DNA of 64,000 nucleotides from Tillus elongatus (taxonomy: Eukaryota > Arthropoda > Insecta > Coleoptera > Cleridae): the NCBI GenBank assembly GCA_964006375.1, contig OZ023269.1:60832968-60896967 (forward strand), in the 5' to 3' direction. Shown piece by piece: positions 1 through 64,000 of this stretch. The notes under the pieces were generated by a model. The model was not told where the DNA came from. It was given only the letters and a program-made list of their open reading frames with translations, and made no database searches. Both the position numbers and the translations under genes were made by a program. Within the stretch, counting starts at the first letter, position 1, and every line of letters begins with the position of its first letter.

Positions 1-599
1 TTCGGATACTGATATACCAGCTCCATTACTGAACTGACATTTTCCGAATTGCCTGTCGTAGACACTTCATTTAAAATAAACTGACCAACATCAATGTTGG
101 AATTGACACTGTCGATCAAGGTATCGAAATACTTGGAAAATTCTTGTTTCTTGAGCATATCTACTTTATAGTTGATTAGGGATGCCAGTTCAAATAATTT
201 GCTAACAGTTTCCATAGCTAAATAGACCCCATTACCATATTTATCTTCCACTTTTATGATTTTTATATCTCTAAACCATTCAAAATGTATTGTAAATGAA
301 GACTTTAGTGGTTGAAAAGTTTCACCACTCGTTGTATAAAAATAGTTAGTTACTATGCCTTGATGCTTCAGGAACTCATTCCATTCAGACTCATTTAAAA
401 ACACACTATCACCTTTCAAACCTTTAATTATCACCAAAGGTTGAAAGTTAAATTCGTAAGCTAGTGCACAGCATACATATTTTGATTTGGATGGGTTGAG
501 ATGATATTGTTTCTCATTAATTGTCACAAAATTATTTTTCTTAGCTGATTTTTCAGAAATTGCTTGGTTAGCTGGCTGGCAATTGTTGTAGTTATTCAT
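1..599 (-). CDS. Unknown Polinton protein (216-aa gene), partial in copy A
   Basis: The reverse complement matches 19981-20579 of copy B; the start codon is at 599-597 and the 3' end is cut by the window edge. No family is recognised. It follows the 246-aa unknown gene, as in copy B. See the complete copy at 19981-20631 for a description. Confidence 0.7.
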   Translation of the reverse strand, partial: MNNYNNCQPANQAISEKSAKKNNFVTINEKQYHLNPSKSKYVCCALAYEFNFQPLVIIKGLKGDSVFLNESEWNEFLKHQGIVTNYFYTTSGETFQPLKSSFTIHFEWFRDIKIIKVEDKYGNGVYLAMETVSKLFELASLINYKVDMLKKQEFSKYFDTLIDSVNSNIDVGQFILNEVSTTGNSENVSSVMELVYQYP

Positions 600-1029
600 T
601 GTTTATTAAAAGTTTAAGAACTACCTATAATAAACATGTTCTTCAACTTATAGTAGTTCCTCTTCCAAAAGTATTGAATGGAGGGGGATATCCTTGAGTT
701 GCTGCAGATTTATGAGAACAATTTAAGAATAACTCTAACATACAATCTTGAAGTATTTAGTGACAATCATAATTAAACATGATAAAAAAATATTAGGAAT
801 AAATTATTTATTCTGACATTTTGTTTCTTTTCAAACAATACATTAAATTTAGATAGAATAACTCTAACATAGGATCTTGAAGTATTTAGTGACAATCATA
901 ATTAAACATGATAAAAAAATATTAGGAATAAATTATTTATTCTGACATTTTGTTTCTTTTCAAACAATACATTAAATTTAGATATAATGCAAGTAATATA
1001 ATGATACACAAAAAAAATGTAAAAAACCT
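600..1029. repeat. Intergenic region with two 129-bp direct repeats (copy A)
   Basis: Two tandem copies of about 129 bp (roughly 726-983), each containing the motif ATTTAGATATAATGC or AATTTAGATAGAATAAC at one end. They mirror 19597-19854 in copy B. AT-rich; no ORF. Confidence 0.85.
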
Positions 1030-1770
1030 TTAATGAGACCATTCATACAAACAACTTAAAGTTTCAATATAATCTTTAAATTTTGTTGAAGGCCATTTGG
1101 CCATACAGGGTCCTTCTTCCCACCCTAAATTATCACCACCTTTCAACCCCTTCTCAATATTTTTTGTTAACCATGCATGAACTTGTTTATGTTCATCATT
1201 ATTATTTGGCTCAAAGTGAAATTTAATATTAAATTGTTTAACAACATCCATTATACATTTTAAAAGTTTAACATCTGCAAAATGGGCAACATTGCAAATA
1301 GTTTCATCGATTAATGAATCAATTTTCCTATATTTTGAGGAAATATTTGTTGCTTGATATTTTTCATCAAAATTTTTCAAATCTCCACATGTTAATAAAG
1401 TAAACAAATAGTATTTTTCACAAATCGGTGAAGTGATGTGATTCTCACCAAGTAAATCGTCCAATTCCAAAATACTTAAAAACTCATGGCCACCATGCTT
1501 CACTACTTCAATCACATCATCTATAAACTTATCCAACTTTAATTTTTTTTCCACCAATAATGAAATTAAATTATTGCTGCAAACTTCGCTATCAACTATA
1601 TAACGAAAAGCTGCATCTGGAACGGCTATTTTATTTAAAATAGCTACAGCAACTGGTAAATTTTCTTCACAAGCATTTCTAGTAATTATATATCGCAAAG
1701 TACGCTTACAAATTGTTTGTGTTTCACCACATAAGCGAGAGAAAAGTTCCGAATATAAGTATTGACTCAT
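1030..1770 (-). CDS. Unknown Polinton protein, 246 aa (copy A)
   Basis: Identical protein to 18810-19550 in copy B. The ATG at 1770-1768 is chosen; a longer frame begins only with TTG. No domain is recognised. Mostly helical-looking, with scattered Cys residues. It starts 78 nt past the polB stop and is read in the same direction, so it probably belongs to the same transcription unit or set. Complete identity between the copies means either recent duplication or selection; the first is simpler. Confidence 0.7.
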   Translation of the reverse strand: MSQYLYSELFSRLCGETQTICKRTLRYIITRNACEENLPVAVAILNKIAVPDAAFRYIVDSEVCSNNLISLLVEKKLKLDKFIDDVIEVVKHGGHEFLSILELDDLLGENHITSPICEKYYLFTLLTCGDLKNFDEKYQATNISSKYRKIDSLIDETICNVAHFADVKLLKCIMDVVKQFNIKFHFEPNNNDEHKQVHAWLTKNIEKGLKGGDNLGWEEGPCMAKWPSTKFKDYIETLSCLYEWSH

Positions 1771-1847
1771 GTTTAGAGTTAAAGTAACTGACAAGCTAAC
1801 ATTAAATGCTACTTATATATTTTACCCCCCTTCCATAAAATCTATTG

Positions 1848-4800
1848 CTAAATGTCGCTTTCAGCAACCTCTTTCATTACTTGAATAAGACGATCTAATC
1901 TTTCGTCAGCTGATAGACTTGCTAATGGTATATCTATATGCCCCCAAGCCAAAGTGGCACTTGATGAAGGGATGAGGTATCGTTTATCATCTTTATTAGA
2001 TAATGCAACCTTACGTATAAGGTTGGTAAAAATCTGATGAGATTCTGATTTAAAGATATACATTAGACAATGTATGCTTGAACATTCTCCATCCACAATT
2101 GCTTTATAATGTTTAAGTTCTAACTGCTTTTTAATGCTGGACTTATTTATTCCTTTTGCCTTCTTTGAAATTGTCTCTGGAGTGTTAATGCAATATGCTT
2201 TTGCAGAAGTACCATAATAGGATTCTAATACTTTCCCACCATATTCATCCTTCATTTTTCCTATAGTCGATAAGTTTTTTGGAATATTGTGTATATTATT
2301 TAGGCTATAATTAGAAGTATCATATTTATCAAGGTGCTGTTTCATATCTTCATAAAAATTTTCAGTTTCAACATAAACTATTAAAGAATCCGTATCAGTA
2401 TATAAAAGAGATATATTATCACCATATAATGGTTTTAAAAATCCATAAAAAAAATCATAGAGTATAGTTTTTGATATATCTAGTATTGAAAATCCAACAT
2501 AAATAGGTTTGTTATATTCAATATATGTTTTTTGCATTTGAATAGCTACTAAATTGTCACAAAATATTCTTGATTCTTTAAAATGGGGTCTGCTTATATA
2601 ATTTCCGGCACCATTTCTTTTAACATTTTTTTCAAACTGTGTTGCAAGCTTTATATTTACACGGTTTTCAACATTTTCCATTGTTTTTCCAAATATACAA
2701 TTTATTTTCAATTTAAAACTACGACGCTCAAAGTCATTCTTGGCAGAATTTCGCAACTTTGTATTCAACTCTATGTATGGTTTAAGCCATGCCGATTGAG
2801 AAAATTGTATACCTCTGTGAATTTTTATTAATTTAAGACCATACTTTAGACATTGTTTTAAATTTCTATAATGTAAAATATACTTTTCTTTATTTTGCAA
2901 ATTTGGAATTAGTTTTCGACTTTTGCTACCATGTGGTTTATAATTTTCCGGACAAAATGGTAGGTCATTATGACAGTCATGTAAATATGTAGGATATTCA
3001 AGATCAACTTCCAAAACATAACCCGTCTCAGCATCGTCTGGAATATTTGAAACATTATTATGTAAAGATTCAATTTCCTCTTGCGAGAGCCAATGAAAAT
3101 TCCCCGTGGGAAGTTTCTGGCTCATCACGAAGCCATACATGGATGTAATATCTAAGTTCATTATGAATGAGTTTTGCCTTGAGGGATCATAATTTGGAAG
3201 AAATTTATTGTTGGCGATAGCTTTTCGTCGAATGCAAGTACTCACACCACCTCGAATTCCTTTTTTAAAAAAATGCAGCATATCAATATCAGTTAATAGC
3301 TCTAATTCAACTTTTGTGTATCGTAACATTGCATCCCAACTTAAGCCTGGAGCTGTGTAGTAGTGGGCCGGGTCAAGTTTGTAAGTTTTGAGACATAAGT
3401 CCCTATAGTTTTCAAAAACATCGGCAAGCAATAGAACATCAGATATTAAGTAGAAGTCAAAGTAGTCTCCTAAAGTTTTACAATCTAAAACATGCCATGC
3501 ATTGCAAGCCCTATCATAATCTTCTTGAGATGCTTCTTCATTTCGAAGTTCGTCAAAAAACTTATCTTTACTTGGTAAAAATGTTTCATGAAATTTTAAA
3601 AATTCGGTTACATATGTGTAAGGAAAAACTCCTTTCCGCCTCATAATAGAGAACTTTTGATCACCAGAAAAGAATTTACGTACTTCACGACATTGTGGCG
3701 AATCTAAGTTTGAAGCCAATTCATCTAATGAAGCGGATAAAAATTGATACGAGTCTAAAAATTTCATTTGTAGAAAAATCGTTTTTGTTGTGCCATCAGC
3801 ACTAATATATTTATCAACTGGAAGTTTTTTCGCAAAGGAAATGTATTTTTCAAATGTTTGAGGAATTACAGTCACTTCTTCTTGATTGAGCGCAAGTTGC
3901 TTCACAAAAAGATGTGCATCATAATTTTTCAAGTTATGAAAAAAAATTGGTATTTGCAAAGGGGTTTTAAAATTAAGGTTGCAGGCGTTGTGTGCCGCAC
4001 CTCTAAAATTTCCCGTTAAATGACAGTGATCCCTTACTTTCACATCTGAATCTGTAAATGGCATTTCACAAATAAAGCAAAGGGTGGCGTCATTGAATTT
4101 TTTTTGTTCTTGACATGTTAAAGGTTTCATTTTAATTATCGGTTTTAAATACTTATAATAAATATCTCTCAAATCACTTTCTAATCGTGAAACAAAAACC
4201 TCCGGGGCATCATTATTTCGGTATAAAACTAATTTTGAAAGTTCATCATTAAATGAACATTTTATGTAATAGGCGAAAGAACAAGGTATATGCTTATATT
4301 TTTTAATAGTAAAAGTCTTTGTTATTGTTATCGGTATTATCTTCTATAGGTTCTAAAATGCATTCAAAGTCTGCATAAACAGAAAAAGGTAATCTCAGCT
4401 GCTTTTGGAAATTTTCAAATTTTAAAACGTTATCTAAAACCGTATGACCTAACTTATCAATCCTTGTATTTAACTGTGGAATTTTTGCAGTCACATAATT
4501 GCAATCATTTTGGGCATGTCGAAGTAACTTTTGCTCACAATCAAAATATTGTAAACAGCCATCGCAAAAATGCTTCGATCGTGTGTTTTTTGATATCTGG
4601 GAAGAAATGAGCCTAGAAAAATTATTTATAAGACAATAGTGATAATTTCCCTCACAATCATCAAGTAACAATAGGTTTATGTGGGTGGATTGCTTTTTCT
4701 GTGTGTAATGTAGAGGGCCCGTAACTTGATATTTATAGACATTATTTTTAAAAAATTTCTCTAAGCCGTAAACGTTAATAGAAATATTATTCTTTTTTTC

Positions 4801-5931
4801 AAATTCAGGTATTGATTTTAATGCGACAGGAAATGATAAATTAGTAAAATCGATACAGGTATCGTTAAAATTTGGATAGGAGCTTGGTGAAGAAACTGAG
4901 CCAGTTGGTTTGTAAATAGCAGCTATTACTGACCAAGCAAAACAATATACATCATTATTTTTAATATTAATTATAGCTTTTTTTAATGTGATTGCACGTG
5001 GTAATGGCAAATATGAAGCAGCTCTTAAAGGATTATACTTATTAATATTTATTTCCAAATATAAAATTTTTTCCAGCGCCCAGCCTGAATCTCTCTCTGT
5101 GAAGTCTGAAGCACGTTGGTCTATTCTAATTACAAAATCATTAAACAAATTTTCTAAATCAGATGAAGATGTTACTACTTTATTAGATGTGTTATGAGAT
5201 TTAACTTCCCTTATATTACGAGAGGGTAAAATATATAATCCGAATAATTCAAAATTACATTTAAATGCTGTTAGTTTATAAAGTTCATTTTTCAGCATAT
5301 CAATAGACTTATCTTTAACACTATTCATATAATCAATTATATTTAGTCCTACATAGTCAGAAGTAATTTGATAACTCACTATTCTCCCTTTAAATGTGCT
5401 CCTACACACACGAACACCATCTGCTAAAGGTTTCCAAAATTGAGCTTTATGCTTGGTGCTCCTGATATGTCCAGCATACATGTTGGCAGGAACTTCACAG
5501 TCGCAGGCACTGCAGCGTATAGTTGCAACTCGTTGATTTGTTGCCGATGGTTCGGGTCTAGCAATGTCTGTCGCCATGTCGATAGCTGTACGACGACGCT
5601 TTGCTGGCACTGTCGGTGAAACTGCGACATTGCTAATTCCACTTGGTCCAGCAATGCTTGAAATTGGCGCCGTGTCGATACCTGTGTGATGACGCTTTCT
5701 TGTCACAGTTGATTGATTTGCTATCGACTGTCCAGCGTTAGAACTATCTGTCAGTGATACTGCAACATTCCTGATTCCACTTGGTCCAGCAATGCTTGAA
5801 ATTGTCGCCGTGTCGACGGCGTTGTCAGGGAGTTTTGTTAGTGGTTGGACGCAATGAACAGTGCTCCTGTGTCGCTTAAGACTATCTTTTCTTGTGAAGA
5901 TTTTCTGACACGTCGTACATGTGAGACTCAT
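1848..5931 (-). pseudogene. polB: Protein-primed DNA polymerase B of copy A, broken by a 2-nt deletion
   Basis: Two adjoining frames (5931-4303 and 4172-1848) give the same protein as the intact 1361-aa polymerase of copy B, apart from a change of frame near 4316. There B has GAAAC and A has GAC: two bases are lost just after the first exonuclease motif (YADFEC). The truncated product would keep the N-terminal zinc fingers but lose the rest of the exonuclease and all polymerase motifs. All other motifs are still present downstream (endonuclease-VII-like zinc insert, DITSMYG, KINCIFG, YTDTDSL), so inactivation is recent. See 14647-18732 for the domain account. Confidence 0.93.
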
Positions 5932-6110
5932 GTTGATAAAGTGATTCCGAGGTCAACAAAATTGCTCACTAAATACTTATTGTGATTATATCTTTGAGTT
6001 ATCCGGCGGCACCACGTGGAGGTGTATAATCAACGCTCGCCATTTTGTTTTCTACAATAGAAACAATTTTTATTAGACAAAAAAAATTTGTTGTCTTTAT
6101 TAAAAATTTG

Positions 6111-6111
<1 letters not shown>

Positions 6112-6157
<46 letters not shown>
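6112..6157. repeat. Poly(A) tract (copy A), mirror of the poly(T) tract upstream of polB in B
   Basis: A run of more than 40 A at the junction between the polB relic fragment and the polB upstream region. Copy B has T65 or so at 14399-14465. Homopolymer length differs between copies. Confidence 0.9.
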
Positions 6158-6159
<2 letters not shown>

Positions 6160-6169
6160 GCATTATAAT

Positions 6170-6500
6170 TTTTTTTCCAAGTTATAGGAAAATGGTATTT
6201 GCAAAGGGGTTTTAAACTTAATGTAGGTGCCGTCGCACCTCTAAAGCTTCCCATTAACTGACAGTGATCCCTTACTTTTATATCTATAAATAACATTTCA
6301 CAAATAGCGCAAATGATTGCTTCACAAAAAATATTTGTGGTTTTATTTTAGTTATCGGTTTTAAATACTTGTAATAAATACCTCTTTAATCGCATTCTAA
6401 TCGTGAAATAAAATAAAAAATCTCTGAAGCATCATTATTTCTGTATAAAACTATTTTTTTGCTTCATCTATCCCCCCTCGTGCCCCTTCCCACACATTTT
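6170..6500 (-). pseudogene. Relic fragment of polB upstream of polB (copy A)
   Basis: Mirror of 14080-14400 in copy B. It retains recognisable pieces of the polB segment around the zinc insert (for example KVRDHC and FRGA in one frame) but has stops and deletions. Same strand as polB and immediately upstream of it. Confidence 0.8.
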
Positions 6501-6856
6501 TTTGAACTATCATGACTTTAAGTGTTCCCGAAAAAACCGGTTTCTTGGTTAACCTTATAAATTAAATTTGAAGCATTTAATGAAAATTCGCTACCATAAC
6601 GCACTTACTGCGTCCCGAATTTATTTTCAATGCAAAAAAAAATACAATAACATAAGGTGTGTTCTATTAAAAAGAAAATTTGTATCATTTATGATGATTG
6701 TAGAAATATTTTTTAAGATGTAGCTCAAGACACCCTATAATTGATGTATACAATTTTTTTCATATCTTGTATATTAACGGATATATTAAACTTTATTGAT
6801 TTTTTCATGAAAATTAGACAAAAAGTATATTGCAAAAGCTAGAAAAAATCTAATAG

Positions 6857-6947
<91 letters not shown>

Positions 6948-7312
6948 CAAAAAATTCCGAAAGTAAACTTAAAGTGTTCCTGAAAAATGGTTTATTGATT
7001 AACCTTATAAATTAATAGCAAATTGAGCTATTTAAATTTGAAGCATTTAATGAAAATTCGCTACCATACCATGCATAATATTTTGAAGGAAAATGCAAAA
7101 AAATACAAAAAAACATAAGGCATGTTTGATTATAAAAATAAAATTTGTATCACTTGGGCCACCCTGTGATTGTAAATATATATTTTCTAAGATGTATTTC
7201 AAATATTCCTACATCTAATGTATGCATTTTTTTTTTTTCATATCTTATATAATAATGGATATATTAAACTTTATTGATTTTTTTAATGAAAATTCGACAA
7301 AAATTATATATC

Positions 7313-7399
<87 letters not shown>

Positions 7400-8480
7400 T
7401 ATAATGTACCCAGAAAAAAAATTAAAACGATAATCAAAAAAAGTCTGGACGCAGCAAGTGTGTGATGGTAATGAATTTTCATTAAATTGCTTTAATGCTA
7501 AATATCAAGACACCCTATAATTAATATATACAATTTTTTTTTCATATCTTGCATAATAATAGATATATTAAACTTTATTGATTTTTTTTTTACGAAAATT
7601 CGACAAAAATTATATATCATTATATATATATGTGTGTTTTTAAGAAAGCAGGCATTAAATTTGGTTACCAGTATAACCTATATAGTAGAAACAATGTGCT
7701 ATGTTTCATCAAAATAACTGTATTGTTTGAAAATATACAAAAAAGATTCCGAAAGTAAACGTAGTGATTCCCGAAAAAAAATGGTTTATTGATTAACCTT
7801 ATAAATTAATAGTAAATTGAGCTATTTAAATTTGAAGCATTTAATGAAAATTGGCTACTATAACGCACTTACTGCGTCCCGAATTTATATTCTTACAAAC
7901 ATGCGTTTTTGAAAACAATGTGCTATGTTTCGTCAAAATAACTTTATTGGTTGAAAATGTACAAAAAAATCTGAAAGTAAACATAAAGTGTTTCCGAAAA
8001 AATGGTTTATTGATTAACCTTATAAATTAATAGCAAATGGACCTATTTAAATTTGAAGCATTTAATGAAAATTCGCTACCATAATGCACTTACTGCATCC
8101 TGAATTTATTTTCTTACAACATGCATAATATTTTGAAGGAATATGTAAAAAAAAATACAAAAAAACATAAGGCATCTTTTTTTATAACAAGAAAATTTGC
8201 ATCATTTATGGGGGCAGCCTGTGATTGAAGAAATATTTTTTTTAAGATGTAGCTCAAGACACCCTATAATTAATATATACAATTTTTTTTTCATATCTTG
8301 CATAATAATAGATATATTAAACTTTATTGATTTTTTTACGAAAATTCGACAACGCATTGGAGAAATGGTCTATAAATACACTAGAAATTAAAAAAATACA
8401 CACTTACCGCAATAGATAAAATATGCACACAAAAAATTCACTGGTTTATGTATACCCGACTGCACCGTCACTGCCTTTTA
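6500..8480. repeat. Non-coding satellite-like block of copy A with (TA)n tracts
   Basis: Contains repeated modules of about 170-260 bp that share GACGCA(G)YAAGTGCGTTAT, TTTTCATTAAATGCTTCAAAT and AACCTTATAAATTAATAG (in one orientation or the other). (TA)n tracts lie at 6860-6944 and 7316-7397. Compared with the right arm it lacks about 635 bp at 7499 and a second, smaller piece near 7632. No gene seen. Confidence 0.85.
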
Positions 8481-8481
8481 T

Positions 8482-9155
8482 CTACCGTCGAGACCTTAGC
8501 ATGTCTGCCAAATTTTGGAGATGTTGTATTGTCTCCGTAATGTATGTTGGTTGTGAAGATGGTGCATCAAAAATGTAAGCCTCCACAGCTATAGTCATGC
8601 TAGCCAAATAAGCATCATAGTCACCAGCAATGTAAGCTTCCACAGAATCACATATGTTAGATAACATAGCATCATCATCATCAACCGACAAAAAATCCCC
8701 CAAGTCTCTGTCGACTCTCACTCCTGCTGAAGATGATTGGCCATCTTCAGCGGGAGTGGGAACCTCTATGTTTTCCGCAGGTGACATGTCTGCTCTTACA
8801 CTTGCTGAAAATGCCACTAGCTGCGGAGAAGGTGTTCTGGCTAAATTAATGTCATTTTCAGCAGGCACAGGAGCTTCATACCATCCAGTAATGGCATGTG
8901 ATTCATTTGTTGATGTTGACTCTGATCAATAAATTGAGTAGAGGCAGCATCGATAAATAAATCTGGCGCAGAACTTGGACCTGGTGCGTTTTCAATGATA
9001 CCGATCTCTTCCAAAGGTGGTCGTAAAACAATGTTTTGTAAAACTTTTACCTTTGGATGACAATTTAAACAATTTTCTTCACAATCGAAAGGCAATTTAA
9101 TTTTTTTGGGGTTTTCTAATATCTTCGCTAAGATTGGTCTCTTGCTCGGAGACAA
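8482..9155 (-). pseudogene. Disrupted acidic, Pro/Ala/Ser-rich Polinton gene (copy A)
   Basis: Two overlapping frames (9155-8841 and 8868-8482) join into one protein if a frame change near 8870-8900 is assumed. The C-terminal half has repeated PAEN/PAED motifs, an acidic stretch (LSVDDDDAML) and a helical tail ending in ADMLRSRR. The N-terminal frame has no ATG: it opens with TTG at 9155 and, read further upstream, shows a short Cys-rich piece (CLCGGIFKCRYC) before a stop. Copy B retains only the last 41 codons (11054-11176). Function unknown; it is the second gene in from the left terminus. It may be spliced or simply decayed. Confidence 0.55.
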
Positions 9156-10163
<1,008 letters not shown>

Positions 10164-10481
10164 TTAATTTTCGCTTTTTTCTTCACAAGCAGCAAGATAA
10201 TTCCTAATCATCTTAGTAAAATGCTCCTTATAATTAAAAAATAAATGCTGGAATGTAGACTGGCTTAGTTGCTCTATAAAGTGAGAACTAGAAATTTGAT
10301 GATTTCTATACGATCTAATTGCCTTCATTAGATGATTGTATTTTATACAAACTTGAACCCATTGATCGTCTGGCATATCTTCTATGATTCTTGAACATAG
10401 AATTTCACTACGTAAATTGTCTTGTATACGGCTTAAGACTTCTTCAATGGTGGTTGGGGTGGTACTGCTTACATCGTTCAT
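10164..10481 (-). CDS. Small terminal Polinton gene, 105 aa, unknown
   Basis: An open frame with ATG at 10481, reading inward from the left terminal repeat, which ends 94 bp upstream of the start. The protein is acidic-to-neutral, helix-rich and without Cys clusters or membrane segments; I recognise no family. Its position matches that of the 146-aa gene beside the right terminal repeat, so both terminal genes are probably transcribed from promoter sequence inside the repeats (inference). Copy B lacks this gene because it is truncated. Confidence 0.5.
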   Translation of the reverse strand: MNDVSSTTPTTIEEVLSRIQDNLRSEILCSRIIEDMPDDQWVQVCIKYNHLMKAIRSYRNHQISSSHFIEQLSQSTFQHLFFNYKEHFTKMIRNYLAACEEKSEN

Positions 10482-10574
10482 TTTTTTGTAAAAAAAATTT
10501 TAACACTCTAATTAAAAACTCTCTACTTAAAAAAACTACTTTTCTTTTATGTTAAAAACTCGCTCGCTAATATT

Positions 10575-10980
10575 CTTTACACTTTATTATAAATAAACTC
10601 GAACTCTTGTATAGAGGATTCTAATAATATTAATTCCCTGAGATATCTCCTGTACATATATAATACAAATTTCAAGGATAAATTTGTAAACTTGAATGTG
10701 TCTGTGACCATGAAAATGTGGTTGGCCTTGACCTTAAAAAAAAATATCGCTGGCCGCGACCGTGCAGAAACACATCTGGCCTTGAGCTTAAAAAATAGCC
10801 GTGACCGTGGGAAAATACATCTTGCCTTGACCTTAAAAAATACCTCTGGCCGTGGGAAAATACATCTGGCCTTGACCTTAAAAAAATACACCTGGCCGTG
10901 GGAAAATATATCGCTGGCCTTGACCTTGAAAATATCTCCACCACCGCGTCAAGGTCGTTCCAGAACAGACATTATCTCTC

Positions 10981-10984
<4 letters not shown>
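10575..10984 (-). repeat. Left terminal inverted repeat of Polinton A
   Basis: This 410-bp sequence recurs at 28677-29089 in the same window orientation. Because A reads on the minus strand and B on the plus strand, the two are inverted relative to the element, as terminal inverted repeats must be. In element orientation it begins AGTAGAGAGATA, fitting the AG...CT termini known for Polintons. The inner part includes TTTATAATAAAGTGTA next to the first gene; the outer part is a degenerate ~45-bp minisatellite (GGCCTTGACCTTAAAAAATA type units). A frame of 90-120 codons through the minisatellite is an artefact of its periodicity. Confidence 0.85.
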
Positions 10985-11052
<68 letters not shown>

Positions 11053-11053
11053 A
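10985..11053. repeat. (TA)n tract joining Polinton copies A and B
   Basis: About 34 TA units lie exactly between the terminal AG of A (10984) and the first base shared with A in truncated copy B (11054). It marks the junction of the head-to-head pair. Confidence 0.9.
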
Positions 11054-11176
11054 GCTAGCATGACTATAGCTGTGGAGGCTTACATTTTTGATGCACCATC
11101 TTCACAACCAACATACATTACGGAGACAATACAACATCTCCAAAATTTGGCAGACATGCTAAGGTCTCGACGGTAG
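11054..11176 (+). pseudogene. 3' fragment of the acidic Polinton gene (copy B)
   Basis: Encodes only the last 41 residues (from LASMTIAVEAY to ADMLRSRR) of the gene at 8482-9155 in copy A, then a stop. The apparent start further upstream runs through (TA)n and the A terminal repeat and is not meaningful. Confidence 0.8.
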
Positions 11177-14079
<2,903 letters not shown>

Positions 14080-14080
<1 letters not shown>

Positions 14081-14397
14081 GGGGGATAGATGAAGCAAAA
14101 AAATAGTTTTATACAGAAATAATGATGCTTCAGAGATTTTTTATTTTATTTCACGATTAGAATGCGATTAAAGAGGTATTTATTACAAGTATTTAAAACC
14201 GATAACTAAAATAAAACCACAAATATTTTTTGTGAAGCAATCATTTGCGCTATTTGTGAAATGTTATTTATAGATATAAAAGTAAGGGATCACTGTCAGT
14301 TAATGGGAAGCTTTAGAGGTGCGACGGCACCTACATTAAGTTTAAAACCCCTTTGCAAATACCATTTTCCTATAACTTGAAAAAAAAATTATAATGC

Positions 14398-14400
<3 letters not shown>
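14080..14400 (+). pseudogene. Relic fragment of polB upstream of polB (copy B)
   Basis: Aligns by eye with 16360-16670 inside polB: both contain AATGATGC, TTTCACGATTAGAA, TTTAAAACCGATAA, AAAGTAAGGGATCACTGTCA, TTTTAGAGGTGCG-like and AAAACCCCTTTGCAAATACC. The relic lacks several internal pieces and is full of stops, so it encodes nothing. It ends abruptly at poly(T), 250 bp before the polB start. Confidence 0.88.

Positions 14401-14465
<65 letters not shown>
14399..14465. repeat. Poly(T) tract upstream of polB (copy B)
   Basis: A run of about 65 T between the polB relic and the polB upstream region. Could be the trace of a retroposed poly(A) tail on the opposite strand, or slippage. Confidence 0.9.
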
Positions 14466-14467
<2 letters not shown>

Positions 14468-14646
14468 CAAATTTTTAATAAAGACAACAAATTTTTTTTG
14501 TCTAATAAAAATTGTTTCTATTGTAGAAAACAAAATGGCGAGCGTTGATTATACACCTCCACGTGGTGCCGCCGGATAACTCAAAGATATAATCACAATA
14601 AGTATTTAGTGAGCAATTTTGTTGACCTCGGAATCACTTTATCAAC

Positions 14647-17600
14647 ATGAGTCTCACATGTACGACGTGTCAGAAAATCTTCACAAGAAAAGATAGTCTT
14701 AAGCGACACAGGAGCACTGTTCATTGCGTCCAACCACTAACAAAACTCCCTGACAACGCCGTCGACACGGCGACAATTTCAAGCATTGCTGGACCAAGTG
14801 GAATCAGGAATGTTGCAGTATCACTGACAGATAGTTCTAACGCTGGACAGTCGATAGCAAATCAATCAACTGTGACAAGAAAGCGTCATCACACAGGTAT
14901 CGACACGGCGCCAATTTCAAGCATTGCTGGACCAAGTGGAATTAGCAATGTCGCAGTTTCACCGACAGTGCCAGCAAAGCGTCGTCGTACAGCTATCGAC
15001 ATGGCGACAGACATTGCTAGACCCGAACCATCGGCAACAAATCAACGAGTTGCAACTATACGCTGCAGTGCCTGCGACTGTGAAGTTCCTGCCAACATGT
15101 ATGCTGGACATATCAGGAGCACCAAGCATAAAGCTCAATTTTGGAAACCTTTAGCAGATGGTGTTCGTGTGTGTAGGAGCACATTTAAAGGGAGAATAGT
15201 GAGTTATCAAATTACTTCTGACTATGTAGGACTAAATATAATTGATTATATGAATAGTGTTAAAGATAAGTCTATTGATATGCTGAAAAATGAACTTTAT
15301 AAACTAACAGCATTTAAATGTAATTTTGAATTATTCGGTTTATATATTTTACCCTCTCGTAATATAAGGGAAGTTAAATCTCATAACACATCTAATAAAG
15401 TAGTAACATCTTCATCTGATTTAGAAAATTTGTTTAATGATTTTGTAATTAGAATAGACCAACGTGCTTCAGACTTCACAGAGAGAGATTCAGGCTGGGC
15501 GCTGGAAAAAATTTTATATTTGGAAATAAATATTAATAAGTATAATCCTTTAAGAGCTGCTTCATATTTGCCATTACCACGTGCAATCACATTAAAAAAA
15601 GCTATAATTAATATTAAAAATAATGATGTATATTGTTTTGCTTGGTCAGTAATAGCTGCTATTTACAAACCAACTGGCTCAGTTTCTTCACCAAGCTCCT
15701 ATCCAAATTTTAACGATACCTGTATCGATTTTACTAATTTATCATTTCCTGTCGCATTAAAATCAATACCTGAATTTGAAAAAAAGAATAATATTTCTAT
15801 TAACGTTTACGGCTTAGAGAAATTTTTTAAAAATAATGTCTATAAATATCAAGTTACGGGCCCTCTACATTACACACAGAAAAAGCAATCCACCCACATA
15901 AACCTATTGTTACTTGATGATTGTGAGGGAAATTATCACTATTGTCTTATAAATAATTTTTCTAGGCTCATTTCTTCCCAGATATCAAAAAACACACGAT
16001 CGAAGCATTTTTGCGATGGCTGTTTACAATATTTTGATTGTGAGCAAAAGTTACTTCGACATGCCCAAAATGATTGCAATTATGTGACTGCAAAAATTCC
16101 ACAGTTAAATACAAGGATTGATAAGTTAGGTCATACGGTTTTAGATAACGTTTTAAAATTTGAAAATTTCCAAAAGCAGCTGAGATTACCTTTTTCTGTT
16201 TATGCAGACTTTGAATGCATTTTAGAACCTATAGAAGATAATACCGATAACAATAACAAAGAAACTTTTACTATTAAAAAATATAAGCATATACCTTGTT
16301 CTTTCGCCTATTACATAAAATGTTCATTTAATGATGAACTTTCAAAATTAGTTTTATACCGAAATAATGATGCCCCGGAGGTTTTTGTTTCACGATTAGA
16401 AAGTGATTTGAGAGATATTTATTATAAGTATTTAAAACCGATAATTAAAATGAAACCTTTAACATGTCAAGAACAAAAAAAATTCAATGACGCCACCCTT
16501 TGCTTTATTTGTGAAATGCCATTTACAGATTCAGATGTGAAAGTAAGGGATCACTGTCATTTAACGGGAAATTTTAGAGGTGCGGCACACAACGCCTGCA
16601 ACCTTAATTTTAAAACCCCTTTGCAAATACCAATTTTTTTTCATAACTTGAAAAATTATGATGCACACCTTTTTGTGAAGCAACTTGCGCTCAATCAAGA
16701 AGAAGTGACTGTAATTCCTCAAACATTTGAAAAATACATTTCCTTTGCGAAAAAACTTCCAGTTGATAAATATATTAGTGCTGATGGCACAACAAAAACG
16801 ATTTTTCTACAAATGAAATTTTTAGACTCGTATCAATTTTTATCCGCTTCATTAGATGAATTGGCTTCAAACTTAGATTCGCCACAATGTCGTGAAGTAC
16901 GTAAATTCTTTTCTGGTGATCAAAAGTTCTCTATTATGAGGCGGAAAGGAGTTTTTCCTTACACATATGTAACCGAATTTTTAAAATTTCATGAAACATT
17001 TTTACCAAGTAAAGATAAGTTTTTTGACGAACTTCGAAATGAAGAAGCATCTCAAGAAGATTATGATAGGGCTTGCAATGCATGGCATGTTTTAGATTGT
17101 AAAACTTTAGGAGACTACTTTGACTTCTACTTAATATCTGATGTTCTATTGCTTGCCGATGTTTTTGAAAACTATAGGGACTTATGTCTCAAAACTTACA
17201 AACTTGACCCGGCCCACTACTACACAGCTCCAGGCTTAAGTTGGGATGCAATGTTACGATACACAAAAGTTGAATTAGAGCTATTAACTGATATTGATAT
17301 GCTGCATTTTTTTAAAAAGGGAATTCGAGGTGGTGTGAGTACTTGCATTCGACGAAAAGCTATCGCCAACAATAAATTTCTTCCAAATTATGATCCCTCA
17401 AGGCAAAACTCATTCATAATGAACTTAGATATTACATCCATGTATGGCTTCGTGATGAGCCAGAAACTTCCCACGGGGAATTTTCATTGGCTCTCGCAAG
17501 AGGAAATTGAATCTTTACATAATAATGTTTCAAATATTCCAGACGATGCTGAGACGGGTTATGTTTTGGAAGTTGATCTTGAATATCCTACATATTTACA

Positions 17601-18732
17601 TGACTGTCATAATGACCTACCATTTTGTCCGGAAAATTATAAACCACATGGTAGCAAAAGTCGAAAACTAATTCCAAATTTGCAAAATAAAGAAAAGTAT
17701 ATTTTACATTATAGAAATTTAAAACAATGTCTAAAGTATGGTCTTAAATTAATAAAAATTCACAGAGGTATACAATTTTCTCAATCGGCATGGCTTAAAC
17801 CATACATAGAGTTGAATACAAAGTTGCGAAATTCTGCCAAGAATGACTTTGAGCGTCGTAGTTTTAAATTGAAAATAAATTGTATATTTGGAAAAACAAT
17901 GGAAAATGTTGAAAACCGTGTAAATATAAAGCTTGCAACACAGTTTGAAAAAAATGTTAAAAGAAATGGTGCCGGAAATTATATAAGCAGACCCCATTTT
18001 AAAGAATCAAGAATATTTTGTGACAATTTAGTAGCTATTCAAATGCAAAAAACATATATTGAATATAACAAACCTATTTATGTTGGATTTTCAATACTAG
18101 ATATATCAAAAACTATACTCTATGATTTTTTTTATGGATTTTTAAAACCATTATATGGTGATAATATATCTCTTTTATATACTGATACGGATTCTTTAAT
18201 AGTTTATGTTGAAACTGAAAATTTTTATGAAGATATGAAACAGCACCTTGATAAATATGATACTTCTAATTATAGCCTAAATAATATACACAATATTCCA
18301 AAAAACTTATCGACTATAGGAAAAATGAAGGATGAATATGGTGGGAAAGTATTAGAATCCTATTATGGTACTTCTGCAAAAGCATATTGCATTAACACTC
18401 CAGAGACAATTTCAAAGAAGGCAAAAGGAATAAATAAGTCCAGCATTAAAAAGCAGTTAGAACTTAAACATTATAAAGCAATTGTGGATGGAGAATGTTC
18501 AAGCATACATTGTCTAATGTATATCTTTAAATCAGAATCTCATCAGATTTTTACCAACCTTATACGTAAGGTTGCATTATCTAATAAAGATGATAAACGA
18601 TACCTCATCCCTTCATCAAGTGCCACTTTGGCTTGGGGGCATATAGATATACCATTAGCAAGTCTATCAGCTGACGAAAGATTAGATCGTCTTATTCAAG
18701 TAATGAAAGAGGTTGCTGAAAGCGACATTTAG
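14647..18732 (+). CDS. polB: Protein-primed DNA polymerase B of Polinton, intact 1361 aa
   Basis: Replicates the element using a protein primer (family knowledge). N-terminal C2H2 zinc finger (CTTC...HRSTVHC, residues ~4-26), a second one (CSAC...HIRSTKH, ~140-165) and a third (CDGC...HAQNDC, ~455-475). Between them a Cys/His-containing region (CFAWSVIAA ~330; HYCLINNFSRL ~430) recalls a papain-like fold, tentatively. Exonuclease motifs: YADFEC (~519), NLKNYDAH (~666), YLISDVLLLAD (~828). Inserted after the first is an endonuclease-VII-like zinc segment (CFICEMPF...DHCH...CNLNF, ~619-655). Polymerase motifs: DITSMYGFVM (~928), KINCIFG (~1076), YTDTDSL (~1178), SAKAYC (~1250). The ATG at 14647 lies 70 bp after a short non-coding leader. 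Intact, unlike copy A. Confidence 0.97.
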   Translation: MSLTCTTCQKIFTRKDSLKRHRSTVHCVQPLTKLPDNAVDTATISSIAGPSGIRNVAVSLTDSSNAGQSIANQSTVTRKRHHTGIDTAPISSIAGPSGISNVAVSPTVPAKRRRTAIDMATDIARPEPSATNQRVATIRCSACDCEVPANMYAGHIRSTKHKAQFWKPLADGVRVCRSTFKGRIVSYQITSDYVGLNIIDYMNSVKDKSIDMLKNELYKLTAFKCNFELFGLYILPSRNIREVKSHNTSNKVVTSSSDLENLFNDFVIRIDQRASDFTERDSGWALEKILYLEININKYNPLRAASYLPLPRAITLKKAIINIKNNDVYCFAWSVIAAIYKPTGSVSSPSSYPNFNDTCIDFTNLSFPVALKSIPEFEKKNNISINVYGLEKFFKNNVYKYQVTGPLHYTQKKQSTHINLLLLDDCEGNYHYCLINNFSRLISSQISKNTRSKHFCDGCLQYFDCEQKLLRHAQNDCNYVTAKIPQLNTRIDKLGHTVLDNVLKFENFQKQLRLPFSVYADFECILEPIEDNTDNNNKETFTIKKYKHIPCSFAYYIKCSFNDELSKLVLYRNNDAPEVFVSRLESDLRDIYYKYLKPIIKMKPLTCQEQKKFNDATLCFICEMPFTDSDVKVRDHCHLTGNFRGAAHNACNLNFKTPLQIPIFFHNLKNYDAHLFVKQLALNQEEVTVIPQTFEKYISFAKKLPVDKYISADGTTKTIFLQMKFLDSYQFLSASLDELASNLDSPQCREVRKFFSGDQKFSIMRRKGVFPYTYVTEFLKFHETFLPSKDKFFDELRNEEASQEDYDRACNAWHVLDCKTLGDYFDFYLISDVLLLADVFENYRDLCLKTYKLDPAHYYTAPGLSWDAMLRYTKVELELLTDIDMLHFFKKGIRGGVSTCIRRKAIANNKFLPNYDPSRQNSFIMNLDITSMYGFVMSQKLPTGNFHWLSQEEIESLHNNVSNIPDDAETGYVLEVDLEYPTYLHDCHNDLPFCPENYKPHGSKSRKLIPNLQNKEKYILHYRNLKQCLKYGLKLIKIHRGIQFSQSAWLKPYIELNTKLRNSAKNDFERRSFKLKINCIFGKTMENVENRVNIKLATQFEKNVKRNGAGNYISRPHFKESRIFCDNLVAIQMQKTYIEYNKPIYVGFSILDISKTILYDFFYGFLKPLYGDNISLLYTDTDSLIVYVETENFYEDMKQHLDKYDTSNYSLNNIHNIPKNLSTIGKMKDEYGGKVLESYYGTSAKAYCINTPETISKKAKGINKSSIKKQLELKHYKAIVDGECSSIHCLMYIFKSESHQIFTNLIRKVALSNKDDKRYLIPSSSATLAWGHIDIPLASLSADERLDRLIQVMKEVAESDI

Positions 18733-18809
18733 CAATAGATTTTATGGAAGGGGGGTAAAATATATAAGTAGCATTTAATGTTAGCTTGTCAGTTACTTTA
18801 ACTCTAAAC

Positions 18810-19550
18810 ATGAGTCAATACTTATATTCGGAACTTTTCTCTCGCTTATGTGGTGAAACACAAACAATTTGTAAGCGTACTTTGCGATATATAATTACTA
18901 GAAATGCTTGTGAAGAAAATTTACCAGTTGCTGTAGCTATTTTAAATAAAATAGCCGTTCCAGATGCAGCTTTTCGTTATATAGTTGATAGCGAAGTTTG
19001 CAGCAATAATTTAATTTCATTATTGGTGGAAAAAAAATTAAAGTTGGATAAGTTTATAGATGATGTGATTGAAGTAGTGAAGCATGGTGGCCATGAGTTT
19101 TTAAGTATTTTGGAATTGGACGATTTACTTGGTGAGAATCACATCACTTCACCGATTTGTGAAAAATACTATTTGTTTACTTTATTAACATGTGGAGATT
19201 TGAAAAATTTTGATGAAAAATATCAAGCAACAAATATTTCCTCAAAATATAGGAAAATTGATTCATTAATCGATGAAACTATTTGCAATGTTGCCCATTT
19301 TGCAGATGTTAAACTTTTAAAATGTATAATGGATGTTGTTAAACAATTTAATATTAAATTTCACTTTGAGCCAAATAATAATGATGAACATAAACAAGTT
19401 CATGCATGGTTAACAAAAAATATTGAGAAGGGGTTGAAAGGTGGTGATAATTTAGGGTGGGAAGAAGGACCCTGTATGGCCAAATGGCCTTCAACAAAAT
19501 TTAAAGATTATATTGAAACTTTAAGTTGTTTGTATGAATGGTCTCATTAA
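18810..19550 (+). CDS. Unknown Polinton protein, 246 aa
   Basis: Starts at ATG 18810 (the longer frame begins with TTG at 18786, which I reject). 77 bp after polB, same direction. No known domain, signal peptide or membrane segment; contains several single Cys residues and a helical character. Identical in copy A. Being tied to polB in both copies it is an element gene and not host DNA; a role in replication or early functions is only a guess from position. Confidence 0.75.
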   Translation: MSQYLYSELFSRLCGETQTICKRTLRYIITRNACEENLPVAVAILNKIAVPDAAFRYIVDSEVCSNNLISLLVEKKLKLDKFIDDVIEVVKHGGHEFLSILELDDLLGENHITSPICEKYYLFTLLTCGDLKNFDEKYQATNISSKYRKIDSLIDETICNVAHFADVKLLKCIMDVVKQFNIKFHFEPNNNDEHKQVHAWLTKNIEKGLKGGDNLGWEEGPCMAKWPSTKFKDYIETLSCLYEWSH

Positions 19551-19596
19551 AGGTTTTTTACATTTTTTTTGTGTATCATTATATTACTTGCATTAT

Positions 19597-19854
19597 ATCT
19601 AAATTTAATGTATTGTTTGAAAAGAAACAAAATGTCAGAATAAATAATTTATTCCTAATATTTTTTTATCATGTTTAATTATGATTGTCACTAAATACTT
19701 CAAGATCCTATGTTAGAGTTATTCTATCTAAATTTAATGTATTGTTTGAAAAGAAACAAAATGTCAGAATAAATAATTTATTCCTAATATTTTTTTATCA
19801 TGTTTAATTATGATTGTCACTAAATACTTCAAGATTGTATGTTAGAGTTATTCT
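19597..19854. repeat. Two tandem 129-bp direct repeats
   Basis: Copies 19597-19725 and 19726-19854 begin ATCTAAATTTAATGTATTG and end GTTAGAGTTATTCT, with very few differences. They lie between the 246-aa and 216-aa genes and follow a possible polyadenylation region. The pair is also present in copy A, so the duplication predates the A/B pair. Confidence 0.92.
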
Positions 19855-19980
19855 TAAATTGTTCTCATAAATCTGCAGCAACTCAAGGATATCCCCCTCC
19901 ATTCAATACTTTTGGAAGAGGAACTACTATAAGTTGAAGAACATGTTTATTATAGGTAGTTCTTAAACTTTTAATAAACA

Positions 19981-20631
19981 ATGAATAATTACAACAATTG
20001 CCAGCCAGCTAACCAAGCAATTTCTGAAAAATCAGCTAAGAAAAATAATTTTGTGACAATTAATGAGAAACAATATCATCTCAACCCATCCAAATCAAAA
20101 TATGTATGCTGTGCACTAGCTTACGAATTTAACTTTCAACCTTTGGTGATAATTAAAGGTTTGAAAGGTGATAGTGTGTTTTTAAATGAGTCTGAATGGA
20201 ATGAGTTCCTGAAGCATCAAGGCATAGTAACTAACTATTTTTATACAACGAGTGGTGAAACTTTTCAACCACTAAAGTCTTCATTTACAATACATTTTGA
20301 ATGGTTTAGAGATATAAAAATCATAAAAGTGGAAGATAAATATGGTAATGGGGTCTATTTAGCTATGGAAACTGTTAGCAAATTATTTGAACTGGCATCC
20401 CTAATCAACTATAAAGTAGATATGCTCAAGAAACAAGAATTTTCCAAGTATTTCGATACCTTGATCGACAGTGTCAATTCCAACATTGATGTTGGTCAGT
20501 TTATTTTAAATGAAGTGTCTACGACAGGCAATTCGGAAAATGTCAGTTCAGTAATGGAGCTGGTATATCAGTATCCGAATTTGAAAGTATTCAACAGATA
20601 CAGCCCTTTTTCATTTTACAATCAACACTGA
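19981..20631 (+). CDS. Unknown Polinton protein, 216 aa
   Basis: Open from ATG 19981 to TGA 20629-20631. N-terminus is Asn/Gln-rich; the middle has a beta-rich-looking region (KYVCCALAYEF, VFLNESEWNEFLKHQG) and the C-terminus is helical. The EW...L pattern is faintly like a small single-strand DNA-binding cofactor, but that is not a reliable call. It is followed almost at once (2 nt) by the 75-aa gene, so the two are probably co-expressed. Confidence 0.72.
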   Translation: MNNYNNCQPANQAISEKSAKKNNFVTINEKQYHLNPSKSKYVCCALAYEFNFQPLVIIKGLKGDSVFLNESEWNEFLKHQGIVTNYFYTTSGETFQPLKSSFTIHFEWFRDIKIIKVEDKYGNGVYLAMETVSKLFELASLINYKVDMLKKQEFSKYFDTLIDSVNSNIDVGQFILNEVSTTGNSENVSSVMELVYQYPNLKVFNRYSPFSFYNQH

Positions 20632-20633
20632 AT

Positions 20634-20861
20634 ATGAAGATGCACGTTACTTTTAATGAATCACACAATCAAGTAAAATATATTACAGTTTGGAATTTTG
20701 CACATCGTCAAGCAAGAATTGGCGAATGGGAGCAATATGCAAGGGATCGTGATCGATTTCATCGTCGAATAAACAAAACTGCTGAAACCATTAACTACAT
20801 TCTTGATAAAAGTCATAGACTGCGGATATATGAAGAACGCTTTTTAAATTTTGTGTGCTAA
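20634..20861 (+). CDS. Unknown small Polinton protein, 75 aa
   Basis: ATG at 20634 lies 2 nt after the preceding stop. Highly charged with many Arg/His (RQARIGEWEQYARDRDR), likely a helical nucleic-acid-associated peptide, though nothing proves this. Last gene of the rightward polB block; the genes beyond are on the opposite strand. Confidence 0.55.
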   Translation: MKMHVTFNESHNQVKYITVWNFAHRQARIGEWEQYARDRDRFHRRINKTAETINYILDKSHRLRIYEERFLNFVC

Positions 20862-21129
20862 TTAGTATTTTATAAAATAATAATTTTTTGTCAGGAGGTG
20901 GTTTTTTTGTAAAATTATTGTGCGTTGTAAAAATTATAATAAACATATGTCAAACTAAAATGTTTTATGTCAAATTATTTAAAAAATTATAATAATAAAC
21001 ATATGTCTAACTAAAATGTTTTTATTATTTAAGAAAAATCTACAAACTTCCTGTAAAGTCCTCTTTATTTAGGTAAATAATTACATTGCAAAAAAATATA
21101 AAACAAGGTAAGTATATATTTAACGTAAA
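20862..21129. terminator. Convergent 3' region between the polB block and the integrase block
   Basis: Two imperfect direct repeats (AATAAACATATGTCAAACTAAAATG near 20938 in shortened form, and again near 20993) supply AATAAA signals for the plus-strand genes; TTTATTTAG and TTATT near 21060 could serve the minus-strand integrase transcript. Confidence 0.5.
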
Positions 21130-22068
21130 TTATACAAAAGTATCCTTAGGTATCCAAGAATTATTTGATTTATCTAGTCCTAACCATTTCACAAATACCT
21201 CCCCCCCCCTCCTCCTAATAATTCTTTCTATTAAATATATGTCTGGATATTTTACTTTCTGAAGTTCTTCTTCGTAGAATCCTCCTTTAATTGATTGCTT
21301 TTTTCCATCTTCAAGATAATACATTGTTGGATTTGTCACTCTCACCTCAGCTATTTGAAAAATCTCATTGGACCAGTTCGGTGTATAACCTTTTTCAAAA
21401 AGTTCACGATGTTTACTTATACGAACAAAATCCCCAACACGAAATTTTTTTTTCTTCGGATCAACTGTTTTCATATAACTAAATGCATATTTTAAAAGAT
21501 GTTTTTCATGTTTCTTCTTAACTTCTGCCGGCCTCATACCAGTAGTACTGTGTACCTTATTATTATAATATGAAACAATGTTTTTAAGGAGATCTAGCCA
21601 TTTGTAATTTCCCTGCATGCTGAATTGCTTCCACATTAAAGTCTTCAATGTTCTGTTTACACGTTCACATATACTAGCCTTAAGATTTGTATAAGTGGCG
21701 TAATGATTTATTTGAAACTGATCCATCAGGGATTTGAACTCTCGACCAAAAAACTCCATACCATTATCTGTCTGTACATTTTTGGGGTGAGTTTTCAGAG
21801 ATTTTAGAATATTAGCCATAGCTTTGGCAACTTCTTTTGATGTTTTACTTTTTAATGGTTCAGCCCAGACAAACTTTGAAAAAACATTAATTACTACTAA
21901 AATGTATTTGTACCCCTTATTGAATTTAGAATAAGGAAGCATTTCTACTAAATCTGCCTGAAACAAATCATTTAAACCCTTAACTATTACATGACGCCTT
22001 CTATAATTTCTTCTAGCGGGTTTGTGAAGTTCATTCACAACTACTTCTTTTACATTGATAGCGGACAT
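21130..22068 (-). CDS. int: Retroviral-type integrase with chromodomain
   Basis: Inserts the element into chromosomes. The catalytic triad is visible as D in FQADLVEM, D in QTDNGMEF and E in ICERVNR, with 33 residues between the last two, close to the usual D,D-35-E. The basic linker RRNYRRRH lies before the core. A C-terminal chromodomain (YLIERIIRRRGGEVFVKWLG...SWIPKD) may direct insertion to heterochromatin, as in chromoviral integrases. ATG at 22068 is chosen; the frame extends upstream only to a TTG. The N-terminal HHCC zinc motif is not in this frame. The 5' end overlaps the next gene by 19 nt. Confidence 0.93.
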   Translation of the reverse strand: MSAINVKEVVVNELHKPARRNYRRRHVIVKGLNDLFQADLVEMLPYSKFNKGYKYILVVINVFSKFVWAEPLKSKTSKEVAKAMANILKSLKTHPKNVQTDNGMEFFGREFKSLMDQFQINHYATYTNLKASICERVNRTLKTLMWKQFSMQGNYKWLDLLKNIVSYYNNKVHSTTGMRPAEVKKKHEKHLLKYAFSYMKTVDPKKKKFRVGDFVRISKHRELFEKGYTPNWSNEIFQIAEVRVTNPTMYYLEDGKKQSIKGGFYEEELQKVKYPDIYLIERIIRRRGGEVFVKWLGLDKSNNSWIPKDTFV

Positions 22069-22403
22069 TTTAGGTGTAGTTCTATGGCGCAAGCGATCGC
22101 TTTGCTGTTTGGAGAATGTTCAAAATAAAATGTATCTCCTGATTTTATCTTCACACCAACTAATTTTTTAGCAGATATTTTTGTATTATTTAGAAATATA
22201 GTGACTTCAGTTGAAGGATTTAAATAATTTTTTTCAATTTCCGCAGCGTAGTCAAACAATATTGCATAGGATTCATTATTTAAATACCATCTATGGATGT
22301 TTTTATCGATTGATTTATATCCATTATATAGTAAAATTATTTTTTGTTGTAGTTTTGAATTGAGATTTCTGTTTATTATTCTACCAAATTTGTCTAAAGT
22401 CAT
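22050..22403 (-). CDS. Small Polinton protein upstream of integrase, 117 aa
   Basis: ATG at 22403, stop overlapping the integrase start by 19 nt in another frame. No family recognised. Begins MTLDKFG, with a helical first half and a beta-rich second half (VTIFLNN, GVKIKSGDTFYFEH). Tight coupling to the integrase suggests joint expression, perhaps by reinitiation. It is too unlike the integrase zinc domain to be called part of it. Confidence 0.65.
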   Translation of the reverse strand: MTLDKFGRIINRNLNSKLQQKIILLYNGYKSIDKNIHRWYLNNESYAILFDYAAEIEKNYLNPSTEVTIFLNNTKISAKKLVGVKIKSGDTFYFEHSPNSKAIACAIELHLKCPLSM

Positions 22404-22440
22404 ATTGAGACTGATAAAGCGATGACAATTAATTATTATT

Positions 22441-23415
22441 TTATACTATTATACGAGCTTCCTGTAATTCCTCAATCAAGGAGACTATCTCATTGTGATT
22501 GCCGTTATTACCAGCATTTTGAGCCGCAATTAGAAGTCTTAGTCTATCAACTAATTCATTAGGGTCATCCCAGTGTATATAGTTTACTGGATTTTTGTTC
22601 CATTTCATAAAACCCTTTCCCGATCGCAAATCATACACTCTGCTAGGAAATGAACCCGAGCGTGGTCTCTGTCCAGGAGGTTTAATTACAGAAGTATATT
22701 TCTTTGAGGGATTACCTATTTTGGGGTTATTTTCATCATAATTTCGTCGGAGAGCATTTGTTCTTTCTAAAATATGAAGATAATCTTTATGTTCTGCTAC
22801 TTTATATGGTGCTGGATTCTTTTTAAATAATAACTCATACAATCCTGTTGTTCCTTTATATCTGACACCTTTTACAACAATATCTTCTTTATCAAAATTA
22901 ATTTCAGAGTCTCCAATATAAAATTTATCTGAAAGTAGGTCATGCCTAATCCCATGCGTATGATCAAAGGCATCATCGGAATCCCGTATCATTGCTTCTA
23001 TGTATTGTCGAGGTAGTGGAGCAAATTGGTCCAAATATATCTCAAAAGAAGGTTCACCGAGCAGTCTTTGAAGTTCTGCTGTGCTAATTTCAGCGGAAGT
23101 TTCCGGTTCTTGTTCAGGTTCTGCGATAAATACCTCTTCACCTAACGGCTCTTCTTGAAATAAGCGACGCGGTCTCATTTTTGTCTCATATTTTGCGGAT
23201 GTTTTTTCTGACTTGTTAAATTCTTCTTCTTTTACTTTGGATGCATTTTTTTCCAGTTTAATATCTGAAAGTATCTTTTTTAAGGGTTCTGTAATAGGTT
23301 TTAATTCTTCCTCTCTCTGAATGGCAGACTCTACAACATCAGATTTTAGACTTTGCAACTTTCGTTTAAGTGCTTTTCTTGTTTTAATGAGTTGTCTTGC
23401 AACTGTTTGATCCAT
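22441..23415 (-). CDS. Conserved Polinton coiled-coil protein, 324 aa
   Basis: Residues 1-90 are a strongly charged coiled-coil region, 90-125 acidic (EEPLGEEVFIAEPEQEPE), and the C-terminal 200 residues are a globular conserved part with YDLRSGKGF, YIHWDDPNELVDRLRLL and SLIEELQEA. I recall this last part as typical of proteins found beside the packaging ATPase in animal Polintons, with no established function; a capsid-assembly or packaging role is likely from its neighbourhood. Sits between the integrase block and the ATPase, all on the minus strand. Confidence 0.75.
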   Translation of the reverse strand: MDQTVARQLIKTRKALKRKLQSLKSDVVESAIQREEELKPITEPLKKILSDIKLEKNASKVKEEEFNKSEKTSAKYETKMRPRRLFQEEPLGEEVFIAEPEQEPETSAEISTAELQRLLGEPSFEIYLDQFAPLPRQYIEAMIRDSDDAFDHTHGIRHDLLSDKFYIGDSEINFDKEDIVVKGVRYKGTTGLYELLFKKNPAPYKVAEHKDYLHILERTNALRRNYDENNPKIGNPSKKYTSVIKPPGQRPRSGSFPSRVYDLRSGKGFMKWNKNPVNYIHWDDPNELVDRLRLLIAAQNAGNNGNHNEIVSLIEELQEARIIV

Positions 23416-23461
23416 GTTTGCGTTGTCAATAGTTAATTAATACTAAAACTTTTTTTCATCC

Positions 23462-24151
23462 TTACGGATAAATATAGGCATCAAATCCTTTTCTATATCT
23501 GCCAGCCTGGAATGGAAATTCTTTATTTATAACCAAAAATCCGAATTTACCTTTCCAACAATAACAACACATATCTTTAAATTTCTGAAATGTCATATCA
23601 ACATTAACATGATCATCATAAATATGTTTCAGATTAGTATTATCTTGTTTAAATATTACAAGCAAATTTGCATTATCTCTAATTAATTGTTTTGGAATTG
23701 AGGAATAAGTTTGACATAGATAAAAACAATCTGCATTGTTATGGCGGCCGAAGCAAAAATAATCTCTCATAATGCTTTGATTGCAGCAAACAATATCATC
23801 AAATATTATTATTGAATTTGACTTTATCTGGTCAGGGGGCACTATGTCATCACCGTTTTCATATTCAAAATATCCTATATCTGTAATAGGTTGCAAAAGG
23901 TGTTTGAGATATTTATATTTTGATTGGTTAAGTGACTTGGAATAGATGTAAATGTTTTCAAAACGTAATCCATTCGGATGTTCTAAGAGCGTAACCATTA
24001 CATTTGTTTTTCCACAACCGGATGCTCCAACCAACAGACCTCTTTTACATTCACTACCCAATAAAGTACCGTGTCGGCTGAACTTTTCTGCTAAAGAAAT
24101 GTCATCGTGATCCTGAATCGGCAACTTTAATGCTTGTTGCGTCACCCTCAT
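23462..24151 (-). CDS. FtsK/HerA-type DNA-packaging ATPase
   Basis: Powers packaging of the element's DNA into capsids. Walker A GASGCGKT (residues ~42-49), Walker B IIIFDD (~113-118) followed by a conserved region with YLCQTYSSIPKQLIRDN, typical of the A32-like packaging ATPases of adenovirus-like and Polinton elements. 229 aa, the normal size. First gene of the leftward late block; divergent from pX, with a 141-bp shared upstream region at 24152-24292. Confidence 0.93.
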   Translation of the reverse strand: MRVTQQALKLPIQDHDDISLAEKFSRHGTLLGSECKRGLLVGASGCGKTNVMVTLLEHPNGLRFENIYIYSKSLNQSKYKYLKHLLQPITDIGYFEYENGDDIVPPDQIKSNSIIIFDDIVCCNQSIMRDYFCFGRHNNADCFYLCQTYSSIPKQLIRDNANLLVIFKQDNTNLKHIYDDHVNVDMTFQKFKDMCCYCWKGKFGFLVINKEFPFQAGRYRKGFDAYIYP

Positions 24152-24292
24152 TTTATTTATGACAAATGGTTTGAATTAAGTAAATTAAATGTATTTATAT
24201 GATGACAAAAAAACAAACTTCAAGAGTATATATAGCCCAATAGTTTCATAAATCAATCATACTTGTATTATTTTTCAACCTAATCACACAAT
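24152..24292. promoter_or_regulatory. Divergent promoter region between ATPase and pX
   Basis: 141 bp between two divergent start codons, AT-rich with a TATATATAG-like stretch near 24228 and ATTTATATG near 24192 that could serve as TATA elements in either direction. Assignment by position only. Confidence 0.45.
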
Positions 24293-24667
24293 ATGAAGTT
24301 AAAACGTTTGTTGGCACTGGCACTTCGTAGAAAAGGTAAATTATTAAAAAAAGGAAGGGGTTTATCTTTTTCCAAAATGCCTTTCGGCATTAAAGGAAAA
24401 CATAAAAAATCGAAACGTAGTAAGAAAAGTAGAATAATACGTGCTCCCAAAATTGGTGGCTTTTTACCTTTCTTGCTACCTGCTTTGGGAGCGTTAGGTG
24501 CATTAGCCGGAGGCGGCGCCAGTATAGCGAAAACCGTAGTTGATGCCAAGAATGCTGCAAAGGTATTACAAGAAGCAAAACGTCATAATATGGAGCTTGA
24601 AAAAGTCGTCAGATCATCTAAAGGTTCTGGGTTATTTTTAAAACCGTACCAAAAAAACTTCCGATAA
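24293..24667 (+). CDS. Basic core/membrane-active capsid protein, adenovirus pX/pVI-like
   Basis: 124 aa. Lys/Arg-rich N-terminus (residues 1-50, including KGKHKKSKRSKKSR, a nuclear signal and DNA-binding stretch), a Gly/Ala/Leu-rich hydrophobic segment (~55-82) and a short helical tail ending in GSGLFLKPYQKN. This is the layout of small virion core or membrane-active proteins placed next to the protease in Polintons and related adenovirus-like elements. Its last codons carry the slippery sequence A_AAA_AAC at 24652-24658, two codons before the stop. A homologue is present in copy C. Confidence 0.8.
   Translation: MKLKRLLALALRRKGKLLKKGRGLSFSKMPFGIKGKHKKSKRSKKSRIIRAPKIGGFLPFLLPALGALGALAGGGASIAKTVVDAKNAAKVLQEAKRHNMELEKVVRSSKGSGLFLKPYQKNFR
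24652..24658 (+). promoter_or_regulatory. Putative -1 ribosomal frameshift site (A_AAA_AAC)
   Basis: The heptamer is in phase with the pX frame (CAA AAA AAC). A slip of one base back places ribosomes into the protease frame, which is open from 24622 but has no ATG upstream of its conserved start. No obvious stem-loop was found by eye in the following 60 nt. Confidence 0.65.
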
Positions 24668-25035
24668 AACTACCATCGCGACCTTTGACGAATATTGATT
24701 TACTAAAGTTTGCAAATTTGTTAAAGATAAAAAAATTTCGGGGCGTATACATGAGAGACAATCTACCAATCAAAATTAAAAACAACGAGTCTGGCATTAT
24801 TAATCTTGACAGTAAACAGGGTAGCGGAACTCATTGGACCGCATATGTAAAGAAAAAAGCACATATAAATTATTTCGATAGTTATGGAAACTTACGACCC
24901 CCCAGCGATGTAGTTAATTATTTTTTTAGCGGTGATTATAATAACACAATCACTTATAATTATCAAAGGGAGCAAAGTCCCCATTCTTTTAGGTGTGGTC
25001 ACCTGTGTTTGAAATTTCTATATAACACACAGTAA
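24658..25035 (+). CDS. Adenain-type cysteine protease, probably made as a pX-protease frameshift fusion
   Basis: Cleaves capsid precursors. The visible catalytic pattern is His in GTHWTAYVKK, Asp in YFDSYGN and Cys in SFRCGHLCLKFL, matching family C5 (adenain), in a compact form of ~125 residues. The frame has no ATG before the conserved segment GVYMRD; the first possible start is a TTG at 24685. It lies in the -1 frame to pX and the frames overlap (24622-24667). With -1 frameshifting at 24652-24658 the product would be about 247 aa (pX 1-122 plus 125). Splicing or a non-ATG start are alternatives. Followed 28 nt later by the penton gene. Confidence 0.85.
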   Translation, partial: LPIKLPSRPLTNIDLLKFANLLKIKKFRGVYMRDNLPIKIKNNESGIINLDSKQGSGTHWTAYVKKKAHINYFDSYGNLRPPSDVVNYFFSGDYNNTITYNYQREQSPHSFRCGHLCLKFLYNTQ

Positions 25036-25062
25036 TCTCTGCTGTATTGCCAGTTGTGTAAC

Positions 25063-25740
25063 ATGTCTTACGCTTTTACATTTTCGGGAAAGGAATCTGT
25101 GCTTAGCGCAGATTTTAATCGTCCAATATTTCTAGATGACAATTCACAATATGTGATTGGTCTAACAAATTTCGAGACTTTCAATGTTATCCCTAATATT
25201 GATGAAACCAACAATAAATTTTTCTATGGCACTGAACATGTTACAATTCCAACAGGTTCTTATGAAATTTCAGATATACATCAATATTTACAGAAAAACA
25301 TGAAAAAAGAAACTTTAGAACTCGAAGCGAATAATAATACATTAAAAACTATTTTAAAATGTAGTAAAGATATTGATTTTTCAAAAGCCAATTCCATCGG
25401 TAAACTTTTAGGATTTAGTAATAAGCTTTTAAAGGCGAATTTAGTTCATGAATCAGAAAATCCAGTTGAAATTATTAAAGTAAATGCTTTATGTATTGAC
25501 TGCAACATATCTTCTGGTTCCTATAATAATGGTAAGCCGGTTCATACAATACATCAGTTTTTTCCCACTGTGCCTCCTGGATATAAAATAGTGGAAACGC
25601 CTCAAAACATCATTTACTTTCCAGTTACCGTTAAGACCATTACTAATATAACCATTAAGGTGCTTGATCAAGACGGAAATTTAGTAAATTTTAGGGGTGA
25701 AACGGTTACAGTAAAGGTGCATTTAAAAAAAGATATATAA
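25063..25740 (+). CDS. Penton-like minor capsid protein
   Basis: 225 aa from ATG 25063 (the longer frame starts with TTG). Beta-rich throughout, in line with a single jelly roll that forms the pentameric vertices; conserved landmarks are SIGKLLGFS, SGSYNNGKP and VTVKVHLKKD. Family assignment follows from gene order (protease - penton - major capsid) and from the diverged homologue in copy C (62717-63387). Start context and the 28-nt gap to the protease suggest a shared transcript. Confidence 0.8.
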   Translation: MSYAFTFSGKESVLSADFNRPIFLDDNSQYVIGLTNFETFNVIPNIDETNNKFFYGTEHVTIPTGSYEISDIHQYLQKNMKKETLELEANNNTLKTILKCSKDIDFSKANSIGKLLGFSNKLLKANLVHESENPVEIIKVNALCIDCNISSGSYNNGKPVHTIHQFFPTVPPGYKIVETPQNIIYFPVTVKTITNITIKVLDQDGNLVNFRGETVTVKVHLKKDI

Positions 25741-25896
25741 ATGGTTGTGAGATATAATGCTTTATATCTACCCTCTTGGTTGCCAGAGTATAAAAACAGA
25801 AACCTTCAGAAAAAATTCAGTATTCTAAAAAGGCCTAAGCTATTAACACCTTCCAACCGACAATTCTTACAATCACTTGGTTTTCAAGTAAAATGA
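25741..25896 (+). CDS. Small basic Polinton protein, 51 aa
   Basis: ATG follows the penton stop directly, and the stop TGA overlaps the capsid start (ATGA). Basic, ending in LTPSNRQFLQSLGFQVK; such short proteins between penton and capsid genes occur in other animal Polintons as far as I recall. A cement or core function is possible. It is absent in copy C, where penton and capsid genes are adjacent. Confidence 0.65.
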   Translation: MVVRYNALYLPSWLPEYKNRNLQKKFSILKRPKLLTPSNRQFLQSLGFQVK

Positions 25897-27137
25897 ATAT
25901 TCTTGACGTTGCACAAAAAGTAGTTGTAGATGATTCTATTGTAGATTACCAGTACCATACCTACCAGGCATGTACATCTTCACAATTTGATTATAACGAT
26001 GAACAACGGATCACTGTTCAAGAACTTGATGCATATACACTTCCTTCTGACAGCTTTTTGTACATTGAAGGTAAATTAACCAAAACAGATGGTACGGTGT
26101 CAAACAATTTGTTTTTTATTAACAACGCAATAGCTTTTCTTTTTAGAGAAATTCGTTATGAACTGAACGGTGTAGTAGTAGATTCCACACGCAATGTAGG
26201 ACTTGCTTCAACAATGAAAAATTATTTTTCATTAAATTCTAACGAAAGCATAAAACTTCAAAACGCGGGTTGGTTTCCTAAAAGCGAAAAACGCACAGAT
26301 GATCGTATCAAAGTTGATGCGAATGGAAATTTTAATGTTTGTATTCCATGTTCCCACTTATTGGGATTTTTCGAAGATTATCGTAAAATTATAATGAATA
26401 TGAAACAAGAACTAATCCTTATTAGAAGTAGTGATGATAAAGATGCTGTAATCTACATTGATGATCCTGCAGCTCCCACCCCTACAGTAGATGAGCCGAA
26501 AGTTACAATTGAGAAGGTGTCCTGGAAAGTTCCCCATGTTACCGTTTCTCTCGCACAGCAGTTACAGCTTTCCAGACAAATTCAAAAGGGGGTGGAAATT
26601 CCATTACCCTTTCGAAGCTGGGAGTTAATAGAATACCCAGCTCTTCCAGAAACATCTAGACATACTTGGCCAGTTAAGACCACTACAAAACTCGAATCAC
26701 CACGCCATATTCTTACAGGATTTCAAACTGATAGAAAAGGAAAGATTTTAAAAGATATGAGTAAATTTGATAATTGTAACCTAAGAAATTTTAGAGCTTT
26801 TCTAAACACTGAAAGGTATCCTTACCAGGACCTCAACTTAAATATTCTGGAAAATAAATTTGCCTCGCTTTACGAAATGTTTTCAAAATTTCAACAATCT
26901 TATTATCAAAAGGAAAATCAACCCCTCTTTACACCAACTGAATTTGCAAAATTAGCGCCTTTAGTTCATATTGACTGCTCCCGACAAAAGGATAGCATTC
27001 AATCAGGGTCGGTTGTAGTGAGACTTGAATTCGAAACAAATGCAAACATACCACATAACACATCCGCATACTGTTTAATTTTGCATGATAAACTATTTAC
27101 TTACAATCCCCTGACGAAAATCGTAAGACAAATTTAA
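25893..27137 (+). CDS. Major capsid protein (double jelly-roll type)
   Basis: 414 aa. Landmarks: DYQYHTYQ and LPSDSFLYIEGKL near the N-terminus, YELNGVVVDSTRNVG, FQTDRKGKI and a C-terminal region with FLNTERYPY, VHIDCSRQKDSI and SAYCLILHDK. Long beta-rich regions and size fit the hexon-like proteins that Polintons encode beside the penton protein. It overlaps the 51-aa gene by 4 nt. The copy C homologue (61455-62715) shares most landmarks but is decayed. Confidence 0.85.
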   Translation: MNILDVAQKVVVDDSIVDYQYHTYQACTSSQFDYNDEQRITVQELDAYTLPSDSFLYIEGKLTKTDGTVSNNLFFINNAIAFLFREIRYELNGVVVDSTRNVGLASTMKNYFSLNSNESIKLQNAGWFPKSEKRTDDRIKVDANGNFNVCIPCSHLLGFFEDYRKIIMNMKQELILIRSSDDKDAVIYIDDPAAPTPTVDEPKVTIEKVSWKVPHVTVSLAQQLQLSRQIQKGVEIPLPFRSWELIEYPALPETSRHTWPVKTTTKLESPRHILTGFQTDRKGKILKDMSKFDNCNLRNFRAFLNTERYPYQDLNLNILENKFASLYEMFSKFQQSYYQKENQPLFTPTEFAKLAPLVHIDCSRQKDSIQSGSVVVRLEFETNANIPHNTSAYCLILHDKLFTYNPLTKIVRQI

Positions 27138-27155
27138 TTATACTATTTAAGCTAG

Positions 27156-27287
27156 ATGCACTCCTTTGTCTATTTCAATTTGATGATGACGTTGAGGTAT
27201 AAACAACAACTCAGTGCTCATTTAAAAAAACTAAAAGAACTCAAAAAAGTGATTTTCTTTTACGACATGAAGAAAAAAAATGTATAA
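27156..27287 (+). CDS. Possible 43-aa Lys-rich peptide
   Basis: A short open frame 19 nt after the capsid stop, rich in Lys (HLKKLKELKKV). No family; could be chance in AT-rich DNA, but its tight position after the capsid gene earns a mention. Confidence 0.3.
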   Translation: MHSFVYFNLMMTLRYKQQLSAHLKKLKELKKVIFFYDMKKKNV

Positions 27288-27315
27288 ACGCTTTTCAAAT
27301 TTATCATTGTAAACT

Positions 27316-27761
27316 ATGGTACTCGTAATTGACATTCAAGGTTTCAACTGGAAAATAATAAATTTCTTCCAAAAGAACTTGCATCGTTTGATGGTTCCAA
27401 GATCTGTCACTATGTTTTTAAAGCACCATTTAGTCTGGATTATTTACCTCAAAATTTACAAGTGCAGACGAAATGGTTAATAAACCATCATCATTGTATT
27501 GATTGGAAATCAGGTTTTACACCAGTACAGAATTTTGCTGAAATAATCAAACATCTTACAAGCGACACCAACGTCGTTTATGTGAAAGGAAAGGAGAAAG
27601 CTGATTATGTAAAAAAATATTCATCAGCACTCGTTTTGGAATTAGATGAACAACCCACACTTCAAGCATCTACACCTTCTTGCATTTATCATTTAAATAA
27701 TCATTGCGTTTGCGCCCTTACTAATGTATACTTTTTATTTAACAATCATGTTATGAATTAA
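27316..27761 (+). pseudogene. Polinton gene of the 'DIQGF' family, frameshifted
   Basis: Starts MVLVIDIQGF at 27316, then loses one nucleotide near 27344; the remaining ~138 codons to 27761 continue in another frame with KFLPKELASFDG, NHHHCIDWKSG and CIYHLNNHCVCAL. I recall similar proteins (conserved V-DIQGF start, KE-A, W..G, late Cys) in many arthropod genomes beside Polinton genes; their biochemical role is unknown to me, though acidic residue spacing hints at a nuclease-like fold. The lesion is the only obvious damage in copy B's late block. Confidence 0.7.
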
Positions 27762-27893
27762 GTTTTGTATTGTAAAAAATAAAATGAGTAAAAAATAAAA
27801 CTAGTTAAAATATATTGTTTTTTTATTTATTTATTTATTTAAAGCGATGTATAGGAATACAATGTCTAATTACATTTCTTTTATTCTATAAAT
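27762..27893. terminator. Convergent 3' region
   Basis: Contains AAAAATAAAATGAG and AAAAATAAAAC (polyadenylation-type signals for the plus-strand genes) and TTTATTTATTTATTT on the other strand for the terminal genes. Confidence 0.5.
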
Positions 27894-28190
27894 TTAAAAT
27901 GGAACAAAATGCGTAAGTATGTGTTCAATTTCTCCATTTTGCACATAAGCTTTGTATGATAGAACAAAAAACTCTTTTGTACAGTTACCACTTAAATATA
28001 TGTTACACAATTCATACAAATATGAACTGGTCCAGTCATCTCCTTCAGACTCAAATTTTTCATCACCAGCTATGTTTCTTATTTTACAGACAATTATTCT
28101 AAACTTCTCTTCTAGCTCATCACTATCTATTTTTTCACACTGACATTTACTGTTCACATTCCCCATCATATTAAATTGTTTATACTGCAC
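27894..28190 (-). CDS. Unknown Polinton gene, 98 aa
   Basis: ATG at 28190 or, better, at 28169 (MGNVNSKCQCEK). An N-terminal MGNVNSK would allow myristoylation if that start is used, which is inference. Acidic, helical, no known family. Second gene in from the right terminal repeat, read inward. Confidence 0.5.
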   Translation of the reverse strand: MQYKQFNMMGNVNSKCQCEKIDSDELEEKFRIIVCKIRNIAGDEKFESEGDDWTSSYLYELCNIYLSGNCTKEFFVLSYKAYVQNGEIEHILTHFVPF

Positions 28191-28222
28191 TTACGTTGAC
28201 TGTGGCTTCTTAACTACTGACA

Positions 28223-28663
28223 CTACTCACTGTTTCCAATATTCACAGCTGGACCCACTCTTAAACAACTACACACAAAGGTCACTTCGGCCGGCTGCCT
28301 ACACTGTTCTGCAGATCTATATTTTATTCGCCTGTTACAATGTGTGCAATGCGATATATACCTACTATGCACATGATATTTTACGACGACACTTTTGTCA
28401 CGCAAAGTAAACATTGCATACCTAGCTCCTACCAGGCAATCTCCGCAAACTATGGAACCCATACAAGGATCCCCAATAAAATAAAATTTTTGACATTTTT
28501 CTTCACACACATCGACAGCCCTAAGGTGTGCCTCCATTAATGCCACAGCTTGAATATGGCGATTTTGCAAAACACTCCCTTCATAATTTAACACATATCG
28601 CTGGCGAATATTTGAAGTGTCACGTAAACTGTCCCAGTTAATCAAAAAATTGTGATCAGACAT
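28223..28663 (-). CDS. Terminal Polinton gene, 146-aa Cys-rich zinc-binding-like protein
   Basis: Starts 14 bp from the right terminal repeat and reads inward. Four Cys pairs (CEEKC, CMGSIVCGDC, CTHC, CRQP...CSC) suggest two zinc-binding modules, reminiscent of virus-type RING/zinc-ribbon regulators, though no family can be named. Expression is probably driven by the terminal repeat, whose inner end has TTTATAATAAAG about 30-40 bp before the ATG. Confidence 0.65.
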   Translation of the reverse strand: MSDHNFLINWDSLRDTSNIRQRYVLNYEGSVLQNRHIQAVALMEAHLRAVDVCEEKCQKFYFIGDPCMGSIVCGDCLVGARYAMFTLRDKSVVVKYHVHSRYISHCTHCNRRIKYRSAEQCRQPAEVTFVCSCLRVGPAVNIGNSE

Positions 28664-28676
28664 TGTATTCCTACTA

Positions 28677-29089
28677 CTTTACACTTTATTATAAATAAAC
28701 TCGAACTCTTGTATAGAGGATTCTAATAATATTAATTCCCTGAGATATCTCCTGTACATATATAATACAAATTTCAAGGATAAATTTGTAAACTTGAATG
28801 TGTCTGTGACCATGAAAATGTGGTTGGCCTTGACCTTAAAAAAAATATCGCTGGCCGCGACCGTGCAGAAACACATCTGGCCTTGAGCTTAAAAAATACC
28901 TCTAGCCGTGACCGTGGGAAAATACATCTTGCCTTGACCTTAAAAAATACCTCTGGCCGTGGGAAAATACATCTGGCCTTGACCTTAAAAATACACCTGG
29001 CCGTGGGAAAATATATCGCTGGCCTTGACCTTGAAAATATCTCCACCACCGCGTCAAGGTCGTTCCAGAACAGACAGTATCTCTCTACT
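28677..29089 (+). repeat. Right terminal inverted repeat of Polinton B
   Basis: 413 bp, matching A's terminal repeat at 10575-10984 with small indels. Starts CTTTACACTTTATTATAA next to the last gene and ends CTCTCTACT at 29089, where homology stops. Contains about five units of a ~45-bp minisatellite with TGGCCTTGACCTTAAA and CTGGCCGTGGGAAAATA. The flank then changes to LTR-element gag sequence; GTGTCT (29090-29095) is the candidate target duplication half. Confidence 0.87.
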
Positions 29090-30594
29090 GTGTCTTGTCT
29101 GTAATTTTGTCGGTTTTCCTCATAATTTCTCCTCCTATTATCACCCTTATCCTTATTTTCATCTTGAGTGGTCCGCTGTACCCTTTGCAACTAGTTAATC
29201 ATTTGTTCTTATGTTTTGGATTCCGATCGTCTCTGATATTTCATGCCTGAAATGTCTCGCTGTGTACATGATAATTTCCTCCTCTCTCATTTTTGGAGTT
29301 AAATGCTGTGCCATGTCATATATATGTAAAACATAGATCGATAATTCCCTAGGGTCGCTCGGGTTGTGCTTTCCAAAGTATAATCTTTCTCTGACCAAAG
29401 CTTGTTGTGTTTCTCCCCAATAATGGTTCAGAAATTTTCTTTCAAAATCCTCTACGTCCTCTATCCCTTCTTCTTTGCTAGTGAACCATATCAGTGCATC
29501 TCCTTTCAAGCTTTGCTTTTTAATTTCTTTCATATCTTGGGGATCGTAGATATTCTTCAGCTTGTTAAGCAGGCTCGTGACGAATATTTTCGGGTGTAAT
29601 TTCGTTATGTGCCCGTGAAATTTGAGTCCCGTCTCGTTTGTGACTGGGTAAACAATTCTTTCATTCCCCATTTCTTGTCTTATCTGACGTTCCATTCTTT
29701 CTAATTTCTGTTTCACATTTCGTCCACTCCTCTTATTCTGATACTCTCTAAATTGAGTCTCATTTCAGTATCATCTTTCAATCTCTTTAAATCATTCACA
29801 TTTACTCTAGCCACTTGCTCTACTCTTTCTACTTTCTCTTTTGTCTCAGTCAATTTTTAATTCATTTCACTCTGGTAGCTCTCAATTTTTCGTTCTATTA
29901 CCATATGTCAGTTGTGTTCTGATATCTCTCATTTCCCACTTGTATTATACTGCTTATCTCATCCCCTGTCACTTTCATTCTCTCTAACACTATCTTGCCT
30001 GTTTCCATCATATTTTCAGTTATCTTGTCATCCACCTTTCTTTTTATTTGTATTTTCAACTCTTGCATATCTTTCTCCAATTTTCCTATTATTTTTCCAT
30101 TCATTTGTATCAGTCGTTCTTCCAACTTTTTGATTCTCTCATTCATTTCTTTCTTTATTTCTTCTTTCAAACTACCTATATTTTCATTCATCATTCGCTC
30201 TTGGTTTTCCATTTTCTCATCATATTATTTTTAAACTACCCATATTTTCTGCTATTTTATCTATTTTCTCATTTATATCTCGTTTAATACCACTTATGCT
30301 TTCATTCATATTTTTATTTATATTAGCATTCATACTTTGCAGTAGTTTTAACATTTTATCGTAGTCAATGTCAGATTTTTGTTTGGTCGCATTTGTCTCG
30401 TCTACCTTGCCTCCATCAAGTGTCGGTTCTTCTACTAACGTTTCTTTTTCTGCCTGTTCTTCTACATTCTCACTCACTTCTTGCTCATCTCTTCTCTCCT
30501 GATCCATTTTCATACTTTCTTGCTGTTCATGTTCCCTGTCGTTTCCCCTGTCCTGTCTGTCCTTTGATGTGGTTATTTTTCTTCCTTTAGGCAT
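29090..30594 (-). pseudogene. gag: Decayed gag of an LTR retrotransposon
   Basis: Fragments in order on the minus strand: 30594-30220 (charged, starts MPKGRKITTSKDRQ), 30212-29898 (coiled coil), 29716-29195 (retrotransposon gag capsid-like region with ALIWFTSKEE, FLNHYWGETQ and YTARHFRHEI) and a basic stretch to about 29095 (NRRRNYEENRQNYRQ). Several stops and frame changes. Capsid-like core and its distance from the primer binding site are as in Ty3/gypsy-type elements. pol is missing: the frame stops where Polinton B begins. Confidence 0.8.
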
Positions 30595-30647
30595 TTTTAT
30601 CGTTGTTATTTCTCGTTTATTTCAAAATTCGTGTAAGAATTTTCGAA

Positions 30648-30665
30648 GCCCCACGTTGGGCGCCA
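30648..30665 (-). other. Primer binding site of the LTR retrotransposon
   Basis: TGGCGCCCAACGTGGGGC on the minus strand, 54 nt upstream of the gag start. This is a typical tRNA-primer complement in metavirid-type elements. Confidence 0.75.
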
Positions 30666-30928
30666 ATTATAGAAGAGAAAGGTGTGTACACAGACTTTAT
30701 TATCTTTATGATTGTATATAAGGTGTATATAGGTGTTTAATTTAAATTAGATATGTAATTATGTATTTTATAGTAAGTAAATGTGTTATGTAAATCTGAT
30801 TTATTTTAAGTGTCAATAAATGTTTGTTTTAGTATGTACTTTGTAAATAAGTGACTGTTTTTGTATTTAATTAAGTTGGGCGCCTTTTGTTTTACTCAAA
30901 ATGAATGCAATTTAAATTTACCAACAGT
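30666..30928 (-). mobile_element. Probable LTR (5' LTR of the gag-bearing element)
   Basis: Lies immediately upstream of the primer binding site. The end near the site is clear; the start is guessed at TGTTGG (30928). No second LTR is in the window to prove the boundaries, and a second GGCGCC near 30890 complicates the picture. Confidence 0.4.
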
Positions 30929-31909
30929 GTCTATTTATTTTAGGACACTCGTTACTTATATCTTCACAGCAAAACTAATATTTCTTTTAAATGTCAAATT
31001 ATTATTGTTATAGCCCTTAGTCTATGGAATTTCTTTTGTGATAATATTTGATGTATAAATTTGATATATATATATATATAGGCGACTACGAAAAATCGGT
31101 GGCCAATACGTATCCCTGTGTATAACGACTAAACCATGATCTATTCATCATTAAACGGTGAATTCTAAATTTTTGGTCGGAGGCCGTTTGGCAAGGTACA
31201 CATATGCAGTTACACAAACTAGTTCACGGTACTTCTAACAGGTGGCGTCACCGTTTAATACACATATACACTTCGTGCGATGGCCCAGTAGGCTTTTCCT
31301 CCGAGTATTTTACATATCAATACGCCTCACAAATATTGCAACAGTGCACGGAGGTCTGTTGTGGCTGCGTGTGTGAGAGAGTTAGCTTGGAAACAGGTTC
31401 TTTAGTCACAAAAAACGGAGGTCTGTTGGTACGATGGGTTTCGTTAAAATCAATAAATTTATATATCTACTATCTTTTCAATGTTTACTTTACTACTCTA
31501 TCTTAGTGACTTGCTTTTGCTTAAGGCTTTGTTCCTTAACGATTTATTTACTGTTACATAAAGTTTGCACTGCATTCCCGTAAAATTGAAAAAATGTAAA
31601 GTATTTTCTGCGTACTCCGCATTGAAAAAACTAATTAAAAAAATTATAGAAACGATGACTTCGGAATCGCACATTTAGTTATCTGCAAATTTTTATCAAA
31701 AGAACTTTACTCGCTGTATAAATTTACGATTTTATTATATGTGGGTATTGATAAAGTGATAAATGTGATTAGAGGGTGTGTGGTAGTACCTACTGTAATT
31801 TTGCATTCTGATCATGGAATTAAAACTTGACTTATTACGCAAAATAAGATAACTTATTGACATAAAATTTTAAAATATGAGGTAACTAATAATTTAAAAA
31901 GTTAGAGCG

Positions 31910-32570
31910 TCTAAAAAAAGTCTGGACGCAGCAAGTGCGTTATAGTAGTGAATTTTCATTAAAATGTTTTTAATGGCAAATATGTATTTTTTAATGAAAG
32001 CAGGCATCAAATTTGACGACATATTTTTTACACAAAATTTTGTTGAAAGAATACACAAAATTCAAATTATATACCTAATCTGTATTTAAAACAGAAAATA
32101 AAATCGAGAATTCATAAAAATTTTCTATTCTTGGGTTAAAAAATGTTCCATCAAGTGAAGTTTTTCATACAAATATTTTCAACAAATGTTTTTTCAAAGA
32201 AAAATCATTATATTCATTCATAAGAAAAACATTTTGTAGAGAAAATTCGGTAATAAAAATAAATTACATAAATTGAAAAAAAAAAACTATTTTCCCGACC
32301 AAAGAACCGTTTCAAGTTATTTAGCCACCTACCAAAATATAATTTTCCACAAAAACTTTTTCGAGTCACAACGATAATTTCGTGAAAATTTGCAAACAAT
32401 TTTTCAAGAAAATCCGTAAACATTTTTTTTATAATAACTTAATAAACATTTATCATTAGTTACCAAAATTTCACAAAAGCATCTTAAAATGATTTCTACG
32501 CAGCACAAAAAATGTCTGCGAAAACTGGCTAAATATGTTTTACACAAAATTTTGCTAAAAGAATACATAA
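31910..32570. other. AT-rich non-coding, with one dispersed motif
   Basis: Starts with the motif GTCTGGACGCAGCAAGTGCG (31919) shared with the Polinton satellite blocks. No gene; the rest is AT-rich and unremarkable. Confidence 0.6.
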
Positions 32571-32892
32571 AATTTAAATTATATACCTAATCTGTAATTA
32601 GAATTGAAAATAAAATAATTTGTTTGCACGAAAATCCATTAAAACCTCATTTCCGACGAACTTCGTTTAAAAAATGTTCCAACAATTGAATAATTTTTCA
32701 TACAAAAATTCGCAACAAATATTTCTTCAAAGAAAATTCATTAAAGTCATTTATAAAAAAAAAACGCTTTTAAAAGAACATTTTGTGCAAGAAAGTTCGC
32801 TGTGGCTTCACAGAGAAAATTCTTTTGCGTGTGGATGCTGTAAAAATCAACTGGCGTTAAAATTGAATCAAAGACGAAAAAAAGTAAAAAAA

Positions 32893-32985
32893 GTAAGTTC
32901 ACCAACTAGGATTAGAACTCGCTATGTGGGAGTCGATTACACGATGTACAGGGACCTATCTCACTGAGCTACGCACTACATGCAT
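32893..32985 (-). repeat. tRNA-derived SINE-like head
   Basis: On the minus strand, TAGCTCAGTGAG (32971-32960) resembles an RNA polymerase III A box and GAGTTCTAATCC (32920-32909) a B box, about 40 nt apart, with GTGCGTAGCTC at the start as in a tRNA. The fold is imperfect, so it is a SINE-like relic and not a tRNA gene. A diverged second copy is at 59700-59770; a deleted copy is at 33880-33900. Confidence 0.65.
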
Positions 32986-34080
32986 TTATTAACAGGTATA
33001 TCTCATTGTTCAACGGTTTAACAATTTACACAAAACCATTTTGATTTACAATCGATTTTTGCTCATATTTGAACGAAATCAAGGAAAATAACGACTTAGA
33101 CACATATCTAGGAGCTTGTTAGTCATTTATACTAGTGTTTTTCACTCACATTCTGATCAATCAATGCGTATCCCTGTGTATAACGACTAAACCATGATCT
33201 ATTCATCATTAAACGGTGAATTCTAAATTTTTGGTCGGGGGCCGTTTGGCAAGGTACACATATGCAGTTACACAAACTAGTTCACGGTACTTCTAACAGG
33301 TGGCGTCACCGTTTAATACACATATACACTTCGTGCGATGGCCCAGTAGGCTTTTCCTCCGAGTATTTTACATATCAATACGCCTCACAAATATTGCAAC
33401 AGTGCACGGAGGTCTGTTGTGGCTGCGTGTGTGAGAGAGTTAGCTTGGAAACAGGTTCTTTAGTCACAAAAAACGGAGGTCTGTTGGTACGATGGGTTTC
33501 GTTAAAATCAATAAATTTATATATCTACTATCTTTTCAATGTTTACTTTACTACTCTATATTATATTATTTATTAAATTATATACCTAATCTGTAATTAG
33601 AATTGAAAATAAAATAATTTGTTTGCACGAAAATCCATTAAAACCTCATTTCCGACGAACTTCGTTTAAAAAATGTTCCAACAATTGAATAATTTTTCAT
33701 ACAAAAATTCGCAACAAATATTTCTTCAAAGAAAATTCATTAAAGTCATTTATAAAAAAAACGCTTTTAAAAGAACATTTTGTGCAAGAAAGTTCGCTGT
33801 GGCTTCACAGAGAAAATTCTTTTGCGTGTGGATGCTGTAAAAATCAACTGGCGTTAAAATTGAATCAAAGACGAAAAAAAGTAGAGCTACGCACTACATG
33901 CATTTATTAACAGGTATATCTCATTGTTCAACGGTTCAACAATTTACACAAAACCATTTTGATTTACAATGGATTTTTGCTCATATTTGAACGAAATCAA
34001 GGAAAATAACGACTTAGACACATATCTAGGAGCTTGTTAGTCATTTATACTAGTGTTTTTCACTCACATTCTGATCAATC

Positions 34081-34490
34081 AATTTTGAAGTTTTACCTTT
34101 CTTGGATCAGATTTAATTAATTAAAAATTAATTTACTTCTAACTCGTTTGTCTTTTGAGATAGAGATCTGAGTTTTGGTACATAGGATACCATTTATGAC
34201 AGAAACCAGCCTGTCAAATGTGGTTGCCTTTACTTTGTTATTTCCGGAGATAATTTTTTTTTTTTCGAAAGAAAACACAAATTTTTCCGGGAAAACCTGA
34301 GCCGATTTTCCTGACTAACGAACTTATTCAAGCCACTTGCAAAAGGAAGGTATCTGACCCTGGATATGGGTTCTAGGGGGCCTAGTTCGCGGTCATTTAA
34401 AGAATTTTTTTCAAAATTCAAAAGTCGGGATCTCCGCAATAGTGAATTTTTTTTAAAGGAAAATTCACTAAAAACGGTAAAAATCATCCA
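34081..34490. repeat. Dispersed repeat with terminal hairpin, copy 1
   Basis: Shares 34081-34350 with 59945-60240 and 34350-34480 with 46735-46865 and 49925-50060. Ends in a hairpin: TAGTGAATTTTTTTTAAAGG followed by AAAATTCACTA. This copy lacks the (TA)n tract found in the others. Confidence 0.75.
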
Positions 34491-34499
34491 ATATAAATT

Positions 34500-34740
34500 T
34501 AAAACTTTTAAATATATGAGTATCAAAATTGTTTACAGCCGACAGCGATATAATACCAAAACTTCTACTGAAATATATACGAGTACACAAAAAAACATTT
34601 GAAATGTGTAATATAAAATTAAGTCAGTTACTGAACTTGATGCTTAGAGGAAGTAAACTGTTTCATTACTAATTTACTAGTACACATTGTTAACAGATTT
34701 CTTATTAATTTGGCGCCAACTCAATATATCCTTGATATTC
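34500..34740. other. AT-rich non-coding, nothing recognised
   Basis: No ORF, repeat or motif of note. Confidence 0.5.
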
Positions 34741-34779
34741 GTGTATTTAACGGCCAAGAGACTGTTCACTAAGTGAAGA

Positions 34780-35380
34780 TTGGAACCTGTGATGAGCACT
34801 GATAAGTACACTTAGAGAACCCAAATCACCACAACACATCTTTTTAAAGACCTGGCGATCGTTTCACTAACAAAGTTAGCTTCGTCAGAGGATGAAAAAC
34901 TCTAACTACTTTACTACTAACATGACCCTTTATACTGAATCTTAGGTAAAGAACGATACCGAGCGGGAGGCTAAATCGCAGGCAAATTCTTCAACATATT
35001 GTATTTTAATTGCCGGACGAAGTTTATGAACTTCCTTTATCATTTTACCTGACAGGTTTCGGAATGTTTATGTGCATCATTATTGCCCTAGAAATATAAA
35101 TACTCTCGTACGCATCTAGCTCCGCTGGCCGTCTAACAGTTTCAAATTTTCTTTATCAATTTGTTGGTTATTATCACAAATATGTTGTGCCACGCATGAC
35201 TTGTCCACACTATCGTATCTCAGCTGTGCCAGATGTTCACTAAATCTAGTCTCAATGGTTCTCTTAGTCTGCCCCGCGTGTCTAAGGTTACAATCTTTAC
35301 AACCTATATCATAAATACCTGACATTTCAGTGGCTATATCTTTATCTTTCGTAATACCTAACAAATTTCTTAATTTTTTT
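34780..35380 (-). pseudogene. Penelope-like element fragment (GIY-YIG endonuclease)
   Basis: Minus-strand frame 35364-35116 shows GIYDIGCKDCNLRHAGQTKR, then TRFSEHLAQLR and VAQHICDNN, the typical C-terminal GIY-YIG endonuclease of Penelope-like retroelements; the next codons, after a stop, continue with LDAYESIYI-like sequence. No reverse transcriptase is attached. Downstream it shares about 200 bp in inverted orientation with the fragment at 35560-36110. Confidence 0.8.
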
Positions 35381-35559
35381 TGTAGGGAAAGTTAGCTTAA
35401 AATGCTCTCGAGACCCATTTTGATACGCAGTTCAAAAGGTAGGCAAACAATTTTTTTCTCTATTTAATCTTTTCCGAATGTCGTGCATTCCGCTAACATT
35501 TTCTTTGTTCTGTGTCTATTAATTAATTTTTCCACTAAGCAATCCGATATATAACGGAT

Positions 35560-36115
35560 ATCCGGATTGATTAATGTGTGTTGTAAAGATCGTAATCTTA
35601 GATACATTGGGCAGACTAAGAGAACCATTGATACTAGATTTCGTGGACATCTGGCATAGCTGAGATACGGTAGTGTGGACAAGTCATGCGTGTCACAACA
35701 TTGATAAAGAAAATGTGAAACTTATCAAAAATGTTAGACGACCAGTGGAGCTCGATGCGTACGAAAGTATTTATATTTCTAGGGCAATAAAAAACAAAAG
35801 TTCCTCCTAACCGAGCCCCGTCACTGGTTTGCAGTTCTCTGTTTGCGCTCTGTCTTTGATGAAGATAAACATTCCGAAACCTGTCTGATAAAGTGATAAA
35901 GGAAGTTCGAAAACCTCGTCCAGCACTTAAAATACAATACACTGAAGAATTTGCCTCTCGGTATCGTGCTTTACCTAAGATTCAGTATAAAAGGTAATGT
36001 TAGTAGTAAAGTAGTTAAAATTTTTCATCCTCTGATGACGCTAACTTTGTTAGTGAAACGATCGTCAGGTCTTTAAAAATATGTGATTTAGGTTCTCCAA
36101 GTGTACTTATCAAGA
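35560..36115 (+). pseudogene. Second Penelope-like fragment, opposite orientation
   Basis: Plus-strand sequence from about 35590 (TACATTGGGCAGACTAAGAG) is a diverged copy of the minus-strand fragment, with frameshifts; its tail (35960-36110) is the inverted match of 34800-34940. The two make an inverted pair around a 180-bp centre. Confidence 0.75.
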
Positions 36116-36119
36116 AACT

Positions 36120-37097
36120 GTTATTATTATTTTACAGGCTGTTTACCTGTTTTACATTATTGTTTAAAGTATGTTTTGTTTCATCCTCCCACACTGTTGC
36201 AATAACCAAGCCATTAATCTTTTACGTAGGTACATTAGTCTATTCCCAAATATTTTTAGGTCCAAACTAGTTATTTGTACCATATTCTGAATAACTTCAA
36301 TTGAGTATGAAAGCGTTTCACCAAGAAAAGGCAAAAACAATTAAGAAAGTTTACAATACACGTTTTAATTAATTTTTTATATTTAAATGATAACCAATTT
36401 CACTGTCGAGTAAAATAATCTAAATACTCTTTTCGCTGTTTATAAAAATAACACATTGAGTACAAAATAATAAGTCGGGTCAACACTGAACTCAGCAGGG
36501 TCAAAATATAACCAGCATAACCAAATAGACCATAAAGGTACTTAGGTACATAGAAATTAGTTTAGTAAACGTATACGGAGGCTTGATATTATTAAACTCG
36601 TTTACTAGAACAACTGAGTGGTTTACTAAACATATTTACCAGATAATTAATGGTTAGTGCCCTACAAAAAGATTTTACTATATTATCCCAAAGTGCATAA
36701 ACATGAAACGAGAATGCTTTTCCAGAAAGAAGCAGCTTTTCAGAGTTTCTCGGTTAAATTGACACTCCAAATGTTTTAGTTACTGCATAAATTTTATGGG
36801 CAAGTAAGTATTTAATAAATGCACAAGAAGCCAAAGGCTGCGGTGCTATCGGGGCGACAAAGACGCGGACGAGCCCTAAGGGAAAAAAGTATCTAATAAA
36901 AACTCGGGACGCAGCAAGTGCGTTATGGTAGTGAATTTTCATAAGATTAAGATGTTTGATTTATGAAAAGAAAGGTACTACCAAAGGGACAAATAAAATA
37001 CAAGATCTCTAGATAAATCTTTATAGTGGGTTAATTTAATAAAATAGACAAAATAAGTGACAATCGGCAATTTAATTTGTCTAAACAGCACAAAATG

Positions 37098-37179
<82 letters not shown>

Positions 37180-37950
37180 AATTTGGTAAATTAGCAGTTT
37201 GCCTCATGGAGGGTTTTGAGAATTTTTTTCCGAAACATGCTTAGGATTCTCCTAGGTGCATAACCCACAACAAACATTTCTTATAAACAACCTCTAAAAA
37301 AGTTACAGGACCAGGAGTTGATAAGGGTGTAGGGCGAGGAAAAGGAACTGTAAATATGAGTGGAAAAGCGAAAAAAATAGCTTAGTCGGATCTCTAACAG
37401 CTGTCTTTTTCAGATTTTGCACTCGTACCTCCTTTAAATGTTTTTTAACTTATAGTAACAGATCATGAAGAAGTTCACATGTAAAAAACTCAGTAAAGAC
37501 AAGGAATGCAAAGGGAAAGAGTAGTGTCGACGTGCATTAGTGATGTCAAATTATATTTATCAGCAGTTGATTTATCTAAAAGTGTCAAGGTAAACTGCGA
37601 ACCGACCTTTTATTATTATTATTATTATTATTAATCGCCCATATTACATACAATACAAAAAGAAATCGCTACAAATGAATTAAAATTCTCAATTTAAACT
37701 AATTTAAGATGAAACCTCATGGCGAAGTCTAGCCCTTGGCTAATCTACTCAACAATAAAGTTCCCTCATGCAATAGTGCAACGTGAGCAGGTATATGATC
37801 CACTACAATACAATATCACCAACCACACTCACATCTCAAGCAGGAGCCTTTAAAAAAGAAGAATTTATTACTAGTATTACTAACATTATTCACATTGTTT
37901 GTCTCATCTATACCACTATTATTTTTGGGAGAGTAAATAACACTTGACGA
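36120..37950. other. Unique AT-rich region with small repeat pieces
   Basis: Holds a piece (36820-36890: CCAAAGGCTGCGGTGCTATC, CCTAAGGG) that recurs inverted at 42580-42630, the dispersed motif CTCGGGACGCAGCAAGTGCG (36902), a (TA)n tract (37099-37176) and (TTA)n near 37610. No gene. Confidence 0.6.
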
Positions 37951-37953
37951 GAA

Positions 37954-38784
37954 TTATACCTTCAGAGAAGATGGTGATGAGCGACCACCAGTCACGGTCA
38001 AAACAAATTTTCCAACATGTAATTTTCCTCTATCAATCATTCTTAACCAACCCAACTCCGTATAAGTATGTGACACATGATCCCTACCATGCAATCCAAA
38101 CATAAATTTCGAATACGAATTATGTACTACCTGTATGCGAATCCTATCTCTCACGTTAATGGAATGTCCGTCAGCTAGATCACAATAATCAAAACTAGAC
38201 AGCACAAGTGTCTCAAAATGGTTGTTATGTAAGTCTGTACTTAACATATGCCTGTTACTATACAATAATATCAATCAAATGAAGCTCCTCTGAAGCATTA
38301 TTTGCACATGATGCTTAAATGAAAGGCACGTACCGAGAGTAGTGCCCACGTTCACGGAGGATTGCACAAAATCAAGATATGTACCATCAATCATAATATT
38401 CAACATGTTGGAAGAGATGCTCACACCTTTCCTGCTATCAAATATTACTTTCGATTTAAGAAAATTAAGTCTCAAGCCATGCCTCCTCGAAAGGTCTTTC
38501 AACCGCAGCAGTTCGGAGTTAATGATCACCGACGCACGAAGATAATCTATGCTATCAAAATCAAACTGTAGCTGTGTATCGTCAGCAAAGCCTTGAAATC
38601 GACAGTACTCAAAAGACTGTAGATGCATAGATATTATCTTGTATGCATATTTCGAAGTTATTTCCCCTGTAAATTTTCCGCCGTATTTAGATTTATTTAA
38701 ATAAATATCGCAAAAAGAAGCACGAATCAAGATGCATGATTGTTTCAAATGGTTTGTATTTTTTTTTTGTGTGAGTAGAGACAT
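37954..38784 (-). pseudogene. Non-LTR reverse transcriptase fragment
   Basis: A 276-codon frame with one TGA near 38272. The YxDD-like box is FADDTQL, preceded by a motif-A-to-C spacing that is shortened, and followed by RLNFLKSKVI and the thumb-like region. 5' and 3' parts of the LINE are missing. Jockey/CR1-like by the look of the box, not firmly placed. Confidence 0.7.
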
Positions 38785-39644
38785 TTATAAATTCCGAAAT
38801 TTACTAGTAGAAGAAAATTTATAATTTGTTTTATGACACAAGTCTAGAAATTAATGTCTTTTTGAAAATCATGGTTATATTATTTAGATACTTGTCAAAA
38901 TTGTATCTTGGACAAGCACTTTGAAACTTATTGGTCATGATGTCATGTATAAATATCTATAAGTATTTTTATTAGTAGGTAGACTAACTTAGAACTGTAT
39001 ATTATATTAACGAAATTCAAGTAAAAAATTCACAACAAATATTTACTTACCATGTTTACATTGCAAGTCAGTAAACTAAGGCGATCCTCTATTATTATTC
39101 ATAATAACTCGTTGACATTTGCCGTTTGGTGACTAACAACGACAGACTGTTAGTTACTATAATGCGAATGCGAATACAAATGCCATCAGCACATTGTCAG
39201 ATGGTATAATAGTAAAATTAAATATACTATTTTAAACAATATTATGACAAATTATTAGTTCAAGAAGCAGTTATTGGATGGATTGATTTTTTCAACGAAC
39301 ATTTATTTGTAAATAATTATGAATATGTCTTATGCTCGATCATGTTTTACATTCTAACATTCAAATGTTATTTTATTACATTTGACAACTTGGCTCATCT
39401 ATTTAATTTACAATTTGGCTACTAGCAATATTGTGACGCCTTTACTCATGCACAATATTTCATTAGAATCCACGTTAATATTTCAAGAAATATTGTAGTT
39501 TTACAATTTTCTCTACCCTTTTTTTTGAGAAAAATTAGAGCTAGTGTTCATCCACGAACTCATCCAAGCTATTATCATAGCCAAGGCAATTTACAAATTT
39601 GATCAAAATCGGGCAAGTATTTTTTGAGTTATTGGTTGGATACG

Positions 39645-39742
<98 letters not shown>

Positions 39743-41470
39743 TATAAAAATTGAAATGAACCTTGGATGTGAGAAATTCCCTAATAGTTCTCACAGAAAA
39801 TAAACAATAAGTTAAAAGAAAGGAAGTTTAATACAATTTTAAAAGTGGAATTGACAAAAAACAATACAAGGTATATTTAAGCAAGGGACAAAATTCGCTA
39901 ATTGTGACAATACAATCAAAGGCTGTTAATGAAAATCGTGTAAAATAATATATTTACTAACAGGTGTGAGATTTACATTTTATTATTATAATTACGTGGC
40001 AGCTGTTTCCCTCCGCTATGGATAAATTATCTAAAAAAGACATCGTTGGGAAAGAGCTGTCATGTAAAATCAATATAATATATAGGACATATTAATAGTT
40101 TTAATATACATTTGAAAGTGAATTTAGTTCTAGTGTTATCTACTATCGACTAATTAAAGAAGACTATGTATCACAATTCCAACAGTTTAGTAAATTTAAA
40201 GTTACATGAAATATAAATCTTCAACAAAAAAAAGAGGCAAAACAATACGCCTAGTTGGTTTTAATTTAAACGTTTTTAATTAAATCAATTCTGATAGTGG
40301 TTTGAGATGGACAAATGAACTATTTTAATTTATAATTAATTGTTTTCTACAAAAAATATTGGTTTGTTTAAAAATACAGAGGATACAATGGTTTTATATG
40401 TTGAAGCTTAAGGTTTCTCTGGTTGGCGTTCCAAGGAATTGTTACACATGTTGATTTCCTAGCAGTCCAATGTGACACCGTACATATCTCTTCTTGAACT
40501 CATTGTGACACTCGAGTAAATTATTGAGTCCTCGCGACTGTACGTTGCTTATAAAAGTCTATACACTAATAAACGGATTTGCGTAGTATATACATATATA
40601 CAAGGCCCACTCATTGTTGTTTGATGATGTATCGCTACCTTACTCAAAACACATTCAAAGCAATCTTCTCGGCACTACTGCCTGGTTGGTTAAAATGACA
40701 TATTGTGAAGGAACATTTGAATCTTCTGCCTGAGGTTCCAGAAGTGCACAGTCCATTTTTGTTACAATTTGTGCATTGTGTTGCTTCGAGTTTATGCAGG
40801 TACGTCAAAAAAATTTGTAGTTTCAAAGCTTCCATTTATTTTGATTTTCCAAACAACTAATACTGTCCCATACAAAAAAACCTGTTGATTAGGTAGAAAC
40901 ACACATTTGGAGATTCTGAATTTTGTTTATGCAACTTCATTTGATGATTTTTGTTAACGTCTTCGAACAATGTTCACAACATTTTTGTGACGATTGTTTG
41001 TACACTTTAAGTGGCGTTAAGTCTATGAAAACGAAAGTTTTTTTGTCGAGCGTCTGTTTTTGCTTTTGTCGGTTTACACAAAACTATGTCTCTGCACATT
41101 TTAAGCGTGAAAGGTTTTGCAGCTATAAAAAGTTTTTGATTCAATTTTTTTTCTGAAATGTCTTCTGTTAATCTAATTTACTTGTCATTCCTAATGGGTA
41201 CGATTGTCACACTGAACTGCCAGGCCTTGACGAGTGAAACGTTTCTTCTTTCTTGAATTAAGCTTATTTGGTAGTAACACAGTAATCTTTGCTTTGACCT
41301 GGGCAATATAAATAAATTTAGTTAAGTACACTCAAATAACTTGAAGATGTATTAAAATGAATATTTAACAAACATAATAAATCTCCAATTAAAAAGTGTA
41401 ATTTTTTAGTCTTGGATTATCTGCTAATTAATACTTATGTAAGGGTGAAATCTACTGAAATACAACCACC
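38785..41470. other. AT-rich non-coding with a (TA)n repeat copy
   Basis: Contains copy 2 of the dispersed (TA)n repeat: 39540-39750, with GAACTCATCCAAGCTATT, AGTATTTTTTGAGTTATTGG and the TA tract 39651-39735. The stretch 40980-41110 resembles 48560-48720 (AAAACGAAAGTTTTTTTGTC type). No gene seen. Confidence 0.6.
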
Positions 41471-41479
41471 GTATGTATT

Positions 41480-41700
41480 GATCTTTAATGTGCTCAACAT
41501 CTCATAGACACGGTATTGAGGGTTTTACGCCCTCTCCAAAGGGCCGAACGTGCAGAGATCAGAAATAAATGCCACAACCTCGGCCGATGTTAATTTTATA
41601 GTGTGTACGGAAAAAATGAAGGGAGAATCCCAACAATTAAACCTAGTACCCTTTGGTTCTGAGGCACACGTTCTTACCCATGGATCAACGAGGCTCTATA
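41480..41700 (-). repeat. Second tRNA-derived SINE-like element
   Basis: Minus strand from 41696: GAGCCTCGTTGATCCATGGG then TAAGAACGTGTGCC, like a tRNA 5' half with A box, followed by a degenerate B box (41646-41625). The GC content is higher than the surroundings. Body extends to about 41480. Confidence 0.5.
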
Positions 41701-42290
41701 AAATTCTTATCTCTTAAACATTTTTACTTTCAAAAAATATGTTAATATTTATAAAATTAAATAGGGACTATTGGAAAACTTTATGCTAATCTTTATTCTA
41801 AATATGTAGTTTATGGATATTAACTTTTTTTTTTCAGTTTACATTTTTTCCTGCACAAAAATTTTAAGTTTAATATTTGCAATATTGTTTTCTTACTCAA
41901 TGATGTAGAGTACACTCAAAATGGACATGCAAATGATATTACCCTTTATAGCAGCTAAACAGTTTATTTGTGACACTAAACAAGCAACCAAAGTATTTTA
42001 AAATGCTTGAAATTATTTACTTGTATCTTTTTTTTAAAACATGGATTTTGATTTTTTATTATAGAAGAATATATAAACATATAAAATATTACAGCAACAA
42101 TTTTTAGTGAATTTTTATATATTACATATGCATTATATGGATTGTGTTACTTTGCCTACTACGTCTAAAAATTTTTTTATGGCCTTAGCAGTCAATTATG
42201 CACAATATTCATCAGCAATTATACCACATGTTATAATAAAATAAACAAAATATTGACATCCATAGAAAACAAATATAATGTATAAATTAA

Positions 42291-42500
42291 ATATTTTTGA
42301 ATTAAGAAAACAGATAGATCATTGCTACTAAATATTAAAAATGTTACCACATGATTTTCAGTTTTCTGTGGCATTATGTTTTTCAGAATAGGAAACATTT
42401 TTGATTTAAGAAAACAGATCATTGTTACTAACTATATAAAAGTGTTACCACACGATTTTCAGTTTTCTGTGGCAATATGGTTTTCAAATTAGGAAAATAT
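42291..42500. repeat. Tandem duplication of ~105 bp
   Basis: Two diverged copies containing TTAAGAAAACAGATCATTG-type sequence and GATTTTCAGTTTTCTGTGGCA. AT-rich, no gene. Confidence 0.8.
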
Positions 42501-42699
42501 ATGTTAAGATATAATTTATATTAAAGTCTGAATTTTGTATTTTCAAACCCTTGTCAAATGCACTACGTTGTATATGTTTTTTTCTCCCTTAGGGGTCGTC
42601 TGCGTCATAGCATCGCAGCCTTTGGTTTATTGTGCATGCCCATTGTCTTTTCTACTTTACACATTCCAAACATCACTTCGCCTTGAACTAGTCTGCACA

Positions 42700-43110
42700 G
42701 TAATTGGCAAGGTGAATTTATATATTGCCCTGTCTCCGGTCTAGACTGATCGCAGAGCAGTCTTTTGCGGTCCTGAGCTTTACACTCGCATAAGATGTGC
42801 TGGGCTGATTCCTTCCCCTAGCGGGAGTGTCTGCACGCCAGGTCCCCCTGGAAGCGCCCCATTTTATGCAAGTGTTTCTTGACGGCCATGTGTACTGTCA
42901 AGAGTCTTGTGGTGTTTCTGAGCTGTCCTCTGCTAAGATTTAGCAGCTCCACAGCTCTCTTTAAATTGGATTTCTCAATTACTGACTTCTCATGTGTGAG
43001 CCCTGATCTGCCCAGTACACCTGATGTTCGTTTCTGATCCAGGACTGAATGGACCCCTTGGCAAAGCTGTTTGTCACGCCTAGAAACTGTTCTGGTACCA
43101 TATGTGTATG
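42700..43110 (-). pseudogene. 3' remnant of an I/Jockey-group LINE
   Basis: Conceptual minus-strand translation gives LLNLSRGQLRNTTRLLTVHM, then HLHKMGRF and a zinc-type end (ESAQHILCECKAQDRK) with one stop and at least one frame change. This is the region downstream of the RT or RNase H domain in these LINEs. The block is GC-richer than its surroundings. Confidence 0.65.
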
Positions 43111-43184
43111 TATGAGGAAATATTTTTCTGTGATCACTGTCATATAATTTATCATATTAGCTATAACAGAAGCATTTGTAAGTT

Positions 43185-43822
43185 AGAAAATATTTTGAAA
43201 CAGGTAGAAAAGTAAAACATTGGTACTAATTATGAAGAAACACTATAATCGGACTTCTAGTATTTTGTCATTTAATACCTTTTAAAATTGAAACAGTTTT
43301 ATTAAGCTTTGGGTTATATTCAGAGATATGATATATAGCGGTAAATCATTGCTAGCCATTGTATACTTTGCAAAGTAGATTTAATTTCTATGTAATCATG
43401 GTTATCTGTGTAATCAGATATGTTAGAAGAGAAGCATTTATCAATTACTGAAAATACAATTGGTTTTATAACATATGCCATAAGGTAATGCAAAAGTAAG
43501 TTCGGAAAAGGAAATTGGATTTCATCAGTAAATGTAAACATATTTTACAAGACAGAGGTAAACAAACTAGAGAAATGTTTCTCTTCGAACTCCACAGAAA
43601 CGATTTGTTTGAGATGGAATAGAAGATATCAATGAAGAAAATAGTTTGAACTAGGTATAAAAACAAAATATTTGAGGTAATTATGGAACAAAAATATAAC
43701 CTGATTTCTAGTGTTTTATCGACTAACACTTTTCAAAGTGTGAACATCTTATTAACTTTGAGTTACATTCAGAGACATTCCTCATAGCGCAAAATAATTG
43801 CCAGCCATTGCATACTTTGTGA
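43185..43822. repeat. Diverged direct repeat, 43185-43376 and 43625-43822
   Basis: Shared landmarks: CTTCTAGTATTTTGTC / TTTCTAGTGTTTTATC, TTATTAAGCTTTGGGTTA / TTATTAACTTTGAGTTA, TTCAGAGA, GCCATTGTATACTTTG / GCCATTGCATACTTTG. No coding potential. Confidence 0.7.
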
Positions 43823-46510
43823 CCGCCCAAATTGCTTATATAATCCCTCTCGGCTATAACCTACCTATTAAACTTCAAACACAACCAACGTTATAATCTA
43901 TTGGAAATATAGAGTAAAGTTACCGGTATTCTAGGTGGCCGGCAGCCTTTAGACAGTGGAGACGGACGTGGGTTCCTTAAACACGATGTTAAGATAAAGG
44001 GGGCGCCACTTGATTGTTTTACACCCAGTACCGGATATTAAAGTAAGATGTTATCACACAATACCTCTCTTAGCCACCTGCAATCCAACTATAATCAAGA
44101 ACTCGCTGAACTGCACTGGTAGCTGTACCTAAAACCAACCTGGGAGATACGTCGGACGTCAAACCCGTGACAAAAACTCTGCAGGACTGGATATTAAAAT
44201 GTTGTAACTTACATTAACCTAAAAGAGGAAAGTACCCGTGGGTGCATGTAAGTGGCATAAATATGCAACCATTAGATCCTCCTAAATAATATATGACACA
44301 TACACATAAACTTATGCTCGCTTGTCCGATATGCCAGGGCTAATATAGCAGCAAATACACACTAGTTAAAACAGTATCACTGATTCGGGGATGAGAGAGT
44401 AAATGCAGACTAAATATAACACAAAGTACAAAAAAGAAATATAATAACATTCTGGTGTATTAAAAACACAGTCAGATACTATAATAGGTCACACAATGAG
44501 TCAACGATGAATATATACACCTTCAAATATTCGGGCAAGCAAATTGAGAGTCATCTAAGCTACCGTAACCAATCTGGTTAACAAAATATCCTACGCTGTA
44601 ACTAATCGTATGGTTTCCAGTTATAAAAAACTACTATCAATTATATGGATATCAATGACAAGACAAGCTGTATAATTAGTTAGCAAAAAGTATCACTACA
44701 TTAAAATCAAGAATCTACCACAAAACGTGTATATGTGTAGTTCACATACGCTTTTAAAATATCAGTATTAAGATCGTATATCTAGCTCAAATAATATTAT
44801 CACTCTGTATAGTATGTGAAGCAAGCTGTACACCTTGGTAAAAATATCCTAATAATCACTGAGTCACCTACGCAAAATTCCGACCAATTATATCAATGTA
44901 AGCTTCAGACAGCTCAAATAATAAACATGAAGCATTGCAAACTCTCAAGATACTTTTATCTGTCTGTTAATAGCAACGTAATCTACTAATCACCCTAATG
45001 ACCAGTCAAAATGAAGCTATTATATTCATAAATGCCGTTAAAAGGGTCAAAAGTAATATGTCTTTTATAAGCATACAGGCTACAACTTATCTGAAGCATA
45101 AACTCTATATCCTGCCTTGGATCTCTCGGTTGACATTCGACTGTCTGGAAGTACAACTATGACAATCGATTACCACTACGACTTGCAAATGAATCCAAAG
45201 ATGGTCTCCTTACCATACCATGCTTGTGACTCTGTACCATACGTAATTGGAACATTAATTTAAAACCAGAAACAATGAAATACACACCATAAAACATCCA
45301 GAGGCTACCCAACAATAGAAATTGCCTCTATTTACACAACACTAGATATTGCCAAACACCACGCCCCTTTAGGTGAAAGCAACGTCTTCAATTGCCTAAC
45401 ACTACATCCCTGTAAAATGCGAAACATCGGATATAGACATATAAAAAAATAAATTCGCAAGTCTACATTACCTCTTGTTGAGGGTTATCGTGTCTCGATT
45501 TCATTAGACACTACTGATGTCGAGTGAGTCCTGTATAGGTTACCTGTTAACTCAACCTATTGTAGTTCAGCAAAGCGGCTATTTATAATCCCCCACGGGT
45601 ATACACAATATTTTCCATGCAATCTATGTAGGATATCTCTCCATTTCTTACAGTTATCTCAATTATGCGAATAAAAGCAAAGAAAGGAATTTTCTTGTAG
45701 GGCAACAGGTTGAATTTTAAACATCGCAAGTGACAGCATGATCGTATCTTGTTGCCAGACATCAATTGAACGTGATTCTTACAATTCTATCTACGGACCT
45801 CGAGCCTATGCAACCAACCACATATCAACGAATACCATGCCGTTCGAAACGCTCCCAGCATGCGTATACTATTCCAGCCCAGGCCACTAACAGAGAAAAT
45901 TATATCCTACATCCCCGTCTTCAATTATGCTTCTAAACCAATAACTTAAGAAAATTAAAAAAAAAAGTTGTAAAGTACAAATACGTTTTAATTTAAAATA
46001 TGATACGGATTTGGTAATTCAAAATGTTTGGTTATTGTACCGCGATTATTGTTTGAATTATGTCATTAATAATTATAAAAAAAATATGTTAGGTCCATAT
46101 GTTTTCATCTTAAGAATCAAATTAAATTTTATTATTTGTTAATTTTTATTATATCTGACAACCCTGCTTATTTATATTTAACGACTGTTGTGTAGCTTCG
46201 ACGATTTTATATTTTTCGCGTCTAAAGTAATAAAAAACACATTAATACTCTAACTATCCTTGTCAACGTTGAATGTGCGAAATGCCTATGCAATTAAAAC
46301 TGATGTCGTAGATTATTTATTTCTTACACATTATTTATTTCTTACACATTTTTCATTTTCGAACAACTTCTTTCCTCGTGGACCATTTAAGTTGAAATTT
46401 GGTTACCAACTTTATTTTGACATCTTCCTTATATGTGCAAATTTTCATTTGAATCACTACAGTACTTCAAACAAACAAAAAATAATGTGTTTTAAAAATT
46501 TCTTTTACAT
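43823..46510. other. Unique non-coding region, nothing recognised
   Basis: Base composition is slightly less AT-biased than elsewhere. Only short frames; none shows a domain. Introns or a host non-coding gene cannot be excluded. Confidence 0.5.
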
Positions 46511-46519
46511 TTTTTATAC

Positions 46520-46632
46520 AAAAAATTAAACCTACGGTGCTCATCTTCGAACTCATCCAAGCCATTGACAAAATCAAGGTAATCTCCAAATTTAGTGAAG
46601 ATCGGTCAAGTATTTTTTGAGTTATCAGTTGG

Positions 46633-46720
<88 letters not shown>

Positions 46721-46870
46721 ATATAAAAATCAAAACCGACCTTGGAGATGGGTTCTAGAGGTCCAAATTCGCGCTTATTTGAAGAAATTTTCCAAAAGTC
46801 TCACCATCGATATCTCTCTATTAGTGAATTTTCTTAATGAAAATTCACTAAAAATAGTTTGAAATTTCAA
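46520..46870. repeat. Dispersed (TA)n repeat with terminal hairpin, copy 3
   Basis: Order: GAACTCATCCAAGCCATT, AGTATTTTTTGAGTTATC, (TA)n 46639-46717, AACATATAAAAATC, GGGTTCTAGAGG, then the hairpin AGTGAATTTTC-TTAAT-GAAAATTCACT (46818-46845). Confidence 0.8.
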
Positions 46871-47569
46871 AATACTTCCTGCTTTTCGCACATTATGTTT
46901 AAATATTTTATTTCCCTCATTTTATTCTAAAAAACTATAAAGATTAAGTTTGTGAAAATTTACCACACGTTTAGTATTCAGTACCAAGATCAGCGATGCT
47001 GATTCCTAAATTGGTACCTTTTCACATTTAGAACAATGCTATTAGAAAAAAACACACCTTTTTATGGTTACCAATTTGGATTGAATGAAGTAAGCAAATG
47101 TGTTTGAGATAGGTACAGTTCCAAACGTGTTCTATGTATATGGAATTTGAATACTCTTAAATGAAGATACATTAATTTTTCAAATAATTTCAATTTTTTG
47201 AATTTTTTTAAAGAAATAATAGAAAGTATTTTAGATATTTAGCAAATAGTTACTAAATACGCATTTTACACCTTTGAAGCCAATATTCTAACCCTTTTTG
47301 GTTTCAGATTTTGTGAATTGATAACTGTAGAAAAAAACGTTTTTTAAAATTGTAGTTTAAGATGTATGTGTCTCACAAAACAAGTTATCTATACTTTATT
47401 TTATTTTATTACAAAAAATTTAACTAACAAAACACATCTTGAAGGAGTTGCAGTTCCTTTTTATTGAAATAGTAAATGCAATTGATTACTGTAGGACATA
47501 CGTGTGCAGTCACGTGGCAAAGATTCTGCAGACATTGTGAAAAGTGGAATAAGAAGTAAAACTAAGAGC
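46871..47569. other. AT-rich non-coding, nothing recognised
   Basis: No ORF above 60 codons and no repeat identified by eye. Confidence 0.5.
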
Positions 47570-47990
47570 TGCCCTAATAAATATTAGCTCAGATTTAGAT
47601 CAAACCGACGAGCTGGAGAAACTATGTCTAAATCATAGACAAACTGATACCTATATGTGTTCATTGCCTTTGTAGACTTGTAAAAACCCTTCAATAATGT
47701 GGATTGGAAAATATTATTTCATACAATGAAGAGAGCATACTATACAATAATCAAAACTAAACGACAAACAAATAGAAATGTTTATGTACCTTGAGGGTGT
47801 TTTAACCGATGATGGTAAATGTGACCACTCTGAAAATGGCGGTGGCAAAGCAACTATTCAATAGTTATTTAACTTAAACCTAAAGAAAATGTTTATAAAG
47901 TCTAATGTTTCATTGTTCTGATGTATGGAGCGGAAAGTTTTCCAACTTTCCGCTAAGGTTTCCACCTTAGACCAATAATTGGTAAAGTGT
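47570..47990 (+). pseudogene. Decayed LINE reverse transcriptase fragment
   Basis: One frame at 47660-47720 reads TYVFIAFVDL, stop, KPFNNVDWKIL, a degenerate RT motif A (FIDF-KAFD-VDW). Further on, YLEGVLTDDGKCD (47793 on) and a late DVWSGK match the end of RTE-like polymerases. Motif C region is deleted. Confidence 0.55.
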
Positions 47991-49690
47991 AGAAGCTATA
48001 GTGAAATTAAAAGAGCTACGGAAAACGAATAGTCATAGTAGCAATGAACAAGGGACATCGCATTTAGACCATAATGATAAAGATTGCATTACATAGTAAT
48101 AATATGAGCATATATACATATATACTGCCGGTTTGGAAAGCTAAAATGTTTTGGAAATAACTGCCAAGCACCCTCTGTTCACGTCGAAAAACTAAGAATT
48201 ATTAGGTTCAATCAAAAGTCGATTGCATGTTGAGACTTTGATGGCGCTTTGATTTAATAGCATTTTTACTATCATAACTTTTATGACTGCTGTATTTACT
48301 ACATTATAAAATTAAAATAATATGACATGTTTACCGATTATTCACTCTTAACCCTTTTAGATAACTAGAAATATTAATCAAAAAGACAATATTTATATAC
48401 AAAACAATTTCGTTAGCTACGTAAAGGTTAATGTACTAGTTAGGTAAATAACAATTTTGTAACAAAAAAAAAGACAAAAATCATCTTGGCGACTTGTTTA
48501 GGCACAACACTTTATTTTTATTTTCACATCGTCAATACGTGTGAAAGTATGTTAACGGTGACAGAAATTTGTTTTTGTTGCAATGGCGTAAAAAGTGTCA
48601 AAAGACATAGAAAATATGATTCGGAAACGAAGATTTTTTTGTCTGTCGGCCTATATGTCTGTTTGTTAATAGGCACGATAACTTTCGAATTAATTGACAA
48701 ATCGTCTTCAAATTTTGTCTACAGTTAGAACCTGATAAACGAATGGTTCCGATTGTTTTTGAGTAAAATCGTACCAAGACGTAGGGGATGAACGAGGATT
48801 GATTTTATGAAAGTTTATTTTTTTAAACACGAGTTGTATAACGTTTCATGTTTTGTTTATTAGAAAACTGTCAATTTCATTACTCATCTAGTATTATATG
48901 ATGAAATTGAAGTAGGGGTTGAATGTGAATATCAAATAAAATACGAGCATACAAAATCAAACCTAAAACTTAAACAAGTGACAGTGATGAAATAATTTGT
49001 TTTAATGATAATATTCATTTATACAAAACATAATAATAATAATAACACTACAGTGGACAAATAGTATATGAATAAACATAAAAGCATAATAAGTAAATAA
49101 AAAAGTGTTTATTTAAGTATAAACTTTAAAATAAATCTAACCGTTTTTAATGAGAACAAAAGATTAAACAAAATCTAATTATTCTTCTCACATAACTATT
49201 ATTTCGGTAAATATTGTAAACGAAAATTTTTACGCGAACCCAGTTTTTATTCTGAAATGTAGAGGGGTATTTTTATTCGTTCCAGGCATTCGTTTTTTTT
49301 TGTAACCTTTTGAAGCGATACAAGTAAAGAGTAAATATAAATAAATATTCAGCAGTCTATTTTAAGACGAGATTTTTACCGGTTCCAGACAAATAATATG
49401 GTCTAAAATAGAAAAACTAACAAGGCCAAGGACAGGTTCTCTTAGTAGTAAGCAAAAACCTAATATGTAGATTTGTCAACATTGCTGGTACCGTATACGT
49501 ATGATACGTGTACCGGAGCAAACACAAAAGGAGTTGTTTTCAACGATTTATGGAGGCGTGTTACACCAAAAAAAAAGTATAAAATAAATCTAATTAATCC
49601 TTACCCCTCTCATGTTGCCTTTAAAGATACTTATTGTTACAAGCTTAATCTGCAAATTAAACATAAAAAACCTAATGATATATCATAGAG
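47991..49690. other. AT-rich non-coding
   Basis: Only a short stretch (48560-48720) resembling 40980-41110. No gene seen. Confidence 0.5.
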
Positions 49691-49737
49691 GCCTGGGTGC
49701 CTTTTCGGTGGGTGGAGGTGACAAAGATAGCTGTGCA

Positions 49738-50060
<323 letters not shown>

Positions 50061-50307
50061 TGTGTTGCATGGAATTGATCAGTTAGATAGCCTGGTATAG
50101 GTTGGTAAATGATATTTTTAAATGTAATTTATACAATTTGCATAATACTCGATCAAGATTACCTGAAAACATAAACATATTTGGTATTTAAACTTGGCTA
50201 TGACCCTTCGAAAAATTCCAAGCTCTGATATGGTAACCTATGCTTTAGCCTGAATGGTATATTATGAGACTTGTACTGTTTAATATTGTTTAGAAGAATG
50301 TTGTTGT

Positions 50308-51949
50308 TTAGTTTTGTGTGGTAGAACTTGTTAGCGAGTGATTAACATAATTTGTTGTTAGAGGCATTTGGAACGGTGTATGTAGACCTCGTATTCTGGT
50401 GTTGCGGTTTTTGTTTAAGATCATTCGGAGGCATTTGTTTGGAAACACTTGTAGTTTTGAAAATTTTGTTGTTGAAATACCACACCAAACTGGGGCTGCA
50501 TAAATCATAACTGGTTTAATGATTGTTTTGTAGATAATTGTTTTGTTTTCAACAGTCAGATTACTGTTTCGGTTATTAAACCGAAACAGTAATCCCTTTA
50601 TTAAAAGGGTACCATATTCTAAGTTGGCCATATAGTTTCTGTATGGTGTTCTCTATGTGTTTTGTGTATGTAAGTCGGCTGTCGAGGATAACTCCAAAAT
50701 ATTTTATGTATGTACTAATTTTTATGTTTTGCTTGTTTATTTCAATAGGTTGGAAAATTTTGGTGTCCTTGAATTTATTTGTAAAGATAATGCCTTCAGA
50801 GTTTTGTGCATTAATTTTTATTTTCCATTTGTCGAATTTTTTTTTTACCATACCTAAGTGTATTTGTACTTGCTTTGAAGCCACAATGGCGCTAAAGGGA
50901 TCTGAATAAATTGCCGTGTCATCGGCGAATAATGCTGTGTTTGTTTTTTGGAACTGTGGTAGGTCGTTTATAAAGATATTGAAAAGTTTAGGGCCAATTA
51001 ACGAACCTTGTAGGACCCCTGCATTAATGTTGCGAACTGTTGATTTTTTGTCGTTAATTAAGACTTGGAATGTTCTGTTTTTGATATAAGAATTAATTAA
51101 TAATATTAGGTAACGGAGGAAGCCATACTGAATAAGTTTATAGAGAAGTCCGTCATGCCATACTGCATCAAAAGTCTTTTGAATGTCTAGCGTTACCATG
51201 GCTGTAGATTTATTTTTGTTAAAATTTGTGGCGATATCATTAACCATTCTTGTAATTTGTTGGACGGTACTATGGTTTTTCCTAAACCCAAATTGCACAT
51301 GTGTTGTAACATAGGCTCTACGTTCAAATTTGTCTAGTCTGTTGGCTATTATTGTTTCAGCGATCTTGCTCAGTGTATTCAAAAGGCTGATGGGCCTGTA
51401 GCTGTTAGGGTTATTATCCTTTTTACCTGGTTTATGAATGGCTATTGTGTTGGCCGTCTTCCATACTTTGAGAAAATACGACAGTCTTATCATGGAGTTT
51501 ATAATAAGGGTCAGTCTCACAATTCCTTTGTTGGTCAAATTTTTGAGAACAGTGTTTTGTATGAAGTCTGGCCCAGGGCATTTGTTGTATTTAGTTCTAT
51601 TTATAGCACTGCGAATTTCCCAGGGTGTCGCCAACCCTAGTTTCCAGGTATCATCAGTTTGGTCTGTATTAACAAATTCTACTACTTTTATTATGTCCCG
51701 TTGTTCATTGATGTGGTTCATGTCCAAGTAATGTGCCCCTTTAAAATGATCGGCTAATATTTCTACCTTTTCTTCGTCGGTTAAAGCAGTGGTGCCGTTA
51801 TAAATTAGGGTCGGTATGGATTTCAAAGGTTTATTATTATTATTAGTGGCTTTCCATAAGCTATTATCTCGTATATTTAATGACTTGAGTATTTGGCTTT
51901 GAATTTGATTAGTGTACAGGGCAATTTCTTCTTTTATTTCTTTAATCAA
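50308..51949 (-). pseudogene. Reverse transcriptase of the Jockey-type LINE
   Basis: Main frame 51949-50576 has KCPGPDFIQN, SYRPISLL, QFGFRKNHST, VTLDIQKTFDAVWHDGL (motif A), GVLQGSLIGP (motif B), FADDTAIYS (motif C) and KYFGVILDSRL. The end (50631-50308) continues in a second frame with NRNSNLTVENK... and MIYAAPVWCG. A frame change near 50600 separates them. Nearly intact RT core, so the copy is not very old. Confidence 0.88.
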
Positions 51950-52102
51950 CCAGTTAAGTGTTGTTTTGTCAGCTGCTAGTCTTAGTTATTGCCACCTTTT
52001 TCTTATGTTGTTTTTATTTTTAATTTTCTGTATAATATTGTCGGGCATTGCAACGTATATGGTTTTACAAGTTTCACAAGGAATATAATTATTAGCAGCA
52101 TA

Positions 52103-52925
52103 CTATATTACCTGTGTAAATTTAACTACCTCCTGTTCAATTTCTTCTGGACTGTTTAAATTTCCGAATAATTGGGTATTCGAATTTATGTACTTTGGAA
52201 ATTCATTCCAGTTGGCGTTTCTGTAGTCATAAATTATTTTGGTTAAGTTACTAGTTTTTTGACGTTTTAGATTAAATAGTACTGGGTTGTGATCGGAGTT
52301 TAGTTCTGCCATAGATTGTATATCTGTATCAATTTGTTGAATATTTTTATTTATTAGAAGATAAATTGTTGACGGAGTGTTGTTGTTAGCGGGAATATGT
52401 GTGGGGGAATCTGGGTAGAGTAGTGAACAGTTATTATTTAATATAAATGCGTTTAGTGTAATACCATTTCTGTTTGATGTAGCACACCCCCATTTTAAGT
52501 TTCTTGAATTAAGGTCATCAAATATTAGTACTTTATTGCTTTTTCTGTAGATTATGTCTATATCATTGACCGTAAAATTATTTTGAGGTCTATTATATAC
52601 CATAGTTAAAACGGTATTGTCCGTAAATATGACACTAAGATTTTCTTGTAATGTACCTGACACAGAGTCCAATTATTCGAAGGGTATTCCTTTTTTAAGG
52701 AGCAATGCAAGGCCACGTCCGTTGTAATTGCTATCCTTTCGTGTGCAAACAATTGTTTATTTTGAATTTATCGGTGCTTTTTAATTTAGTTTCACAAATT
52801 CCCATGACGCTTATATCATCAGTTTTTAAAAAATCGACGAGTTCAGCAATTTTGCCTTTTACGCTATTCGCGTTCCAGAAACATGCTTTTATTCTAATTC
52901 GCGACAAAAATCGATGAACTTTTCG
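52103..52925 (-). pseudogene. APE-type endonuclease domain of the Jockey-type LINE
   Basis: N-terminal part around 52910-52740 reads FWNANSVKGKIAELVDFL and CETKLKS, then a frame change at about 52725 to GRGLALLLKKGI. The rest is open from 52672 to 52103 with YNRPQNNFT, a D-N-like LIFDDLNSRNLKWGC (degraded GDxN motif) and SDHNPVLFNL, the catalytic SDH. Nicks target DNA in family members. Confidence 0.8.
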
Positions 52926-53040
52926 AATTTTTCACTTTCAGTACTACTAAGTTCTAATTGTATATTTAGTTGCCTAACTAAATTTAGCATTTTTTTAATA
53001 TCTCACATATGTTCTAAATTTTTAACTTCTTTTACTAATT

Positions 53041-53118
53041 AGGAGGCTAAGAAGCAGTTAAATAGACGAGTTTAATCAATTGATTAAACTCGTCTATTTA
53101 ACTGCTTATTAGTCTCCT
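53041..53118. repeat. 78-bp near-perfect palindrome at the LINE-LINE junction
   Basis: Symmetric about 53079/53080 (ATCAATTGAT). The inner 28 bp of each arm are perfect; out to 39 bp there are only two mismatches. Each arm is the presumptive 5' end of one of the two LINEs. Confidence 0.95.
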
Positions 53119-53211
53119 TATACAGTTCGCTTCGAACAGGCGTCAGGTATACATCTCTCGGTGCGTGATTTGAAGTGATCGACAGTGTTTGGTTAGTTTT
53201 ACAAGCTAAAA

Positions 53212-54879
53212 ATGTCAAATAAGGAGGCTGAACCCCCTGACAAAGGGAAGCTACCTGACTCAGAGAGGACGGAAATAATGGAGACGGATGATGCAACGGA
53301 TATGGGTGATGATTCGGAGGATGAAAAAGGACAGGTAAAAAGTTTAAAAAAGAAAGACAAACACAGAAAACGTGGAAAATCAGGAAAAGTTGGGGTAAGT
53401 ACACTTAAGCCACTTAAGTTGTTATTATCCAAAGAATTTGAGCAAGTGAAAGAAGGAAATAGTCAGGTAATTAAAACAAATTATAATTTTCGTTCACAAA
53501 ATGAATCGTTGAAATTAAATTTACCAGTATCAAGGGAAAGTATATCTGAATACATTCCGACTGATAAGTCAACTACTGTAAATAAACAAGGTACGTTATC
53601 GGGTCAAAATGTAAACAAACTGGTCACAGAAAATAGAAACGATCAACATTTAAATATTGGAGTAAATAATAGAATAAATAATGTCAATTATAACGGGGAA
53701 AATATAGGGCCCTACTATGTATTCATTCAAAATAAAGAAGGAAATATTGGGAGAGCACATAAAATATCGACAATCAGAATAATTAATAGGCTTATTCCAG
53801 AAATTAGTAATAATATAAAAAGTGTCGTTAGCACGGGTCAAAACAGAATCAGCATCGAACTGGATTCAGCACAAAGCGCTAACACAATGGTAAATAGCAA
53901 AGCACTCTCAGAAAACGGATATGAGGCATTTATACCTAGATATCTTACTTGTAGGCAAGGCGTTATAAGGTCAGTTGATAAGGAAATCAGCGACAGTGAA
54001 TGAAAGGAGTTAATAAAACCTAGATTAGGAGAATTCTTTATAGTTGACGAGGTGAAACGTTTAAATCGCAAAGTTAATATACAGGGGGTCACAAAATTCG
54101 AGCCAACATATTCGGTTTTGGTGACATTTAAAGGCAACAGACTTCCAGAAAAAGTAGTTATTGAGAAGATAATTTATGAAATCACTCCATTTATAAAAAG
54201 GGTGGTACAATGCTTAAAATGTCTTCGTTATGGACATATAAGCAACCAATGCAAAGGCAGGGAAAGATGTCAATACTGTGGGCAAGAACATAAAAACTCT
54301 GAGTGCAAAACTCAAGAGTTACCTGTTTGTGTGAATTGTAAGGGGGAGCATAAAGCGACAGATACAGCGGTGTGCCCAGAGCTTTCTAAGCAAAAAGACT
54401 TGAAAAAAATGATGGGGAACGAAAACATTTCATACCGGGAGGCTGTCCAAAAATATAACACAAGCTATGTGGCAGCCATCAAAGGGTGTAAAGAGAACAT
54501 TCCGAGAAGACGAACACAGAATGACCTACAAACGACAATGACGAACGACAGGCCGACAAGCGCTACAAGTCAGGCAATGGGGCAAAATAATTACCCCAGA
54601 AAACGGGAGTCGACATATCATAACGCGTCAAGCTACAAAACACAAAAAAAATTTCAGTATCCAGGACCACAACGACCTATATCACCACAAAGCCCAATAA
54701 CAAACCCTTATCCTCCCTTATATAATAGTGGCAATGCAGTATTTAAAGATATTATTGATGAAATATGTATCAAAATAACACAAACATTACAAGATATATT
54801 TGGAAATTTACCAGGCAATATAGATATCGGTGAACGGTTGAAAGCTAGTATAGGCACGTTATCAAATATAAATGGCTAA
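53212..54879 (+). pseudogene. ORF1 (gag-like, CCHC zinc knuckles), with one in-frame TGA
   Basis: Starts MSNKEAEPPDKG at 53212. An acidic, low-complexity N-terminus (residues 1-60) and basic stretch (KKKDKHRKRGKSGK) are followed by an RRM-like middle; TGA at 54001-54003 interrupts it, and the same frame continues to 54879 with three zinc knuckles (CLKCLRYGHISNQC, CQYCGQEHKNSEC, CVNCKGEHKATDTAVC). Binds LINE RNA in related elements. The last codons overlap the ORF2 start (ATGGCTAA). Confidence 0.9.
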
Positions 54880-57800
54880 TACAAATTTTATACAATGGAA
54901 CTGTAGGTCATTAATTTCTAATAAGGGTATCCTAGAAAAATATCTGTTCGATAATGAAACTAGCGTGGCTTTACTAAGTGAAACTTGGTTGAAAAACAAC
55001 AGCAAAATTAGGTTTAGTGGATATGATTTAGTCAGAAAAGATAGACAGGATGGATACGGTGGCGTAGCCATCCTAATATCAAATAAATTAAATTATCAGG
55101 TGTTAAGTATTTCCTTACATAATCTTGAATGTGTAGGAATAAAACTAATAATGAAGGATGGCAGAAGTATAAACCTTTTTTCAGTGTATTTACAACCAGG
55201 AAGAATAAGTTCTCAACAGTGGAATAGTTTTTTTGACAACCTTCCTAAACCATTTGTGAGGGGGGGGAGATTTAAATGCTCACAATATAGCTTGGGGTTG
55301 TTCGGATACAGATACAAGTGGGGAAGAGTTGTTAGGATCGATAGAAGACGGCAATTTAATTTTTTTAAATGACGGTACGGAAACTTTACTAAAGAGACCC
55401 AATAGTAGGACCAAGTCAGTTATAGATCTCACTATAGTGTCACCAGAAATCGCACATAAGTTTAACTGGAATGCGCAAAATGTAACCTTAGGGTCCGACC
55501 ATTTTGTTGTATCATTTTCATATTTATATGACATTAATCATGTACAAAATGCAACTAATCATTTTCACTTAGATGACAAAACATCGTGGAACATAAAGCA
55601 AGCTGATTGGGAGCTATTCTCGTACCTAATGGAAAATAAAAGCAGGGAAAATAGTAATATTTCCTATTACGAAATTATAAACAACATTAACGAAGTCTCA
55701 GAAGCAGCTATTCCAAAAAAGAGTATAGGTCCCAATAAGTCGTTTAGGAAAGAATGGTGGAATGACAATTGTAAAAGGGCAATACAAGACCAGAAACAAG
55801 CCATGGATTTACTGCTGCAATCTCCAACCGATACCAACTACTTAAATTACAAACGAACAGCAGCCTTCGCAAAACGGACCATTCTGGAAAGCAAGAAAAT
55901 ATGTTGGAAGAAATTCTGTGAGACCATCAACAAGGACACACCACCAAAAAAAGTGTGGGACAGCATAAAAAGGTTAAAAATACCCAGACACAAAATAAAT
56001 ATCCAAATGTCACTGAACAGAAATTTGAAGAAATTATGGATCATCTTGTGCCGCAACAAGCAGCCGAAAATATTCAATTTAAAACTGAAGATGAAAACCA
56101 TTTTTTGGTCACGAAGTTTTCAATGAGTGAATTTGAAATGGCTCTAAAAGGTAGGAAGAATACCGCTCCTGGAGGAGATGATATATACTATGTCATGCTT
56201 TACAAATTACCACTCTCCAGCAAAATTGAACTTTTAACAATCCTCAATAACATATGGATAACAGAGGAGTTTCCTAGTGATTGGAAAACGTACATATCTG
56301 TTCTTCTCTTAAAACAAAATAGGGATCCACAAGCTCCTAGTTCATATAGAGGAATAATGCTAGGGTCATGTGTTCTAAAAACTTTGTAACGCATGATAAA
56401 AAATCGACTGGAAGCATGGTTAGAACAAGAACACAAACTACCACAAAATCAGTTCGGCTTTCGAAAAGGTTCCTCGACGACGGAAGCTATTGCAGCACTG
56501 GTTTCTGAAATATACATATCATTTTCAAGAAAAAACTCTACGATAGCGTTTTTCACGGACCTCGAAAGTGCTTATGATAAAGTTAACCTCAATATACTAT
56601 ATCATAAAATGAACAAGATAGGCGTACCATCAACTATGTCCAGGAGAATTATTAAATTATACCAGAATCGAACAATAAAGTACAAAGTTGGCAACACTCT
56701 TATTGGGAAAAGAGGTACAAACTTTGGAATACCACAGGGAAGTGCCTTGTCACCACTTCTTTTTCTAATATACTCTTCAGATATCAACAATTACGTGAAA
56801 GAGGCAAAAGTCTTACAGTTTGCCGATGACATCTGTCTATATGTTAACTCCGCGGACATTAAACAAGGTTCACAGAAATTAAAAGGAGCTGTTTTTTCTT
56901 TCCGAAAGTGGACAAATGAGAACGCAATGGAAATGACTAAATCCAAAACTAAAATTTGTTTCTTTAATAGAAAGCAAACAAGTCCAGACAGTATAGTAAT
57001 AAACGAAGACATCTACCCCATTGAAAACTCAGTAAAATATCTTGGTATCATATTAGACAGAAAATTGCTGTGGAAGGAACATTTGGAACTTGCGTTAAAC
57101 AAATCTGAAAAGCGTATCAATATATTAAGAATGATATGCCATAATAACTGGGGAGCGGATCTCGAAACAAGTTTGCTAATTTATAAAAATTATATCAGAC
57201 CCATACTGGACTACGGCGCAATATTTTACGACCAAGCTGGAAAAAACCATCTAAATAAAATAAATAAAGTGCAGAACAAATGCATTAGAACATGCTTAGG
57301 AGCTCTAAAAAGCACACCCATTGTTAGGATGTTAGCGGAGGTATCAAAAATACCAATTGAAATGAGAAGAAAGCTTCTGGCAAACAGATTTATAATTAAA
57401 ATGCATAACAAATGTAGCTATCTCAATGATAACTTATTTCAACTGTACATTCTAGACCTAACTGAGGAATATTGGAAGAAAAAGAAAACACCTCTTATTG
57501 TGGATGAATTTGCCAAATTTTTGGAAAGAAAACCATTTATACATTCGGTACAGGTAAATCCAGTGTTCCAAGTTAAATGGCACATCCTAGATAAAATTAA
57601 GGTAGAGCATATGATTGAATACTCCCAGTACCCTAGCCAGTTTAGAGACCAAATGTTAAAAGAAGACCTGAACAGAATACAAGCGGGATCGTATTTATTA
57701 TACACAGATGGGTCCAAAAATCAAGGATCAGTTGGTTGTGCATATTATGATCCACAGAGAAAAGCGGGAAAACAAATTAAATTAAGGACAGAAATGTCTA

Positions 57801-58558
57801 TATTTTCAGCAGAATGTGTTGCTATACTGGAAGCAATGAAGTACGCCGAATATTGTAACATAGAAAAAGTAATTATTCTTAGCGATAGTAAAGGCGCTCT
57901 ACAGGCTATAGAAAATTTCAGTATCACCACAAAGCAACCAAATTATTTAATAGTAGAGATCGTAAAACTGTATGTACAAGCAAAACAAGCAAATAGAAAA
58001 ATCTGTTTTATATGGGTCAGAGGTCACAGTGGATTAAGCGGTAATGAATCAGCAGATAATATGGCCAGAACGGCGTCAGATAAAATAGAGAACACACAAT
58101 ACATGATACCTCACCGGGATGAGATTCAAAGATATAAAACTCTAATAAGAGAACTTTGGAAGGGGGAGTACCAGAATAGCAACAAGGGTCGTGCTTATAA
58201 GAGTATTGTAGAAGAACCTCCAAGAAAACCTTGGTTTTGCGATTGCCCTTATAATAATAAAATGTTCACAAAAACTATGTGTAGATTACGCTTCAATCAT
58301 GCATTGTTCCCGAGTCATCTATATAAAATAGGTATGAAAGAAAACCCTTTCTGTGATTGTGGCGAATTCGGGGACTTGGAACATGTTCTGTTAGAATGCA
58401 CACTTAAGCAAAGCAAAATCAGTCAATTTGTAAATAAATTATATAGGAATAGTAGTGTTCCAAAGCCTTTCAATTTGTCGCAACTCCTTAGCACTAGAGA
58501 CTTTGACATTTATTTAGATGTATTTAAACACGTGAAAGATATATGTAAAAACATTTGA
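54872..58558 (+). pseudogene. ORF2: endonuclease, reverse transcriptase and RNase H
   Basis: APE endonuclease from 54872 (FIQWNCRSL, LSETWLK, YGGVAILIS; the GDLNAH region at 55260-55290 is frameshifted in a G8 run; catalytic GSDHFVV at ~55495). Second frame change near 55985. RT follows with a TAA at 56387-56389 before MIKNRLEAW; motifs FGFRKGSST, FFTDLESAYDKV, GIPQGSALSP, FADDICLYV. RNase H from about 57700: YTDGSKNQGSVG, ECVAILEAM, SDSKGALQAI, WVRGHSGLSGNESAD. C-terminal zinc end (CDCGEFGDLEHVLLEC). EN-RT-RNase H order is the I group. Confidence 0.92.
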
Positions 58559-58790
58559 TGTAAATCTCGTATACAACGTAGATTAAGTTGACCTATTGTT
58601 TCCCAACCTATATGTATTACCTGACTGTTACCTAAGGCCCACCTGTGCACGTTTTAAAGTTGCTCTGATCGGCCGCAGAGCATGAACCTATGTGTCCATT
58701 GTATATCCCATACATTGTTGGAAAAAAAATTAAAAATAGAAGAAAGTTAAAATATTGAACAAAATAAATGAATAAATAAAATAAATAATG

Positions 58791-59240
58791 TGTAGCAGAA
58801 AAATAGTGCCAACTGATAACAGAATGATATATACATGTGGGTATATATATAGGTATATATAGATGAGTGTATGTAATTACTCTTAGGATTAAGGAATGAG
58901 AGAGGAGTGAAAGTGGATTGAAAGGGATAAAAAGAGGAGTGAAAGGGTGCAAGAGATTATCTATAATAACTTGTAAGTAACAAAATGGTTGGCAAAAGTG
59001 ATATGACACTGAATTTACGCTGATTTGGACCTACACTCACAGTGATGGAAAACTGGGCGAATGGACACTGATTCCGCAGCCAAAATAATAGTGAAATTAA
59101 AAAAAAAAATGAGTCTCCTTATACTTCATTGTTTTGAATTTCAAGGTGTTTACTTACGGGAAAGCTTTGCGCGGCATTTTCCACTCGACTACTCCAAGGA
59201 TTTGTTTTTGGTATCGCCGCCGGTTAGAACATTTTTTGTT
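58791..59240. other. AT-rich non-coding
   Basis: TATA-rich stretch near 58830-58870 (GTATATATATAGGTATATAT) and nothing else recognised. Confidence 0.5.
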
Positions 59241-59440
59241 GCGTTTTCGTCCTAATTTTGTTACTTTTGATTGACGTGAACCATTTTACACTTTACACTA
59301 GGTGGAGTTGACTGGATGGTCTTCTGCACAATTAGCACAAGTTGCGGCTGTTGGTTTAGGTTTTTCACATTCATGTTCCAATGTTCTTCGGCACATTTAA
59401 GGCACTTAAAGTGATTTTTTAGAGAAAATTGCTTAGGGAA
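59240..59440 (-). pseudogene. Zinc-knuckle fragment of a LINE or gag-like ORF1
   Basis: Minus-strand frames give HFKCLKCAEEH, then, after a frame change, ECEKPKPTAATCANCAEDHP. Spacing C-x2-C-x3-H and the following CANCAEDHP repeat are typical for ORF1 proteins of Jockey-like LINEs. Only this short part remains. Confidence 0.6.
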
Positions 59441-59689
59441 TTAAAAAAAATAATCACAAGCACTACGGGAAAAGTCTACAACTGTATTATATGGAACGGT
59501 TTCACTAAGTTAGAGCAAGAACAAACAACCAGATATGCTATTCAAATTGAATTAGGTCTTAAAACTTGCATCTCCTTTTTATCAAATTATTTTTTATACA
59601 AAAACAGGCTAAAAAATTCATCGGAATAACAACAATCAGATTAGATAACTATAAAGTGAAATGAGACAAAAAAATTGATAAAAAGTAAA

Positions 59690-60300
59690 GTCATTAACTG
59701 GGATTAGAATTCGTCATGTGGGAGTCGATTATAAGAGGTACAGGGACCTAGTCTACTGAGCTACGCACTAAATGCATTTACTAGCAGGTATATCCGATTG
59801 TTTAAGGTTTTACAATTTACACAAAATCATTTTGATTTACAATAAATTTTTTGTTCATATTTTAACGAAATCAAAGAAAATAACGACTTAGACACATATC
59901 TAGGAGCTTGCTGGTCATTTCTTGTAGTTATTTTCACTCACATTCTGATCAATCAATTTTGACGTTTTAACTTTCTTGAATCAGATTTAATTAATTAAAA
60001 ATTAATTCACCTGTAACTTTTTGTCTTTTAAGATAGAGTTCGGAATTTTGGTATGTAGGATACCCTTTATGACAGAAACCAGCGTACTAAACTTAGTTGC
60101 CCTCACTTTGTTATTTCCAGAGATACAATTTTTTTCGAAAGGAAACACAACATTTCCTGGGAAAACCTATGCCGATTTTTCTGACTAATGAACTTATCCA
60201 AGCCACTTGCAAAAGGAAGGTTTGTGCCAAATTTGATCAAAATTGGACTATTATTTTTTGAGTTATCGGTGTAATACATACTGTCACGACGCACGTAAAA
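59690..60300. repeat. Second copy of the 32.9-34.35 kb dispersed repeat
   Basis: Includes the tRNA-like head on the minus strand (B box at 59701-59712, A box at 59753-59764), the ATTTACAATAAATTTTTTGTTC region, and the segment up to AGTATTTTTTGAGTTATCGG-type sequence at 60260. Diverged (perhaps 85-90% by eye) from 32.9-34.35 kb. Confidence 0.8.
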
Positions 60301-60590
60301 TAAGTGCTCACTTCAATTGGACTGTATATGATTTTAATTACAATTATTGCGAACTACAGCTGCAACCCACATGGCTCATTTCTCCATATTGACTATTCTT
60401 ATCGCTTCCCTGTCATACGCCTTTTACGGAATATATCGCAGAGTTTCAAGAGTAGACAATTATTAATACAAAATTACCAATAACGAAACACTTGAGTAGG
60501 TATAGATGGTTCGTTCTGCAGCCACCTTCCACCTCCCACCTCCCGCTAGACTGGGAGGTGTGAGGCAGGAGGTGGAAGGTGGAACTTTAT
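60300..60590. other. Non-coding with a long GC-rich hairpin
   Basis: The 15-bp arms CCACCTTCCACCTCC (60522-60536) and GGAGGTGGAAGGTGG (60568-60582) enclose a nested 8-bp stem (60537-60544 / 60553-60560). It stands out in AT-rich DNA. Confidence 0.85.
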
Positions 60591-61300
60591 TGAGGATGAC
60601 ATAAGCTCTAACCTGAGATGACGTAATCCAAGATGGCGGCCGTTAGCGCGAAAATTCGAAAAAATTAAAATTTTAAAAGATTGTTAGGTTAAGTTTTTAA
60701 AATAAGAGGCTCCGCCATTTAGATTTTTGCAAAGAGTGACGTAAGCGAATATGGCGGTTGGCGCAGGCACAAACTCAACTTTTTAGTTTTTGCTTTAAAC
60801 CACACATGTTTGGTACCATTTTACTCGGCTTAGGAAGCAGAATTCAAAAATAGCATATGCACATGCGCAAACTCAACTTTTAGAGTTTTATGCCTAAACC
60901 CCACATGTTTGGTATCATTTTACTCGGCTCAGCAAGCATATTTTAAAAACCTAGAATATGCGAATACAAAACATGTTGAATATGACAACATAGCAACAAC
61001 CAGGAGGCAGAGAGGTGGAGAGTAAGAGCTTTAAACAACAAAAATTCTAAGAATATGCGACTGCCAGACATGTTGAATGTCACATATGACAACATAACAA
61101 CAAACAAAAATCCTAAGAATATGCGACTGCTAGACATGTTGAATATGGCAACATGGTAAAAGTTGTAAACCGAGAACAACCTAGAGCTTTAAACGAAAAT
61201 CCTAAGAATATGCGAATGCCAGACATGTTGAACGGCACATAGCAACAACCAACAGCTGCAAACCGAGAGTGACCTCGATTACAATCTGAACTGCGATTCA
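60590..61300. repeat. Repeat-rich region downstream of Polinton C
   Basis: Two copies of CACATGTTTGGTA(C/T)CATTTTACTCGG (60803, 60901) and four copies of AAGAATATGCGA(A/C)TGCCAGACATGTTGAA-type units (about 60950, 61045, 61108, 61200). TGACGTAA occurs at about 60617 and 60737, and AAGATGGCGG/ATATGGCGG twice. No gene. Confidence 0.8.
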
Positions 61301-61454
61301 TGTAACAGGAAATGAGTCATGTGTTTACCATTTTAGTCAGATGATGTCATTTAACGAAAGCAAGATGTTAGCAGTTTAAGGTTGAAAATAAAACAACTGA
61401 TTTAAATACAATTAATTTATTAGGATTAATTCACAAGACTTGCATACTAAAATA
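61301..61454. other. Downstream flank of the Polinton C capsid gene
   Basis: AT-rich with GGTTGAAAATAAAACAACTG and ATTAATTTATTAGG; a possible polyadenylation region for the capsid transcript on the minus strand. Nothing else. Confidence 0.4.
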
Positions 61455-62715
61455 TTACATAATGGCTCTTACAATACCAGTTAGAGGTTTATATTCAAAT
61501 ACACAATCATGAATAACTAAACAGTAAGCTTTAGTTCTATTTGCAAAATTGTTTTTGCTCATAAACTCCACTTTGATGTGCACCGTTGACGACTTAATTG
61601 ACTCATTCTGGTGTTGACAGTCGATTACAAATAGAGCTCGATCTTTAAACTCATCATAATTTAAGAGAGGCTCAGCCATGTTTTTATAACAAAAACTTTT
61701 TTGAAAATCTGTGTACATCTGGTAGGCTTCAGCATGTTTAACTTTTTCGAAATCCATATTCATAGATTCATAAGGGTAGCAATCTAAATTTAGGAACACT
61801 CGCAGATCCACCATACCAATATTATCGAAAGTCACCTTTCTTGCTTATCTTGTCTTTTCGATCTGTTTGAAATGCTATAATCACATATCCAGGTCTCTCT
61901 AAGTTTGTGGCAGTTTTAACAGACCACACATCTTTATTAATATCTCTAAGCGCTGGTAGCTCATATATATCCCATTTGGGATATGCTAGAAATACAGATG
62001 TCTTTTGCAATTTTATCCATCAGTTACAACTTCATTTTATCGTTTGGAAATATATGTTTTGCTTTTAAAAACATGTTGGTTACAGTAATTTTCGATATTG
62101 CTGTGCCAGTACTGTAATAGCTGTTGGCATCATTTCGAGCTCTTGTAAATCGGAAAGTATGTTTACCGCAGACACCCCTTTAAAGTGATGGAAGAAACTG
62201 AAGAGGAACCAAAGAAGTAGGAGTATGTGAAACTTGTCGTTTAAGGCGTTATGATCTGACGATACATTCAACCCTGCGTTGCTAAGAAATTTGGCTTCAT
62301 TCTTACTAAACGAAACCAGACTTTTGATGGTTGTTGTGGCATATGGGTCTCGTACTCGTTCCACTTCCTTCTTATTTTATTCAAAGGTCATTGAGTCAAA
62401 CAGAGATGCTCCGCCATTATTTGACATATAACACTCACCATCAGCTTTTTGTACTGCTAGAGGCTCCAGAGCACCTTCGATTATTAGAACTGACTCTGCT
62501 AGGCAGACAAATATATCTTGCTGATTGATGTTTATTACGACTTCATCACTGTTACCAAATGATGTAGTTGACGAATAGTAAGACCGCAGTTCTTCTCTAT
62601 CAATAGAATCGTCAAACTCAACATTATCGGAACGAAGTGTACGCTTCAAAGCTGCAGACTGTACTAAACTTGTTTTGGTAGATTCACTTGCTTTTATATC
62701 CTTAAAGACTAGCAT
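61455..62715 (-). pseudogene. Major capsid protein of Polinton C, decayed
   Basis: ATG at 62715, one base after the penton stop. The first part is open to a TAA at 62376-62374, continues in frame to 62080, then frame changes lead to 62010-61822 (PKWDIYELPALRD, FQTDRKDKI) and 61835-61455 (FLNLDCYPYES, VIDCQHQNESI, KAYCLVIHDC). All have counterparts in B's capsid protein at the same relative places. Confidence 0.88.
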
Positions 62716-62716
62716 T

Positions 62717-63387
62717 CTAAGCAATCTTTTTAAGGTTTAGATGAACAGACACCTCTTCACCTTGAAAGTTTACAGGAACTGAATCTTGGTCCACGATGTC
62801 GATGCTTATATTTGAAATATCTTGTTTGTTCACTTGTAAATAAATTAGATTCTTAGGTTAGATGTCGATTGCATAACCTGGATCAACCATTGGTGCAAAC
62901 TCATATAACGTATGTGAAGGTTTTCCGTTATAGTAGGAACCAGACATAATATTAGTTTCTATGCGAATCTGTTTAACATCCACTATTTCAACAGGTAAAT
63001 CAGATTCATGGAAGACACCTGGTCGAAGAACTTGCTTTGAAAACCCCAGCATTCGTCCAATCAAATCTAATGATGTTCGGATTAGGTCTCAGAATCAAAG
63101 TTAGTTGCTTTTGTTCACGTGTTTATGTAGCACCAATGAGTTCATTTTGAAGCAAGTTTTCCAAATGTGTTATTTCATATACACCAGTGGGTATCGTGAT
63201 GGTTCTCCAAGCAGCTCATTTTACATAAAATTTATTTTTACCTTTATATATGTTAGGTATGTTGTTGCATGTGTGAAAGCCTATCAAAGCAACAGCATAA
63301 CTACCATCTGGATCCAATTCAATTGGTGGATCGTAGTCTGTTGACAGGTGGGAGCTGCGGTCTTTCAACACAAAGGTTTGCGACATG
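62717..63387 (-). pseudogene. Penton-like protein of Polinton C, decayed
   Basis: ATG at 63387 (MSQTFVLKDR). A frame change near 63075 and a TAA at 62860-62858 interrupt it; the tail after the TAA still reads NLIYLQVNKQDIS and VSVHLNLKK before the TAG at 62719. Landmarks GRMLGFS and SGSYYNGKP match copy B (GKLLGFS, SGSYNNGKP). Confidence 0.88.
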
Positions 63388-63414
63388 ACTGATACACAGA
63401 GGCTACTGTTTGAG

Positions 63415-63829
63415 TCTTTTATTTAAAGATTTTAAACATAAGTGACCACAATTATAAGTATTATATGTAACAGTCTTTAAGGTAACATTGCAACTCGACT
63501 GGTGGCTTTAAGTTTCCATATAAGTCAAAGTACTCGGCTGTGTTACCACGTTTTCTCACTGCAACCGAATGATTGCCAGACTCCTTGTTGCTTTGTAAAT
63601 TCATGATGAATGATTCATTTTTACGCGGTTCATGTCGAGGTAGAGTATCTCGCATGTATACACCTCTTAAATATGGGATTTTCATTTTACCAGCAAATTT
63701 CACAAGATCTTCATTTGTTAGAGGTCTTGCTGGTAAACGACCTATTCGTTTTTTTTTTGCTTCTGTTGATACAACCCATAGCCGCCGCGGTGTTTCTTCA
63801 GATACAGACCTTTGCCGAGTCTCTTGCAT
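63415..63829 (-). pseudogene. Adenain-type protease of Polinton C, decayed
   Basis: Conserved landmarks RPLTNEDLVKFA, GVYMRDTLP and YFDLYGN. The His region reads GNHSVAVRKR (Trp after His lost) and a stop at about 63461 precedes the Cys box, which survives in another frame as YNCGHLCLKSL (63440-63410), with about 15 residues missing. Thus inactive. As in copy B it lies in the -1 frame to pX and overlaps it. Confidence 0.85.
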
Positions 63830-64000
63830 TTTGGTTTTAATTTCAAACCACTACCTCTCTTACCCATTGCGATAGCTTCTATTATCTTGTTGTGACGTTC
63901 TTCTTCCTCCAGTTTGTGCTTGGCTGCTGTCGCATCGTTAACCGCCTTAGCAATACCAGCAGCACCGCTACCCGCAGCACCAAGAGCTGAGAGACCACCA
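63742..64000 (-). CDS. pX/pVI-like protein of Polinton C, partial
   Basis: The frame from the window edge reads GGLSALGAAGSGAAGIAKAV, then a charged helix (KLEEEERHNKI), GSGLKLKPK and a basic tail to TAG at 63744-63742. Alignment with B's pX (GALGALAGGGASIAKTV, AKRHNMELE, GSGLFLKP) is clear. It extends beyond the window. The heptamer A_AAA_AAC (63754-63748) precedes the stop by one codon. Confidence 0.8.
   Translation of the reverse strand, partial: GGLSALGAAGSGAAGIAKAVNDATAAKHKLEEEERHNKIIEAIAMGKRGSGLKLKPKCKRLGKGLYLKKHRGGYGLYQQKQKKNE
63748..63754 (-). promoter_or_regulatory. Putative -1 frameshift site in Polinton C
   Basis: In the pX frame the codons are CAA AAA AAA AAC GAA TAG, so A_AAA_AAC is in phase; a -1 slip enters the protease frame, exactly as in copy B. 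Confidence 0.65.

What the first reader, a model, noticed from the sequence alone, without database searches (positions are those of the whole stretch)
24652..25035. Canonical -1 frameshift signal joins pX and the adenain-type protease in Polinton B
The protease frame has no ATG before its conserved region, overlaps the pX frame by 46 nt, and is exactly in the -1 phase. An in-phase A_AAA_AAC (24652-24658) precedes the pX stop by two codons. A -1 slip would give a ~247-aa pX-protease fusion. The sequence facts are direct; the mechanism is inferred from the known retroviral-type slippery heptamer. I know of no description of this in Polintons or adintovirus-like elements. It would explain how a low dose of protease is made and carried into particles.
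Basis: partly seen in the sequence, partly recalled or inferred. Interest (0 to 1): 0.9.

Follow-up and report, generated by a model that had tools for sequence, protein, structure and literature searches.

The report
Frameshift signal linking Polinton capsid-core and protease
In virus-like Polinton elements of an animal genome, the gene for a capsid-core protein appears to pass into the gene for the particle-ripening protease by a retrovirus-style backward slip of the ribosome, and the slip signal is kept across distantly related element families; this is read from sequence and not yet tested in the laboratory.

Summary
In the window's own genome I read 129 related junctions; 126 could be anchored. 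Of these, 94 have A_AAA_AAC in the same phase with a pX-frame stop 0, 3 or 6 nt later; 23 more, all one family, have A_AAA_AAT inside long A tracts. This spans at least three lineages whose proteases share 44-58% of residues. One lineage, with a second remnant in this window, adds a predicted H-type pseudoknot; the window's main element shows none. Outside this genome 25 of 84 pX relatives end in Lys-Asn plus 0-2 residues, and some relatives carry pX and protease in one frame. The -1 phase alone is weak evidence, since a start overlapping the pX stop gives it too, and some families have an own ATG. My searches of open papers found no pX-protease frameshift; one preprint mentions a possible Hexon-Adenain one. 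There is no experiment.

The parts
24293..24667 (+). pX-like basic/hydrophobic capsid-core protein, 124 aa, stop TAA 24665-24667
   Evidence: relatives P0123/P0124 (65%, 62% identity); P0123 weakly matches Pfam Adeno_PX (E 3e-4, below cut-off). P0001 itself has no match above a Pfam cut-off.
24652..24658 (+). A_AAA_AAC slippery heptamer in the pX frame
   Evidence: found in this phase with a close stop in 94 of 126 related junctions
24622..25035 (+). adenain-type cysteine protease frame, -1 to pX, first in-frame ATG at 24751; after a slip read from 24658
   Evidence: profile A1 matches adenovirus proteinase 1avp (E 9.5e-4) and ASFV pS273R 6lj9 (E 8.7e-5); AlphaFold2 mean pLDDT 91.6, blocks of residues 11-40 at 94-97
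24659..24758 (+). 100 nt downstream of the heptamer: no significant hairpin or pseudoknot
   Evidence: z -0.3 to -0.8; p 0.60 and 0.82 against dinucleotide shuffles
63748..63754 (-). A_AAA_AAC in a second, degenerate Polinton remnant (pX stop TAG 63744-63742; protease frame open 63850..63461, -1 phase; an in-frame ATG lies 75 nt upstream, none between heptamer and domain)
63662..63737 (-). predicted H-type pseudoknot of that remnant: S1 arms 63737-63726 / 63697-63686 (12 bp), S2 arms 63725-63720 / 63667-63662 (6 bp left of 8)
   Evidence: coordinates read off
25066..25740 (+). next gene, function not determined, not part of the frameshift
   Evidence: no Pfam match above cut-off
25893..27137 (+). 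double jelly-roll major capsid protein of the same element
   Evidence: PF21738, E 5.7e-109
23462..24151 (-). packaging ATPase of the same element
   Evidence: PF04665 Pox_A32, E 1.6e-6
21130..22116 (-). retrovirus-like integrase, weak chromodomain match at its end
   Evidence: PF00665, E 1.1e-13; PF00385, E 5.6e-4, below cut-off
14647..18732 (+). large ORF read as the DNA polymerase (label recalled from motifs; Pfam gives only two matches, C2H2 and Endonuclease_7, both below cut-off)

Best explanation
Most ribosomes translate pX and stop at 24665. A minority slip back one base on A_AAA_AAC, and translation goes on in the protease frame, giving a pX-protease fusion (247 residues in this element). 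The fusion supplies little protease relative to pX and ties it to a protein thought to sit in the particle core; the protease would later free itself, as in the gag-pro arrangement of some retroviruses. Shown here: sequence, phase, repeated occurrence of the heptamer and of the nearby stop in distant families, lack of an ATG between heptamer and domain in 10 of 11 heptamer families, one-frame pX-protease proteins elsewhere, and in one lineage a predicted pseudoknot at about the right distance. Inferred: that slipping happens, its rate, packaging, and release.
For: Heptamer in phase with a stop 0 (13), 3 (38) or 6 nt (43) later in 94 of 126 junctions, 84 of the 94 in -1 phase by whole-frame analysis; 11 of 14 families; lineages at 44-58% protease identity. 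Not conditioned on the heptamer: 118 of 126 have Lys-Asn before a close stop, with AAA in 118, a preceding A in 117 and AAC/AAT in 95/23; the preceding codon is CAA 40, CCA 39, AAA 27, ACA 7, TCA 2, GCA 1, CGA 1, CAG 1, so the residue varies and the A hardly does. With family representatives taken regardless of the heptamer, codons agree on average in 47% of pairs over 86 columns of pX; at the slip site Lys agrees in 100% and Asn in 80%. Overlap can be as short as 16 nt (F5, F7) and still holds the heptamer. pX relatives from other sources end in KN plus 0-2 residues in 25 of 84, against 0.7% expected from KN elsewhere in them; the residue before KN is S, P, Q, L, I, K or R in all 25, each of which has a codon ending in A. 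18 of 120 listed protease relatives are called from the internal Met. 26 of 126 proteins examined carry both pX and protease motifs. Families F4, F5, F6, F10, F12 have S1 of 12 bp and S2 of 8 bp (6 in the decayed remnant) 7-10 nt downstream, p <= 0.003 against shuffles.
Against: No measurement of any kind. The window's own element has no detectable stimulatory structure, nor do F3, F7, F9, F11, F14 by the pseudoknot test. 32 of 126 junctions lack A_AAA_AAC with a close stop: 23 of F1, 4 of F8 (own ATG), and L038, L082, L119, L125, L127, each changed at the site. Ten of the 94 positives are not in -1 phase by whole-frame analysis. F11 has an ATG after the heptamer; F9 has GTG and F14 ACG at the same place; members of F4, F10 and F12 and the remnant have an in-frame ATG 72-75 nt upstream, within pX. 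The pseudoknot has no two-sided compensatory change, its arms are coding, the arm-loop contrast is not significant (Fisher p 0.06), and the lineage was picked by a FAG motif that is part of one arm. All DNA is from one genome; other species are seen only as proteins.
Confidence: 0.82

Rival explanations
1. The protease is started on its own, by re-initiation after the pX stop, at an overlapping or nearby ATG, an upstream in-frame ATG or a near-cognate codon, and the heptamer is incidental.
For: 30 of 120 listed relatives begin M(x)LP at the domain; several pX relatives end in P or R, which fits a stop overlapping ATGA (inferred from proteins only). F11 has ATG, F9 GTG and F14 ACG near the matching place; some F4, F10 and F12 members have an in-frame ATG 72-75 nt upstream. 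F8 has its own ATG.
Against: 10 of 11 heptamer families have no ATG between heptamer and domain, and the window's element has none in its whole -1 frame before 24751. Own starts do not explain why AAA and the preceding A are kept while residues change, nor KN at 25 of 84 pX ends.
Confidence: 0.09
2. The frames are joined in the RNA: by splicing, or by RNA polymerase slipping on the A tract.
For: Family F1 has A11-A18, F7 A7-A11, and copies differ in length; long A tracts can make polymerases slip (recalled). Splice sites were not tested.
Against: In most families the tract is only A6-A7 followed by C. The heptamer phase is nearly fixed (95 of 98), which neither splicing nor polymerase slippage needs. 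Splicing would not keep the stop within 0-6 nt of the heptamer.
Confidence: 0.05
3. A chance relic: compact overlapping genes in a Lys-rich, A-rich stretch, alike only through shared ancestry.
For: pX is Lys-rich; AAA is 71% of its Lys codons; per-family chance of the heptamer is 0.08-0.31; many copies are recent duplicates.
Against: Lineages at 44-58% protease identity keep it; codons elsewhere in pX agree in only 47% of pairs; pX ends from other sources repeat KN.
Confidence: 0.04

Closest known systems
gag-pro -1 frameshift of betaretroviruses and deltaretroviruses (MMTV, BLV; recalled, no call)
   Same: Same heptamer A_AAA_AAC, stop codon close behind, downstream frame encodes the maturation protease, upstream frame a structural protein; a pseudoknot is predicted downstream in one Polinton lineage.
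   Different: DNA virus-like element with a cysteine (adenain-type) protease and a pX-like core protein; unrelated genes; no structure found in the window's own element.
Possible Hexon-Adenain (Hexain) and Penton -1 frameshifts in adintoviruses, preprint PMC11071296 (passages read)
   Same: -1 frameshift proposed for virion genes of the same virus group, one of them with adenain downstream.
   Different: Upstream gene is Hexon or Penton; based on KnotInFrame; the passages read give no heptamer, conservation or pX junction.
One-frame pX-protease or PLA2-pX-protease proteins of insects and sequence collections (e.g. P0131, P0134, P0137)
   Same: Same two parts in the same order in one protein.
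   Different: No frameshift needed; some may be gene models or copies with a changed A tract, as L076 and L028 here.
Adenovirus proteinase with its pVI-derived peptide and DNA as cofactors (recalled)
   Same: Adenain-type protease working with a basic virion protein.
   Different: In adenovirus the genes are separate; here the partner would be fused in cis.

Membership tests
Programmed -1 ribosomal frameshift of the eukaryotic-virus type | X_XXY_YYZ heptamer in the upstream frame | tested here: met
   A_AAA_AAC 24652-24658
Programmed -1 ribosomal frameshift of the eukaryotic-virus type | Downstream frame in -1 phase, open across the heptamer | tested here: met
Programmed -1 ribosomal frameshift of the eukaryotic-virus type | Heptamer kept beyond amino-acid constraint | tested here: met
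   Lys codon AAA in 118 of 118, preceding A in 117 of 118; Asn AAC in 95, AAT in 23; KN at 25 of 84 pX ends elsewhere
Programmed -1 ribosomal frameshift of the eukaryotic-virus type | Stimulatory RNA structure a few nt downstream | tested here: inconclusive
   Not found in the window's element; predicted in families F4 (with the 63.7-kb remnant), F5, F6, F10, F12
Programmed -1 ribosomal frameshift of the eukaryotic-virus type | Measured -1 product | not testable with these tools
   needs a reporter, ribosome profiling or peptides
Adenain (C5) cysteine protease | Sequence match and catalytic residues | tested here: met
   profile hit to 1avp and 6lj9; His71 invariant and Cys125 nearly invariant in A1 (their catalytic role is recalled)
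Adenain (C5) cysteine protease | Fold match to a solved adenain | not tested
Polinton/Maverick (adintovirus-like) element | DJR capsid protein, A32-like ATPase, rve integrase, adenain-type protease | tested here: met
Polinton/Maverick (adintovirus-like) element | Protein-primed DNA polymerase B | tested here: inconclusive
   large ORF present; no Pfam match above cut-off
Polinton/Maverick (adintovirus-like) element | Terminal inverted repeats | not tested
   element ends were not sought
Adenovirus protein X (mu) family | Pfam Adeno_PX match | tested here: inconclusive
   P0001 none; relative P0123 below cut-off

The most novel reading that the evidence does not exclude
Arthropod Polintons as a group make their maturation protease by gag-pro logic: a pX (or phospholipase-pX) core protein is extended into the protease by -1 slippage at A_AAA_AAC, in some lineages helped by a pseudoknot. 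The A tract works as an evolutionary switch: lineages move between frameshift, one-frame fusion and separate start, so that pX acts as a built-in carrier and cofactor of the protease.
Probability: 0.5. Interest if true: 0.85.

Novelty: new variant of a known kind. Interest (0 to 1): 0.77.

Why it matters
Polintons are often placed near the root of several eukaryotic DNA virus groups, yet their particles have rarely been shown (recalled). A recoding signal kept across distant families says that the ratio and coupling of core protein to protease were under selection, which fits an assembly-and-maturation life cycle. It would also be a retrovirus-like answer, reached with unrelated genes, to the problem of dosing and packaging a protease. 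It is cheap to test with a reporter of about 120 nt, and it would correct protease gene models that now start at an internal Met.

Tried and rejected
Scans of viral contigs with the protease and with alignment A1, and of prokaryote genome contigs with A1, gave no related DNA, so DNA comparison rests on the window's own genome. A first orientation-blind script gave nonsense for minus-strand copies and was replaced. I first read open frames of 386 aa as in-frame pX fusions; some searches showed that this family has the heptamer and a 134-aa protease, so that reading was dropped. A hairpin or pseudoknot for the window's own element was looked for in two ways and not found. PHROGs gave nothing. 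In-phase TTTAAAA and GGGTTTA upstream in F2/F3 were considered as slip sites: TTTAAAA is lost in L043 and L057, GGGTTTA is at the junction of F3 only. F7 (one -1 copy of four) is weak and I do not count it among the lineages. I lowered the main confidence from 0.84 to 0.82 for this and for the upstream ATGs that I had left out, and raised the own-start rival to 0.09 and the relic rival to 0.04. L103 is the same place as L009 and is counted twice. Three loci (L086, L097, L102) could not be anchored.

Full report
What is in the window. The element between about 14.6 and 27.1 kb carries a rve integrase, an A32-like ATPase, a double jelly-roll capsid protein and an adenain-type protease, so it is a Polinton/adintovirus-like element; the large ORF at 14647-18732 is read as its polymerase from recalled motifs only. 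pX runs 24293-24667 and ends CAA AAA AAC TTC CGA TAA; the protease frame is open 24622-25035 in -1 phase. The AlphaFold2 model of the protease is confident from about residue 11 on, so a start at the internal Met (residue 44) would remove ordered parts of the fold.

A second example in the same window. On the minus strand near 63.75 kb a decayed Polinton has pX ending CAA AAA AAA AAC GAA TAG with the protease in -1 phase. It has no ATG between heptamer and domain, but one 75 nt upstream in the protease frame. Its protease shares 51% of residues with the first.

The genome. The window's own assembly (1.72 Gb) gave 2,873 to 3,102 first-look candidates per protease query, of which 150 were scored each time; these are candidates, not confirmed copies. 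For the window's own junction 40 of 40 scored matches (of 284 candidates) run over all 752 bases at 100% after rounding. I read 129 junctions: the best hits of three searches, 60 small stretches that I chose to spread over families, and the remnant; not a random sample. 126 could be anchored. In 94 of the 126, A_AAA_AAC sits in the phase that would lead into the protease frame and a pX-frame stop follows after 0 (13), 3 (38) or 6 nt (43). By whole-frame analysis 84 of these 94 are in -1 phase; L028, L076 and L120 were called one-frame, L044, L062, L100 and L106 +1, and L027, L126 and L130 undecided, some because only 300 nt upstream were held. The 32 others are 23 copies of F1, 4 of F8, and L038, L082, L119, L125, L127, each changed at the site. 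Of the first 109 loci 106 could be analysed by whole frames: 91 in -1 phase, 9 in +1, 4 in one frame, 2 undecided; 70 of the 91 have the heptamer, in 11 of 14 families. The other three are F1 (A11-A18, A_AAA_AAT), F8 (T7-T10 with A2-A9, own ATG) and F13 (one rearranged copy).

Selection on nucleotides. To avoid choosing by the heptamer, looked for Lys-Asn in the pX phase with a stop within 9 nt: 118 of 126 have it. The Lys codon is AAA in all 118 (AAA is 71% of Lys codons in pX), the base before is A in 117, the Asn codon AAC in 95 and AAT in 23 (all F1). The preceding codon is CAA, CCA, AAA, ACA, TCA, GCA or CGA, with one CAG in the changed copy L082. What follows the Asn varies, and TAA, TAG and TGA all occur as stop. 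With representatives of 13 families, one of them twice, codons agree on average in 47% of pairs over 86 pX columns; the Lys column agrees in 100% and Asn in 80%; two other columns also reach 100%. In F5 the frames overlap by only 16 nt, little more than the heptamer.

Downstream structure. Families F4 (with the 63.7-kb remnant), F5, F6, F10 and F12 share a predicted H-type pseudoknot, S1 of 12 bp and S2 of 8 bp (6 in the remnant), 7-10 nt after the heptamer (p <= 0.003 in 300 dinucleotide shuffles each). In 27 haplotypes from 44 loci, 536 of 540 pair cells stay paired. Variants in two or more haplotypes fall at 3 of 40 arm columns against 9 of 36 loop columns (Fisher p 0.06). Two of the three arm columns are A-to-G changes opposite U, which keep a G-U pair; the third has two single changes, one keeping and one breaking the pair. 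There is no two-sided change, the arms are coding, and the lineage was picked by a motif inside one arm, so this is a prediction and not proof. The window's main element and F3, F7, F9, F11, F14 show nothing comparable in the pseudoknot test; F3 has a hairpin with z -2.1 in one window size of three.

Outside this genome. Only proteins were available. A search with the window protease gave 231 relatives, 120 listed: 30 begin M(x)LP at the domain, 18 begin at the internal Met, 12 begin MW followed by what looks like the -1 reading of the pX motif GLFLKPY, 60 other. A search with pX gave 7 relatives; two end in YQKNFR like the window's, and their contig lengths (2115 and 1130) equal those of two proteases called from the internal Met, P0069 and P0085, which suggests but does not show that they are neighbours. 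A search with a natural one-frame ORF gave 1,264 relatives, 120 listed. Of 126 proteins examined 26 carry both motifs by a simple pattern test; the 96 put down as pX-only include several that are visibly protease pieces. Of 84 pX-only proteins that pass a C-terminal motif filter, 25 end in KN plus 0-2 residues, against 0.7% expected (the proteins are related, so the binomial figure is only an index).

How it most likely works. A -1 slip makes a pX-protease fusion. The phase could first have come from an overlapping stop and start, since ATGA gives the same phase; the matching spot in the window reads ATA. Relatives with one frame (some by a changed A tract, e.g. L076 with A7) suggest that the fused protein is tolerated. 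That pX carries the protease into particles, and may act as cofactor as pVI does in adenovirus (recalled), is inference.

What is in print. Ten full-text searches combined Polinton, adintovirus, Maverick, Eupolintoviridae or adenain with frameshift, slippery, fusion or protease terms; searches matched more papers than they listed (20 of 41, 25 of 14,636). Among the papers opened, one is relevant: PMC11071296 suggests -1 frameshifts in Penton and a similar relationship for potential Hexon-Adenain fusions (passages only). Passages of PMC10120064, PMC8097293, PMC8363768, PMC12567637 and PMC11071308 found by my terms mention none at this junction. Other listed papers, such as PMC12721341 and PMC9683012, were not opened; Starrett et al. 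2021 is not held; papers outside the open library were not seen. The retroviral parallels (MMTV, BLV) are recalled.

Noticed in passing
1-6157 and 14421-20579: A second Polinton copy at the left edge is an inverted duplicate (arms reported at 100%); its large polymerase-like frame is interrupted near 4316, and a junction with the same heptamer lies just outside the window on the minus strand (L005).
   Followed up: partly
L089 (family F9); proteins P0127, P0131, P0135, P0137: Several pX relatives carry an N-terminal phospholipase-A2-like domain (PF08398 in the P proteins; by eye in L089); in copy L028 it looks like a separate ORF.
   Followed up: partly
L009 family (F1) and L079 family (F8): Junction has A11-A18 or T7-T10/A2-A9 tracts whose length differs between copies, putting the frames in -1, +1 or one frame.
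   Followed up: partly
25036-25066; L109, L110: The gene after the protease lies in the protease frame right after its stop in three families; by eye not in the 63.7-kb remnant.
   Followed up: partly
50576-52672 (-) and 53197-58558 (+): ORFs that look like non-LTR retrotransposons (by eye).
   Followed up: no
6800-13600: Dense tandem and inverted repeats between the two inverted Polinton copies.
   Followed up: no
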